From contig NC_091667.1 of the NCBI RefSeq assembly GCF_042453785.1, positions 36,200,001 through 36,264,000 on the forward strand: DNA of 64,000 nucleotides. Reading direction: 5' to 3'. This DNA comes from Malus domestica. Taxonomy: Eukaryota > Streptophyta > Magnoliopsida > Rosales > Rosaceae. The notes below the pieces were generated by a model. It was not told where the DNA came from. It saw only the letters and a list, made by a program, of their open reading frames with translations, and did not search any database. This document shows positions 1 through 64,000 of this stretch, piece after piece. The position numbers and the translations under genes were made by a program. How positions within the stretch are numbered: the stretch's first letter is position 1; the number at the start of each line of letters is the position of its first letter.

Positions 1-487
1 ATGTGGGAAGACGCAGAAAATCTGTCGATGGTTTCTCTGGCTTACGAGTCCGCCCGAAATTGGGATCCCTCGTGAAGAACGGCTAAGCCCCCCCCTTAGT
101 CCTAGCGAATCCCACCTAAGCTCATTAAAGCTAATCCCGGTGCCCACCAAACACCGGACTATAGTCTAGTCCAGTCCAGTCCCAGCGAATCCTGTCAAAT
201 AAACGTGCCCTTATAATCTAGTTATACTATTATTTGTATCATCTTTCTAATAGAGATTGAGCCTACATGAGTTGACGGGTTAGAGATATGGTACAAATGA
301 TGATACAAGTAGGTGATAAGTGTAGCATTACTCGTATGTAAACACCATTCACTTATGCATTCTAAGTTGTTGGATGGAGAAGCGGTTAAGATAACTTCAA
401 ATTATTAAGGATATTGTCATTTTTATTGTGATAATTATCTATTAACAATTTATTGAAATTATCCTGACATTTGCCTATGCAAGATAA
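1..487. other. Gene-less stretch at window start
   Basis: No supportable coding region. The first 200 bases are C-rich and look repeat-derived (for instance GGTGCCCACCAAACACCGG), but I could not define the ends of an element. The rest is AT-rich and featureless. Confidence 0.4.
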
Positions 488-641
488 AGAATTTTAACAA
501 AAAAATTTTGGTATTGTTCAATTTAACGAAAAACCATATTTTTACAGTAAAAAGTCAATCCTGGTAATATTCACATTACTCTTTATTTTGTCTTTATCGT
601 TAAAACGCAAAGTTTTCAAATCGTTTTTATTAGTTTTCCTT
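488..641. mobile_element. MITE, 154-bp family, copy 1
   Basis: Shares the phrase AACGAAAAACCA..TTTTTACA..TAAAAAGT and the end CATTAGTTTTCCTT with two other copies in the window (5808-5961, inverted, and 22694-22847). No coding capacity. The ends here are approximate because the target duplication is obscured by flanking A runs. Confidence 0.6.
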
Positions 642-1117
642 TAAAAAAAAAAAAAAGTGGAGGAGCTGTGAGTTGATATTAGCATGTGCTCTTATTCCAT
701 AATCCGTGTCACATCAAATTAAATAGTTCTAGGAAAATTCACATTTCAATGATCCAGAGAAAAGGTTGAACATTTCTAGACATCAAATATTACTATATAT
801 TAATGTTAATGGGTGCATTTTTGCTCGTGACTATCAAGTGGTAGTAATGTTCATCACTTTATTTATTAGCATTGGAAGAGTCTCACTTTTGATATTTGTG
901 TCTATCCACCACACAAATTTCGAAATTTAAACTTATCTAATAGTGATAAATAAGATGTAGAACATGATTATCACTTGAGGGTGGTGGTAAACAAAAATAT
1001 TCTCTAATGTTAATAGTTGCTCCAGTGAATTACTCAAAACAGTGTGCACCTGCCAGTGTTGAAAATTGATATGCAAACTCCATTAAGCATTAGGTAGGTG
1101 CACCAGTGGTATTATAT

Positions 1118-1273
1118 GGGGTATGATTTTCTTCCCTCCTCTCACACATTGCTTTTTGTCTTATTGTCCCTCTAAAAAAATGAATATAAGATGTTGACGT
1201 GGCTTAACCGTGATCATTCAAATATGAGGGAAGGGAAGGGGAGAGATGTTAGGAGGGGAGAGAATCTTCCTCC
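1118..1273. mobile_element. MULE-type MITE with 9-bp target duplication
   Basis: Flanked by perfect 9-bp direct repeats GTATTATAT (1109-1117 and 1274-1282). The ends are inverted and similar (GGGGTATGATTTTCTTCCC against GGAGGAAGATTCTCTCCC). The flanks match the uninterrupted sequence near 16068-16090 and 28690-28710, which supports insertion into an older duplicate copy. The core GTTGACGTGGCTTAACCGTGATCA is shared with 1347-1527 and 9509-9728. Confidence 0.7.
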
Positions 1274-1346
1274 GTATTATATATTGGCTAGGGTTTGAGA
1301 AATCGAAGGTGATAACGTCACCGATCACATATCATCTAATATTTTG

Positions 1347-1527
1347 GTACAAGAATTCTCTCCCCTTCTCTTTCCATCTCATTCCATCATCTCCTCTCAC
1401 ATTCTCTATTTTGTTTTTCTCATTCTATAAAAAATTAATATAAGATACTGACGTAACTTAACTATAACCATTCAGATAAAAGATGATGGAAGGGAATGAA
1501 AAAAAAAAGAGCCGAAAATCCTACTTC
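1347..1527. mobile_element. Probable MULE-type MITE, 9-bp target duplication
   Basis: Bounded by direct repeats AATATTTTG (1338-1346 and 1528-1536). The same context is present once, uninterrupted, near 28750 (CTAATATTTTGAACATG). The core resembles the elements at 1118 and 9509. The terminal inverted repeats are weak, so this could be a truncated relative. Confidence 0.55.
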
Positions 1528-2199
1528 AATATTTTGAACATGCAGACGGCCCGATCAGATGCAGCTAGTGGACCCTAGTCTTTTTTTGCAAAGTGGAATG
1601 TTTTGAAAAACCATACACACGCCATCAATTTTATTAACTATAATCTTATTTGTTGAGAGTTGATTACTTAAGGAAAAAAATAGCATTTTGGATCTTTGAC
1701 TTCAGTAGCTTCATTCTTCTGTCCTAAAGACCATGCTCTGATAAGCCCAGCAAAAACTCTCACAGAGAATGGACACAAAAGTAAACGTACTGACGTACTC
1801 TAAAATAGAGGAGGACTCTACAATTGTACCTGGATCATGCATGTTTTAGATAATCTATAACAATTCGGCCAATTTTGTGCGTCCAGATACCATTGCTTGT
1901 TATTTATTTATTGCCTATCTGATTATGACTCCTTGTGGCAGGTAGGAAGGCTTCTGTAATTTGGTTTATTTAATATCTTGATCATAAGACCAGTTTGAAT
2001 GAACATCACGAATAACAATTTCACAGCAACGTCATGAAAATAATATGAATGTCATTTTATTATTCCCTTTTTGCCAATTTTTCTGTTTTAGGAGAGCTTG
2101 TGTATGAGCGATCGTATGTCAAACTCTATTGACAGGTAAGCTTGGGTGACGAGAAATACATAAGGTCCTGATTTTGTGTTTCGTGGCAGGACTTACACA

Positions 2200-2505
2200 T
2201 GATCAGTCTGTCATACATCAGATTTTCTCATGTTTTAGACCCCATTGGATGGGTATGAATCCAAATTTATGACATACAAGCAACATAAAATCACTTTATT
2301 ATTACTATTTTTTTGTAAATATGAAAATCTACTTACGGTGAAAAATCCATATGCGATCACCTTCCCATTGTAGGGGAGCGCGGTATAGCAGTTCTTCAAA
2401 ATTTCAAACAATGCTCGTCACTCCATTCGTGACATATCCACTGTGAGATTGCGTATGCAATTTGATATTAGTTTCAAATATATTAAGAAACTAAGCTATT
2501 ACAAT
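2200..2505 (-). pseudogene. COMT exon-4 and 3'-flank remnant (oldest copy)
   Basis: The 2345-2450 stretch aligns with the 5' part of exon 4 of the intact COMT-like gene (8640-8740), with many substitutions. The preceding 2200-2345 stretch aligns with its 3' flank (8215-8350). The rest of the gene is absent. The neighbouring 1710-1770 segment also matches 8140-8200. I read it as the relic of a third array member, interrupted on its right by an LTR at 2506. Confidence 0.75.
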
Positions 2506-3230
2506 TGTTGAGAATGATTCCCGCATTGATGGGAGGATGAACCTTACATGGGCCTATAAGAGGTTGTGCTGCTCTCTATATTATCAATTGGTCTCTATAT
2601 TATCAATTGGTTTTCAGTGGAACCTCAACTTTTTTCATGGTATCAGAGTAAGTTGTCCACACGTGAAGGGACGTGTTGAGAATGAGTCTCACATGTGAGG
2701 GGAGTATTGAGAATGAGTCTCACACGTGAGGAGAGTATTGTGAATGAGTCTTAGGAGTATTGAGAATGAGTCATTGATGGTTGAATGTTCCACTATGAGG
2801 GGATTGAGAATGAGTCATGGTTGAATGTTCCAGTATGAGGGGAGTATTGAGAATGAGTCATTGATGGTTGAATGTTCCACTAAGTAGATAGATGTTGAAT
2901 GTTCCACTAAATATATTATCATCACTACTATAAGATATATTTGTTGTCTTGACATGAACGGTGGAGGTTGCATCAAAGGGTTTTAAATTTAACTTTTTGA
3001 GTAACGTGAAACATTTATTATCCCAGACAACACTACGTGCTGGAATCCTTCATCCACAAACTAAGCTCTTACAAGTGTTGAGAATGAATCCCGCATTGAT
3101 AGAATGATAAACCTTACATGAGCCTATAAGAGGTTGGGCTACTCCCTATATTGCCAATTGATTTTTCAGTGGAACTTTAACTTTCTTTATGGTATCATAG
3201 TAAGTTATCCACACGTGAAAGAACGTGTTG
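2506..3230 (+). mobile_element. TRIM-like short LTR retroelement pair
   Basis: Two related short LTR-like segments start TGTTGAGAATGA and lie at 2506-2637 (132 bp) and 3076-3189 (114 bp). Each is followed at once by a primer-binding-site-like sequence: TGGTATCAGAG at 2638 and TGGTATCATAG at 3190, the usual initiator-Met tRNA complement of copia-type elements. The interior of about 440 bp has no coding capacity and holds several copies of GAGAATGAGTC. The second LTR also carries primer-site sequence downstream, so this looks like a tandem or recombined TRIM rather than a simple LTR-interior-LTR unit. Confidence 0.6.
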
Positions 3231-3909
3231 GTATTCAGAATGAGTCATTGATGGTTGAATGTTCCACTAAACACATTACCATCACTACTATAAGATATAT
3301 TTGTTGTCTTGACATGAACGGTTTATCAAAGGGTTTTAAATTTAACTATTTGAGTAACGTGCAACATTTATTCTCCCAGACAACACTATGTGCTGGAATC
3401 CTTCATCCACCATTATCGTTTGTAATTTGGTGGCCGAAGCTTCTAACAAAACAAAATACAAAGATGTCCATACCCTTAACAGGTTTATGGGGAATGGATA
3501 TCTAAGGTTATAGTATCGTTCTCTTTCATGATATATGCAGTAATTTTTTTGAAAGCAATACTCTATAATGGTGAATAATCTCTTTAAAGTCATACAAAAT
3601 TCATATCCCATGTATAACCAGTTCTTTATATTGTAATAAGTTATAATTTTTCTTGATCTCATTTTAAGGAAAGGCGTCTCTGCATAGTTATAAATAATTG
3701 TCAATCAATACAAAAATATGCAAAAATATAAAATAATTGGGGCCTAAAAATCCTATTTAGGAAATACATAATAAAATGATCGTGGGTCATGTATGTTCTT
3801 GAACTGAAAGGTTCGAACCTTCGAATAGCGCAGCATTCATTAAGGATAAATAAGTTAATAAATAATATTTCAGGTATGTAATGTAATAAACTCCGTATTG
3901 TAACATGTT
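2880..3909. repeat. Array-border repeat X, copy 1
   Basis: Begins near GATGTTGAATGTTCCACTAA. It recurs as a short copy at 20040-20250 and a long copy at 30665-31260. In the first and third copies it lies at the left of the RIN13-like/COMT unit, so it marks unit borders in the tandem array. No coding region is supported in it. Confidence 0.65.
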
Positions 3910-3919
3910 TTAATTTTTA

Positions 3920-5120
3920 GGGTAAATTAAACTTTATCACCTTAGGTTTGAGGTCTATTACAATCTCATACAACATCTTCAAAACATTTCATTTTCATAC
4001 CTCAAATACTATTTTATTTTAATATAATACATCCATTACATTTTCCATTCATTGATTCGTTAAAAGTTGACGTAGCTGTCATATTTATACCACGTGGCTG
4101 TCAAATTTGTACTACGTAGCAAAAAAATTATTTTTTATACATTAAAATATTATAATAATTTACTCTATTAAAAAAAAAAAAAAAAAACTGAAAACCCAAA
4201 AACCCATTGCGCCGACCACCTCCTTTCCTCCACTCTCTTCACCTACCCCTCATCTTCAACCTCTTCTTTCCTCCCTCCCTCCTACAAACACACTCTCCAA
4301 ATCCTTACAAATACCCATACACCTTGAAGCAAAACCCAGCAACTCCAAAGCCCTCGCTGCAAAGCTCTCTCTCCCTCCCACCATTTGTGATGAGGGGTGT
4401 GCGCTGTTTCAGACCACCAGAAGTCGGTGAGGATGTCATCCCCGACCCAAAATTGCAGTGAGAAATGGAGAGATAAAGGAGAAGGGAGGAAGGGAGAGAG
4501 GGTTTGAGGTTCAACGATCAGGGGTTTAGCCGTCTAGGTTGGGTCCTGGGTTGCGGAAAGCATGAGGGAGACGATGAAGCCCTTGATCTGGTCCTTCTCG
4601 GCATCAGGGATGGGGGTCTCGCCGGAAGAGGAGTTAGGAGCCCAGCGCGTCTTGAGGTGGTTTTTGAAGTTGATGCAAGCGGCCTGCCGGATTTGGTGAT
4701 CGGCGGTCCTCTCAGGGACGGTGAGGTCGTGAGTGAGGTGGAGGGATGCCACAGAGAGTGAAGCCTGGGCGCGGAGGTGAGGCTCCGGGAACGGATAGAG
4801 AGTGTGGAGGAAACACCGAGGAAAGGGCTGAAGGTGGCGATGGTGTGACGGGAGGGAGGTGGGTCGGGTTCTGGGTTTTCAGTTTTTTATTTTTTATTTT
4901 TTTATTATTTTTAAATAGAGTAAATTATTATAATATTTTTAAGGTATAAAAAATTATTTTTTTAATGACACAAATTTGGAAATGACGTCATTAATGGATG
5001 GAAAATATAATGAATGTATTATATTGAAATAAACTAGTACTTAAGGCATGAAAATAAAATGTTTTGAAAATATTATATGAGGTTGTAATAGATCTCAAAC
5101 CTGATAAATTGTAATTTACC
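3920..5120. mobile_element. Pack-MULE: long-TIR Mutator-like element with captured gene DNA
   Basis: Long terminal inverted repeats (about 3920-4175 and 4905-5120) run from GGGTAAATTA at the left to TAATTTACC at the right. A 10-bp target duplication TTAATTTTTA lies at 3910-3919 and 5121-5130. The paralogous sequence at about 31220-31250, and again at 31450-31480, joins the two flanks without the element. Internal 4200-4860 is GC-rich, unlike its surroundings, and includes an exportin-2-like coding fragment. No transposase is present, so it is non-autonomous. Confidence 0.85.
4525..4818 (-). pseudogene. Exportin-2 (CAS/CSE1)-like fragment captured in Pack-MULE
   Basis: Translated on the minus strand, the stretch reads like the N-terminal importin-beta-like region of exportin-2, the receptor that returns importin-alpha to the cytoplasm. 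Seen directly: CFLHTL, then ASLS, then QIRQAACINFKNHLKTRW, then PIPDAEKDQIK and LMLSAT. A stretch between the first two blocks and QIRQAA is divergent or deleted compared with what I know of the family. No start, splice sites or continuation are present, so it is a passenger fragment, not a gene. The assignment rests on recognition of the motif order, not on a search. Confidence 0.75.
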
Positions 5121-5130
5121 TTAATTTTTA

Positions 5131-5798
5131 TTTGTCTCATCTTGAGGAATCACCACACATCCACGTAGTTTAAAGGCGTCTTTCAATATGGGTCCAATTT
5201 TATAAGGTTATTATGAAAGGAGTAATTACGTCGTCCAAGGTAGGGCCTAGCAAGTATAATATATCTCCACGTCAGTTATTTAGATGTCCATAATTTTCAA
5301 ACGAATTACAGCACTTGTCACTGTAGTTTTTGAAATGAATTTGCCAGATTCCGACGATTTTGAGAGCGCTGAGTTTATCTCGTGGATTTCAATGATTTTG
5401 AAAAAAAAAATATTCCCGATTCCTGCTTGTATAATTCAAATTCGAATTATGAGATGGATAAATATGATTCCTGCAAACAATCAATGCAGGCAGGAGTTTG
5501 GGTTTTGAAGGATATTCATACCTGACAAACTGGCATGGTAATATGCACCTGTTTTATCTGTTCATCCTTTGTTGTTAGTTGCTTTTGTTGTCTACCTATA
5601 TGAGTGGAAGGAAACCATAATTTTCCAATTATGGTGGAAGTATAGATTATACATGCACGTGATTTGAGACATTTTTTTAGGTGAAATTGGGTTTATAATA
5701 CTGATAAATGTTGTCGTCTGAAATCTTGTACGACACTGCCACTGATAATTCATAATTTTTATTTATGCCCAAGTTGTCGTTTGGACATTGATAATTCA
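5131..5798. other. Gene-less stretch between Pack-MULE and MITE
   Basis: Continues repeat X to about 5190, then AT-rich DNA with no supportable gene. The part from about 5700 is the upstream flank of the RIN13-like gene and is partly duplicated at 33040-33180. Confidence 0.4.
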
Positions 5799-5807
5799 TA
5801 ATTTCTA

Positions 5808-5961
5808 AGGAAAACTAATGAAAATGGTTTGAAAATTTTGAGTTTTAATGATAATGACAAAATAAAGGGTAAAGTAAATAGTACTAGGTTTGACTTTTTA
5901 GTGTAAAAATGTGGTTTTTCGTTAAAGTGAACAGTACCGTGGACTTTTCGTTAAAACTCTC
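5808..5961. mobile_element. MITE, 154-bp family, copy 2 (inverted), upstream of RIN13-like gene
   Basis: Exactly 154 bp, bounded by a perfect 9-bp repeat TAATTTCTA (5799-5807 and 5962-5970). It has the same length and sequence as 22694-22847 in the opposite orientation. It lies about 330 bp upstream of the start codon at 6295, so it could sit in the promoter region. Confidence 0.75.
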
Positions 5962-6294
5962 TAATTTCTAATTATGGCATGGTCCTCCTTTTCATTTTAA
6001 ACGAAGTGGTGATTGTGTCGAGAGCGTAAGGGCGATTTGGTACTGTTTTGCCTTGAAAAAAAAATATTTTTGTTATATTGTGAGAATAAATTTATTTTTT
6101 CTGTTTCAATTTTTTAATTTTTTTTATCTAAAATTATGAAAATAAATTATTTTTAAATGTTTAACAAATTTTTTTTTACACTTACTTTTTATAAAATACA
6201 GTACCAAACCAAACCAGTACTAAACGTGACTGTTTATCCGAATCACTAGACGAAAAGAGATTAAAAAAAAACTCAAAATCCTGGGTGAGAGAAA

Positions 6295-7352
6295 ATGAGC
6301 GAAATCGGAATCGGTGTCAAAGCGATTAATCTATCGTCGACGACGCCGTCGCGCGAGAAGAAGGGAGTGACAGCCGAGAAAACTCCCCAGAAAGCTTTGT
6401 CGTCTTCTTCCGCGGAGGACGAGGACGGGAGTCCAATCAGGCACATTGCCTGTGTCAAAAACAAGGTCGATGTCAAACACTTTGAGGGCGTCGAGGACTG
6501 CTTCATCTTGGATTTCGACCCCTTTGAGCCGGTGCAGTTTTCCAAGTTGTCCGTGTCGGATAATGGTGGTGGTGGTGGTGGCGGTTCTCCCGATATCGCT
6601 GTTGTTGCTGAGAAAGGACAGGTTTTGATTTTTATCGTTGACCCTTTTAATTTTTTGTGTTAATTTTCTTTCTTCTGTTTGGTTGCTGGAAAATGCAGGT
6701 GAAGAATTGAATTTGAAATCATAACCCCATGTTACATATGACCCCCTTCTAGGGTTTTGCGAAAGAAAGGAAATTTTTAATCAATTTTCTTTCTTTGTTG
6801 TTGTGTTTGGTTGCTGGGAAAATGCAGGTGAACAAAATGAATTAGAAATTGTAACGCCATTGTGATATTTTGCCTATGAACCTTCAGGTGTTTGACCTCA
6901 AAAGTTTTTAAATTTATAAGAAACTTTTCTGCTTATCTGTTCATATTCCAATTTTTGTAAATTTATGAGCTAATTTGGTGAATGTCTGATGGCTCGTGTG
7001 GATTTGAATTGATGCTGTGTAGGTTGCTTGTAGAGACTATCCACATTCAAGACACCTCTGCCTGAAATTTCCTTTCGAGACGACACCCCATGAGAGCTAC
7101 TGTGAGCTGGTAACAGAGTTTTACAACTTCAAATATTTGCATCTTGTGAATGTATCCCCGATTCCCTATCTATATTGTCTAACTTGGCATCTCAAAAGTG
7201 AACTCACTGATTGTATGTAGTGCTACTGCTATGTTTGCGATTCTTCCGCTCCATGCGGGTTGTGGAAACTATCACATTGCCACGCCGCTGCGCACATCAG
7301 TGACTGGAAGTGCAAAAGGATGATGAAACGGCAAGCCACGGTGAAGAAATGA
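6295..7352 (+). CDS. Cys-rich protein, RPM1-interacting protein 13-like
   Basis: Three exons: 6295-6621, 7023-7109 and 7221-7352, all GT-AG and phase 0, giving 181 aa. Residues 1-109 are polar, with a Gly run near 95-100 and an acidic patch. Residues 110-181 form a Cys/His-rich block containing YPHSRHLC, TTPHESYC, CYCYVCDSSAPCG and a basic tail. This C-terminal block resembles the conserved region of plant RIN13-type proteins, a family linked to disease-resistance signalling through RPM1. The name is recalled, not searched, and the protein is short for RIN13, so only the domain may be shared. The AATGAGC context at 6293 fits the start. A partial copy lacking exon 1 lies at 33060-33930. The stop is TGA. 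Confidence 0.65.
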
Positions 7353-8430
7353 ACAAAGCTCCTGTTGTTTAGCCGTATTGCGGATAGCGGTGTATGAAAA
7401 ATACCAGAAAAGTGAACTGTTGTTTTACTATTAGGCGGTCAAGTTCATGTAATTTTGTTCATAGGGAGGGTACTTGAAATGGCTTTTGTTCTGACTCGAA
7501 GAGATGTAGTTACTAATGAACTTACGATGTTGGTAGAAATGGAATCAAATTTGATTAGTTCAATTCGAATTGAATTGAATTGAATCTGATTGTTGTGAAG
7601 AAATCTCACTCGCAATCAATTCTATTAATTAACTTTAATTCTATCTGTTGAGAGAGTTGATTACTTAGGTAAAAAAAATTGCGCTAGAGCATTGATTTTT
7701 GGTTATAAGTATCAAATTGTGTATACAAACTCGAATTCTATCCAATGTTTGCAAGACACCCTAAAACAATCAACCATAGTGATAAGTTCAATCAAAGGTA
7801 AAGAAAATTGAAGAAATGAGATTTTGTCATCGAGTAGATTCTTTAAGCAAATCCACATAATAATGATCATATTATACCTTAAAATTGAAACCGTAAAAAA
7901 TAGTGATTCTTTGATGAATATCAACCATTCCCATAAATGAGATCAAAGTTAAATAATATTGATTGTGACTGAGATTTTCTCAAAATGCAAGTTCTTTCAC
8001 TAAGAAAAAAACATTGCATAGAGAGAATCTCAAATTGTCAATTTGCACGTGTAATTGTAAAATCAAAATTATTGGTTGGTGCAGGCTCTAAGTAATGTTT
8101 AGTGTCGAGCCGTTACCAATACTGTTAGAGCGAGGCTCACAGTAGCTTCATTCATCTGCCCACAAGAAGATACTCTCATACGCCCACAAAAAAACTCTCA
8201 CAGACACATGCTTTGTCCGTCGTACACCAGGTTTTTTCATGTTTTCCACCCCATTGCGAGCGTATGAATCCAAATTTATAACTTACAACGAACATAAAAT
8301 CACTTTCTTATTACTTTTTTATTTTTTATTTGTAACATATAAACGTAGTTATGGTGAAAATATGCGACCTCCATATCAAAATAAAAGCAATATGAATGCA
8401 GACGGCAGCATACCACTGCCAAAGTTATAC

Positions 8431-11400
8431 TCAAATCTTCTTAAGAAACTCAATGGCATAGATGTGGAAAGCAGAGCAGATGACGCGGAAGCCTTTGAAT
8501 CCAGATCCCTTAGCCAAGGCCTCAAACTCCTTCTCCGTCCGCTCTTTTCCTCCGGGGTTGTAGCCTAACATGATCACGTCGAGATTGACAACTACCTGGG
8601 TGGCAAGGCTGCTGTCGGGAGCTACTGGAAGAATGCACTCAGCAAGAATCACCTTCCCATTGTCAGGGAGCGCGGTATAACAGTTCTTCAAAAATTTCAA
8701 GCAATGATCGTCACTCCAGTCGTGACATATCGACTGCAAGATTGCATACATGATTTGAGAGTAGTTCCAAATTATTATGCAACTAAGCTCTTATAAGAAA
8801 TTGATATTACCACTACAAAATAGTCATCGACTCTCTTTTTGATAAATAATAACTAACCTTCATGAAAATTGCATCTCCCTTTGGAACACTTGCAAACATG
8901 TCTCCTCCAACATGCTCCACACCTACATCCAACATCCATAGATCTCATATTCATTAGGAAAAATGATAAATAGTACAAACATAAGCAATATTAGAGGAGG
9001 ACAAATCGAACTTGAGAGAGGTTGAGGTAGAGGTAAATGCTTTTTAAGTAATTGTACTACAAGCATTATCAGAAATGAAGAACATACCAAGAAATTGAGG
9101 AGCATCTTCTATGACATGAGGCAAGTCGAAGTTGATACCCTTAATCGAGGGGTACTTAGAAACGATCATGTTAACAACAGCACCAGTGCCACCGCCAACA
9201 TCTACGACGGATGTAAGGCCCTCAAAGCCCTTGTAGGTCTCTAGAAGTTTTTTCATGGTAATGGTAGATTGTGCAGCCATTCCCCTGTTGAAGACCTTGT
9301 TGAATCTAGGGTCAGTGCCATGGTACTCAAAAGCACTCATTCCATAGGCCTTGTTGAATGGAATTCCCCCTTCAAGAACTGCATCTTTCAAGTGGTACCT
9401 GCACAAACCCAAAACAAGCATACATGTCACTCTCACAACCAAAAGCATTTAGCATGTGTAAAATAACGAAACAACACGTCGTTTGATCAGTCATATGGGC
9501 ATGTCTCAGGACTTGGCTTCTCTGCCCTTCCAGTTCCCATATACTCTCATATTCTCCTATTTGTGCGGTCACGGTTAAACCACGTCAATATTTTATATCA
9601 CTATTGCTTTTTTTCTTATTATTTTTATAAAAAATCAATATAAAATGTTGACGTGACTTAACCGTGACCGCACAAAATAGGAGGGGATAAAAGTGTATGA
9701 GAACTAGGAGGGCAGAGAAGCCGGGTCCCATGGCTCATATGTGACCTTGGCCAAGCCACCTACCACGTGTTTCAATGCCCGCATAACTCACAAGCATCAA
9801 ATAATAAGGAATTGTTGACATAATTCTTGTATTGATGTGGATTACGCTATTTAGCAAGGCAGTACCTCTTATGTTCGAGTATACAGTTTTATTCCGACGT
9901 TCTTATGAAAATGATGGAGGGGATTTAAATCACCTCTAGCAAATTAACCTAAGTCACATTGAAGCTTTATGGAAGAATAGAATAATTAAAGTGTTAAACA
10001 ATGGAGTCATACCAAGGAAAAAATGTTAAGATGTAACTAGATTATCCTACATTTTTTTCTAACTTGTTTAAATTAAACATATGTTCCTTTACAAAATTCC
10101 TCAAACTGTACAAGAATGATGAATTTCCAGTCTTGTCTGTCCCCAACGACCAAATCGGGCAAAAGTAGTATGAACTAAGAAGAAAATAGTAGAGAATGAT
10201 AAAGAGAATGGTTAAGTAGACTCTTTCACAGTGGAATTTCTTACAGACTCTTTGTCATATTATTTTTTGACACAATATTTTATAATATTTGTATCAAAAA
10301 TGTACCAAAAATATGAGAGACGGAGAGTCTGTGAAAAGTCTCCTCAGCATTTCCCAAAAAGAAATGTTAAGCAGACTGTCTAACAACTTATGTTTTTAGC
10401 ATAAATTTTATAATATTGGTACGAAAAATGAATTGAAATTGAGATGGTAGAGAGTTTATAGAAAGTATCATTTTGATAGAATCTCCATATCATATCTCTT
10501 AGTACAAAGGATAATGTTGGGTAGATTAACTTTTTAGACAAAATTTGTAACCGATTTGATGTGTCGCCAATAAAAATAAACATGTTAATCAAAATGTCAA
10601 TAAACACATTATATAGTTTATAAAATGAGAAATGTTAGGGCAACTCTCAATGGACTCTCTGACACCTCATGTTTTTGACAAAATATTTGATAAGAAAATT
10701 AACGTTAAACTGTAAAGTGGCAGAGAGTCTATGGAAAGTGTCACTTTGAGAGAGTCATCTTAGCATTTATCTTATAAAATATATATTAAATAGATAGTCT
10801 CCAAAACATTACTCTACTATACTAACAAGGGTAATGCTAGATAAACTAATTTTTAAACTAATGTTGTAAATTAAATGATATAGTTGTGATGATTGGATTA
10901 TTACTTAAATGTTGATTAACATTATTATTTATTGATAGCACATAATTTAATTTGCAAATTTAGTTTAACAAATTAGTCTACTTAATAACCCCCTAAAAAT
11001 ATAGAAAACAATCACATACTCAAGGCCCAACTCACAGTTAGTAACTTTTTTATGATTTTATTCTGATGAACCTGTTTAAAACCCATTATTAATGTTTGTT
11101 TAGGATCAAATTATGATGATAAATTAAGAAGAAGAGTGGTAATTACCAGCTCTCCATAAGGACCTTGTCCTGACTCATGAGGCAGAGAGGAGCAATGGAA
11201 ACACCATCCTCGTTCTTTGTCAAGAACTTGCAGACGGGGCCGAGGCCGTACAGCCGCTCGACATTGCCGTCGGGCAGCGTGCGGAGGGAGTAAGTGAGGA
11301 TGGAGTAGCTGGCCAGGAGGCGCAGCATGCGGTCCAGCATGACGGGGGCGTCAGGGTTCTTGGTTGGCAGCTGCGAAGATAAGTCCGCCGAAGAAACGAA

Positions 11401-11565
11401 AGCGCCCGGCCCGGCTTTCACCATGATCTCGAGGAGGTCGAGCTCGAGGGCTGTCTTGAGCACCATGGGGAGAACGGGGGCGTTGGCTAGCTGCATGGCG
11501 AAGAGGTTTGTTTCTTTGTCGGTGACTTGGGTTGGAGGCATCTGAGTCTCTCCGGTCGAACCCAT
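8431..11565 (-). CDS. Caffeic acid 3-O-methyltransferase-like (COMT family)
   Basis: Exons 11565-11147, 9398-9088, 8922-8858 and 8733-8431 give 365 aa, the usual COMT length. The family transfers methyl from S-adenosylmethionine to phenolic hydroxyls in lignin and phenylpropanoid metabolism, in the cytosol. Visible: N-terminal dimerisation region, SAM motif VVDVGGGTG (residues 204-212), catalytic His269 in ICHDW, and Glu297 and Glu329. Met130, Ala162, His166, Phe172, Phe176, Met180, Ile319, Met320 and Asn324 match alfalfa COMT numbering. Residues 131 (Ser), 183 (Gln), 266 (Ser) and 316 (Leu) differ, so the substrate may not be caffeate derivatives. A TATATA lies at about 11678 and a GA tract in the 5' UTR. 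Intron 1 carries a MITE. It is the only intact member of a three-copy array. Confidence 0.9.
9509..9728. mobile_element. MULE-type foldback MITE in COMT intron 1
   Basis: Inverted ends GGACTTGGCTTCTCTGCC and GGCAGAGAAGCCGGGTCC, with an almost palindromic interior around GTGCGGTCACGGTTAA. The flanking 9-mers CATGTCTCA and CATGGCTCA look like a target duplication with one change. It lies wholly inside intron 1 of the COMT-like gene. The corresponding region is deleted in the second copy, so no empty site is available. Confidence 0.7.
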
Positions 11566-11583
11566 TTTTTGGATTTGGTGTTG

Positions 11584-11585
<2 letters not shown>

Positions 11586-11625
<40 letters not shown>
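11586..11625. repeat. GA microsatellite in COMT 5' UTR
   Basis: A (GA)n tract of about 40 bases just upstream of the start codon; on the coding strand it reads CT. The pseudogene copy has an expanded tract at 23315-23371. CT-rich 5' leaders are common in plant genes; whether this one affects expression is unknown. Confidence 0.9.
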
Positions 11626-11628
<3 letters not shown>

Positions 11629-11674
11629 GAGGAGAGGAGGAGGAGGAATGAGGGTAGAAGAGATGGGTGTGCTA

Positions 11675-11686
11675 ACTGGCAATATA
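11675..11686 (-). promoter_or_regulatory. Likely TATA box of COMT-like gene
   Basis: On the minus strand CCTATATATTGCC lies about 110 bases upstream of the start codon at 11565, with the CT-rich leader between. The same element is kept in the pseudogene copy near 23432. Confidence 0.55.
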
Positions 11687-11739
11687 TAGGGATTTGTTTA
11701 CTAACACACCTCCTTGCCTTATTTACTAATTCGTAATCA

Positions 11740-12220
11740 AATTGAGATGAACTGAATTGAGAATGAATTAGAATGAAGTGAAATTAGAATCAAATTCATA
11801 TTAAAGACGTTTACTAAAATTGGCTAGAATATGAGTTTAAATGGTATTGATATATATAAACGGTTTACCAATTCACATGAATCAGAATAAAAATTAATAT
11901 GATTACTAAAATACCCCTATTGTAATTAATTTATTTTATATCTAATTATTTTTAGTAAAACTAATATTCTTTCATTTTTCAGTAGAGAGAATAACCATTT
12001 TTTTTTACTTTCTAGTAACTTTTATTCTTTCATTGGTCCTTACCACTCAAGAATTGGACTCCGACCCTTTCAGGAGTTGAATTCCTGATTTATGCAGGTC
12101 CCACAATTATTTTAATTCCTGATGGTTTGGTAACCGTTGGAATGGTTGGGGATATGTGCAATTCTGGTTCCCACCATCCCATTCCCCCTTGGTAAACATG
12201 CCCTTGATGTGGTACCAAGT
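11740..12220. other. COMT upstream region without gene
   Basis: AT-rich upstream DNA, closely matched by 23520-24450 in the second copy except for a roughly 440-bp insertion there. No coding region seen. Confidence 0.4.
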
Positions 12221-12224
12221 TGTG

Positions 12225-12428
12225 CCGGATGAGGATCCTCTCCTGAGCTCAGGATGGGGATCCTCTTGACCAACCCATCTGGACCGTTCAAATTTAATCT
12301 AACTGTTCCAAACAGGGGGCCCCTCTAAAAGTTATAATAATTGCAACCGTTGGATTACATTTGAACGGCCTAGATTGGCTAGTCAAGAGGATCCCCATCT
12401 TGAGCTCAAGAGATGCTCTTCTTCCCAT
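12225..12428. mobile_element. Foldback MITE upstream of COMT, absent from copy 2
   Basis: The outer arms contain inverted GATCCTC and TGAGCTCA motifs. The inner arms pair through CCGTTCAAAT/ATTTGAACGG, so the whole element can fold on itself. Flanked by GTTGT at both sides. Copy 2 near 24450-24470 reads straight from GGTACCAAGTT into the ACCACCATGCAGG flank, which is the empty site. Confidence 0.7.
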
Positions 12429-13502
12429 GTTGTCGACCACCATGCAGGACCCCACATGCCTCCCACAGGTCTTACCTTTTAAGTCTAGCTTTATATTGTA
12501 CTCTTTATCTGGTTTTGTTTTGTTTTATTTCCTTTTAGGGATCCTTAAGAGTATTTATACTTATATTTAAGATAAAAAAATTGTTATAATATTTTTCGAT
12601 AATTAAAAAGAAAAATACACTTTAGAGGAGTGTAGATTGAGATTTTTAGAGTGCTAATAAAAATTCTCTTAAGGTAATGTGTTTAATATTTTTCCCTCTC
12701 AGTTTTGTTTTTTAAAAATATATGAACAAAGTTAACAATAATTTACATATCCAAACTTTGAGGGCGAGCCAGGGTGCAATAGAAATGTTGGTCCTTTGTA
12801 ACCGGAAAGTCATGGGTTCGAGTCGTGAAAACAACATCTTTGCAACGTAAGAATAATAGTGCGTACGATAAACGTTTATCACTGCAAAGCAAAAAGTCTT
12901 GTTGGCTTGTAGGCCCTTTACAAATCCAAAACTTTCCTATCAAAACGTGTAGTTTTCTTCAATACAATGTTATACTCGATGGTTTAAAAAGTTTACAATA
13001 AGGTCGTTGTTATTTATTTATTATATGTTATGGTGTTTGAAAAGTTTTTAAGTCCAAAGTTTTTCTCCCTTGTTGACCCGGCAAAACAAGTTACTTAATC
13101 TACGCAATTGTGAAATGACGCAAAGAGGTTAGAATGGCATTGGACAAACTATAAAAGAGCGCTTTCAAAAAAAAAAAAAAAAAAAAAACTATAAAAGAGC
13201 AATTTGCATGGAACAAATTTATCGTTATTGTGTTGCTTCAGTTCAATAATGTAATAAAATATCTAAAATAATTTACACTAACATTATATAATAAAAATGA
13301 AACGTCACGTGATGATAAACACATTCCATATAAATCCTTACAGTATTCTTGATCAAGCATCATATTTTCGTGAAGCTCAAAAGATAATATACTAAATTCA
13401 GATGATGCCATTGCCATCGTTTGTGTTATCCTGACTAATCCATGAACGGGATCGGTTCTCTTGGCAATTTACAAAGAGCAAACAAAAAAGAAAAAAAATA
13501 TA

Positions 13503-13774
13503 TGTGACAATTATTGTAGTCCTATTATATTTGAATGTGAATATGTAAATTCTAATGTATTTAGGGGTATCTTGAAATATTCTCTACGGTTAGATATTAT
13601 CCTATTAAAGTTGTAATCATATTGGGGTAAGGAATTTACCTTCCTAACTACTATAAATAAATGCACAATGGGATGAAATATAACACACCTCACAATTACA
13701 CATCTCTCTCTTCTCTTTCTATGCCACACTCTCTCTTTCTGGCCTCCATAACTTTTCAGTAAATTATGCCTACA
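13503..13774 (+). mobile_element. Copia-like LTR remnant (copy 1)
   Basis: LTR-like segment starting TGTGACAATT, with a TATA-like ACTATAAATAAATGCAC near 13650, a CT-rich leader, and an end near TTATGCCTACA followed by ACACGTTGTTAGCACAC, which resembles a primer-site region. The same unit is at 25641-25912 in copy 2. No gag or pol follows; the downstream 14190-15500 stretch is non-coding and shared by both copies. Confidence 0.5.
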
Positions 13775-14114
13775 ACACGTTGTTAGCACACTATTGACGC
13801 TGCGCTACATAAAGTTTGTTCTTCAATCCTAAAAGTATTACGTGTTAATCATTCTTTTTATAATTACTTTATTATTTTATTGAATTGATCTACATGCTAT
13901 TGATTCAATTTAATTTTTCTTTGTTGTATGTGATATAACGCACTAGAGATGCAATTCCGGCTTTTAGTGAAGGATATTCTACAAATTCAAAGGCTTAGTT
14001 GTTTTCTGCCAATCAGGTTCCTTTAAAATAATTTAAGATATTTGAAATGACCGTAAAGCATGAAAACATTCCCCATGATGTATGAACACCCTATATTTAT
14101 ATTTTCCTTTCAGT

Positions 14115-14117
<3 letters not shown>

Positions 14118-14178
<61 letters not shown>
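14118..14178. repeat. CA microsatellite
   Basis: About 30 CA units. In the other duplicate (near 26285) the tract is only a handful of units after TATATA, showing expansion or contraction since duplication. Confidence 0.95.
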
Positions 14179-14181
<3 letters not shown>

Positions 14182-14189
14182 TTGTTCAT

Positions 14190-16230
14190 GCAATACGCAA
14201 TTATGCTATGTGGAATTTGTGAGTCAAGGCATCGAAAATAATTTAGAAGTAATTAGGTTTTTAACCCTAGAATTTGAAAAAACAAATTTAAAAAAAAAAT
14301 TCTGGGATTTTTGTGGCATAGGTCGCAGCTCGCCGCCAGAGCATCGCTGTTGGCTTGCAACTAACTGTGTCGAGCACGCCACCTGGAACGACATTGTTTC
14401 GACATTTGGACTACGCAGCAGCCCTTTAGGCTTTGCTGCGCCTACACAGACACCTGGCCTCAGCCTGGTAAGGGTTACCGTGGGCCTGCAGCCCCTCCCA
14501 CCCAAACTAGCAACTTTTAAGTTGATGGGCCTTATCCCGAGTCCCTAGCCCAAATCAGTAGCAAGCCCGTTGCTTGCTGGGTCCAACCTATGCCCCTGGC
14601 CTGTTTGTTGGGCTATGCTAACCCTCGGCCTAAACCTACCAACAGCCTTAAAGCTGCTCGGTTTCCACTGCACATAGCCCAAATTGAAGCCAGCTTGCAG
14701 CTGGGCTTCACGCACACCTATCCCAGGCCAGCCCCTTGTTAGGCTTGTACTCACCGCGCTTTTTTGTGGCTTAGAACCAATAGTCTAGCTGCTAGGCCTA
14801 TCCCAGACCTACGGCCCGTAGCCTGCAGCCATGATTGGGTTGTCTTACAGCTAACATGTGGCCTACTAAGCCTTTTTAGGGCCTTACCATGTACAAGGCA
14901 CCCTAGCCCATCGAGATTGGGCTATAATTTTTCGAACCCAATGTTATTCTTTGGCATTCCAGCTAATATTAACTTGAATGTTATCATTATTTTTGCTTCT
15001 ACGATTAAACCTGAATAGTTATGATCTATTGAATTAATTAAAGTGACTAGCAGTCCATTAATCGGACAATTAATCCAAAATTATTAGCCTGAAGTCCACT
15101 TTTTGGCAATTAACGATTCAATAAATTATTTCTTTTCTTTGAACTGTTGACTCCATTTCGTAGTCCTGAAGCACTTACACTTGAGTTCCTGAAGCAACCC
15201 AAATCCACTACACTTAGTTGTATATTGTATTTTGTATTCTTATGGGTACCTCATTTTATGAACCGGAAGTTCATAAACCAAATTGAACTTGTAGTTTCAA
15301 ATTTAGTGTCTTTGAAACCCGAAGTTTTCATAAAACAAGTACACACATGAATTGCTGAGGGTTGAGTGTGCTTGCAGTGCAGCCTCCAGCATTGCAGGTT
15401 TGGTCGCTTGACTTGCCTTACACGTGCGTAAACTACATGCGCCTGACACAAAAAAAAAAAAAAATATGGCTAACACCAGTTCCACTTAGGCGCTGAGTTG
15501 GGCTATTCTTGCCTGATTGAACAGTCGGGTTCTACTTCCTTCCACTGTAGCTCGACTCATTTGGGTGGGGTGGAAAGGATTTTAGGGGTTTTGAGGGATT
15601 TAGTGACTCATCTGCTTGAGCAATTGAGAAAAGTGGACTTGCTTTTATTGCCATTGTTGTTTTGTGAGTCTCACACACATAAACGATTAGAATCAGTTTC
15701 AAAATTAATCTAAATAATCCTATGGAAATTGATCATTTCAATGATCCAAACAGAAAAGGTTAATAATTTCTGGACATCGAATAATACTATATTTATGTCA
15801 ATATCCGCTCAAACTAATCACTCTCTCTCTGAATCTTTTGTTGAGGATCGTGGGGATCCGTGAATCGTGTCTGTTTATCGTACATCGTGTGGTCATTTTT
15901 TTTCAAGTACTGTTTATGTTTATTTTTAAATAAAAATATTTAAAATGATTTCTGACCGCATGATGTACGATGAATGGACACAATTCACAGATCCCCAGGA
16001 TCCTCGCAAAGAGGATCCAACGAGGATTCGGACTCGCATACTCCATGAAGTAAGCAGATAAATGGTATTATTTAATTGGCTAGGGTTTGACAAACGACAG
16101 GGAATCACCATCACATCTTACCCAATTTTTTGAACATGTTGACAACAGATTGGATGCAGCTCTTGGTGACGAAAACAAATTGCAATTCCACCTCATAGTT
16201 GGACCGCTGTCATTTTGTTTGGAAGAAAAG
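14190..16230. other. Gene-less transposon-derived stretch
   Basis: Includes a GC-rich section (14330-14900) rich in GGGCTT/AAGCCC phrases that gives spurious open frames on both strands with no recognisable domain. Copy 2 (26400-28860) preserves it with many indels, so no coding constraint is evident. Probably the interior of an old LTR element. Confidence 0.45.
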
Positions 16231-16317
16231 GGAAAGGGATCCTCTTTGGATCCTTTCCTCCTAATCCACTAAGTCCGGGGATTTGAACCATTAAAATTTG
16301 ATCTAATGGGTACAAAC

Positions 16318-17330
16318 CAGAGGCAGATCCATTAAGGGATCGAGGTGGTCCCAGGACCACCCGCAAGCTCAGATAAAAGCCTATTGAAACCACTGAGGAC
16401 CACCTAAGTATGGACTGTGGTGGTGGAGAACAGCAGCCATGGCTGCCGATGCACTACTCATTCTATTGCAGAAGGAGAAAGAAGAGGACTTATGTTTTAA
16501 AATAACTTGGCCAAACGCACTGTTTTGAGCCAAGCCAATAAAAAAAGTTTTAAAAGCACTGCCAACTGCTCTTCTCATTGTGATTGGACATCCCTTAGAC
16601 TCCACGTGATGGGTTTTTAATCAATTCCCAAGTAAAAAACAATTTAGAGATTTTAATAAAAAGGAGAGAGTAAATTAAGTGGGTCCCAATCTCACTCAAG
16701 TAAACATTTCGTTTTACCTTTGGTGTTTTGCCTTTTGCTATGCACCTTTGCCATTTGGTTGCTGTTTCTAAAGATATTTTAATTATATTCGTTTATTGTA
16801 ATTCGTGCGGTTAGAAATTATTGTAATTTTTTTATTTAAAATTGAATATAAACAATACCTGACAAAAATATCCTCATTCGCCAGCAAAGATACTTTGGGA
16901 TTCCTCAACTCTTCTAGCCAGCAAAAAACCTTTGAACTTACCCTATTCTCTATCCCTTGACATTAGGGCTTAGCCTTTAGGTTTGCAAACGTCTGCCATT
17001 CTTCTTTTGATCCCAAAACCCTAATTAGGGTTTAGTTATGCAAGCTTTTCATGGGGACGTTGGTTTATTTATTAGTGCATGTTGTAAGGACGTGTCACTT
17101 AAGTGTTTAACACAATGTTTATTTATGTTTTAATCGTAAAAGTTTTGATAGTCTTGCATTCACGATAAGAGTTATACATATTTAGTTGTACTCATTTTTA
17201 TTTTGGTAGACATATAAATAGTAATGACTTTGTCGTTTATTTCTTTCAGTATTATTTTGGTTTTATTTTATTTAATATTTTTGCTATAAAATTAGGACCA
17301 CCCGATGCTAAAATTCTGAATCCGCCACTG
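16318..17330. mobile_element. hAT-type non-autonomous element nested in a foldback MITE
   Basis: Terminal inverted repeats CAGAGGCAGATCCA and, at the right end inverted, CAGTGGCGGATTCA, continuing into GGTGGTCC blocks. Flanked by 8-mers GTACAAAC (16310-16317) and CTACAAAC (17331-17338). The unoccupied site is CTACAAAC at 28938-28945 in copy 2. No transposase ORF. TSD length and ends point to the hAT superfamily. Confidence 0.75.
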
Positions 17331-17699
17331 CTACAAACAGGGCCCACTTTAAAAGTTATAATAACTTCAGTCGTTGGATCAAATTTCAATAGTCCGAAAT
17401 CCCGGACTTAATGGATTAGAATGGAAGCAATCCGGAAATGACCCATTTCTGAAGAAAAGTAATCTTTCCAGAACCAAAAGAGGTACAAAGGTCTCCCCTC
17501 TTGAAAAAAACTTCTTCACCAACCAGTAACAAAACTTCTTCACCAACCACGCAAAAGTATTAAAAATTTAAGAGAGATAAGTTGTGCAAGGTGTTTAATT
17601 AAAATATTTGTTCACTAATTTAGATTTTCATTGATTAGTTTTCGCTTTCCACAGTACAATTGACTAAAGTAGGATGTATTAAGATATAACTAGTCTTCA

Positions 17700-18640
17700 T
17701 GCACGTGCTCATGCTAAAGGTATTTTTGGAATCACAGCATGCTACGCGTGACTGACACGTGTTAAATGTATTTATATGTGTAAATTGACAAAAGGAAAGT
17801 CAAATATTTGAAGTAAATGAATAATATTAGATCATGCTAGAAGAAACCCTTCATAAACCAATTAAAGCAGCTGAATTCACATAATAAAATCGATCTCCAT
17901 AGAATTTACATTAAGAATAGAGAAAATAATATCGAATGAACAACTGCTTGAATTACATTATTGCTAGACCATTGTGAGGCTAAGCCCACCCCCTCCCCCT
18001 TAGTGTAGAGCGCGTGCAAAAAACATTTTTTTGAATCATGGCATGCTACGCACGACTTACACGTTTTAAATGTATTTATATGCGTAAATTGATAAAAGAA
18101 AAGTCAAATATTTGAAGTAAATGAATAATCTTACATCACGCTAGAAGAAACCTCTCATAAACTAATTGGAGCAACTGAATCCACATAATAAAATCGATCT
18201 CTACAGAATTTATATTAAGAATAGAGAATATAATATTTAATAAACAACTTATTAAATCACACTATTGCTAGCCCATTGTAAGGCTAAGCACACATCCTCC
18301 CCCTTAGTGTAGATAATATCGTTTGTTAAAAAAAAAACATTCATTTGACAACTAAGTTAATGTTAATAAACAACTGATTGAATCACACTATTGCTAGCTC
18401 ATTATGAGGCTAAACCCACTCCCTTCCCCTTTAGTATACATAATATTGTTTGTTAAAAAAAAAACAATCATTTGACAATTAATTTAATCACATTATTATC
18501 CGTGTGGGAAGTACCTTTTTTATAACTGGCATTACACGACTCTTAAGATGTTTTGAACGTATTTAAAAATAGAGAAAATAATATTTTCTGAAATTGGATT
18601 GAATCATATTATTGCTAGCCTATTTAAAAAAATAAAAAAT
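17700..18640. repeat. Degenerate tandem repeat array (copy 1)
   Basis: Two units of roughly 300 bases (each with CATGCTACGC, AAGTCAAATATTTGAAGTAAATGAATAAT and TATTGCTAG..CATTGTGAGGCTAAG) followed by two shorter units of about 120 bases. The same array lies at 29310-30240 in copy 2. Non-coding. Confidence 0.7.
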
Positions 18641-18814
18641 AAAATATGTACAAATTTATCACCGGTGCTACGCGCCTCTTAAGATGTTTTGAACACAACA
18701 TTCATGATTTTCCTTATTTTTTATTATATTTTTCTTTCATCTTCACTTGGGCACCATCAACTTTCACTCATCCTTCCATTTTTTTATTCTTTTCTCTCTT
18801 CCCATTTATATTTA

Positions 18815-19352
18815 GAGTAAACTGTCGATTTGCCCCCTAAACTTTCACTGAACTTTCGATTTCCCCCCTGAACTTTTCGATTGGAAAATTTCCCCCCTGA
18901 ACTAATTTTTTTAGCCAATTTGCCCCCTACCGTTAGTTTTTCAAACATTCCATCCAAATTTCTGTTAAGTGAGACCATGTGCACAACATATGAGGGTAGT
19001 TAAGTCATTTCACTCTTAAAAATGATTAAAAAACTGAAAATTTCCCTCTAATTCATATCCTCAATTTTATTTTTCACTCATTCCTATGTATAAAAAATGA
19101 CATACGGTGTTATTGTCTTCATGGCATGAACATTCTAGTAATTTTACATTATTAAAAAAAATGATTAAACAAAAACAGATCGAAGAAAAGAAAAAAAAAT
19201 ACAAAAACCCCAGCCACCACCACTTCCTTTCCGCACCCCCATCACCCACCCCTACGACATCCTCCCCCTACCCTCATCTCCCTCAACCGTAACCCCACTC
19301 CCTGATTTGGCCCCACCCTCTGCTACCCCAATGACCCAACCCTCTTCCTGCA

Positions 19353-19416
<64 letters not shown>

Positions 19417-19835
19417 CCCACTTTCTTCGTTCCTTGCATTGTTCGTAGAATAACAAATAGAGAGGGGAAGGAGAGTCTCTGTGTGTGGGAAGGGGGAGGA
19501 CCGGATATGGTGGTTGATGGGTCTCAGGGGTGGGAGGAGGTGGTAATTGTGGGTACAAGGAGATCGGCGGTAGAGGTAAAAAATAGAGGGAATTTTTTTT
19601 TTAAATTTATTTTCAGTTTTTTAATCATTTTTAAGAGTAAAATGACTTAACTACTCTCATATATTGTGCACATGGTCTCACTTAACAGAAATTTGGATGG
19701 AATATTTGAAAAACTAACGGTAAGGGGCAAATTGGCTAAAAAAATTAGTTCAGGGGGGAAATTTTCCAATCGAAAAGTTCAGGGGGGAAATCGAAAGTTC
19801 GGTGAAAGTTTAGGGGGCAAATCGACAGTTTACTC
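18815..19835. mobile_element. MULE-type element with long inverted repeats, private to copy 1
   Basis: Inverted repeats of about 230 bp (18815-19050 and 19605-19835) start GAGTAAACTGTCGATTTG and end with its complement. A perfect 9-bp duplication TTATATTTA flanks it (18806-18814 and 19836-19844). Copy 2 has a single TTATATTTA at 30392-30400 and no insert. The interior is pyrimidine-rich, with a long CT tract and C-rich DNA that could be captured host sequence, but I recognise no gene. Confidence 0.85.
19361..19414. repeat. CT microsatellite inside MULE-type element
   Basis: A (CT)n tract interrupted once by TTC. It creates a low-complexity Arg/Glu frame on the minus strand that is not a gene. 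Confidence 0.9.
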
Positions 19836-19994
19836 TTATATTTATATTTTATTTTATAATGATCAAATTTCCCATGTATTATTTGATATATTATATTGGG
19901 TTGCTTTTGGATTTTTTTGGTTGTGAGTCAATTTTGTCCTAATATTTTTGTCGAAGTCATGACACCAAATCGGCAATATTCATTGCCCTATTCG

Positions 19995-19995
<1 letters not shown>

Positions 19996-20034
<39 letters not shown>
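19996..20034. repeat. AT microsatellite at duplication junction
   Basis: An (AT)n tract at the right end of unit A, just before repeat X. The equivalent place in the other copy (30582-30664) has ACAT and AT tracts. Confidence 0.9.
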
Positions 20035-20036
<2 letters not shown>

Positions 20037-20039
20037 GAT

Positions 20040-20250
20040 AGATGTTGAACGTTCCACTAAATACATTATCATCACTACTACAAGATATATATAATAGATA
20101 GATGTTGAATGTTCCACTAAATACATTATCATATCATCACTACTATAAGATATATTTGTTGTCTTGACATGAACGGTGGAGATTGCATCAAGGGGTTTTA
20201 AATTAAACTATTTGAGTAACGTGCAACATTTTTTCTCCCAGACAATACTG
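20040..20250. repeat. Array-border repeat X, copy 2 (short)
   Basis: Two partial repeats of GATGTTGAA(C/T)GTTCCACTAAATACATTATC, then the TTGTTGTCTTGACATGAACGG block, joined at CCCAGACAATACTG to the COMT 3' flank. Relative to copy 1, the RIN13-like gene between X and COMT is missing, so the junction is a large internal deletion or an unequal-crossover product. Confidence 0.65.
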
Positions 20251-20587
20251 TTAGAGCGAGGCTCACAATAGCTTCATTCATTTGCCCACAAGACGATGCT
20301 CTGATACGCCCGCAAAAAACTCTCACAGAGGATAGGTCTTTATTTTTTCTTTATGGCAGCACAGACACATGCTCTGTCCGTCATACACCAGGTTTTTTCA
20401 TGTTTTACACCCCATTGCAAGCTTATGAATCCAAATTTATAACATACAACGAACATAAAATCACTTTTTTATTACATTTTTTTGTTTGTTATAAACCTAG
20501 TTATGGTGAAAAACGTGCGACCACCATATCAAAATAAAAGCAATACGAATGCAGACGGCAGCTTGTATACCACTGCCAAAGTTATAC

Positions 20588-23295
20588 TCAAATCTTCTTA
20601 AGAAACTCAATGACATAGGTGTTGAAAGCGGAGCAGATGACGCGGAAGCCTTTGAATCCAGATCCCTTAGCCAAGGCCTCAAACTCCTTCTCCGTCCGCT
20701 CTTTTCCTCCGGGGTTGTAACCTTACATGATCACGTCGAGATTGACAACTCCCTTGGTGGCCAGGCTGCTGTCTGCAGCTACTGGAAGAATGCCTTCAGC
20801 AAGAATCTCCTTCCCATTGTCAGGGAGTGCGGTATAACAGTTCTTCAAAAATTTCAAGCAATGATCGTCACTCTAGTCGTGACATATCGACTGTAAGATT
20901 GCATACATGATTTGTGACTAGTTCCAAATTATTATGCAACTAAGCTCTTATAAGAAATTGATATTAGCACTACAAAGTAGTCATCAACTCTCTTTTTGAT
21001 AAATAATAACAAACCTTCATGAAAATTGCATCTCCCTTTGGAACACTTGCAAACATGTCTCCTCCAACATGCTCCACACCTACATCCAACATCCATAGAT
21101 CTCATATTCATTAGGATAAATGATAATAGTACAAACATAAGCAATATTAAGGGAGGAGAAATCGAACTTGAGAGAGATAGAGGTAAAGGTAAATGATTTT
21201 AAGTAATTGAACTATAAGCATTATCAAAATGAAGAACATACCAAGAAATTTGGGAGCATCTTCTATGACATGAGGCAAGTCGAAGTTGATACCCTTAATC
21301 TATGACATGAGGCAAGTCGAAGTTAATAACTCACAAGCATCAAATAATAAGGAATTGTTGACATAATTCTTGTATTGATGTGGATTACGCTATTTAGCAA
21401 GGCAGTATCCTCTTATGTTCGAGTATACAGTTTTATTCCGACATTCTTACGAAAATGATGGAGGAGGGGATTTAAATCACCTCTAGCAAATTAACCTAAC
21501 TCACATTCGAGCTTTATGGAAGAATAGAATAATTAAAGTGTTAAACAATGGAGTCATACAAAGGAAAAATGTTAAGATATAATTAGATTATCCTACATTT
21601 TTTTTCTAACTTGTTTAAATTAAACATATGTTCCTTTACAAAATTCCTCAAACTGTACAAGAATGATCAATTTCCAGTCATGTCTGTCCCCAACGACCAA
21701 ATCGGGCAAAAGTAATATGAACAAAGAAGAAAATAGTAGAGAAAGATAAAGAGAAAGGTTAAGTAGACTCTTTTACAGTGGAATATCTTACGGACTCTTC
21801 GTCATATTATTTTTTGACATAATATTTTATAATGTTGGTATAAAAAATGTGTCAAAAATATGAGAGACGGATGGTCTATGAAGAATCTCCTTAATTTCCC
21901 ATAAAGAAATGTTAAGCAGACTCTCCATGGATTCTCTGACAACTTATGTTTTTAGCATAAATTTTATAATATTGGTACAAAAAATGAATGGAAATTGAGG
22001 TGGTAGAGAGTTTATAGAAAGTCTCATTTTGATAGAATCTTTGTATCATATATCTTAGTACAAAGGATAATGTTGGGTAGATTAACCTTTTAGACAAAAT
22101 TTGTAACTGATTTGATGTGTCACCAATAAAAATAAACATGTTAATCAAAATATCAATAAACACATTATATAGTTTATAAAATGAGAAATGTTAAGGCAAC
22201 TCTCAATGGACTCTCTGACACCTCATGTTTTTGGCAAAATGTTTTATAATGTTGATAAGAAAATTAACGTTAAACTGTAAAGTGGCAGAGAGTTTATGGA
22301 AAGTGTCACTTTTAGAGAGGCCTCTTAGCATTTCTCTTATAAATTATGTATTAAATAGATAGTCTCCATAACATTACTCTACTCTACTAATAAGGGTAAT
22401 GCTAGAGAGACTAAATTTTTAAACTAAATGTTGTAAATTAAATGATATAGTTGTGATGATTAGATTATTACTTAAATGTTTATTAACGTTATTTGTTATT
22501 GATAGCACATAATTTAACTTGCAAATTTAGTTTAACAAATTAGTCTACTTAATAACCCCCTAAAAATATAGATAACAGTCACATACTCAAGGCCCAACTC
22601 ACATTTAGTAACATTTTTATGATTTTATTATGATGAACCTGTTTAAAACCCATTATTAATGTTGGTTTAGGATCAAATTAGGATGATAAATTAGGAACTT
22701 TAATAAAAAGTTCCCGGTACTGTTCACTTTAACGAAAAACCACATTTTTACACTAAAAAGTTCAATTCTGGTACTATTCACTTTACCCTTTATTTTGTGC
22801 TTATCGTTAAAACTCAAAGTTTTCAAGTCATTTTCATTAGTTTTCCTGATAAATTAAGAAAAAGAGTGGTAATTACCAGCTCTCCATAAGGACCTTGTCC
22901 TGACTCATGAGGCAAAGAGGAGCAATGGAAACACCATCCTCGTTTTATGTCAAGAACTTGCAGATGGGGCCGAGGCCGTACAACCGCTCGACATTGTCGT
23001 CGGGAAGCATGCTGAGGGAGTAAGTGAGGATGGAGTAGCTGACCAGGAGGTGCATCATGCGGTCCAGCATGACGGGGTCGTCAGGGTTCTTGGTCGGCAA
23101 CTGCGAAGCTAAGTCCGTCGGAGAAACGAAAGTGCCAAGCCCGGCTTTCGCCATGATCTCGAGGAGGTCGAGCTCGAGGGCTGCCTTGAGCACTATGGGG
23201 AGAAAGGGGGCGTTGACTAGCTGCATGGCGAAGAGGTTTGTTTCTTCGTCGGAGACTTGGGTTGGAGTCGTCTGAGCTTCTCCGGTCGATCCCAT
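20588..23295 (-). pseudogene. COMT-like pseudogene (second copy)
   Basis: Exon 1 starts at 23295 and stays readable to a TAA replacing Lys117, after KFLT. The 3' part of exon 2 survives only near 21240-21320; the deletion joins it to intron 1, removing the SAM motif. Exon 3 (21079-21015) keeps its borders. Exon 4 has TAG in place of Trp in the HDW motif, and a TAA (GATCATGTAAGG) in place of Leu321. Intron 1 carries a MITE (22694). The TATA-like sequence and CT-rich leader remain, so transcription is possible, but no methyltransferase can be made. It is collinear with the intact gene at 8431-11565. Confidence 0.9.
22694..22847. mobile_element. MITE, 154-bp family, copy 3, in COMT pseudogene intron 1
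   Basis: A perfect 9-bp duplication GATAAATTA flanks it (22685-22693 and 22848-22856). The intact COMT gene has a single GATAAATTA at about 11118 in the same place, so this inserted after the duplication. Confidence 0.85.
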
Positions 23296-23312
23296 TTTTT
23301 GGATTTGGTGTT

Positions 23313-23314
<2 letters not shown>

Positions 23315-23371
<57 letters not shown>
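23315..23371. repeat. GA microsatellite in COMT pseudogene leader
   Basis: Expanded equivalent of the tract at 11586-11625. Confidence 0.9.
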
Positions 23372-23375
<4 letters not shown>

Positions 23376-23849
23376 AGATGAGGAGATGACGAGGAGGAAT
23401 GAGGGTAGAAGAGATGGGTGTGCTAACTAGCAATATATAAGGATTTATTTAGTCACCCACCACCTTGCCTTATTAATAATATATAAGGATTTGTTTACTC
23501 ACCCACCACCTTGCCTTATTAATCCGTAATTAGATTGAGAGGAGCTGAATTGAGAAGGAAATGAATTGAGAAGGAATTGGAATGAGGTGAAATCATAATC
23601 AAGTTCATGTTAAAGGCGTTTACTAAAATTGGTTGAAATCAAAGTATGAATGATATTGATATATAAAAATTGTTTACTAATTCACATGAATCGGAATAAA
23701 AATTAATGTGATTACTAAAATACGCCTATTGTAATTAATTTATTTTATATCTAATTATTTTTAGTAAAACTAATATTCTTTCATTTTTCAGTAGAGAGAA
23801 TAACTATTTTTTTCATTTTCTAGTAACTTTTATTCTTTCATTGGTCCTT

Positions 23850-24289
23850 ATCAGTTACCAACATAAAATAAACTCCAAGAAAAAAAAATTCACTCACTAT
23901 CCTCTCTGCTGTTGTGCCGACCCATCCATTTCTAAATTTCCCAGGCACATCTCTCTCTCTTCCCCTATCTTCCCCATCTTTCTTTGCTGACCCACCCCTT
24001 TCCAAAATTCCCCAGGCATCTCTCTCTCGTCCCCATCTTTATCTGCTACCGACCCACCCCTGATCGCGAGACCACTATCTTTCCTTTTCTTTGGTCTTCA
24101 TCGAGAACGCGAGCCTTGTTAAGCAATGGCTTGAAGGCAACACCCACCTATGGCCAACTATCACAATCACAACGGTTGCAAACACTGGCACCGTTCTCAT
24201 CTTTGGAGTTTGAGGGTATTACCTTTATAAAATTTGGATTCTTGATGTACACCATTTCTAGGAATTCAAATACCTCATCCCACTCAAGA
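23850..24289. mobile_element. Unclassified insert, private to copy 2
   Basis: Copy 1 reads GGTCCTTACCACTCAAGAATTGG across this position (near 12045). Copy 2 has about 440 extra bases starting near TTATCAGTTACC and ending near CCTCATCC. The interior is more GC-rich than its surroundings, and one plus-strand frame near 24100-24200 reads like a protein piece (LVKQWLEGNTHLWPT). I do not recognise it. It could be another element carrying host DNA. Confidence 0.45.
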
Positions 24290-25640
24290 ATTGGACTCCG
24301 ACATTTCAAGAGTTGAATTCCTGATTTTGTGCTGGTCCCACAATTATTTGAATTCCTGATGGTTTGGTAACCGCTAGAATGATTGGGGATATGTGCAATT
24401 TTAGTTCCCACCATCCCATTCCCCTTTGGTAAACATGCCTTTCATGTGGTACCAAGTTTTCAACCACCATGCAGGACCCCACATGCCTCCCACAGGTCTT
24501 ACCTTTTAAGTCTAACTTTATACTATACTCTTTATCTGGTTTTGTTTTGTTTTATTTCCTTTTAGGGATCCTTAAGAGTATTTATACTTATATTTAAGGT
24601 AAAAATTTGTTATTAGCACTCCAAAAATCTCATTTAGCACTCCAAATTTTCTATAATTAAAAAGAAAAATACACTTAAAAGGAATGTAAAATGAGATTTT
24701 TGAAGTGCTAATAAAAATTCCCTTAAGGTATTGTGTTTAATATTTTTCTCTCTTAGATTTGTTTTTGAAAAATATATGAACAAACTTAATGATTATTTAC
24801 ATATCCAAACTTTGATGGCGAGTCAGGGCACAATAGAAATGTTGATCCTGTGTAACCGGAAAGTCATGGGTTCAAGTTGTGGAAACAACCTCTTTACAAC
24901 GTAAGAATAATAATGCGTACGATAAACGTTTATCAACACAAAACGGAAAGTCTTGTTGGCTTGCAGGCCCTTTACAAATCCAAAACTTTCCTATCAAAAA
25001 GTGTAGTTTTCTTCAATACAATGTTATACTCGATGGTTTAAATTAACGCAAACGCATTTCACACCAGTATGTCTACTGATATATTGTTCTCTTGGAGTTG
25101 AAGTTGGGAGAACTGGAAAAAAAATAGTGAATTGCTCCCTTTTGAAGTCCTTGTAGCTGGTGATAGAGCATAGTTTACAATAAGGTTGTTGTCATTTATT
25201 TATTATATGTTATGGTGTTTGAAAAGTTTTTAAGTCCAAAGTTTTTCTCCCTAGTTGATTCGGCAAAACAAGTTACTTAATCTAAGCAATTGTGAAATGA
25301 AACAAAGAGGCTGGAACGACATTGGACAAACTATAAAAGAACAATTTGCATGGAACGAATTTATCGTTATTGTATTACTTTAGTTCAATAATGTAATAAA
25401 ATGTCTAAAATAATTTACACTAACATTATATAATAAAAATGAAACGACACGTGATGATAACACATTCCATATAAATCCTTACAGTATTTTTTATCAAGCA
25501 TCATATTTTCGTCAAGCTCAAAAGATAATATACTAAATTGAGATGATGTCATTGCCATCGTTTGTGTTGTCCTGACTAATCCATGAAAGGGATCGGTTGT
25601 CTTGGCAATTTACAAATAGGAAACAAATAATTAAAAAATA

Positions 25641-25912
25641 TGTGATAATTGTTGTAGTCTTATTAAATTATGAATGTGATTGTGTAAATCATAGTGTATC
25701 TAGAGGTATCTTGAAATATTCTCTAGGGTTAGATATTATCCTATTAGAGTTGTAATCCTATTGGGGTAAGGAATTTACCTTTCCTACTATTATAAATAAA
25801 GGCACAATGGGGTGGAATAGAACATATCTCACAATTACACATCTATCTCTTCTCTTTCTATGCAGCACTCTCTCTTAACTTTTCAGTAAATTATGCCTAC
25901 AGCATGTTATCA
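25641..25912 (+). mobile_element. Copia-like LTR remnant (copy 2)
   Basis: Starts TGTGATAATTGTTGTAGTC, with TATA-like CTATTATAAATAAAGGCAC, and ends near TTATGCCTACA followed by GCATGTTATCAACAC. Counterpart of 13503-13774, so the insertion predates the duplication. Confidence 0.5.
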
Positions 25913-27337
25913 ACACACTCTTGACGCTGCGCTACAGAGAGTTTGTTCTTCAATCATGGAAGTATTACATTTTAATCATTCTTTTTATGATTACTTTATT
26001 ATTTTATTGAATTGATCTACATGTTATTGATTCGATTTAATTTTTCTTTGTTGTACGTGATACAACGCATTGGAGATGCAATTCCGGCTTTTAGAGAAGG
26101 ATATTCTAGAAATTCAAAGGCTTAGTTGTTTTCTGCCAATCAGGTTTCTTTAAAATAAATTAAGATATTTGAAACGACCGTGAAACATGAAAGCATTCCC
26201 CATGATGTATGAACACCCTATATTTATATTTTCCTTTCAATTATATATATTGCATATGGGTTCATATATTTTGTCAATATATATACACACACACACATAT
26301 ACTTGTTCATGCAATACGCAATTATACTATGTGGAATTTGTGAGTCAAAGCATCGAAATTAATTTAGAAGCAATTAGGGTTTTTAACCCTAGAATTTGAA
26401 AAAACAAATTTAAAAAAAAAATACTGGGATTCTTGCAGCATAGGTCGCGGCTTGCCGTCATGCCACCAGAGCACCACTGCTGGCTTGCAGCCAGCCGTGT
26501 TGAGCACGCCCCCTGGAATGACGTCGTTTTGACATCTAGACTATGCAGCAACCCTTTAGGCTTTGCTACGCCTACACGGACACCAGGCATCGGCCTGGTA
26601 AGGTTTACCGTAGGCCCGCAACCCCTCCCGCCCAAACCAACAACTTTTGAGTTGTTGGGCTTTGTCCCTAGTCCCTGGCCCAAACCTGCCAACAGTCTTA
26701 GGCTGCTGGGTTTGCACTACACATAGCCCAAATTGAAGCTAGCCCGCGGCTGGGCTTCATACGCACCTATCCCAGGCAAGCCCTATGTTGGGCCTGTACT
26801 CCCCGCACCTTTTTGTGGCTTAGAACCAACAGTCTAGCTGCTAGGCCTATCCCAGACCTACGACTCGTGGCCTGCAGCCATGATTGGGCTATCTTACAAC
26901 CAACATGTGGCCTACTAAGCCTTTTTAGGGCCTTGCCTTGTACACGATACCCTAGCCCACTGGGATTGGGCTATAATTTTTCGAAACCAATGTTATTCTT
27001 TGGCATTCCCGCTAATATTAACCTGAATGTTATTATTATTTTTCTTCTACGATCAAACCTGAATGGTTATGATCTATTAAATTATTTAAAGTGACTAGTA
27101 GTCCATTAATCTGACAATTAATCCAAAATTATTGGCCTGAAGCCCACTTTTTGGCAATTAACGATTCAGTAAATTATTTCTTTTCTTTAACCTGTTGACT
27201 CCATTTCGTAGTTCCGAAGCACTCACACTTGAGTTCCTGAAGCAATCTAAATCCACTACACTTAGTTGTTTATTGTATTTTGTGTTCTTACAGATACCTC
27301 CTTTTATGAACCAGAAGTTCATAAAACAAATTGAACT

Positions 27338-27936
27338 TGTGGATACAAATTTCTTCCTCCTTGTTCTTGGACAAAACTACACCTACAAAATAAATAACAC
27401 CTTAGGTCAAGGTCAAGAGCCTCACGTGTCCACGATGAATGGAGGGGGCTTTGGCCGAAGAACCTCCGATGTCAAAGTTAGAATTTTGAGGGAAAAATGT
27501 TTGGAGAATTTAGCAAGAGAATTGAAATTGAGTTTTGGAGAGAATGAGGTAGTATTTATAGGGGTGTGGCCGGCCCCTTTAGGAGGAGGAGGACCGGCCA
27601 CTTGGTTGGTATTTTGGGTGAGGTTCATGATTTGTAGCCAATTATGAATAATTGAATAATAAATCAATTAATTAGCTAATTAATAGAATAATTTCCTAAT
27701 TGATTAGCTAATTAATATAATCAAAGATGAATGATTTGGGAGTTACCTTGTGGAGAGGATTTGATGAGGATGGATGAAATAGGTTTCGAATTATTACCTA
27801 TTTTGGACACTTTTGACTTGATTGAGGGATGATTACCCACTACTCGTGTGTAGGAGTCCCGGTGTGCCTTGAGGGTAATTTTGTCATTTTTACCTAAAAA
27901 TCCACATGTTGCCTTGTGATTATTTTTGGCTCCACA
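27338..27936. mobile_element. Probable solo LTR, private to copy 2
   Basis: Insertion of about 600 bases between GAACT and a sequence matching copy 1 at 15290. Ends TGTGGATACAA and GGCTCCACA form the TG..CA border with a short inverted TGTGGA/TCCACA. A TATA-like GTATTTATAGGGG lies near 27550. The target duplication is not clean, so exact ends are uncertain. Confidence 0.5.
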
Positions 27937-28861
27937 TAACCTATAGTTTCAAATTTAGTGCCTTTGAAACCTGAAGTTTTTATAAAACAAATACACACAT
28001 GAATTGCTAAGGGTTGAGTGTGCTTGCAGTGAGGGCCCCAACATTGCAGGTTTGGTCGCTTGACTCGCCTCACAAGCACGTAAACTACGTGCGCCTAACA
28101 CACAAAAATAATAATAATAAAACATGGCTAACGCCAGTTCCACTTAGGCGCTGAGTTGGGCTATTCATGCTCGATTAAGCAGTCGGATTCTGCTTCCTTC
28201 CACTGTAGCTCGACTCATTGGGGTGGGGTGGAAAGGATTTTGGGGGTTTTGAGGGATTTAGTCACCCAACTGCTTGAGCAATTGAGAATAGTGGACTTGC
28301 CCTTATTACCATTGTTGTTTTGTGAGTCTCACACACATAAACGATTTGAATCAGTTTCAAAATTAATCTAAATAATCCTATGGAAATTGATCATTTCAAT
28401 GACCAAACAAAAAAGGTTAATAATTTCTGGACTTTGAATAATACTATGTTAATGTCAATATCTGCTCAAACTAATCACTCTCTCTGAATCTTTTGGTAAG
28501 GATCATGGGGATCCGTAAATTGTGTCCGTTTATAGCACATCATGCGGTCAATTTTTGTCAAGTACTATTTATGTTTATTTTTAAATAAAAATATTTAAAA
28601 TGATTTCTAACTGTACGATGTATGATGAATGGACACAATTCACAGATCCTCGGATCCGGACTCTCAAACTCCATGAGGTAAATCGATAAATGGTATTATT
28701 TAATTGGCTAGGGTTTGACAAACAACAGGGAATCACTGTCACATCTCTTCTAATATTTTGAACATGTTGACGACAGATCGGATGCAGCTCTTGGTGACAA
28801 AAACAAATTCCAATTCCACCTCTTAGTTGGATTGCTCTCTTTTTGTTTGGAAGAAAAGGGA

Positions 28862-29070
28862 AAATGATCCTCTTCGGATCCATTCCTCCTAATTCATGAA
28901 GTCCGGGGATTCGGACCATTGAAATTTGATCCAACGGCTACAAACAGGGACCCACTTTAAAAGTTATAATAACTTTTGCCGTTGGATCAAATTTCAATGG
29001 CCCGAATCCTCAAACTTGGTGGATTAGGTGAAAGAGATCCGAAAATGATCCATTTCCGAAGAAAAGTAAT
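28862..29070. mobile_element. Foldback MITE (uninterrupted copy of the hAT target)
   Basis: Palindromic segment centred near CCACTTTAAAAGTTATAATAAC, with arms GATCCTCTTCGGATCC and GGATCAAATTTCAATGG. Its copy at about 16228-17460 is split by the hAT element. Same family as 12225-12428. Confidence 0.6.
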
Positions 29071-29309
29071 CTTTCTAGAACCAAAAGAGGTACAAAGGTC
29101 TCCCCTCTTTAAAAAAACGTCTTCACCAACCATTAACAAAACTTCTTCACCAACCATGCAAAAGTATTAAAAATTTAAGAGAGATTAGTTGTGCAAAATG
29201 TTTAATTAAAATATTTGCTCACCAATTTAGATTTTCATTGATTAGTTTGCGCTTTCCACAATACAAATGCCTAAAGTATGATGTATTAAGATATGACTAG
29301 CCTTCATGT

Positions 29310-30240
29310 AGGCCTTCTTACGCTTGCAGAAGGCATTTTTTTAATCACAGCGTGCTACTTGCGACTTATACGTTTTAAATGTATTTATATGCGTAAATTG
29401 ACAAAAGGAAAGTCAAATATTTGATTAAATGAATAATCTTAGATCATGTTAGAAGAAACCCCTCATAAACCAATTAAAGCAGCTGAATTCACATAATAAA
29501 ATCGGTCTCTATATAATTTACATTAAGAATAGAGAAAATAATATTAAATGAACAACTGATTGAATCCCATTATTGCTAGACTATTGTGAGGCTAAGCTCA
29601 TCCCTTCCCCCTTAGTGTAGAGCGCGTACATAAGACATTTTTTTGAATCACGGCATGCTACGCACGACTTCCACATTTTAAATGTATTTATATGCGTAAA
29701 TTAACAAAAGAAAAGTCAAATATTTGAAGCAAATGAATAGTTTTACATCACGCTAGAAGAAACCCCTCATAAACCAATTAAAGCAACTGAATCCACATAA
29801 TAAATCGGTCTCTATAGAATTTACATTAAGAATAGAGAAAATAATATTTCGTAAACAACTAATTAAATCACACTATTGCTAGCCCATTATGAGGCTAAGC
29901 ACACCCCTCCCCCTTAGTGTAAATAATATTGTTTGTTAAAAAAAATAACTAATTTAATGTTAATAAACAACTGATTGAATCATACTATTGCTAGCCCATT
30001 GTGAGGCTAAGTCCACTCCTCATCCCTTTAGTATAGATAATATCGTTTGTTAAAAAAAATTATTTGACAACTAATTTAATCACATTATTATCCGCGTGAG
30101 AAAGACATTTTTTATAACCGACATTACACGCCTCTTAAGATGTTGTGAACATATTTAAAAATAGAGAAAATAATATTTCATGAACATCTGATTGAATCAC
30201 ATTATTGCTAGCCTATTTAAAATAAAATAAAAAGAAAAAA
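29310..30240. repeat. Degenerate tandem repeat array (copy 2)
   Basis: Counterpart of 17700-18640, with the same unit landmarks and internal indels. Confidence 0.65.
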
Positions 30241-30581
30241 AAATGTACTAATTTATCACCGGCATTACGCGCCTCTTAAGATGTTTTAAACACAACATTC
30301 ATGATTTTTCTTATTTTTATTATATTTTTTATTCTCCTTCACGTGGGCACCATCAACTTTCACTCATCCTTATTCCTTTCTCTCTTCTCATTTATATTTA
30401 TATTTTATTTTATGATAACCAAATTACCAAATTACCCATGCATTATTTGATATATTATATTGGACTGCTTCTGGATTTTTTTGGTTGAGAGGCAATTTTG
30501 TCCTAATATATTTTTGTCGAAGCCGTGACACCAAATCAACAGTATTCATTGCCCTATTCGCTATATATATATATAATACAG

Positions 30582-30592
30582 ACATACATACA

Positions 30593-30664
<72 letters not shown>
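30582..30664. repeat. ACAT and AT compound microsatellite
   Basis: About nine ACAT units followed by an (AT)n tract. It produces spurious Tyr/Ile/Cys/Val low-complexity frames on both strands. Confidence 0.95.
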
Positions 30665-30667
<3 letters not shown>

Positions 30668-31260
30668 GATAGATGTTGAATGTTCCACTAAATACATTAT
30701 TAGCACTACTATAAGATATATTTGTTCTCTTGACATGAACGGTGGAGATTGCATCAAAGGGTTTTAAATTTAACTATTTGAGTAACGTGCAACATTTATT
30801 CTCCCAGACAGAATCCTTCATCCACCATTATCGTTTGTAATTTGGTGGCCGAAGCTTCTAACAAAGCAAAATACAAAGATGTCCATACCCTTAACAGGTT
30901 TATGGGGAATGGATATGTAAGGTTATAGTATTGTTCTCTTTCATGATATATACAGTAATTTTTTTGAAAGCAATACTCTATAATGGTGAATAATCTCTTT
31001 AAAGTCATAAAAAATTCATGTCCCATGTATAACCAGTTCTCTATATTGTAATAAGTTATAATTAGGGCCCAAAAAAACCTATTTAGGAAATACATAATAA
31101 AAGGATCGTGGGTCAGGTATGTTCTTGAATTGAAAGATTCAAACCTTCGAATAGCGGCATTCATTAAGGATAAATAAGTTAATAAATAATATTTTAGGTA
31201 TGTAATGGAATAAACTACATATTGTAACAAGTTATCATTTTTGTTTCTCTTATCTTGAGG
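30665..31260. repeat. Array-border repeat X, copy 3
   Basis: Matches 2880-3909 plus 5131-5190 with the Pack-MULE missing, and so provides its empty site near 31220-31250. The open frame at 30796-31266 on the minus strand is the counterpart of one at 3342-3704; it has no domain and is interrupted between copies, so I do not call it a gene. Confidence 0.7.
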
Positions 31261-31329
31261 AAGCACGCATCCACATGGTTATAACTATCAATGATTACAA
31301 AAATATACAAAAAATAAAATACTTGCCGT

Positions 31330-31740
31330 TCAAAGAATCCTATTTAGTAAATAAACATTCATCAAGGATAAATAATTCAATAAATCATTAAGGATAAATA
31401 AGTTAATAAATAATATTTCAGGTATGTAATGGAATAAACTACATATTGTAACAAGTTATAATTTTTGTTTCTCTCATCTTGAGGAAGCACGCATCGACAT
31501 AATTATAACTATCAATGATTACAAAGATATACAAAAAATAAAATACTTGCAGTTCAAAGAATCCTATTTAAGAAATAAACATTCATCAAGGATAAATAAT
31601 TCAATAAATAATTTTTTAAAGTACATCCTCTATTAAGTAATGGAAAAAATAAGTGAAATAAACATTCATCAAGGATAAATAATTCAATAAATAATTTTTT
31701 AAAGTACATCCTCTATTAGGTAATGGAAAAAATAAGTGAA
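31330..31740. repeat. Local tandem repeats after repeat X
   Basis: A segment of about 215 bases (31380-31590) repeats the end of repeat X. It is followed by two near-identical units of about 83 bases (near 31573-31738) containing AAACATTCATCAAGGATAAA and AAGTACATCCTCTATTA. Non-coding. Confidence 0.75.
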
Positions 31741-33035
31741 TCTCATGTTGAAACAAGGTATGTCACACATAAATAATCAAGAATAAAATTCTATATCAAA
31801 ACAATCAGATATGATTCTTAATCACGACTTATACTACTCCGAATACGTAAGTAATGATGCAATAAACAAACAAATCCACTCACTAATCCCTATCGTGTAC
31901 ACTTGTTTCAATCAATCAATCATACAATTTGTAATCATGATCTAATTTTCTTCTTCTTTTCCTTTTCCACGGTGACGTGTACGTGAAGAAATTTTTCCAT
32001 GTTCCGAGTCCATTAGCTGATCTGAAGTTTCATCAACCATAACTTGACACCTATTGATTTTTAATACTCACCTACTAGTCTCTCCTTCCTCTCTCTCTGT
32101 CTCTCTCTCTCCCCCCAATAGTCTCTCCTTCCTCTCTCCCTTCTCGGGAAACTGAAAAACAAAGAAGATTTTTGCATTTACATTATTCAAAATCATGACT
32201 CAACTATTAATTTTAAATTCTGCCATCTCCTTCAAAATCATACTCTAGTTGGGCATGACTAGAGAAGAAGGAGAAGATGAAAACTGGATATCCAGTGGGT
32301 GTTCATGGTGGAAAAATTTCTCGTCTCTCTGACTCTCTTTCTCTCTGACCTTTTCATCTTCCTAAAGAAAATCACATTCATATCCATCTCTGGAGCAATT
32401 GGAGAGAAAGAAACATCCAATAGAAATAATGGGCATGTAGCTGATGAGCACTTCTAGTTTTCATCACCATCTTCTTCATCCCGAAAGCACTTCTACCCCT
32501 CCCACGAAAGCACTTTTTGGTTTAGGACATGTCAACAGCAGAAGCATAGTAAACATCAAAAGAAGAAATCAAATTTATGGGAACTGAGAAGATGACAGTA
32601 TCATTTCAGATCTATTTTTTCTCTTTCTGAAGATCAATTTTCAGTTATCGAGACCACTGTTTCGAAGTCACAGAATTTTTTAATGAAATAAAAAACCAGG
32701 CCACATGTCAGTCTATTATTAGCTCGGTACTCCAGGTCAGCTTGGGTACCCGGTCCTTCGAAAAATTTCTCGTGTAGGTGACCGATTAACAGAAGAGATT
32801 TTTCAGTGTTTCCGTCACACGAAATGGTACACCACATGTTCTTATATAAATAGTAAGTTACGTGTGTTAAAAAGTTAATAATTTAAAATTAAAATTTTTC
32901 ATCATTTGCATAAAAACACATGATGTACTATCCGTGTTCCCGTCACAACTAAAAAATTTCGGATTAATAGCAAGCAAATGACGTCATTCCATTGATTATC
33001 CATACCACAAATTTCAGGCCCAAATAATTTTTAAT
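31741..33035. other. Gene-less stretch
   Basis: AT-rich with some CT-rich leader-like sequence near 32080-32140. No frame with recognisable domains and no clear element ends. Confidence 0.4.
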
Positions 33036-33059
33036 TATGGCATGGACCACGTTTGGACA

Positions 33060-33930
33060 TTGATAATTTATAATTTATAATTATGCCCAAGTTGTCGTCT
33101 GAAATCTTGCACGACACTGTCACTGTTCGATAGATGCCGATCCTCCTTTCCATTTTAAACGAAGTGGTGATTGTGTCGAGAGCCTAAACGTGACTGTTTA
33201 ATTTTCTTTCTTCTGTTCGGTTGCTGGGAAAATGCAGGTGAAGAATTGAATTTGAAATCATAACCCCATTTTACATATGACCCTTCTAGGGTTTTGCAAA
33301 AGAAAGGAAATTTTTAATCAATTTTCTTTCTTTGTTGTTGTGTTTGGTTGCTGGGAAAATGCAGGTGAACAAATGAATTAGAAATTGTAACCCCATTGTG
33401 ACATTTTGCCTATGAACCTTCTGGTGTTTGACCTCAAAAGATTTAAAATTTATAAGAAAGTTTCCAACTTTTCTGCTTGTCTGTTCATATTCCAATTTTT
33501 GTAAATTTATGAGCTAATTTGGCGAATATCTGATGCCTTGTGTGCATTTGAACTGATGCTACCTCTGCCTGAAATTTCCCTTCGAGACGACACCCCATGA
33601 GAGCTACTGTGAGCTGGTAACAGAGTTTACAACTACAAATATTTGCATCTTGTGAATGTATCCCTGATTCCCCATTTATATTGTTTAACTTGGCAGCTCA
33701 AAAGTGAATTCAGTGCTACTGCTTTGTTTGCGATTCTGCCGCTCCATGCGGCTTGTGGAAGCTATCACATTGCCACGCCGCTGCGCACATTGGTGACTGG
33801 AAATGCAAAAGGATGTTGGTGAAGCAGCAAGCCGCGGTGAAGAAATGAACAAAGCTCCGTTGTTTAGCCGTATTGCGGATAACGGTGTATGAGAAATACC
33901 AGAAAAGTGAACAGTTGTTTTACTAGTATG
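33060..33930 (+). pseudogene. RIN13-like pseudogene (exon 1 deleted)
   Basis: Upstream DNA matching 5755-5995 and 6220-6230 joins directly to intron 1 (from 6661 of the intact gene), so exon 1 is missing. Exon 2 has lost its acceptor and first ten codons; the remnant starts at CCTCTGCCTGAAATTTCC. Exon 3 (about 33714-33848) is nearly intact and in frame, ending GTGAAGAAATGA. No product is expected. It is followed at once by two LTR insertions. Confidence 0.85.
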
Positions 33931-33966
33931 CGGTTAAGTTCATGTAATTTTGTTCATAAGGAGGGT

Positions 33967-34860
33967 TGTTTGCTCCCTAAATTCGCCATGGGCCTTTCGG
34001 GCATACCGGGAATTTACTCAAACATGAAATTGATGGGTGCGAGCGTGCCACTACTAGATGCAGCTAGTAGACGAGATCTGAATGATTGAAGTTATGCCTA
34101 AATTCAACTTCAAACAAGATATTGTGCCATTGAGTGGGAATGGCTCAAATCAAGGTTCTTTTTTTGCCTTAAAGATAAGGACCTTTACTTATATGGAGAA
34201 ATGTAACAATAACTAAATCACAAGCTTGCTGGAAGTGTGAATGACAGAGGAAAATAAATTACTGGTATTGTAGATTGCTTGTAATTTAAATGACTAAAAA
34301 TGAGTTGTACATAAACTACAAATGAGATCGATACTACTAGTGAGCAGCAGAGCTCTTAAAAAAGGAAAGCAATGGATGCTTGGCTAAAGCTAAATGTTTA
34401 CAAGGAAGTTGATGAGCTGATTTGAGTAGAGTTGATTGATTGGTTGTTTGAGTGTCCTTAATGCTTCTGCCTCTGCTTCTTTATATAGAGATCTGAAAGA
34501 GCCACCTTACTGAGAACAATGAACTTGCTCGAAAGAAGCTTGGCCAGCTTGCATAGTGAAATAATATTAAAAGGGGAACTTGCATTTCCACCACATGTTT
34601 TCACCACTTGCAATAAACTATTAATTAAAAGAAGCAAGTTAACCTCTTTCACCAAGTATCCTCTATCAGAATGTATGTATCTTCCCATCCACTTGCATTA
34701 GGAAAACATGCAATTGTTGTTTAAACAAAGCTCTTGGCAAACCTCCACAACCAAACAAATGGGAAAAGCAATATTATAATGTTAAATAACTTCACTTGCA
34801 GCCAAATATCTTTCCAAATAAGTGAAACGGTGCACATTTTAGGTGCGGGGTGTGCAAACA
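33967..34860. mobile_element. Solo LTR with 5-bp target duplication
   Basis: 894 bp, begins TGTTTGCTCC and ends GTGTGCAAACA, a TG..CA border with inverted TGTTTGC/GCAAACA. Flanked by AGGGT at 33962-33966 and 34861-34865. The intact unit reads GGGAGGGTAC across this site (7466-7475). A TATA-like CTTTATATAGAG is near 34479. No internal domain remains, so it probably arose by LTR-LTR recombination. Confidence 0.8.
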
Positions 34861-34908
34861 AGGGTACTCGAAGAGATGTGGTTACTAATGAACTTACGAT
34901 GTTAGTAG

Positions 34909-35421
34909 TGTTGATGCACAAAATCAGCGAATACTTTGGTACAACAGAAAGTGTCAGGTTTTGTGACCTTCGCTTGGTTGCTTCGATCACTAGTGAGGAT
35001 AAGTACGTAAATGAATAGAGACAGAGAAGCAAACACAGGATGTACGTGGTTCACCCAGATTGGCTACGTCCACGGAGTAGAGGAGTTCTTATTAGTAGTG
35101 AAGGGCTTACACAAGTACAAAGGATCAAGCTCTCAATTTAGTGAGTTCTTGTGAATGATTTAACACAAAATGGCATTAGGCAATATTGTGGGGGGATGAC
35201 CCCTATTTATAGAAAAACTTGTAGCTTTGTCACATTGACACGTGTCATGTTATGATTGGTTCTTGATGTTGACACGTGCTGCGCTCTGATTGGCTTCTAA
35301 TCTTGACACGTGTTGAGTAGTGATTGGCCTCCTGGTCGGAGGGGAACTCTTCTGGGTCCTTGACAGTATAGCGTTGGCCGGTGCTCGGTAGTTTCGGGAT
35401 TGGTCAAGTATGGTACAAACA
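34909..35421 (-). repeat. 3' LTR (element orientation)
   Basis: 513 bp, TGTTGATGCAC to GGTACAAACA as read on the plus strand. It differs from the other LTR at one position that I can see (GCGAATACT here, GCGAAGACT there). Confidence 0.95.
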
Positions 35422-35434
35422 GTGCTCCCCTAAG
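35422..35434 (-). promoter_or_regulatory. Polypurine tract
   Basis: On the minus strand a purine-rich TTAGGGGAGCAC directly precedes the 3' LTR, the expected place for plus-strand priming. Short and impure. Confidence 0.5.
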
Positions 35435-37309
35435 TTCCCGAGTGAGGGAAACTCCTCGGTTGGGGACTTGCAAGATCCAATCCCTTGAGTAATCACGAAA
35501 CTTCTAAGTACCGAAGTGTGGTCTGATCTTCATCTGCCCTTCTCTGGAAGTACCTTTCCTCCATCCGGGAATGGTGTACTTAGCTGATGTTGACGCACAA
35601 GGTAATGTATCAATTTCACTTGAAGCTTAGTTGTAGTTTCGGGCTTAGTCAAGTGTGATACAAACCCTATAGTAGGAGTCCCCCAAGTCGCCGAGCTAGG
35701 AGATCTGCCGAAAGAGGTGACAGACAAGGTAAGCAGTCAAACTTCCAAGTAAGCAACCCAGGATCAGAGGTTTGACGTCGGCTTCCGGTTGATTGTTCTC
35801 ATTCTCCTTGTCTCTCATTCAACTGCCAGGATAAGGAGAAGCAAATGGATAAGAGATGATATGAGATACTTTTGCTTTTGAAGAAGTAACTTTCCACAGG
35901 CTTATTCTTGAACTGTGCTGGAGGGTTTTCTGGTGCCCTTCAGAGTATAAGGCCGACTCAAAAATTTGAGGGTCAAAACAAGTCCATCAAATCTAGAGTA
36001 CGTTCGACCTTGATGATATGGGATACTTTTGCTGTTGACGGAATAATGAATGTGGTATGGAAAGGTGTCGTGCTGTAGTGATCTGTTTCAGCTCACCGTT
36101 GAACCTTCTGCTTCAATCTTTTGCATGGCAGAAGTGGTGTGCAACCTTTGCATTTAAATGGTCCTTCAGAACATTCCTTCATAGTGACTCATCCACGCTT
36201 GGCAGCTTCAGTGTAAAGAGCCAATATCTGATCAACTGTCATGAGGTATTTGCCGGTGGAATTCGTGACCTTGACAGCAGTTGAGGATGAGTACTCGAGA
36301 GCAATGCTAAGTAAGCAACCAGGCAAAGGCTCCAGGCAGTCAGTTCCAAATTGGAGGTTTGATTTCAGGTTCCGACTGACTGCTCTCTTTCTCCTTGTCC
36401 TGCAGGTGTGGACAATGACAAAGACAAAGACAGGGAGAAAGCATGATATGGGATACTCTTGCTTTTGACCCTGATGATATGAGATACTCTTGTTCTTGGT
36501 GTGGCTTATTTGCTGAGGTATTATCGGGGGGAAATAAAGCTGAGTATTTCGAGAGGTTATGTTGAGGGTGCCTTTTCGAATGTGAGAAAGGGTTGAGCAT
36601 TTTTGCAGGTTTGCCTGTCCGTTGAGGAGGGAGGTCAATGTATATAGGGATTTCCCAATAACAAGTAGTAATGCTATTCCTTTACCCTTCTTGGTCACAG
36701 CAATGTAGTGGGAGCTGCCAGCTTCACGTGTTTTAATTTTGTCAGAGCACTTTGAAAAAGTGGTATGTGGTATCTGGAAAGCTGATATTACGTGTGGAGA
36801 TTACAGACAAGCTTTATCTAAGGAAATCTGGCTCTCGAAGTTCTGAGAGTTGTGCCTCTTCGGTTTTCGAACAAGCAATCCCGTCGAGGATCTGACTCTC
36901 GAGATTCGGAAAGCGGTGCTACTCCGGTTTTTGAGAAAGTAATTATGTTGGGAGTCTTTTCTCGAATGTGAGTAAAGGTTGGACGTTCTTGCCAACCTGT
37001 CTTGCCGCAAAACCCGGAGGTCGACACACATAGGGACTTTCCAGTTGTCAAGCAGTGGTGCTGTTCCTTTACCCTTATGGGTAATAGTAGGGTAGCTGGA
37101 ACTTCGAAATTCTCGTGCCTAAACTTTGTCAGAGATCTTTGACAAAGTTATATGTGGTACCCGAGGAGTTGATGGTGCATATGGAGAGCGGTGATTGAAC
37201 AGTAAGATTCACGTGCTTTCTACTTCACCAGAAATCTTCGACAGATTGCCCGTAATTTCCGCAAAGCTGAGTGTGCATGTGACAGGTGCTGACGAGGCTG
37301 AAAAAGCAG

Positions 37310-37455
37310 GTGCTTCTTCGATTTCTGAGATCGACCCTCGTGGTCTCTGAGCAGCCCAGCTTTTGAGAAAGCATTCGCCTCTTCGATTTCTGAGATCGGC
37401 CCTCGTGGTCTCTGAGCAGCCCAGCTTTTGAGAAAGCAAACGCCTCTTCGATTTC
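37310..37455. repeat. 68-bp tandem repeat in retroelement 3' region
   Basis: CTTCGATTTCTGAGATCG followed by CCTCGTGGTCTCTGAGCAGC is present twice, with a partial third start. It generates Arg/Ser-rich frames on the minus strand that are not genes. Confidence 0.8.
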
Positions 37456-37475
37456 TGAAGCTCCGTCGAGTGCAG

Positions 37476-37485
37476 ATTTTTATAG
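37476..37485 (+). promoter_or_regulatory. TATA-like element of antisense ORF
   Basis: TTTTTATAGAGGC lies about 115 bases upstream of the antisense start codon and is followed by a pyrimidine-rich leader. Position and context fit a plant core promoter; no experimental support. Confidence 0.45.
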
Positions 37486-37591
37486 AGGCTGGCATTAAGT
37501 TCCACAGCACACTTGAATCTCTACCAGTAGAAGCTCATTTCTTGCACTTCTAAGATCTTGATTTGTCTGACCTCTTCCTTCTTCAACACAT

Positions 37592-38272
37592 TTGAAAATG
37601 TCTGGACCCTCCGACCGTCGTTTTGACTTGAACCTTGGAGAAGAGACAGCCACGCCTTCTCCAGACAACATATGGCGCCCATCCTTCATATCCCCTACTG
37701 GTCCTCTTACCGTTGGGGATTCTGTGATGAAGAATGATATGACCGCTGCAGTGGTGGCCAGGAACCTTCTCACTCCCAAAGATAACAGACTACTTTCCAA
37801 ACGGTCTGATGAGTTGGCTGTTAAGGACTCTCTGGCTCTTAGTGTTCAGTGTGCAGGTTCTGTGTCTAATATGGCCCAACGCCTATTTGCTAGAACCCGC
37901 CAAGTTGAATCATTGGCTGCTGAAGTGATGAGTCTCAAACAGGAGATTAGAGGGCTCAAGCATGAGAATAAGCAGTTGCACCGGCTCGCCCATGACTATG
38001 CTACAAACATGAAGAGGAAGCTTGACCAGATGAAGGAATCTGATGGTAAGGTTTTACTTGATCATCAGCGGTTTGTGGGTTTGTTCCAAAGACATTTATT
38101 GCCTTCGTCCTCTGGGGCTGTACCTGGTAATGAAGCTTCAAATGATGAACCTCCAATGCCTCCTCCTTCTGGGGTTTTGTCAAGTACTGAGGCTCCGGAT
38201 AACCACCCTCCGGTGCTTTCTCTTTCTGGGGCTCTACCGACTGCTGAGACTTCCCCTAAGCAACCTTTGTGA
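37592..38272 (+). CDS. Antisense ORF of the retrotransposon (coiled-coil protein)
   Basis: 226 aa, or 224 from the second Met, on the strand opposite to gag-pol and between pol and the 3' LTR. The N-terminus has FDLNLGEE (residues 11-18). Residues 94-150 have the heptad pattern of a coiled coil (VESLAAEVMSLKQEIRGLKH). The C-terminal 60 residues are Pro/Ser-rich with three imperfect SGxLPxxE-type repeats. It has its own TATA-like box upstream and AATAAATAAG 65 bases downstream. Antisense ORFs in this position are described for Tat-type elements; their role is not established. The intact frame beside a broken gag-pol is notable. It is not related to any enzyme I recognise. Confidence 0.7.
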   Translation: MKMSGPSDRRFDLNLGEETATPSPDNIWRPSFISPTGPLTVGDSVMKNDMTAAVVARNLLTPKDNRLLSKRSDELAVKDSLALSVQCAGSVSNMAQRLFARTRQVESLAAEVMSLKQEIRGLKHENKQLHRLAHDYATNMKRKLDQMKESDGKVLLDHQRFVGLFQRHLLPSSSGAVPGNEASNDEPPMPPPSGVLSSTEAPDNHPPVLSLSGALPTAETSPKQPL

Positions 38273-38334
38273 AGGCTCCCTTTTGTTTGTTTATTTTGAC
38301 TCATGTATATGTACATATTTGTGGCTTATCGAAA

Positions 38335-38346
38335 ATATTAATAAAT
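38335..38346 (+). terminator. PolyA-signal-like element after antisense ORF
   Basis: TTAATAAATAAGC about 65 bases after the stop of the antisense ORF, preceded by TGTATATGTACATATTTGTG, a far-upstream-element-like TG-rich stretch. Confidence 0.4.
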
Positions 38347-38779
38347 AAGCTTTGCTTCATTTCAACATATTATGTTAAATACACCAAAGCCTTCTTCATA
38401 AAGTTCTTTGAATTTTTGCTTTTGTTGAAACCTGTATTGTTGAAGCTTTGTGAGTGAAGCATGTAGTTTGAGGTAGTGTTCCCTTAATTTCCCGAGTGAG
38501 GAAAACTTCTCGGTTGGAGACTTGAAAAATCCAAGTCACTGAGTAGTCACGAACTTTTGAGTACCAAGGCGTAGTAGCATATGGTGGGAGTCCCCCAAGT
38601 CTCTAGTCGAGGGAGTTGACGAATGAGGTGTCTTGCTAATAGTCCATGTCGTAAGTACCAAAACTTCATTCTTTTGTTTTCTAAGTGGTAGCCCCGGACG
38701 TTTTCTTCATAGATTTTGTTGATGAAGGTTGCTAGGCCCGAATAAGTGGAATTGCAGAAGGTGTAACCGTTGGTGCATT

Positions 38780-38875
38780 AACATCATAATGGAAGCATCA
38801 CAATGATGGAAGCATCACAATGATGAAAGCATCATAATGATGAAAACACCATAATGATGAAACATCATAATGATG
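38780..38875. repeat. Short tandem repeat CATCATAATGATG
   Basis: About six imperfect 13-17 base units mixing CATCA(T/C)AATGATG with GAAAG or GAAAAC. Each unit is itself an inverted repeat (CATCAT/ATGATG). Confidence 0.75.
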
Positions 38876-38984
38876 TTTCTTTGGTGGAATTGTTTTTCAT
38901 TTCCCCTAACAACCGGAATTGTTTTTCAACATAACACCATCATCTGTAGGTCGAATCACAAAGTTGTCTTCATGAAAGTTGTTC

Positions 38985-39720
38985 GTTAATTCCTTAACTA
39001 CAACATATCCAAATTGGAGAGCCATCGGAGCAGTACAACTCCAGAAATCCAGGTATGATGAGTGACTGTTTATCATTTGTCTGTCAACCCGTCAGATTTG
39101 TTGTGAGCTTTGAAACTCTATTTTCTCTTGCTCAGATCAGCATGCTTTCTTCATTGAAGTTGTTCCTCAGCTTATGAACTACAACATATCCAAATTTGAG
39201 ATCCCTCGGAGCTGTATAACTCAAGAAACTCAGGTATGATGAATGACTGGTTATTATTTTTCTGTCAACCCGTCAGATTTGTTGTGAGCTTCGAAACTCC
39301 ATTTTCTCTTGTTCAGATCGGTATGCTTTCTTCATTGAAGTTGTTCCTCAGCTTGTGAACTACAACATATCCAAATTTGAGATCCCTTGGAGCTGTATAA
39401 CTCAAGAAACTCAGGTATGATGAATGACTGGTTATTATTTTTCTGTCAACCCGTCAGATTTGTTGTGAGCTTCGAAACTCCATTTTCTCTTGTTCAGATC
39501 GGTATGCTTTCTTCATTGAAGTTGTTCCTCAGCTTGTGAACTACAACATATCCAAATTTGAGATCCCTCGGAGCTGTATAACTCAAGAAATTCAGGTATG
39601 ATGAATGACTGGTTATTATTTGTCTGTCAACCCGTCAGATTTGTTGTGAGCTTCGAAACTCCATTTTTTCTTGTTCAGATCGGTATGCTTTCTTCATTGA
39701 AGTTGTTCCTCATCGACTCT
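38985..39720. repeat. About 180-bp tandem array in retroelement
   Basis: Four units with CTACAACATATCC at about 39000, 39180, 39360 and 39540, the middle ones almost identical. Every unit carries CAGGTATGATGA and, some 90 bases later, TTTTCTCTTGTTCAG, so on the plus strand each looks like a small exon followed by a short intron. Non-coding as far as I can see. Confidence 0.85.
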
Positions 39721-40279
39721 TTCATAACATATCAAAAATTCAGGATGAACTAACGGTTAAATATTTCCAGATCTTCGAAACATCACAACAGCTTCGAAAT
39801 CTGCAAGAAGCCGACTATCATGTTTGGAGCTTCAACACTTTAATTTCCGTCGCTCAAACAGAAATGGTTCCTTCTTGAAAGTTGTTCATATGCTCAAGAA
39901 CTATAGGGTGTCCAAAATTCAGCTCCATTGGAGAAGAGCAGAGGTTGCAGAAATTTGATAGATGAAAGGAGGCGGAAGAGGGAGAGAGAGAAAAAGTCTC
40001 TTGGGTTGGATTTCTATTTTGGGGCAGATTCCAATTTTTGTAGCACCTTCATTATTGATGAATTGCTTGTACTTTTGTCCATTATGAAATTTGGGACTTT
40101 GGCTTGTTGTTGGATCTATTATAATATGTTTGGGAACATATATAAGTGAATAAATAAGAAGGAAAATTTTGGGCCCTTATGGGTGTAAAACAAAAAATGT
40201 TTATGTTTACCCAAGTGTTTGTGTACAAGTTCAAGGGCATCTTGGGTTTTGTGAACAAAATTTGTTTATTTGGAGCAAG

Positions 40280-40628
40280 GTTTTGTGTTGAAGCTTTGTA
40301 GGTGAAGCTTTGGTGTTGAAGCTTTGTGAGTGAAGCTTTGGAGGTGAAGCTTTTCGGGTGAAGCTTGTTGGGTGAAGCTTTTTAGGTGAAGCTTTGTGGG
40401 TGAAGCTTTTTAGGTGAAGCTTTTCGGGTGAAGCTTTTTGGGTGAAGCTTTTTAGGTGAAGCTTTTCGGGTGAAGCTTTTTGGGTGAAGCTTTTTTAGGT
40501 GAAGCTTTGATGGTGAAGCTTTTTGGGTGAAGCTTTGATGGTGAAGCTTTTTGGGTGAAGCTTTTTAGGTGAAGCTTTGTGGGTGAAGCTTTGGAGGTGA
40601 AGCTTTTCGGGTGAAGCTTTTTGGATGA

Positions 40629-40632
<4 letters not shown>
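40280..40632. repeat. Minisatellite GTGAAGCTTTTNGG
   Basis: About twenty units of 16-19 bases around GGTGAAGCTTT, each holding an AAGCTT palindrome, followed by a run of T. It lies just beyond the end of pol. Confidence 0.9.

Positions 40633-40672
<40 letters not shown>
40628..40672. repeat. Poly-T tract
   Basis: More than 40 T in a row; on the element's sense strand it is a poly-A run at the 3' side of pol. Confidence 0.95.
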
Positions 40673-40883
40673 GCGCTTGACACGGTCTTCATTTGCTTGT
40701 TTTGTAGTGACTGTGGAAGACAGATTGCTTTCTGATTGAGAAGGGTTCCGGCATCGCTTGCTATGAATGTAAAAGAGTGAGGGCTGAGTTGGCTAAATTA
40801 CCTCTTTATTGAATTCATTGCCAAATGGCCTTCATTACATAGGATGCCGAACGGCTATAGCTCAACACTTGTACATCGTGAGT

Positions 40884-42947
40884 CTATTTGTAGTAGTACT
40901 TCAAGTGATCAGCGTTCCATGGATGGCCAAGGGTCTTGCCATCGGAGCTTCTAAGTGTGTAAGAGCCAGGGCGACTGATGCCAATGACTTCATACGGTCC
41001 ATCCCAGTTTGGACTAAGTGTGCCTTCACTCGGGACTCTGTCGCAGAGTAATCTTTTCTTTAAGACCCAGTCTCCTATTTTGAAAGAACGAGGCTTGACC
41101 CTAGAGTCATAATAGTTGGAGATGCGCTGCTTGTAGGCGACATTCCTCAAGTGAGCTTGGTTTCTGTGTTCCTCGACTAAATCCAAGTTGAGGGTGAGTT
41201 GTTTGTCATTTTCACTTTGAATGTAGTTCTGGACTCGGAATGTTGCTTGCTCGAGCTCAACAGGGACAACCGCCTCTGTGCCAAAGGCAAGTGAGAATGG
41301 AGTTTCTCCTGTTGAAGTCCGATATGAAGTGCGATATGACCAAAGAACTTGGGGTACAAATTCTGGCCAACAGCCTTTAGCTTTGTCCAAGCTGGTTTTC
41401 AAAGTGCGCTTGATTATTTTGTTGATGGCCTCAACTTGTCCATTAGACTGGGGATGAGCTGGAGAGGCAAAGCATAAGTTGATGTTGAACTTAGAGCAGA
41501 ACAACCTGAACTTCTTGTTGTCAAACTGTCGCCCATTGTCAGTGACTATCGCATTGGGAATGCCGAATCTACAAAGGATGTTCTTCCACACGAAGTCTTC
41601 TATCTTTGCCTCAGTAATGGTTGCCAAGGGTTCTACTTCGGCCCACTTTGTGAAGTAGTCCACTGCAACGACTGCGTAACAGACTTTGCCCTTCCCTGCC
41701 GGCATTGGGCCGATCAAATCAAGTCCCCACTGGGCGAAGGGCCAAGGGCTGATCATAGGAGTAAGAGGCTCTGGAGGGGAATGAGGAATAGCCGCATATC
41801 GTTGACATTTGTCACATGAGCGGGATACTTTGATGGCATCCTGGTGGAGTGTTGGCCAGTAATATCCTTGGCGAAAAGTCTTGTGTGCTAGGGACCGAGA
41901 TCCAGCATGATCTCCACAGACTCCCTCATGTATTTCCCGAAGGACGATTTCCGCCTCGGCAGGCGTAAGACACCTTAAGTATGGCAGGCTAAAACCTCGC
42001 TTATAGAGTTGATCATTGATGATCAGGTAGCGGGTAGACTTGTATCGAATTTGCTTAGCCTGGACTTTATCATTTGGGAGGGTGCCATGAGCAAGGAAAT
42101 TATAGATCGGGGTGATCCAACTATCCCCCCGTTGTAAGTTGCATACTTCTGCGGCCATGGTGCTTGGTGTTGCCAACAGTTCGACATGAATTTTTCTTCC
42201 AATCTTGTCTTCCACAGCTGAGGCGAGGCGAGCCAGGGCGTCTGCATGACTGTTTGCCGCTCGAGGAACTTGGGTGATCTGGTAGTGGAAGTGCTTGAGC
42301 AAAAGTTGTGTTTGCGCAAGATATGCTGCCATGGAGCTGTCCTTAGCATCAAAGTTGTTGGTAACCTGGTTGACCACTAATTGGGAGTCACTGAAAATAT
42401 CAATTTGTTTAACCCCGAGGTGTTTGGCCAAACGTAATCCTGCTAGAAGGGCTTCATACTCGGCCTCATTGTTTGATGCCTTGAATTTGAAACGAAGAGC
42501 ATACTCCATTGCTACTTTGTCGGGCGTAGTCAAGACTAGTCCCGCTCCACAGCCCTGTTGGTTGGATGAGCCATCAACATACAGACTCCATGCTGAGGTC
42601 GTTGATTCTACTTTCTGAGCTTCCGATGGTAATGAAGCTACTGCTTTAGGTGTAGAAGCAATGTCAACAGGATATGTGAAGTCGGCGATGAAATCTGCTA
42701 CGCTATTGCCCTTCTCAGCTGGCTTTGGTTGGTAGGAGATATCAAACTCAATTATCCTCAGGACTTTGGAGTATCTGTCGAAGAGGATAATTGGTAAGCA
42801 CGATGATGGAGTGCGCTTGGAAGTAAGGGCGGAGTTTTCGAGCAGACATGACCAATGCCAGAGCCAATTTCTCAATGTTAGAGTACCGTGTCTCCGCATC
42901 TTGTAAGGCTTTGCTAGCGTAGTAGACAGGTCGCTCAATATTCCCAT
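40884..42947 (-). pseudogene. Retrotransposon pol, RNase H and integrase part
   Basis: 687-codon open frame; the first 65 or so codons are out of frame with the homologous reading. RNase H follows (YVDGSSNQQGCGAG near residue 125), then the integrase zinc motif (HEGVCGDH..CDKCQRY), the integrase core with GLDLIGPM, TDNGRQFDN and QSNGQVEAINK, and a C-terminal HLKYYYK end. The enzyme would remove RNA from the hybrid and insert the DNA copy. It overlaps the upstream ORF by 200 bases in another frame. Homology moves from one frame to the other near 42765, which I read as a small deletion in the RT-RNase H connection. Expression would need a frameshift. Confidence 0.85.
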
Positions 42948-45900
42948 CCTTTCGAATGAGAACGGAACTTACGGATGAAGCTGATACCGATAGGTAGATA
43001 ATGAGAATGTCTCCTACCTCGGGCTTGGAGAGTAGAGGGGCTTTACTCATGTACTCCTTGAGGTTTTTGAATGCCTCAGCACATTCATCAGTCCATGTAA
43101 TGTACTTCCTACTTCCCTTAAGTGCTTTAAAAAAGGGAGCACATTTGTCTGTGGCCTTAGAAATGAACCTGGTTAAGGCTGCCACCTTGCCAGTAAGGCT
43201 CTGGATGTCCTTTGAAGTTACCGGTTCCTTCATGTCGAGGATTGCTTTGATCTTCTCGGGATTAGCTTCAATGCCTCGTTGGCTAATCATGAAACCTAAG
43301 AATTTGCCAGAGCCTACGCCGAAGGCACATTTGTTGGGGTTTAACCTCATTCGATACCTCTTCAAAATAGTGAAAGTTTCATATAGGTTGGTGATGTGTT
43401 GGTCAGCATGTTTGCTCTTGACTAACATATCATCAACGTAAACTTCCATGCTCTTCCCAATCTGCTCGGCGAACATTGAGTTGACTAGTCTCTGATAAGT
43501 CGCTCCTGCATTCTTTAGGCCGAAAGGCATGACTTTGTAGCAGTATAGTCCTCTGTCAGTAGTGAAGGCTGTGTGTTCTTGATCCGAAGGGTTTATGAGG
43601 ATTTGGTTGTATCCTGAGTAAGCATCCATGAAGCTCAGGAGTTCACACCCGGCCGTAGAGTCTATAAGTCTGTCAATAAGAGGAAGAGGGAAGCTATCTT
43701 TCGGACACCCTTTGTTTAGGTCGGTGTAGTCAACACACATTCTCCACAAGACCTTTTGAAGCAAAAGACTTTCTTTGGTCGGATTTTTCTTAACAAGGAC
43801 CACATTTGCTACCCATGTCGGGTAATTGACTTCGCGGACAAAGCCTATGCCTTTGAGTTTTTCAACTTCTGCTTTCATTGCCTCGTATCGTTCAGCGTCA
43901 TAAGATCTTCGCTTCTGTCTCACCGGCTTGATCTTGGGGTCAATACTCAAACGATGACAGATGACATCGGGAGAGATGCCTGGCATGTCCTCGTATGACC
44001 AGGCGAAGACTTCAGTGTTCTCTTTCAAAAAAGATATCAATGCTAACCGAAGGGGTGGTGACAATGTGGTGCCAATCTTCACCATGCGATCTGGATAATC
44101 TCTTGAGATAGGTACCTTCTCCAACTCTTCAGCAGGTTGGGCTTGCTGGGTGAAAGAGTCATCTCGAGGATCATCGGGTTGATTGTTGCTATCAGGAAGA
44201 TCCAAGTTCGCTTCATCTAGGCTGGTCTTTGTGACTTGGTCATGTACAGACAGGGTTTCCTTGGGTCCGGGCAAGTGTTGTTGCTTAACTGAAGTGTTGT
44301 AACATGATCGTGCACTAAGCTGATCTCCTCTGATGTAGCCGTTGCCATGGGGGGTTGGAAATTTCATCAACAGCATATGCGTGGATACCATAGCCTTGAG
44401 ATCGTTGATGCCTGTGCGCCCAAAGATGACATTGTATGCCGTTGGGCAGTCAACCACTAGGAAGTTAGTGGTAATGGTAGCTGTGTAAGGGCCTGTACCA
44501 ATAGTAAAGGGTAAATGTATGCTCCCTAAGGGTTGCACGATATCACCGGAGAAGCTTATCAGAGGAGAAATCGAGCGATCGAGCAAGTGTTCAGCTACAC
44601 TGAGTGCCCTGAAAGCTTCGGCAAACATGATATTGACCGAAGCCCCTGTGTCTACGAGGATTCGTCGAACATCAAAGTTGGCTATGTGAGCCTCCACGAT
44701 CAATGGGTCGTTATGAGGGTAGATGATGCCTCTTTCTTCCTCAGGGTAGAAACATATCGGATCCCAGTTAGGCTTTTGATACTTCCCTCCCCTGATGTCT
44801 TCCACGTGAAACACTTGGTGACCAGGCCTCAGAATTCGTTCACTGTTTTTCATGGCCCTATTGGAAGATTCAGATATGGGTGTGCCGCCGCTTATGGAAT
44901 ATATGACATTCACCTGGCGTTGGTTACGGTTATCCCTTTGAGGGTGAAGGAGGAATTGATCAATTTTTCCTTCTCGTGCCAAAGCTTCAATACGATCACG
45001 GAGGATGATACATTTCTCGCTATCATGGCTGTTATGCTCATGGTAGCAACAAAACATGCCCGCGTTATTCGGGGGCGTGTAATCTGGGTGCCTCGGCTTT
45101 GGCTTTGGTATCAGGTGAGCTATGCTGGGGTAAATGGCCGCGCATGTGGCATTCAAGGGCGTGTATGTCTCATACCTTGGGGTAGGGGGTATCTTGACGC
45201 GGGTTTGACCCACTGCATTGACTGCCTGGGGGCGAGCGTTATTGTGGCGATACCCTTGGTTATCGGGATAGTGTCCCTTACTCTTTTTACTGAAATGAGA
45301 GTGGTGAGGATGGAAATCCTTCCTCTTGCCTTGAAATTGATATGTCTGTTGATTCGGCGAAGCATTATGCAAGGCATGGGGAGGTGCCACTGCTGTTTGG
45401 AAAGTCGAGGTCTTCTCATTTAGGTGAGTCTGGCTTCTACCTCCCACTTGTTGATAAATGATGGTTGTAGGGGGTTTCTCCTGATATGTCTTTGCCTCGG
45501 CGGAGGCATGGTTATAAGCCTGCGCCATCACCTCAGAGTAAGTCTTCCAAGTATTGGCATTGATCATGTATTTAAAGAAACAATCACGTAGGCCTGCCGT
45601 GAAGGCTTTGAGGGCAGTCTTGTCGTCTGCCTCGGCACACCGGGAGTATTCATGGCTGAAGCGGCCAGCATACATACGTAATGACTCGTCTGGCTTCTGG
45701 CGGATAGTGTACAGGTCATCTGCAGAGTGCAAGCGATCGGTTTGGAAAATGTGTTGGGAAACAAATAGTTTCCTCAATTCCTCAAATGAGTCTACCGTCT
45801 CAGGTGTAAGACGACAATACCAATTTAGAGCTCCGCCAGAGAGGGTGGAGGGGAAGAGAAGACATCGCTCTTCGTCGGTGTGCATCCGGTATGCCATGGT

Positions 45901-46341
45901 GGACTCAAAGAGGTTAAGGTGCTCAATCGGGTCCTCTTTTCCAGTATAAAGTTGCAAGCCAAGCTTTTGCTTTGTCTTTGCTTGAAGGGGGGTGTTGAGG
46001 ATCCTCCTTGTAAGAGGGCCAGGCCTGGGTTGGTTCCAGTCAGGTATTTCAGCCTGACGTTCAGCCTTCAACTTGTTTACTTCCTCAATAAGTTGTAGGA
46101 CAAGGGGGTCCTGAGCGGAGTTATGTGCCACTGGAGCTTTCTTTCGTAAATCTCCATCTCCTCTTGGAATTAGGAAGGTTTGATCAAGGGCATGTGATTT
46201 TTCCCTGGACTCGTTGTACTGGCTTCCAGGGTATGTCTGTCGGAACACCTCTGAGTCCCCTGTACCCTCATGTCTCTCTAGGACTTGTTGCCCCTTCCCC
46301 AAATTAGTGGCCGGCTCGGGCCGTGGCAGGGGACCGAGTCT
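42748..46341 (-). pseudogene. Retrotransposon gag, protease and reverse transcriptase part
   Basis: Open reading of 1184 aa from the first Met at 46302; the frame is open from 46341. Gag domain at residues 112-240 (LNWYCRLTPE), a CCHC-like CCYHEHNSHDSEKC at 418-431, aspartic protease DTGAS at 551-555, and reverse transcriptase with MDAYSGYNQ and the catalytic YVDD at 955-958. RNase H starts near the end and is cut off by the frame change. A short insertion-like stretch (ESLLLQKVL) precedes WRMCVDY, unusual to my eye. The true gag start is probably 46860, in the same frame, but a TAG at 46344-46342 separates them. Confidence 0.9.
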
Positions 46342-46860
46342 CTAAGAAATCCTTGGGTCATTGATCTTTGAGCTTATATGGATGGAATTCTCTCGACGTT
46401 GCTTCAGGAAATCCCGACAATCGCGAAAGACGGCTTTCGATCCTTCTGCCCCTTCAGCAAAGAGGTGTCTCCCTCCACTTCTCATGGTTCGGGTCGAAGC
46501 AACTGGGTTAAGAGAAGCCTCATGTTGATTATCAAGTCGAGGGGTAATCTGTTCCCTATCAGGGATATCTATGTCGAATGCATGTGACCCTCCATGTTGG
46601 AGGGCACCCAGTTGATGGTTGACTTCCACGGGGGCAACAAGCTCGCGTGTCTGAGCTTGCCTAGCTTCGTGGAGTGTCTCGAAGAGCTTCTCATATTGCT
46701 CCTGGAGGACCTCATTCCTCATTGCTATCTTGTTGTTCTGAGCTTCCAACTCATCGACTTTAGCTTGAAGAAGAACTCGTTTTCCTTCCTTCTTTCGTTG
46801 TTTCGCACTATGTGCAAGGGGGGTGTCATTCTGTGTGCTGTGGCTTCCTTCGCTTCCCAT
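46342..46860 (-). pseudogene. N-terminal gag segment, ended by in-frame TAG
   Basis: Starts MGSEGSHSTQND at 46860, has a coiled-coil-like stretch (LQAKVDELEAQNNKIAMRNE) and ends at TAG 46344-46342. The next frame on the same strand and in the same phase continues straight into the main gag-pol ORF, so a single nonsense codon splits gag. Readthrough is possible but there is no direct evidence for it. An upstream Met at 47091 lies inside the LTR and is not a plausible start. Confidence 0.75.
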
Positions 46861-46956
46861 GTTGGAGAGGGATGCCTGGTCAAAAGAAAGTGTACGAATG
46901 ATAGAAACCAGCTTGACACAGCTGAAGAGAGTAGGAATAAGTGTCGTTTCCCACAG

Positions 46957-46965
46957 ACGGCGCCA
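46957..46965 (-). promoter_or_regulatory. Primer-binding site (Asp-tRNA type)
   Basis: On the minus strand TGGCGCCGT begins two bases after the 5' LTR and continues CTGTGGGAA. The first nine bases complement the 3' end of plant tRNA-Asp (established tRNA sequence knowledge). Confidence 0.75.
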
Positions 46966-46967
46966 AA

Positions 46968-47480
46968 TGTTGATGCACAAAATCAGCGAAGACTTTGGTA
47001 CAACAGAAAGTGTCAGGTTTTGTGACCTTCGCTTGGTTGCTTCGATCACTAGTGAGGATAAGTACGTAAATGAATAGAGACAGAGAAGCAAACACAGGAT
47101 GTACGTGGTTCACCCAGATTGGCTACGTCCACGGAGTAGAGGAGTTCTTATTAGTAGTGAAGGGCTTACACAAGTACAAAGGATCAAGCTCTCAATTTAG
47201 TGAGTTCTTGTGAATGATTTAACACAAAATGGCATTAGGCAATATTGTGGGGGGATGACCCCTATTTATAGAAAAACTTGTAGCTTTGTCACATTGACAC
47301 GTGTCATGTTATGATTGGTTCTTGATGTTGACACGTGCTGCGCTCTGATTGGCTTCTAATCTTGACACGTGTTGAGTAGTGATTGGCCTCCTGGTCGGAG
47401 GGGAACTCTTCTGGGTCCTTGACAGTATAGCGTTGGCCGGTGCTCGGTAGTTTCGGGATTGGTCAAGTATGGTACAAACA
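46968..47480 (-). repeat. 5' LTR (element orientation)
   Basis: 513 bp. On the minus strand it runs from TGTTTGTACC to GCATCAACA and has a TATA box CTATAAATAGGGG at about 47260-47272. The plus-strand reading of the last bases abuts the AGTAG target duplication. Confidence 0.95.
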
Positions 47481-47854
47481 AGTAGAAATGGAATCAAATT
47501 TGATTAGTTCAACTCGATTTGCTTTCTTGTTAGAATTTGCAGGATGATTAGCAAGCTAAATACAAGTGGAATTTGTCCAATTTTAGCAAGTTCACGGGTC
47601 AAATATTTGCATCTCAATAAATACCTTGTACCCCCTTTCAAAAAATAAATACGTCGTACAAGTTATACAATTGACTCGTAAGACTCTGATATTACAAATC
47701 GGTTAATGTAGACGCCATGATGGTTATGTTGGTTGAGAATTAGAGTTCGAAAAGGATGTTGTGTGAGAAAATTTATAGCTATTTTTATGATAATTTATTG
47801 TTTTTTAATGAACTTATGGTTACTTAAATTATCATTTTCTCCATCATAAATCAT

Positions 47855-47987
47855 GGGAGATTATATTCACACACCCCAAAGTACTTCTCCCACACTTTTT
47901 TAATTTTTTAATATTCTTGATAGAAAAATATTAAAAAATTAAAAAGGTGTGGGAGAAGTAATTTGGGGTGTGTGAATATAATTTCTC
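47855..47987. mobile_element. Near-perfect hairpin MITE, hAT-type
   Basis: Two arms of about 55 bases (GATTATATTCACACACCCC..GTGTGGGAG and its complement) around an AT-rich loop. Flanked by 8-bp duplications TAAATCAT (47847-47854 and 47988-47995). No coding capacity. Transcribed, it could form a long double-stranded RNA. Confidence 0.8.
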
Positions 47988-48494
47988 TAAATCATTATGG
48001 TCATTTTGTGAAAAAATTATGTTAAATTGAGGGTATTTTTGTCAAATCAATCTCACCACTTGAACTTGTGGTTTTTTCAATTCAACGAAAATCTTCCACA
48101 TAAGAACCAAAATAATAGACGATGGATAATTTTAGGACCACTTCTTTTGATTCTAAATCTTAGAACCAAAGTGAGGAGTTATGCCAATCTGAGGGATGAT
48201 TTTGGCTAAAAAGCCTTTATAAAAATAATAAGTTGTCACATCAATTGGTCACCAAAATTTGGCGTAATAAGTTAATGTCTTTAACATACGATATTATCTA
48301 CACTATGGGAGTGAGAGAATGTGCTAAGTCTCACAATGAGCTAGTGTCTTTAGAATTATCTATACCTGAAAATGATTGCAACATATAAACATGTAACTTA
48401 GGCTGGTCAGCAATGTTAGTGTGCCAATGCCAAATATCTTGCACCCGAGTTTGAATTATGCTAGTACAACCCACAGAATATGTGATTTAATGAT

Positions 48495-48560
48495 TGGGCT
48501 TACAAACAAAATAAAAGAAAAGCCCAAAATTGGCGGCCCAATTATAACAAGAAACCCTTA
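48495..48560 (+). promoter_or_regulatory. Site-II and telo-box-like motifs, NAC-alpha gene 1
   Basis: TGGGCTT, AAAGCCCA and GGCCCA (site-II type, bound by TCP factors in plants) lie with AAACCCTTA (telo-box-like) within 65 bases, about 110-170 bases before the start codon. The same set, spaced similarly, precedes the second gene. Such pairs are typical of translation-machinery genes. Confidence 0.6.
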
Positions 48561-48671
48561 CCCTCGCGAATCACATATATCATCATCCATCTCCATCTCT
48601 CTCTCTATACACGCTGCTCTTCCCCTTTATCCGTTTCAAAGTTTCCAGAGCTCCGTCGACGAACCCAAAAG

Positions 48672-49964
<1,293 letters not shown>

Positions 49965-50171
49965 CTGGCCAAAATCGTAGTTTTCCTCAAGCTCATTGTT
50001 TCCCTAATGAGTGTTTCGAATCAGTGTCGTGTCGGTCATTGGGATTTTTAGCTCAATCGGAAGCCCGTCTATGTGGATCTGGATTATGCTTCTCTTTTTC
50101 TTTTGTGGACTCAAAACATTGGCTGTGATCGCCGTCAGGTTTTCTGATGTACTTCACTCCCGAGTCATGAG

Positions 50172-50640
50172 TTATTAAAGGTTTCTATTGTCATTTTTAA
50201 TTCTTTCACATGAGAGTTGTCTGCTTCATGGATAAGGACGTAGGATTGCCACTAGTACTAATGATATTTTTCTCTACCTGTAAGCGAGATGTTTTAGCTT
50301 TGATAACGAGTTTATAACTAGTCGATTCAAATTATAGTGTCTATAGGGTTATTTGTCGTTTAGCGTGGTTATGTTGTCATTTGGTGTTACAGTTTAATAA
50401 GGGGTCTTAGGTTTGACTTTCAAAGATGAACTCTTGCCAAAAGGAAAGCGTTTTTTGACATTCATTCTCTCTGTGTACACTTTTGTTTGCTTATGACTTT
50501 CGGTTTAGTTAAATCAAAGGAGAATCAATATGATGTTCAATTAAGTTAAATTAAAGAAGAACTAATAAACAAAAACAAGCAGTGAAGAACGGAGTTAGAA
50601 ACCAGAGCGTGTGCGAAAATCGTTTTCCTATAAGAAAATA
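50172..50640. other. Spacer between NAC-alpha genes
   Basis: 3' flank of gene 1 and upstream DNA of gene 2. No further gene seen. About 880 bases separate the two coding regions. Confidence 0.4.
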
Positions 50641-50654
50641 ACGCAGGTGATTTA

Positions 50655-50715
50655 ATGATTGGGCTTGGTGGTGCCGCCAAAAACTAGCGGCCCATTCCGA
50701 AACCGAAACCCTTTG
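50655..50715 (+). promoter_or_regulatory. Site-II and telo-box-like motifs, NAC-alpha gene 2
   Basis: TTGGGCTTGG and GCGGCCCATT followed by GAAACCCTTTGCCCTCGCGAA, matching the gene 1 promoter block (GGCGGCCCAATT..GAAACCCTTACCCTCGCGAA). Confidence 0.6.
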
Positions 50716-50845
50716 CCCTCGCGAATCATCACGTCTCGGTCTCTATACACCGCTGCGCCTGCGTGGTGGTAGCCGAATTGCTACTCTTCAGTCTTCATAT
50801 TTATCAGTTTCAGAGCTTCTAGATCTCCGCCACCAAACCCGAAAC

Positions 50846-52171
<1,326 letters not shown>

Positions 52172-52559
52172 TTGTTTTCCTCGCGCTCATTGTCAGTTGA
52201 TGATGAGTTTTTTTTAATCAATGTCGTTCGTTCACTATTGTCATCCAATCGGACGCGGGTCTATGTGTGGATGTATTGTGCATTTCTTTTCTTTTGTGGA
52301 CTCAAAACATTGGTAGTGAGGTCTTCTGGTTTGCTGATGTACTTCACTCCTGTGTCATGAGTTATTGAGGCTTCTATTTCATCCTTTAATTCTGCCACAT
52401 TAGAGTTGTCTCCTCCATCAATTCGGAACTAATTTTACGAAAATTCTAGAGCACATCAATGAATCTTAACCGCGGAATGTGTGCTAGAAAATTCAAGGTA
52501 ATTAACTGATGAATATGAGCAACTTAAAATGCAATTTATACTTTGCTTTAATTTGTAGG

Positions 52560-52901
52560 GGCTTTCGCACCAAAATAGTCTCTAAGATTGGCATAACTCT
52601 CTCCTTTGGTCCCTAACAATAAAAACCGAAAGCAGTGGTCCTTGAGTTAGTCCGTAAATCCTTTTTGTCATTAAATGAAAATTCTGTCAATGTCCTCTTT
52701 AAACGGAGGGTTGGTTTGACAAAAATACCTTAAAATGATTGTCACATGGTCGTTCACGTTATAATTTAACGAGGATATTATTAACAGATTTTTCACAAAA
52801 ATATCAAAATGATTTATAGTGGACAAATGGATTTTCTTTATCAGAAACCAAAGTAAAGAGTTATACCGATCTCAAACACCCTTAATTTGGATAAAAAGCC
52901 C
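52560..52901. mobile_element. MITE-like element downstream of NAC-alpha gene 2
   Basis: Inverted ends of about 60 bases: GGCTTTCGCACCAAAATAG..GGCATAACTC on the left and the complement of GAGTTATACCGATCTCAAAC..AAAAAGCCC on the right. Possible 8-bp duplication TTTGTAGG/ATTGTAGG. A related fragment lies near 48030-48240. Confidence 0.6.
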
Positions 52902-53032
52902 ATTGTAGGCTGACATAACAACATGGTGTTTGTTATTTTATCAAACTATAAGCTGCACAATTAATGAACAAGATAACTGATGCAATTGAAGAACAAGATT
53001 ACTGAAGCAGGCTGAGGCATCCTCTCCAGGCT

Positions 53033-54552
<1,520 letters not shown>

Positions 54553-54659
54553 TACTGGTGAATTACCCCGCTTAACTTAGGATCATCGAATAACGATCTG
54601 TATTTATAGCCAGAAATGCGCGATTTGATTATTGAAAACCCAGGAAATTAAGCAGGCTG

Positions 54660-54682
54660 CTGCCCCCCCCCCCCCCTCCCCC
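54660..54682. repeat. Poly-C tract
   Basis: A run of C with few interruptions upstream of the peroxidase. Homopolymers like this are sequencing-error prone. Confidence 0.8.
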
Positions 54683-54689
54683 AGCGAAG

Positions 54690-55800
54690 TCGTCAAAGAT
54701 TTAAAATATTTGATGAGCAAGTAGAAAGAGGACAAGCATATGACAAAGCTTCTGCTGTTATAGCATCACACTAAATGCCACCAGAAAGATTTAGGTTTTA
54801 ACTGGGATTGCATAATTTCTGCAAAAAAAAAAAAAAATTAAAATGAAAAAAATGCTGACTAAATAAGCAATGAAAATGCCAAATGGAATGAGTCGAAATG
54901 CAGGTTTGTATTTTTAAGACTTTCCGCGTGCGAAGAGAATTATTTAGATTTCCAGTTGTGGTCAAATAGTTGTGTAAATGGAGAAGAAAATGTTAATTAA
55001 GACCAGGATCCAAGGTGGATACTCTTTCAAAATTTGAGACATTGTAGTAGACTCGGTAGTCGATCGGGTTGGCCGTGAGTAGGACAATTTGCCTATCCAT
55101 ACACCGAAATTTAGATTGGATAGACATTGGATAGGATAGAGATTCACTACGGAACTCAATGACTAGGCAATCTGAATCACTCAAATTGAATCTAATAGTC
55201 TTTATTAACTCATTCAGCTGATCCACCTCACACAAACTAAGTGTTCTAATTTCTTGGTTGTATCACGAATCCCAATCATATCTGTTTGTTCTCATCCTGA
55301 GATTTTTTTAGAATTTTTGTATTAATTGATTTGGAATGAAATTTGGCAGAAAGAAAAATATATAAATTTGCAATTATAATTTATAAGTATGATTAATTTT
55401 TGGAAGCTTTCTATTTTATGACTTTTCTGGCTCCGCTGCTATATGCTATCATACAAGTTGAGGGAATTCTTTTTTAAGTGCCCCTTCGCTTGTATAACGA
55501 CATATTGTTTCTGGCACACGGAATGAGATGTAAAATTAATATTTCAATTTTCTTTATGAAATGCAAGCATGCACACATCTTCCCACACAATATAAACAGA
55601 CTAGAAGACTCGATCGTAATTACATAATTCTAGAACACACTCGTTCCGAACAATTCAAATTAAGTTGAAGAACTTTGTACAAAAATATTATATCCAGAGT
55701 CATTTACCTCTATTTTCAACCCTATTTTTTATTATTATTATTTTTTTTTTTTTTTAAGTTTTTAATTTGGACACACGCAAAGAAGCATGAGGAATCATCC
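54690..55800. other. Gene-less stretch between peroxidase and next gene
   Basis: AT-rich. The 54990-55250 segment has a moderately open minus frame (DQLNELIKTIRFNLSDSD..) with no domain or splice context, which looks like degenerate repeat DNA. The right end holds the 3' UTR of the next gene. Confidence 0.4.
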
Positions 55801-55841
55801 ACCATCCAGGAAGGGATGTTTTCTTTCCAGCATCAGGTTCA

Positions 55842-58800
55842 TCAGTTCTGCCCCCAAATCTCCTCCTTCAAGACATGTTCCCAATCCGAGGAAGAGCTAT
55901 CGTGCCAACCCGTCGGAAGCAGATTCCCAGGACTGTTGATCTTCCGATAATCTGCCGGTGGACCATCCACGAACAGATCGAACTCCTCAGCATCAACCAT
56001 ATTACCTTCACTACTGTCAGATTCATGACTCTGAAAAATAGGTTGCTCTTTCAGTTCTGAACTTCCACCCTCTGATCTCTTGCTTATAAACGGCCAGGGG
56101 TTTCTCTTACCAGCATATCCAAGACCATCAGTTTCCGGCGGTTGCTGCTCTTCTGAATGCATGTATGAGTTGTCAATCTGGGATTTAAGGATCTGAAGCC
56201 TCGACGTAACAGAAGCCTCACAGTTGTTTGACTGGCCGGATGTGCTAGAACGAGGAGAATCCTGGATTTTGAACTCGGGCAGTAAGCTATCACTCGTGTT
56301 AGGCGCAACTGCAGATATCTTGGGTTTTGGAAGAAGTTGCCCTTCAGTATGCAAGTCAGCATAGTTTTCAATCCGGGATTTGAGGATATTAAGTCTGGAC
56401 AGAACAGAAGCCTCGCAAGCGTCTGATTGGCTGGTGTTGATTGAAATGGAAGAATCCTGGAAACTGAACTCAGGTGCCGAGACATCACTTGGGTTGGGTG
56501 CAATTATGTCAGTCTTGGGTTGAAGGCACACATTGAAGCTGGATGATTCCTCCATAGTGGAACAACTAATGAATTTTGATTTCTCAACCCGGTCTCTTAT
56601 GATACGAAATCTGGCCATAACAGAAGCTTCGTCGTAATCATCTGTCATCCCAACTGCACCTGATGTAGGAGAATCCTGAATGGAAATACCATGTGATGAT
56701 GAGCTACCATTTACTTCAGGTGGAATATTATCAAACTTGTTATGTTCAGAAACCTTGGAGCTGGATTCACCCCCATTAGCAGCGCCAATCGAATTTGTGT
56801 TCTCAACAAGGTCCCTTAAGATACGAAATCTGGCCAATACCTCATCTTCCTGGCTTAATACGGGCAAATCCTGGAGATTTGAAGTTGGAAATTCCTGAGC
56901 ATCAGACGTCAATGGGTTGACTGAGTTTGAATCAGGGGAAACCTCAGACACTGATTGCTGCATCATATCTGCATTATATATAAAGTTGTCTGAAACACAA
57001 TCATAAAATAAAGATAAGGTCAAAGTTTATGGTTTATAGGTTATAAAACTACAGCAGTAACGTAAGAGTATTAACCTTTGGATTTCTCTGCCTCACAGTT
57101 ATCCATTTCTATCTTTACACGATTAAAACGATCTTTATAATTAATGGAACATAATACAGCTTCAGCCTCGAGCCATAGATTCTTGTACAAGAGGGCTTGA
57201 GGGTCTGTTTCCTCAGCATGAAAATTTTCACTAAGAATCTTCTTTATAGCCTACAAAACCGAGGTCCATGGCAAAATAAATAACTCACTTTTTGTACTTA
57301 CTCATCCCCCAACGGGAAGAAATAAAGCTTGACATTTTACATTATGATGCTAGGGATAGGGGTACCTGAGTCATTTTATCTTCTTTTGCCATGTTTTTGT
57401 CACTTTTCCCAAAAACAGAACCAGTAACTTCATCCTGAATGTTAGAGGCGGATGCCAACGGCCCCCTGTCTGCACTCACAACCTGAAGAAATTATTCAGC
57501 CAAGCAAAACATTATTATAGAGTATGAGGTAGTAACTGCATGGGGAAGCGCCCGCTATTCATTTTAAAAATTAAGTCCGAAATAACATTCCAAAAACTTA
57601 AGCAGCCTACCTTATTATGCTCTGTGAACTCTCCATTACACTGAGCAGTGTTTTGCTGGGACAATGGCATTTCCTGTGTCGGCGACAATTTCTCACCGTT
57701 CTTTGATATGCAGATATGCAGGTTATTGATCACAGCTTTTATGGCCTCAATATCATTTTTCTTCAATTGAACCAAGCCATATGAACAATTACTAAGCAGC
57801 AATTCTGACAAGCTATTCATTGTATCAACCAGCATCTGTGCATCCACTTTCGGCATAGAATATTCCTCGTCAGATTTGGAAAGCTTAGTAGGTGCATCCT
57901 CTGCAGATGAACACAATATATTTTCTACAGCATGCGAAGGCACATGCGATGAACCATATTCCATAGTGTCACTGACGTTCAGTTTAACATCTACACCACA
58001 AGTCAATGTTGTTTTCTTTATTTCCGTTGCTAATCCAACTTCTCCACCATGACCTTGTTCCATGGTGTGAGAATGGCCAAAGAGACCAAAGGAGTTGTCC
58101 CCATTCCCTGATTTATGGAGGACATCCCTGTAACTTTGAGGTCCTCTATCATGGCTTGTTTCCGAGTCATAAGTGGTCTTCATGGCATCATCTAATTTAT
58201 GTTCTCCAAAAGCTGAGTTTTCAACTGAAGATCTCTTCAAAGGAAGGGTCAGACCATTTTCCAGCCACCCAATATCATGGTATTCAACTGTGTTCTTGAT
58301 AGGCTTTTTGGAGGAAACATTTTCCGCAGCATTTAGTGGAAACATCAGTGGCATTGGAAAATTCAAACCATTGCAGTCCTCTAGTTTCTTTATCTGTTCT
58401 GGAACTCCTTCAAAGGATTCAAATGAAGAAAAACGACCACCAGGAACTCCTTTCCAGCAAGGCGAGTCCACAGCTGGATTATTAGGATCTACATTGTCAG
58501 ATGACATCGGAAAAGAATTGACGGTTTCATTTGTATTAAGTGCCACATTAAAACCACCAGGACTAACATGAGGATTTTCAAGTCCAGATTTCGCTTTAAA
58601 CACATAATCCCAGGGATTCTTGTTGAGACTTCTATTATTTGACAGCTCTTCATTTCTTTCTGTGAAGAAGTTATCATTTATTCCAGGACTGTCAAGTTGG
58701 CTTGAACTGAAACGACTGTTGCCTTCAGAAACTTGTGGCAGACAAGACTCTTGTACACTAGAGGGATAATAATGACCACGATCTGTCTCAGCTGCATCAC

Positions 58801-60004
58801 TTCTGAAATTCAACCTTTTGAACAGACCTATCTCTGGTTCTGAAGATTTAGTGCCAGTAACTGGTATTCTAGTGGCAAAGGCTGAGGAAGACTTTGAAGC
58901 GGATGAAATATCATCCATACTAGCATCATTCTGTCGTTGCTCAGAGAACACACTGTACGGTGTTTTACAGTTTGTGGTGTTCATGACAAACTGTGAGGAT
59001 GATGCCTTAGGATGGGCTTCTGGAACTGCTGAAAATGACCCCGTGACAGATTCTGAAAAGTCAGCAGGGATGAATTTGGAATTTTTCGCCACAAAGGATT
59101 TATCACCTGAGTGCTCTGCACTTACAGATCCACCAAGCTTTTCCCAACCCAGAATATTGATGCTATGTGATGCTTCTTCACAAAAGGGGTCTGCACATTA
59201 CACAGATAGTTAGGGGAAAATAGAGTAGGGTTGCATAACTAAGAGAGTGAAAAAAAGAAAAGTAGTTGCACTGGAAAAATTCCATAGGCACATAACTTGG
59301 GGAGACATACCTTGTTTCATGTAATTCTTGTACAGTGATGAGCTGGAAACATCAGTCTTCTTTGAGCAGAAATTTCCACTAAAGTCTCCCTGTTTACCCT
59401 GCTCCCACTCCCACAAGCCACCCCACTGAGGAGTATATTTTGGATCAGAAGGGTTTTGACCGTAATCCTTGTGAGAGGTGCTATCCAAGGGAGCGAAATG
59501 AGTAGTTGACAGCCAATCATAACTAGGTTGATTAGGAACCACCGTGGGGGGAACACTCGGAATTGTTGAGGATAGATAAGAGGGATAATAAGGTTTTGCC
59601 TCAACGAAACTAGTTGCAGCAGGATCGAAGGATTGATCATACTTAAACGCACTGGATGAAGCAGTGGTAATAGTGTTCAAAGGAGGCAAGTTTGTATTGG
59701 ATGGTTCAACAGTCTGCAGGCCTGCATATCCATACGCATTTGATGAAGGAATTGAATTGAAATCTGGGGATGGATTGGCAAAGAAATTAGACCCCGTAGT
59801 GGTCGGGTGAGATGGAAGCCAACTGTGCAAAGAAGAATTCATGGGGGCAACATAAGGTGTCTCGATCACATCAAGTGGGCTAGACATGGGTTTCGGCACA
59901 AACCGATCGACAGTAAAAGGTGGAGCTAAAGCCGATAAGCTTGAAGACGGTGATGAAGAATATGGATAAAATCCTCCATTCCCATAGGGCACAAATCCCG
60001 CCAT
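55842..60004 (-). CDS. Large plant protein of unknown function (1237 aa)
   Basis: Five coding exons: 60004-59311, 59190-57611, 57482-57366, 57250-57076 and 56989-55842. All are GT-AG with consistent phases (1, 0, 0, 1), giving 1237 aa. Residues 1-230 are Pro/Ser/Tyr-rich (MAGFVPYGNGGFYPYSSS). The middle is Ser/Asn-rich and looks disordered. Residues 797-855 include a helical stretch (DPQALLYKNLWLEAEAVLC). The last exon has four copies, spaced about 70 residues apart, of a motif like ASVxxRxxILKxRVE. The C-terminus is TGWHDSSSSDWEHVLKEEIW. No enzyme, membrane segment or signal peptide is seen. I know of homologous uncharacterised plant proteins but no assigned function. The start is the first Met, after a 5' UTR intron. 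Confidence 0.85.
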
Positions 60005-60019
60005 TCTTAGACCTTGGTT

Positions 60020-60575
60020 CTAACACACAAATTAAGTAAATTGATCAAGACCCACTACAATTTACATCATCTAAAAGCCATTTGAAATAACAATCAGAGC
60101 TAAAATTTCCAAAAACATGAACATTCACGACAAAAATCAAAACTTTATGAAGAACCCATGTATCAAACAGCATAAAGATAATCAATTAACAATTAAATTA
60201 TTATCATCTTTGAGAATCGTGCAAAAAATGAAAGAATTGGTGATGCTGCTTACAATATATTACGACGATCAGAGCATCCCTTTTCAGCAATCGCCCAATT
60301 AACTGGGTAAAACAAGGAGGAAATAAAAGCACAAAAGCTGTAAAATTTATAAACAAGTAGCATTCCCTGGAAGATAGAGATATATATATATATATAGTCG
60401 TCTTGCTTAACTATATCCTACAGCTACAGCAATAAGAAAACCCAGATTACAGAATATGGCAAAAACAGCAAAATCAAAAACCAATCTGGAAATAATTCAA
60501 GCAATCAGAGATTTCGCATTAATCGGAGAGAAATTCATACCAGAGGAGTGACGACTGACGAGTGGGGGAGGGGAG

Positions 60576-60609
<34 letters not shown>

Positions 60610-60620
60610 CAGAGACTGGT
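60020..60620 (-). promoter_or_regulatory. 5' UTR intron and leader of the large gene
   Basis: On the minus strand a donor CTCTG|GTATGAATT at 60540 and an acceptor TGTGTTAG|AACCAAG at about 60020 define a likely 5' UTR intron of about 520 bases just before the start codon. The leader exon (about 60541-60640) includes the GA tract at 60577-60608. Leader introns often raise expression in plants. Confidence 0.6.
60577..60608. repeat. GA microsatellite in leader exon
   Basis: About 16 GA units (CT on the coding strand), comparable to the CT-rich leader of the COMT-like gene. Confidence 0.9.
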
Positions 60621-60719
60621 GGCAGAGTGTCCTCCGGGTCTTCACCGTCTAAGAGAAACCAGGAAAGAGAATTTCGGGTAAAAGTCACTCTCATTGGTTT
60701 TGGCCTTCGATTTTCGCGT

Positions 60720-62150
60720 ATCTACAAAGAAGCCCCTCTCATTTCGCATAAATGATTTACCTCCACCTACTTTTTGACAGTTCATTTTTCTTCCCCCTTG
60801 AACTTGTTTTTCATCTTAGTGTATTTTCTATCACCTCCTTAAAGTAGGGTGAATTGGTGATGCTAAACATGTTACCGTTATATTAGTTTGGTTTAATTAA
60901 TCAAATATACGAATATCAAAATTTAAGCTATTCTAACGACAATAATGAGGAGTGAGCATGAACAAAAATATTTCATTCCATAATTTTTCTCAAGTCTGAC
61001 TTAAGATTCAACATTAATCATTCGCATTTGACGTCTTAAGTTCGATTCTTTTACTCTCACTATTGTTGTATAAACAAAGTACAATGTTCAACTTTTATAT
61101 TTGCAAATTGTGAGTAAGAAAAGGAAGAATATGGACTTGTATGTATGAATCTAGGTCTTAAAATTGAAGTCTTTAATGAAGATCATAATATTGTTTGTCG
61201 ACAAATCAATTTGTATTATATTATAACACATGTATTTTTCTTTCATTTTTTTATACACTTTAAATTTATGATTTATTTATATTATAACACGTGAATTAGT
61301 TACATCCTATTACTCTTTCAAAAACATGACTCTTTGTATTTGAGTTTTGCACCAATTTTATACTTACTCAGTCTTATCCAGTTTGATACCAGAATTGTCA
61401 TAATCTGACAGGAGAGTTGTAGAGTAATTTATGATCACGAGCTTCATTGCAAAACTGGACAAGGTTTGGTCCATTCCATACTTATGAGAGCAAAGGAGTT
61501 GTAATGGACCAAATTAAAGAGGGTCTGAGAGTGAATTGATGGGTGGGACAACTCTCCAAGAAACTGCAGTGCATCTTGTTCAACAGGTTCCATGACAAGT
61601 TTCTATCATTTGCAACTAACTGTCGAGTGAGACAAAATTAAAAGATTACTCAAACTAAATAGCTACTAAACCAAATTTGAACATGTTACAAAATTTAATT
61701 TGTCTTCTAAAAATTTAAACTCTCTTTATAATTATTTAATTAACTACTTTTTTAGTAAAGCCGTTGGAAATTATTCATAGATTAAATGGGGGTTTTTTAA
61801 CTTTAATCCTTCAAGAATATTGAAATTTAAAATAAACATGATGTTAGATTACATATTAATTATAATCCATTGATGTGTACTTAATTCAAAATAATTAATG
61901 TGCATTTTATTTAATGTCTCACATTAAATATTTAAATTTATTAATATACAAAGTTTATTTTTATTTTTACACCAAAAAAGAGTTTTTTAATTTATTAATT
62001 TTATTTAACATTTTTTAAACTTGAAAGATTCAATTAATGTACCGAAATATATGTACTGAAATATATTATATTGAACTAATATATTTAAATATTAGTACCA
62101 AAATTTATGTACCAAAATATATTATAGTAAATTAATGTACCTAAATGTGT
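60720..62150. other. Gene-less AT-rich stretch
   Basis: No coding region. Between 62030 and 62150 there are several short repeats of TGTACC(G/A)AAATAT(A/G)T. Nothing else recognised. Confidence 0.45.
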
Positions 62151-62156
62151 GTATAG

Positions 62157-62513
62157 TGTTAGTACCACACATATTGGGCCTCAGACTTTGATACATTAGG
62201 CCTTATTACCCAGCCCATATGATTATGTAAAAGGAGGAGCCCATTATTCTATAAAAGGAGACTCATCCCCCTCACAAATCGGACTCTGGGAACCCAACAG
62301 AGGGCAACCCTCACAAACACAACAACACTCTCTTTCTTTGAGGGACTCCCCCTCACCCTTGTAATCCATACATATAGTAAGAGAAATACAATCAGTGTGG
62401 ACGTAGCCCAAATATTGAGGTGAACCACGATGCATCTTGTGTTATTTACTTTCTTGCAGATTCACGGTCGGATTTACGTTGTTCCAAGACCCCTTTAGTT
62501 TTGTGCATCAACA
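62157..62513 (+). mobile_element. LTR remnant followed by degenerate primer site
   Basis: TGTTAGTACCACAC to GTGCATCAACA, with TATA-like TTCTATAAAAGGAG at about 62249. It is followed directly by TTTGGCACTATCTGTGGGAA, a degenerate version of the primer-site region next to the LTR at 46957-46967, and the last nine LTR bases (GCATCAACA) are the same as in that element. No gag-pol follows, and no second LTR lies in the window. Confidence 0.65.
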
Positions 62514-63181
62514 TTTGGCACTATCTGTGGGAATCAACATGAAAAGTTATGTCAGTTCTCTTTTATTCTTTAACCTCCGCCGTGAATATGCACAACCCAG
62601 AAATCATGGGCTGCGCTTACTAGTCTAAACCAATGACACCCTTCAACTGTCTCACCAAAATCGCCGCCGTCCCAAGATTTGCAGTACAAAATCTATCCTT
62701 CCGCATATCAATCGCCAACACAATCTCCGCCGATCACAATGCTCTCATCGTCACAATCTCCACCGATCACGTTGCATAAGAATTGATGCATTAATTCACA
62801 CAATCTGAGTTAGTAAAATGACCTCCAAGAACAACGTCCCTCATGCTGTTTGCATTCATTTTCCAGTTCAAAGCCACCGAGTCAACTCACTCCCCGACAT
62901 CGAACTGACATCGACGAGCTGGAGCGTGAGCCTGACCTCGGTACTCACCTCCGAGAACAACAGAAGCGTGACGAGCTCCGGCGAGGTCTCGCGGACTACG
63001 AACTAGTCGCTCTAGCGAGATTCCAGCACTACTGGTTCCAAGTTTGGTAAAGAGATTGAGGCCAATGATCCAGCGAGTTTCATGTCTCGCACGTGCAATC
63101 ACGCGGGCAGCTGTACGGCGCCTGGTTCCAGATCCTCCACCGAGATCTCACCCGTTCATTTCTTCGGCGTCTAAGACAGCC
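62514..63181 (+). mobile_element. Non-coding interior remnant of LTR element
   Basis: GC-rich, unlike its surroundings. Short frames such as DIDELEREPDLGTHLREQQK (62908-62967) suggest a decayed gag-like or captured coding sequence, but no domain is certain. Runs into the U-box fragment. Confidence 0.4.
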
Positions 63182-63393
63182 ATGGACGACTTTCCTCCGT
63201 ACCATTTCAAATGTCCCATTTCTATGGAGCTCATGAAAGATCACGTCACCATCTCCACTGGTGTAACCTACGAGCGTAACAACATTGAGAAATGGTTCTT
63301 CTCCTACAAGAAGAAAACTTGTCATGCCGCAATGTAAAGCATTGAGAATTTCGACATGATTCCAAACCACACCCACGAAGAAGATAAGTGGTT
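63182..63393 (+). pseudogene. U-box E3 ligase fragment (PUB22/23/24 type)
   Basis: The frame starts [20 protein letters not shown] and continues [14 protein letters not shown], the first half of a U-box, the E2-docking fold of plant U-box ubiquitin ligases. A TAA at 63335-63337 interrupts it; the same frame then reads SIENFDMIPNHTHEEDKW, the expected second half, before decaying. The Pro in the usual KDPVT is His here (KDHVT) and the usual CP after the second strand is CH. No ARM-repeat region follows. It lies directly after LTR-element DNA, so it may be a captured fragment. Confidence 0.75.
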
Positions 63394-63399
63394 ATCAAA

Positions 63400-64000
63400 A
63401 ACTTTATATTTCTTTGTGTTATTTCTTAATTATTCTATAAATGGTGCCAACTTTACTTTTCTTTTGTCTGCTTCAATTATTCTATAAATGATGCCCACTC
63501 TGTCTAAAAAGGTAAATTTTATTATTTTAACACAATAAAAAAAAGGAACATTACAAAAGTCAGTAAATTTCACGTGACATTTGCTAGAACCGAGTGAGAG
63601 AGAGAGAATGGATTTATGGTTGGCTTGCACAAGTTGTATTAGGGGACCCCTACCAGTAGCAGCCTTTCATGACTAAGGTGTTGCTTGCAAAGCTGCCTAC
63701 CACATGATTAACAATTTAATACGTTCTTTTGTTTATTAATTGTGATAATTAATCAGACGAGTGGATCCAAGATCCTCCTTGTTACTTTGAATGGTTTCAT
63801 TATTCTGAGATATACGAAGATATGTATTGTTTATTTAATATCTTATTATTTTATTTATGTCATGATGATTAATTATATAAAAATAATTTTATGTCATGAT
63901 AACTTATGATTAAATAATATAATTATTATTTTTGATATCACATGATTACTACCACGTTATTGATTTATACAACATGTGATTTATCAAACAACTGAATAAA
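63400..64000. other. Gene-less stretch at window end
   Basis: AT-rich, no supportable gene or element. Confidence 0.4.

Follow-up and report, generated by a model that had tools for sequence, protein, structure and literature searches.

A selected antisense gene with its own core promoter and an EAR-like motif, present in four kinds of LTR element of the apple genome

A retrotransposon in the apple (Malus domestica) genome carries, on the strand opposite to an interrupted gag-pol, an open reading frame bordered by promoter-like and poly(A)-like signals, which raises the question of whether this frame is a gene in its own right and, if so, what its protein might do. Two papers on the antisense genes of plant retrotransposons describe what these genes do as unknown in their accessible portions (PMC7264820, PMC11963269). 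We analysed the locus within a window of 64 kb of plant nuclear DNA and searched the genome (651 Mb in 19 contigs) for relatives. The gene described here is under selection, has a conserved core promoter, lacks TRP28, and occurs both in elements that have pol and in types in which no pol was detected.

The frame lies in a whole Ty3/gypsy LTR retrotransposon with Tat/Retand-type domain order (34909..47480, minus strand), flanked on both sides by the target-site duplication AGTAG. Its two 513-bp LTRs (5′ LTR, 46968..47480; 3′ LTR, 34909..35421; both minus strand) are identical at 512 of 513 positions, and primer-binding-site-like sequence beginning TGGCGCC lies inward of the 5′ LTR. Because the LTRs differ at a single base, this copy is very young. 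The coding region consists of two minus-strand frames that overlap in different registers, the first (42748..46341) containing gag, a protease-like DTGA recognised by eye, reverse transcriptase and RNase H (RT and RT_RNaseH), and the second (40884..42947) containing an RVT_3 RNase H followed by the integrase zinc-binding (H2C2) and core (rve) domains. Gag-pol is interrupted twice, by an apparent in-frame stop just upstream of the first frame, which cuts off the apparent N-terminal part of gag, and by a frameshift near the end of the first RNase H domain. An RNase H, then a second RNase H, then integrase is the order given for Ogre and Retand in the part of Neumann et al. (2019, PMC6317226) that was available; the window element has the archaeal-type RNase H, placed after the first RNase H and before integrase, that marks Tat/Retand, an order that fits Ogre equally well. 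The distance of about 5.46 kb from the end of pol (40884) to the LTR (35421) and the LTR length of 513 bp both fall inside the ranges for Retand elements (2,933-6,566 bp for the pol-3′ LTR region, with an antisense ORF, and 315-1,194 bp for the LTR).

The region between pol and the 3′ LTR is rich in repeats. A 14-bp minisatellite (24.8 copies, 40289..40636) adjoins pol, a 181-bp tandem repeat (4.0 copies, 38996..39712) separates pol from the antisense gene, and a 65-bp direct repeat (37299..37458, plus strand) precedes the TATA box of that gene. Further upstream of the gene, a conserved block (36275..36875) recurs, complete or partial, at 65-74% identity in the three other types of element; it looks non-coding, and part of it is repeated at 35722-35878. 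Rfam identified nothing in the window at gathering scores. Elsewhere in the window there is a tandem duplication of about 12 kb (8199-19041 and 20360-30810, pieces 84-93% identical), each half of which contains what we take to be an O-methyltransferase-like gene, and a tandemly duplicated gene at 49364-52418, presumably resembling the alpha subunit of the nascent-polypeptide-associated complex.

The original prediction described an intact ORF of 226 aa opposite to gag-pol. The frame is indeed present and open, but 226 aa is reached only from a TTG at 37592, while the ATG at 37598 gives a protein of 224 aa (37598..38272, plus strand) with a motif at residues 9-13, a conserved segment at 23-60, a predicted coiled coil at about 65-167 and a variable Pro-rich tail. 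Likewise, the ORF is antisense to gag-pol but does not overlap it, as it sits between pol and the 3′ LTR, 2.6 kb past the end of pol. The signals that had been proposed around the ORF are borne out by comparison among copies. A TATA box, TTTTTATAGAGG, lies at 37477..37488 (plus strand), and its TTTTATA is conserved in 25 of 26 copies within -135 to -100, at about -120 from the ATG, the exception being the decayed copy L063. It is followed by a C+T-rich 5′ leader (37499..37597, plus strand) that is conserved between families; its 37512-37597 portion is 64% C+T, a value matched by 4% of same-size stretches in the region. Downstream, the 3′ UTR (38273..38360, plus strand) contains AATAAATAA at 38340, and 11 of 14 copies inspected have AATAAA beyond the 3′ end of the ORF, with L021, L059 and L076 lacking it in the stretch examined.

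The upstream alignment covered the 255 bases before the start in 26 copies (6 of the first two types and 20 derived from the codon-pattern search described below), several of them near-identical, including among the 6. Across these 26 copies, TTTTATA is the sole run of at least 7 columns at 85% conservation or more. When 8 representatives are taken alone, the longest run (10 columns) again falls at the TATA box, and a second run, of 8 columns, lies within the leader. Columns above the TATA box average 0.21-0.40 conservation across three stretches, compared with 0.75 in the three from the TATA box to the start. The antisense gene is shown to be a self-contained unit of high copy number with a conserved TATA box, leader, ORF and, mostly, a poly(A) signal.

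The genome searches scored the best candidates only, so the copy counts favour intact and similar copies. In the DNA search, the best 40 of 3967 candidates were all near-identical; in the protein search, the best 150 of 10207 candidates were all 99-100% identical, and 147 of these 150 lacked a stop. A synonymous-codon pattern led to one divergent copy and, through it, to a second type, for which 149 of the best 150 of 10055 candidates lacked a stop. A second pattern matched 256 places, compared with 0 for the control, and at least one of the matches listed was a window-type copy; 20 places fetched from the matches listed, picked for varied codons, were all relatives (20/20). Eight of these 20, with intact frames, entered the substitution counts, and 12 with stops, shifts or no ATG were left out. 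Among these 20, copy L070 opened up a clade that differs at the N-terminus (LDLSL), for which the best 150 of 9874 candidates were 81-100% identical, 79 without and 71 with a stop by hand count; five ORFs of this clade were fetched. Three LDLSL-type genes on contig C2 (8870063, 8875091 and 8880119) are spaced by exactly 5,028 bases, resembling a tandem array of a single element, and three pattern matches on contig C5 (36268953, 36277987 and 36287022) lie about 9.03 kb apart in a possible tandem array.

The coiled coil that had been proposed for the protein agrees with structure prediction. AlphaFold2 models a long helix at residues 60-167 from the single sequence (block-mean pLDDT 88-98 over 81-160) and at residues 65-167 from an 11-row alignment. 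Both models place a short helix ahead of the long one and give residues 1-48 low confidence, and these residues were not resolved with the 11 aligned rows. From residue 103 the sequence can be read as heptads (VESLAAE-VMSLKQE-IRGLKHE-NKQLHRL) with an Asn at one a position, which together with the modelled helix supports a predicted coiled coil. Conservation is strong across the helix and the segment at 23-60, and the Pro-rich tail varies freely. No Pfam domain scored over the cut-off, a DNA-binding domain among them, and no PDB sequence matched below E 0.39, the matches below the cut-off being generic coiled coils; no relatives were confirmed in viral or prokaryotic contigs. A bZIP basic region carries the signature N-x7-R-x9-L in register with the zipper. 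The protein has N91-x7-R99, but its zipper leucines (106, 113, 120 and 127) are out of register by eye, and bZIP_1, at E 0.11 in L019, is under the Pfam cut-off and is not listed for P0001; we therefore rejected a bZIP assignment.

Near the N-terminus, residues 9-13 of the window protein read FDLNL. The corresponding residues are FDLNL in 11 copies, LDLSL in 11, FDLNI in 5 and FDLNF in 4, so that [FL]DL[NS][LIF] describes all 31 of 31 copies, a count that includes several near-identical and decayed ones. The surroundings of this core are far less stable; between P0001 and L070, only M1, P4, S5, D10, L11, L13 and T17 agree by eye among the first 22 residues. EAR motifs are LxLxL or DLNxxP and were first described as L/FDLNL/F(x)P, according to the portion of the source available (PMC6479872). 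A strict LxLxL (LDLSL) is present in 11 of the 31 copies and confined to the LDLSL clade, and the other 20 have FDLN[LIF]. Because the window FDLNL is neither strict LxLxL nor DLNxxP, its form appears to be near-EAR, and the LDLSL form would count as strict EAR. The resemblance to EAR that had been suggested for DLNL is thus supported in part, by a five-residue core kept amid changing neighbours and by a clade with the strict form, although the window form itself is not strict.

Taken as a reading of the sequence, the gene most likely encodes a dimeric coiled-coil repressor adaptor acting in trans via TOPLESS-family co-repressors, a proposal to which we give roughly even chances. RNA polymerase II would transcribe the antisense gene from its own promoter; the protein would dimerise through its leucine-zipper-like coiled coil and enter the nucleus, where the N-terminal EAR-type peptide would contact TOPLESS-family co-repressors. 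The adaptor would then act in trans, either on host genes or on copies of the element, where it would influence transcription or chromatin and limit or redirect their silencing. The promoter and nuclear steps have an analogue in Grande gene23 as described in the accessible text of PMC7264820. Pairing an EAR peptide with TOPLESS offers a concrete and testable hypothesis for the role of an antisense gene. The protein might instead assist the retrotransposition cycle itself as an accessory factor in the nucleus, acting in cDNA import, integration targeting or packaging, with the DLNL-like peptide being incidental. Such a role would suit a gene that stays with the element and is kept in types of very different coding content, and the segment at 23-60 is conserved at least as well as the motif; against it, the motif core stays while the residues next to it turn over, and neither Pfam over its cut-off nor PDB below E 0.39 yields a match pointing that way. 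We regard an accessory factor as possible, though on balance doubtful.

Four kinds of LTR element carry the gene, which is antisense in all seven elements examined (1, 3, 2 and 1 of each kind), the orientation being taken from the PBS, PPT-like sequence or gag and, for the second LDLSL copy, from its homology to the first. The first carrier is the window type, a Tat/Retand-type element with gag-pol. The second, presumably Athila-like, is a long-LTR type seen in 3 copies of 7,987-9,850 bp, with LTRs of 1.74-2.09 kb and PBS-like TGGCGCCGTTGCCGGGGA; one copy has a 404-aa gag-like ORF with 28-34% identity to two frames of a neighbouring element and no match to window gag-pol, and tblastn of window gag-pol against two of the three copies (L050-L053) gave no match inside the element. 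The third is the LDLSL type, for which 2 copies have LTRs of about 0.35-0.4 kb and calculated total lengths of about 6.1 and 6.5 kb. It likewise gave no tblastn match to window gag-pol, the search covering gag-pol of the window type, and in the pieces listed (L079, L080) no stop-to-stop frame within the elements exceeds 182 aa. The fourth is a single copy (L082/L083) with an LTR match of at least 775 bp and a gag with PF03732 that is distantly like window gag (21% identity); no RT match was found within the 11 kb fetched. Pol was thus found in none of these three carrier types where searched, nor was gag in the two LDLSL-type copies. Window LTRs and gag-pol showed no DNA match to carriers 2-4 beyond short repeat matches, and the second and third types had only a short upstream patch in common in the pieces compared, the ORF itself left out.

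The gene could have become common to these carriers via recombination or template switching between packaged RNAs. In the window element, two directly repeated copies of PPT-side sequence flank the antisense module (35422-35516 and 38475-38568, 83% identical), which suits such a process; it was not found in one long-LTR, two LDLSL-type and one gag-only copy, and we rejected it as a general mark of module insertion.

Selection on the protein was evident from substitution patterns. The window type compared with four long-LTR-type copies gave NG86 dN/dS values of 0.175-0.199 at dS of 0.59-0.67. Among 12 intact copies (columns 1-172), dN/dS was 0.07-0.29 in 62 of the 63 pairs listed, with Fisher p < 1e-6 in 58 of 63; the three pairings of L019, L021 and L030 with one another were left out, and the lone outlier, L066-L070 (both in the LDLSL clade), had a non-significant 0.62. 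The neutral pattern that the original prediction had named as speaking against it is therefore not what is seen, and the protein has been under purifying selection across the history separating the types. Together with the conserved core-promoter and poly(A) signals, this identifies the frame as a real gene. By contrast, its openness beside a broken gag-pol, which had been taken as meaningful, says nothing on selection in the window copy because that copy is very young, even though the interruption of gag-pol itself was confirmed. Within the LDLSL clade (7 copies, 21 pairs, whole length), dN/dS was 0.32-0.77, with p < 0.05 in 9 of 21, so constraint there is weaker or diluted by dead copies; this would be expected if most copies decayed after insertion, and equally if the gene mattered less in this clade.

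It is also conceivable, and compatible with the other readings, that selection in one autonomous donor lineage alone accounts for the low dN/dS between families, with the pol-less families carrying a recombined passenger. The decay and the higher dN/dS of the LDLSL clade, with stops in 71 of its 150 best-scored copies, fit this account, as do the direct repeats around the module in the window element. L088 compared with L084-L087, all of the LDLSL type, nevertheless gave dN/dS of 0.32-0.39 (p ≤ 7.1e-4), and LDLSL-type matches are numerous, about half of the 150 best being without a stop; we regard the passenger account as possible, though less likely than not. It appears quite improbable that the antisense transcript, rather than the protein, is the functional product, forming double-stranded RNA with genomic RNA or giving rise to small RNAs. 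The promoter and orientation are conserved, and a 2020 review raises the possibility in its accessible part (PMC7264820), but selection acts at the amino-acid level and nearly all best-scored copies of the first two types keep the frame free of stops. A chance ORF on a non-coding strand, the length of which is modest evidence in itself (reached in 2 of 2000 shuffles), is already refuted by the dN/dS of intact copies and is at odds with the conserved TATA box and leader and the presence in four element types.

Returning to the repressor adaptor, a puzzle is why a presumed trans-acting gene is kept by an element without detectable gag-pol. The pol-less carriers might be satellites of such a repressor system. 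HBZ is a retroviral antisense regulator. A more far-reaching version, which we consider rather unlikely, would have a portable antisense repressor gene spreading among unrelated LTR lineages as the sole recognisable gene of a high-copy pol-less family, whose satellites recruit TOPLESS to control retrotransposon transcription as a plant counterpart of HBZ.

How does this gene compare with known systems? Antisense genes between pol and the 3′ LTR are a published hallmark of Retand elements (Vicient 2025, PMC11963269), and because the window gene is a selected antisense coding gene at that site, it is, by position, an example of a kind already published. With the TRP28-domain aORFs of Retand elements (PMC11963269) it has in common the position, the antisense orientation, a long tandem-repeat 3′ region and a suggested regulatory role, whereas it has no PF04195 and instead combines an EAR-like motif with a long predicted coiled coil, and occurs also in elements without the gag-pol of the window element. 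Searched at E up to 10, neither the ORF nor any of 9 further plus-strand pieces from the region showed PF04195 (positive control: 24 places in the genome), and hhalign against two TRP28 ORFs of the same genome found no profile similarity (probability 0.1), which led us to reject TRP28 membership; weak tblastn matches to a pair of TRP28 loci, at E 0.10 and E 1.0, were taken as chance.

Among the titles and abstract beginnings consulted, including few subscription papers, we found no link of such a gene to EAR or TOPLESS, and no report, in titles and abstract beginnings, of one such gene across several LTR lineages. In apple, the HODOR repeat, with a stated length of 9,716 bp (PMC13334179) or 9.2 kb (PMC6901071), is by its description similar to the long-LTR carrier in length and high copy number. 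As far as the available text describes it, Grande gene23 of maize likewise lies antisense within the 3′ internal region; it is reported to have a promoter of its own and to encode a nuclear protein, a nuclear location being reported for this gene only (Vicient and Casacuberta 2020, PMC7264820). PvRetro13 ORF2 and other SMC-like ORFs are also antisense, and their SMC-type domains, as described in the accessible portions, suggest coiled coils (PMC7264820, PMC11963269). Compared with EAR-motif repressors as presented in the part of PMC6479872 available, the antisense proteins lack a transcription-factor domain and the ERF-type proline, yet share with them FDLNL, FDLNF and LDLSL cores near the N-terminus.
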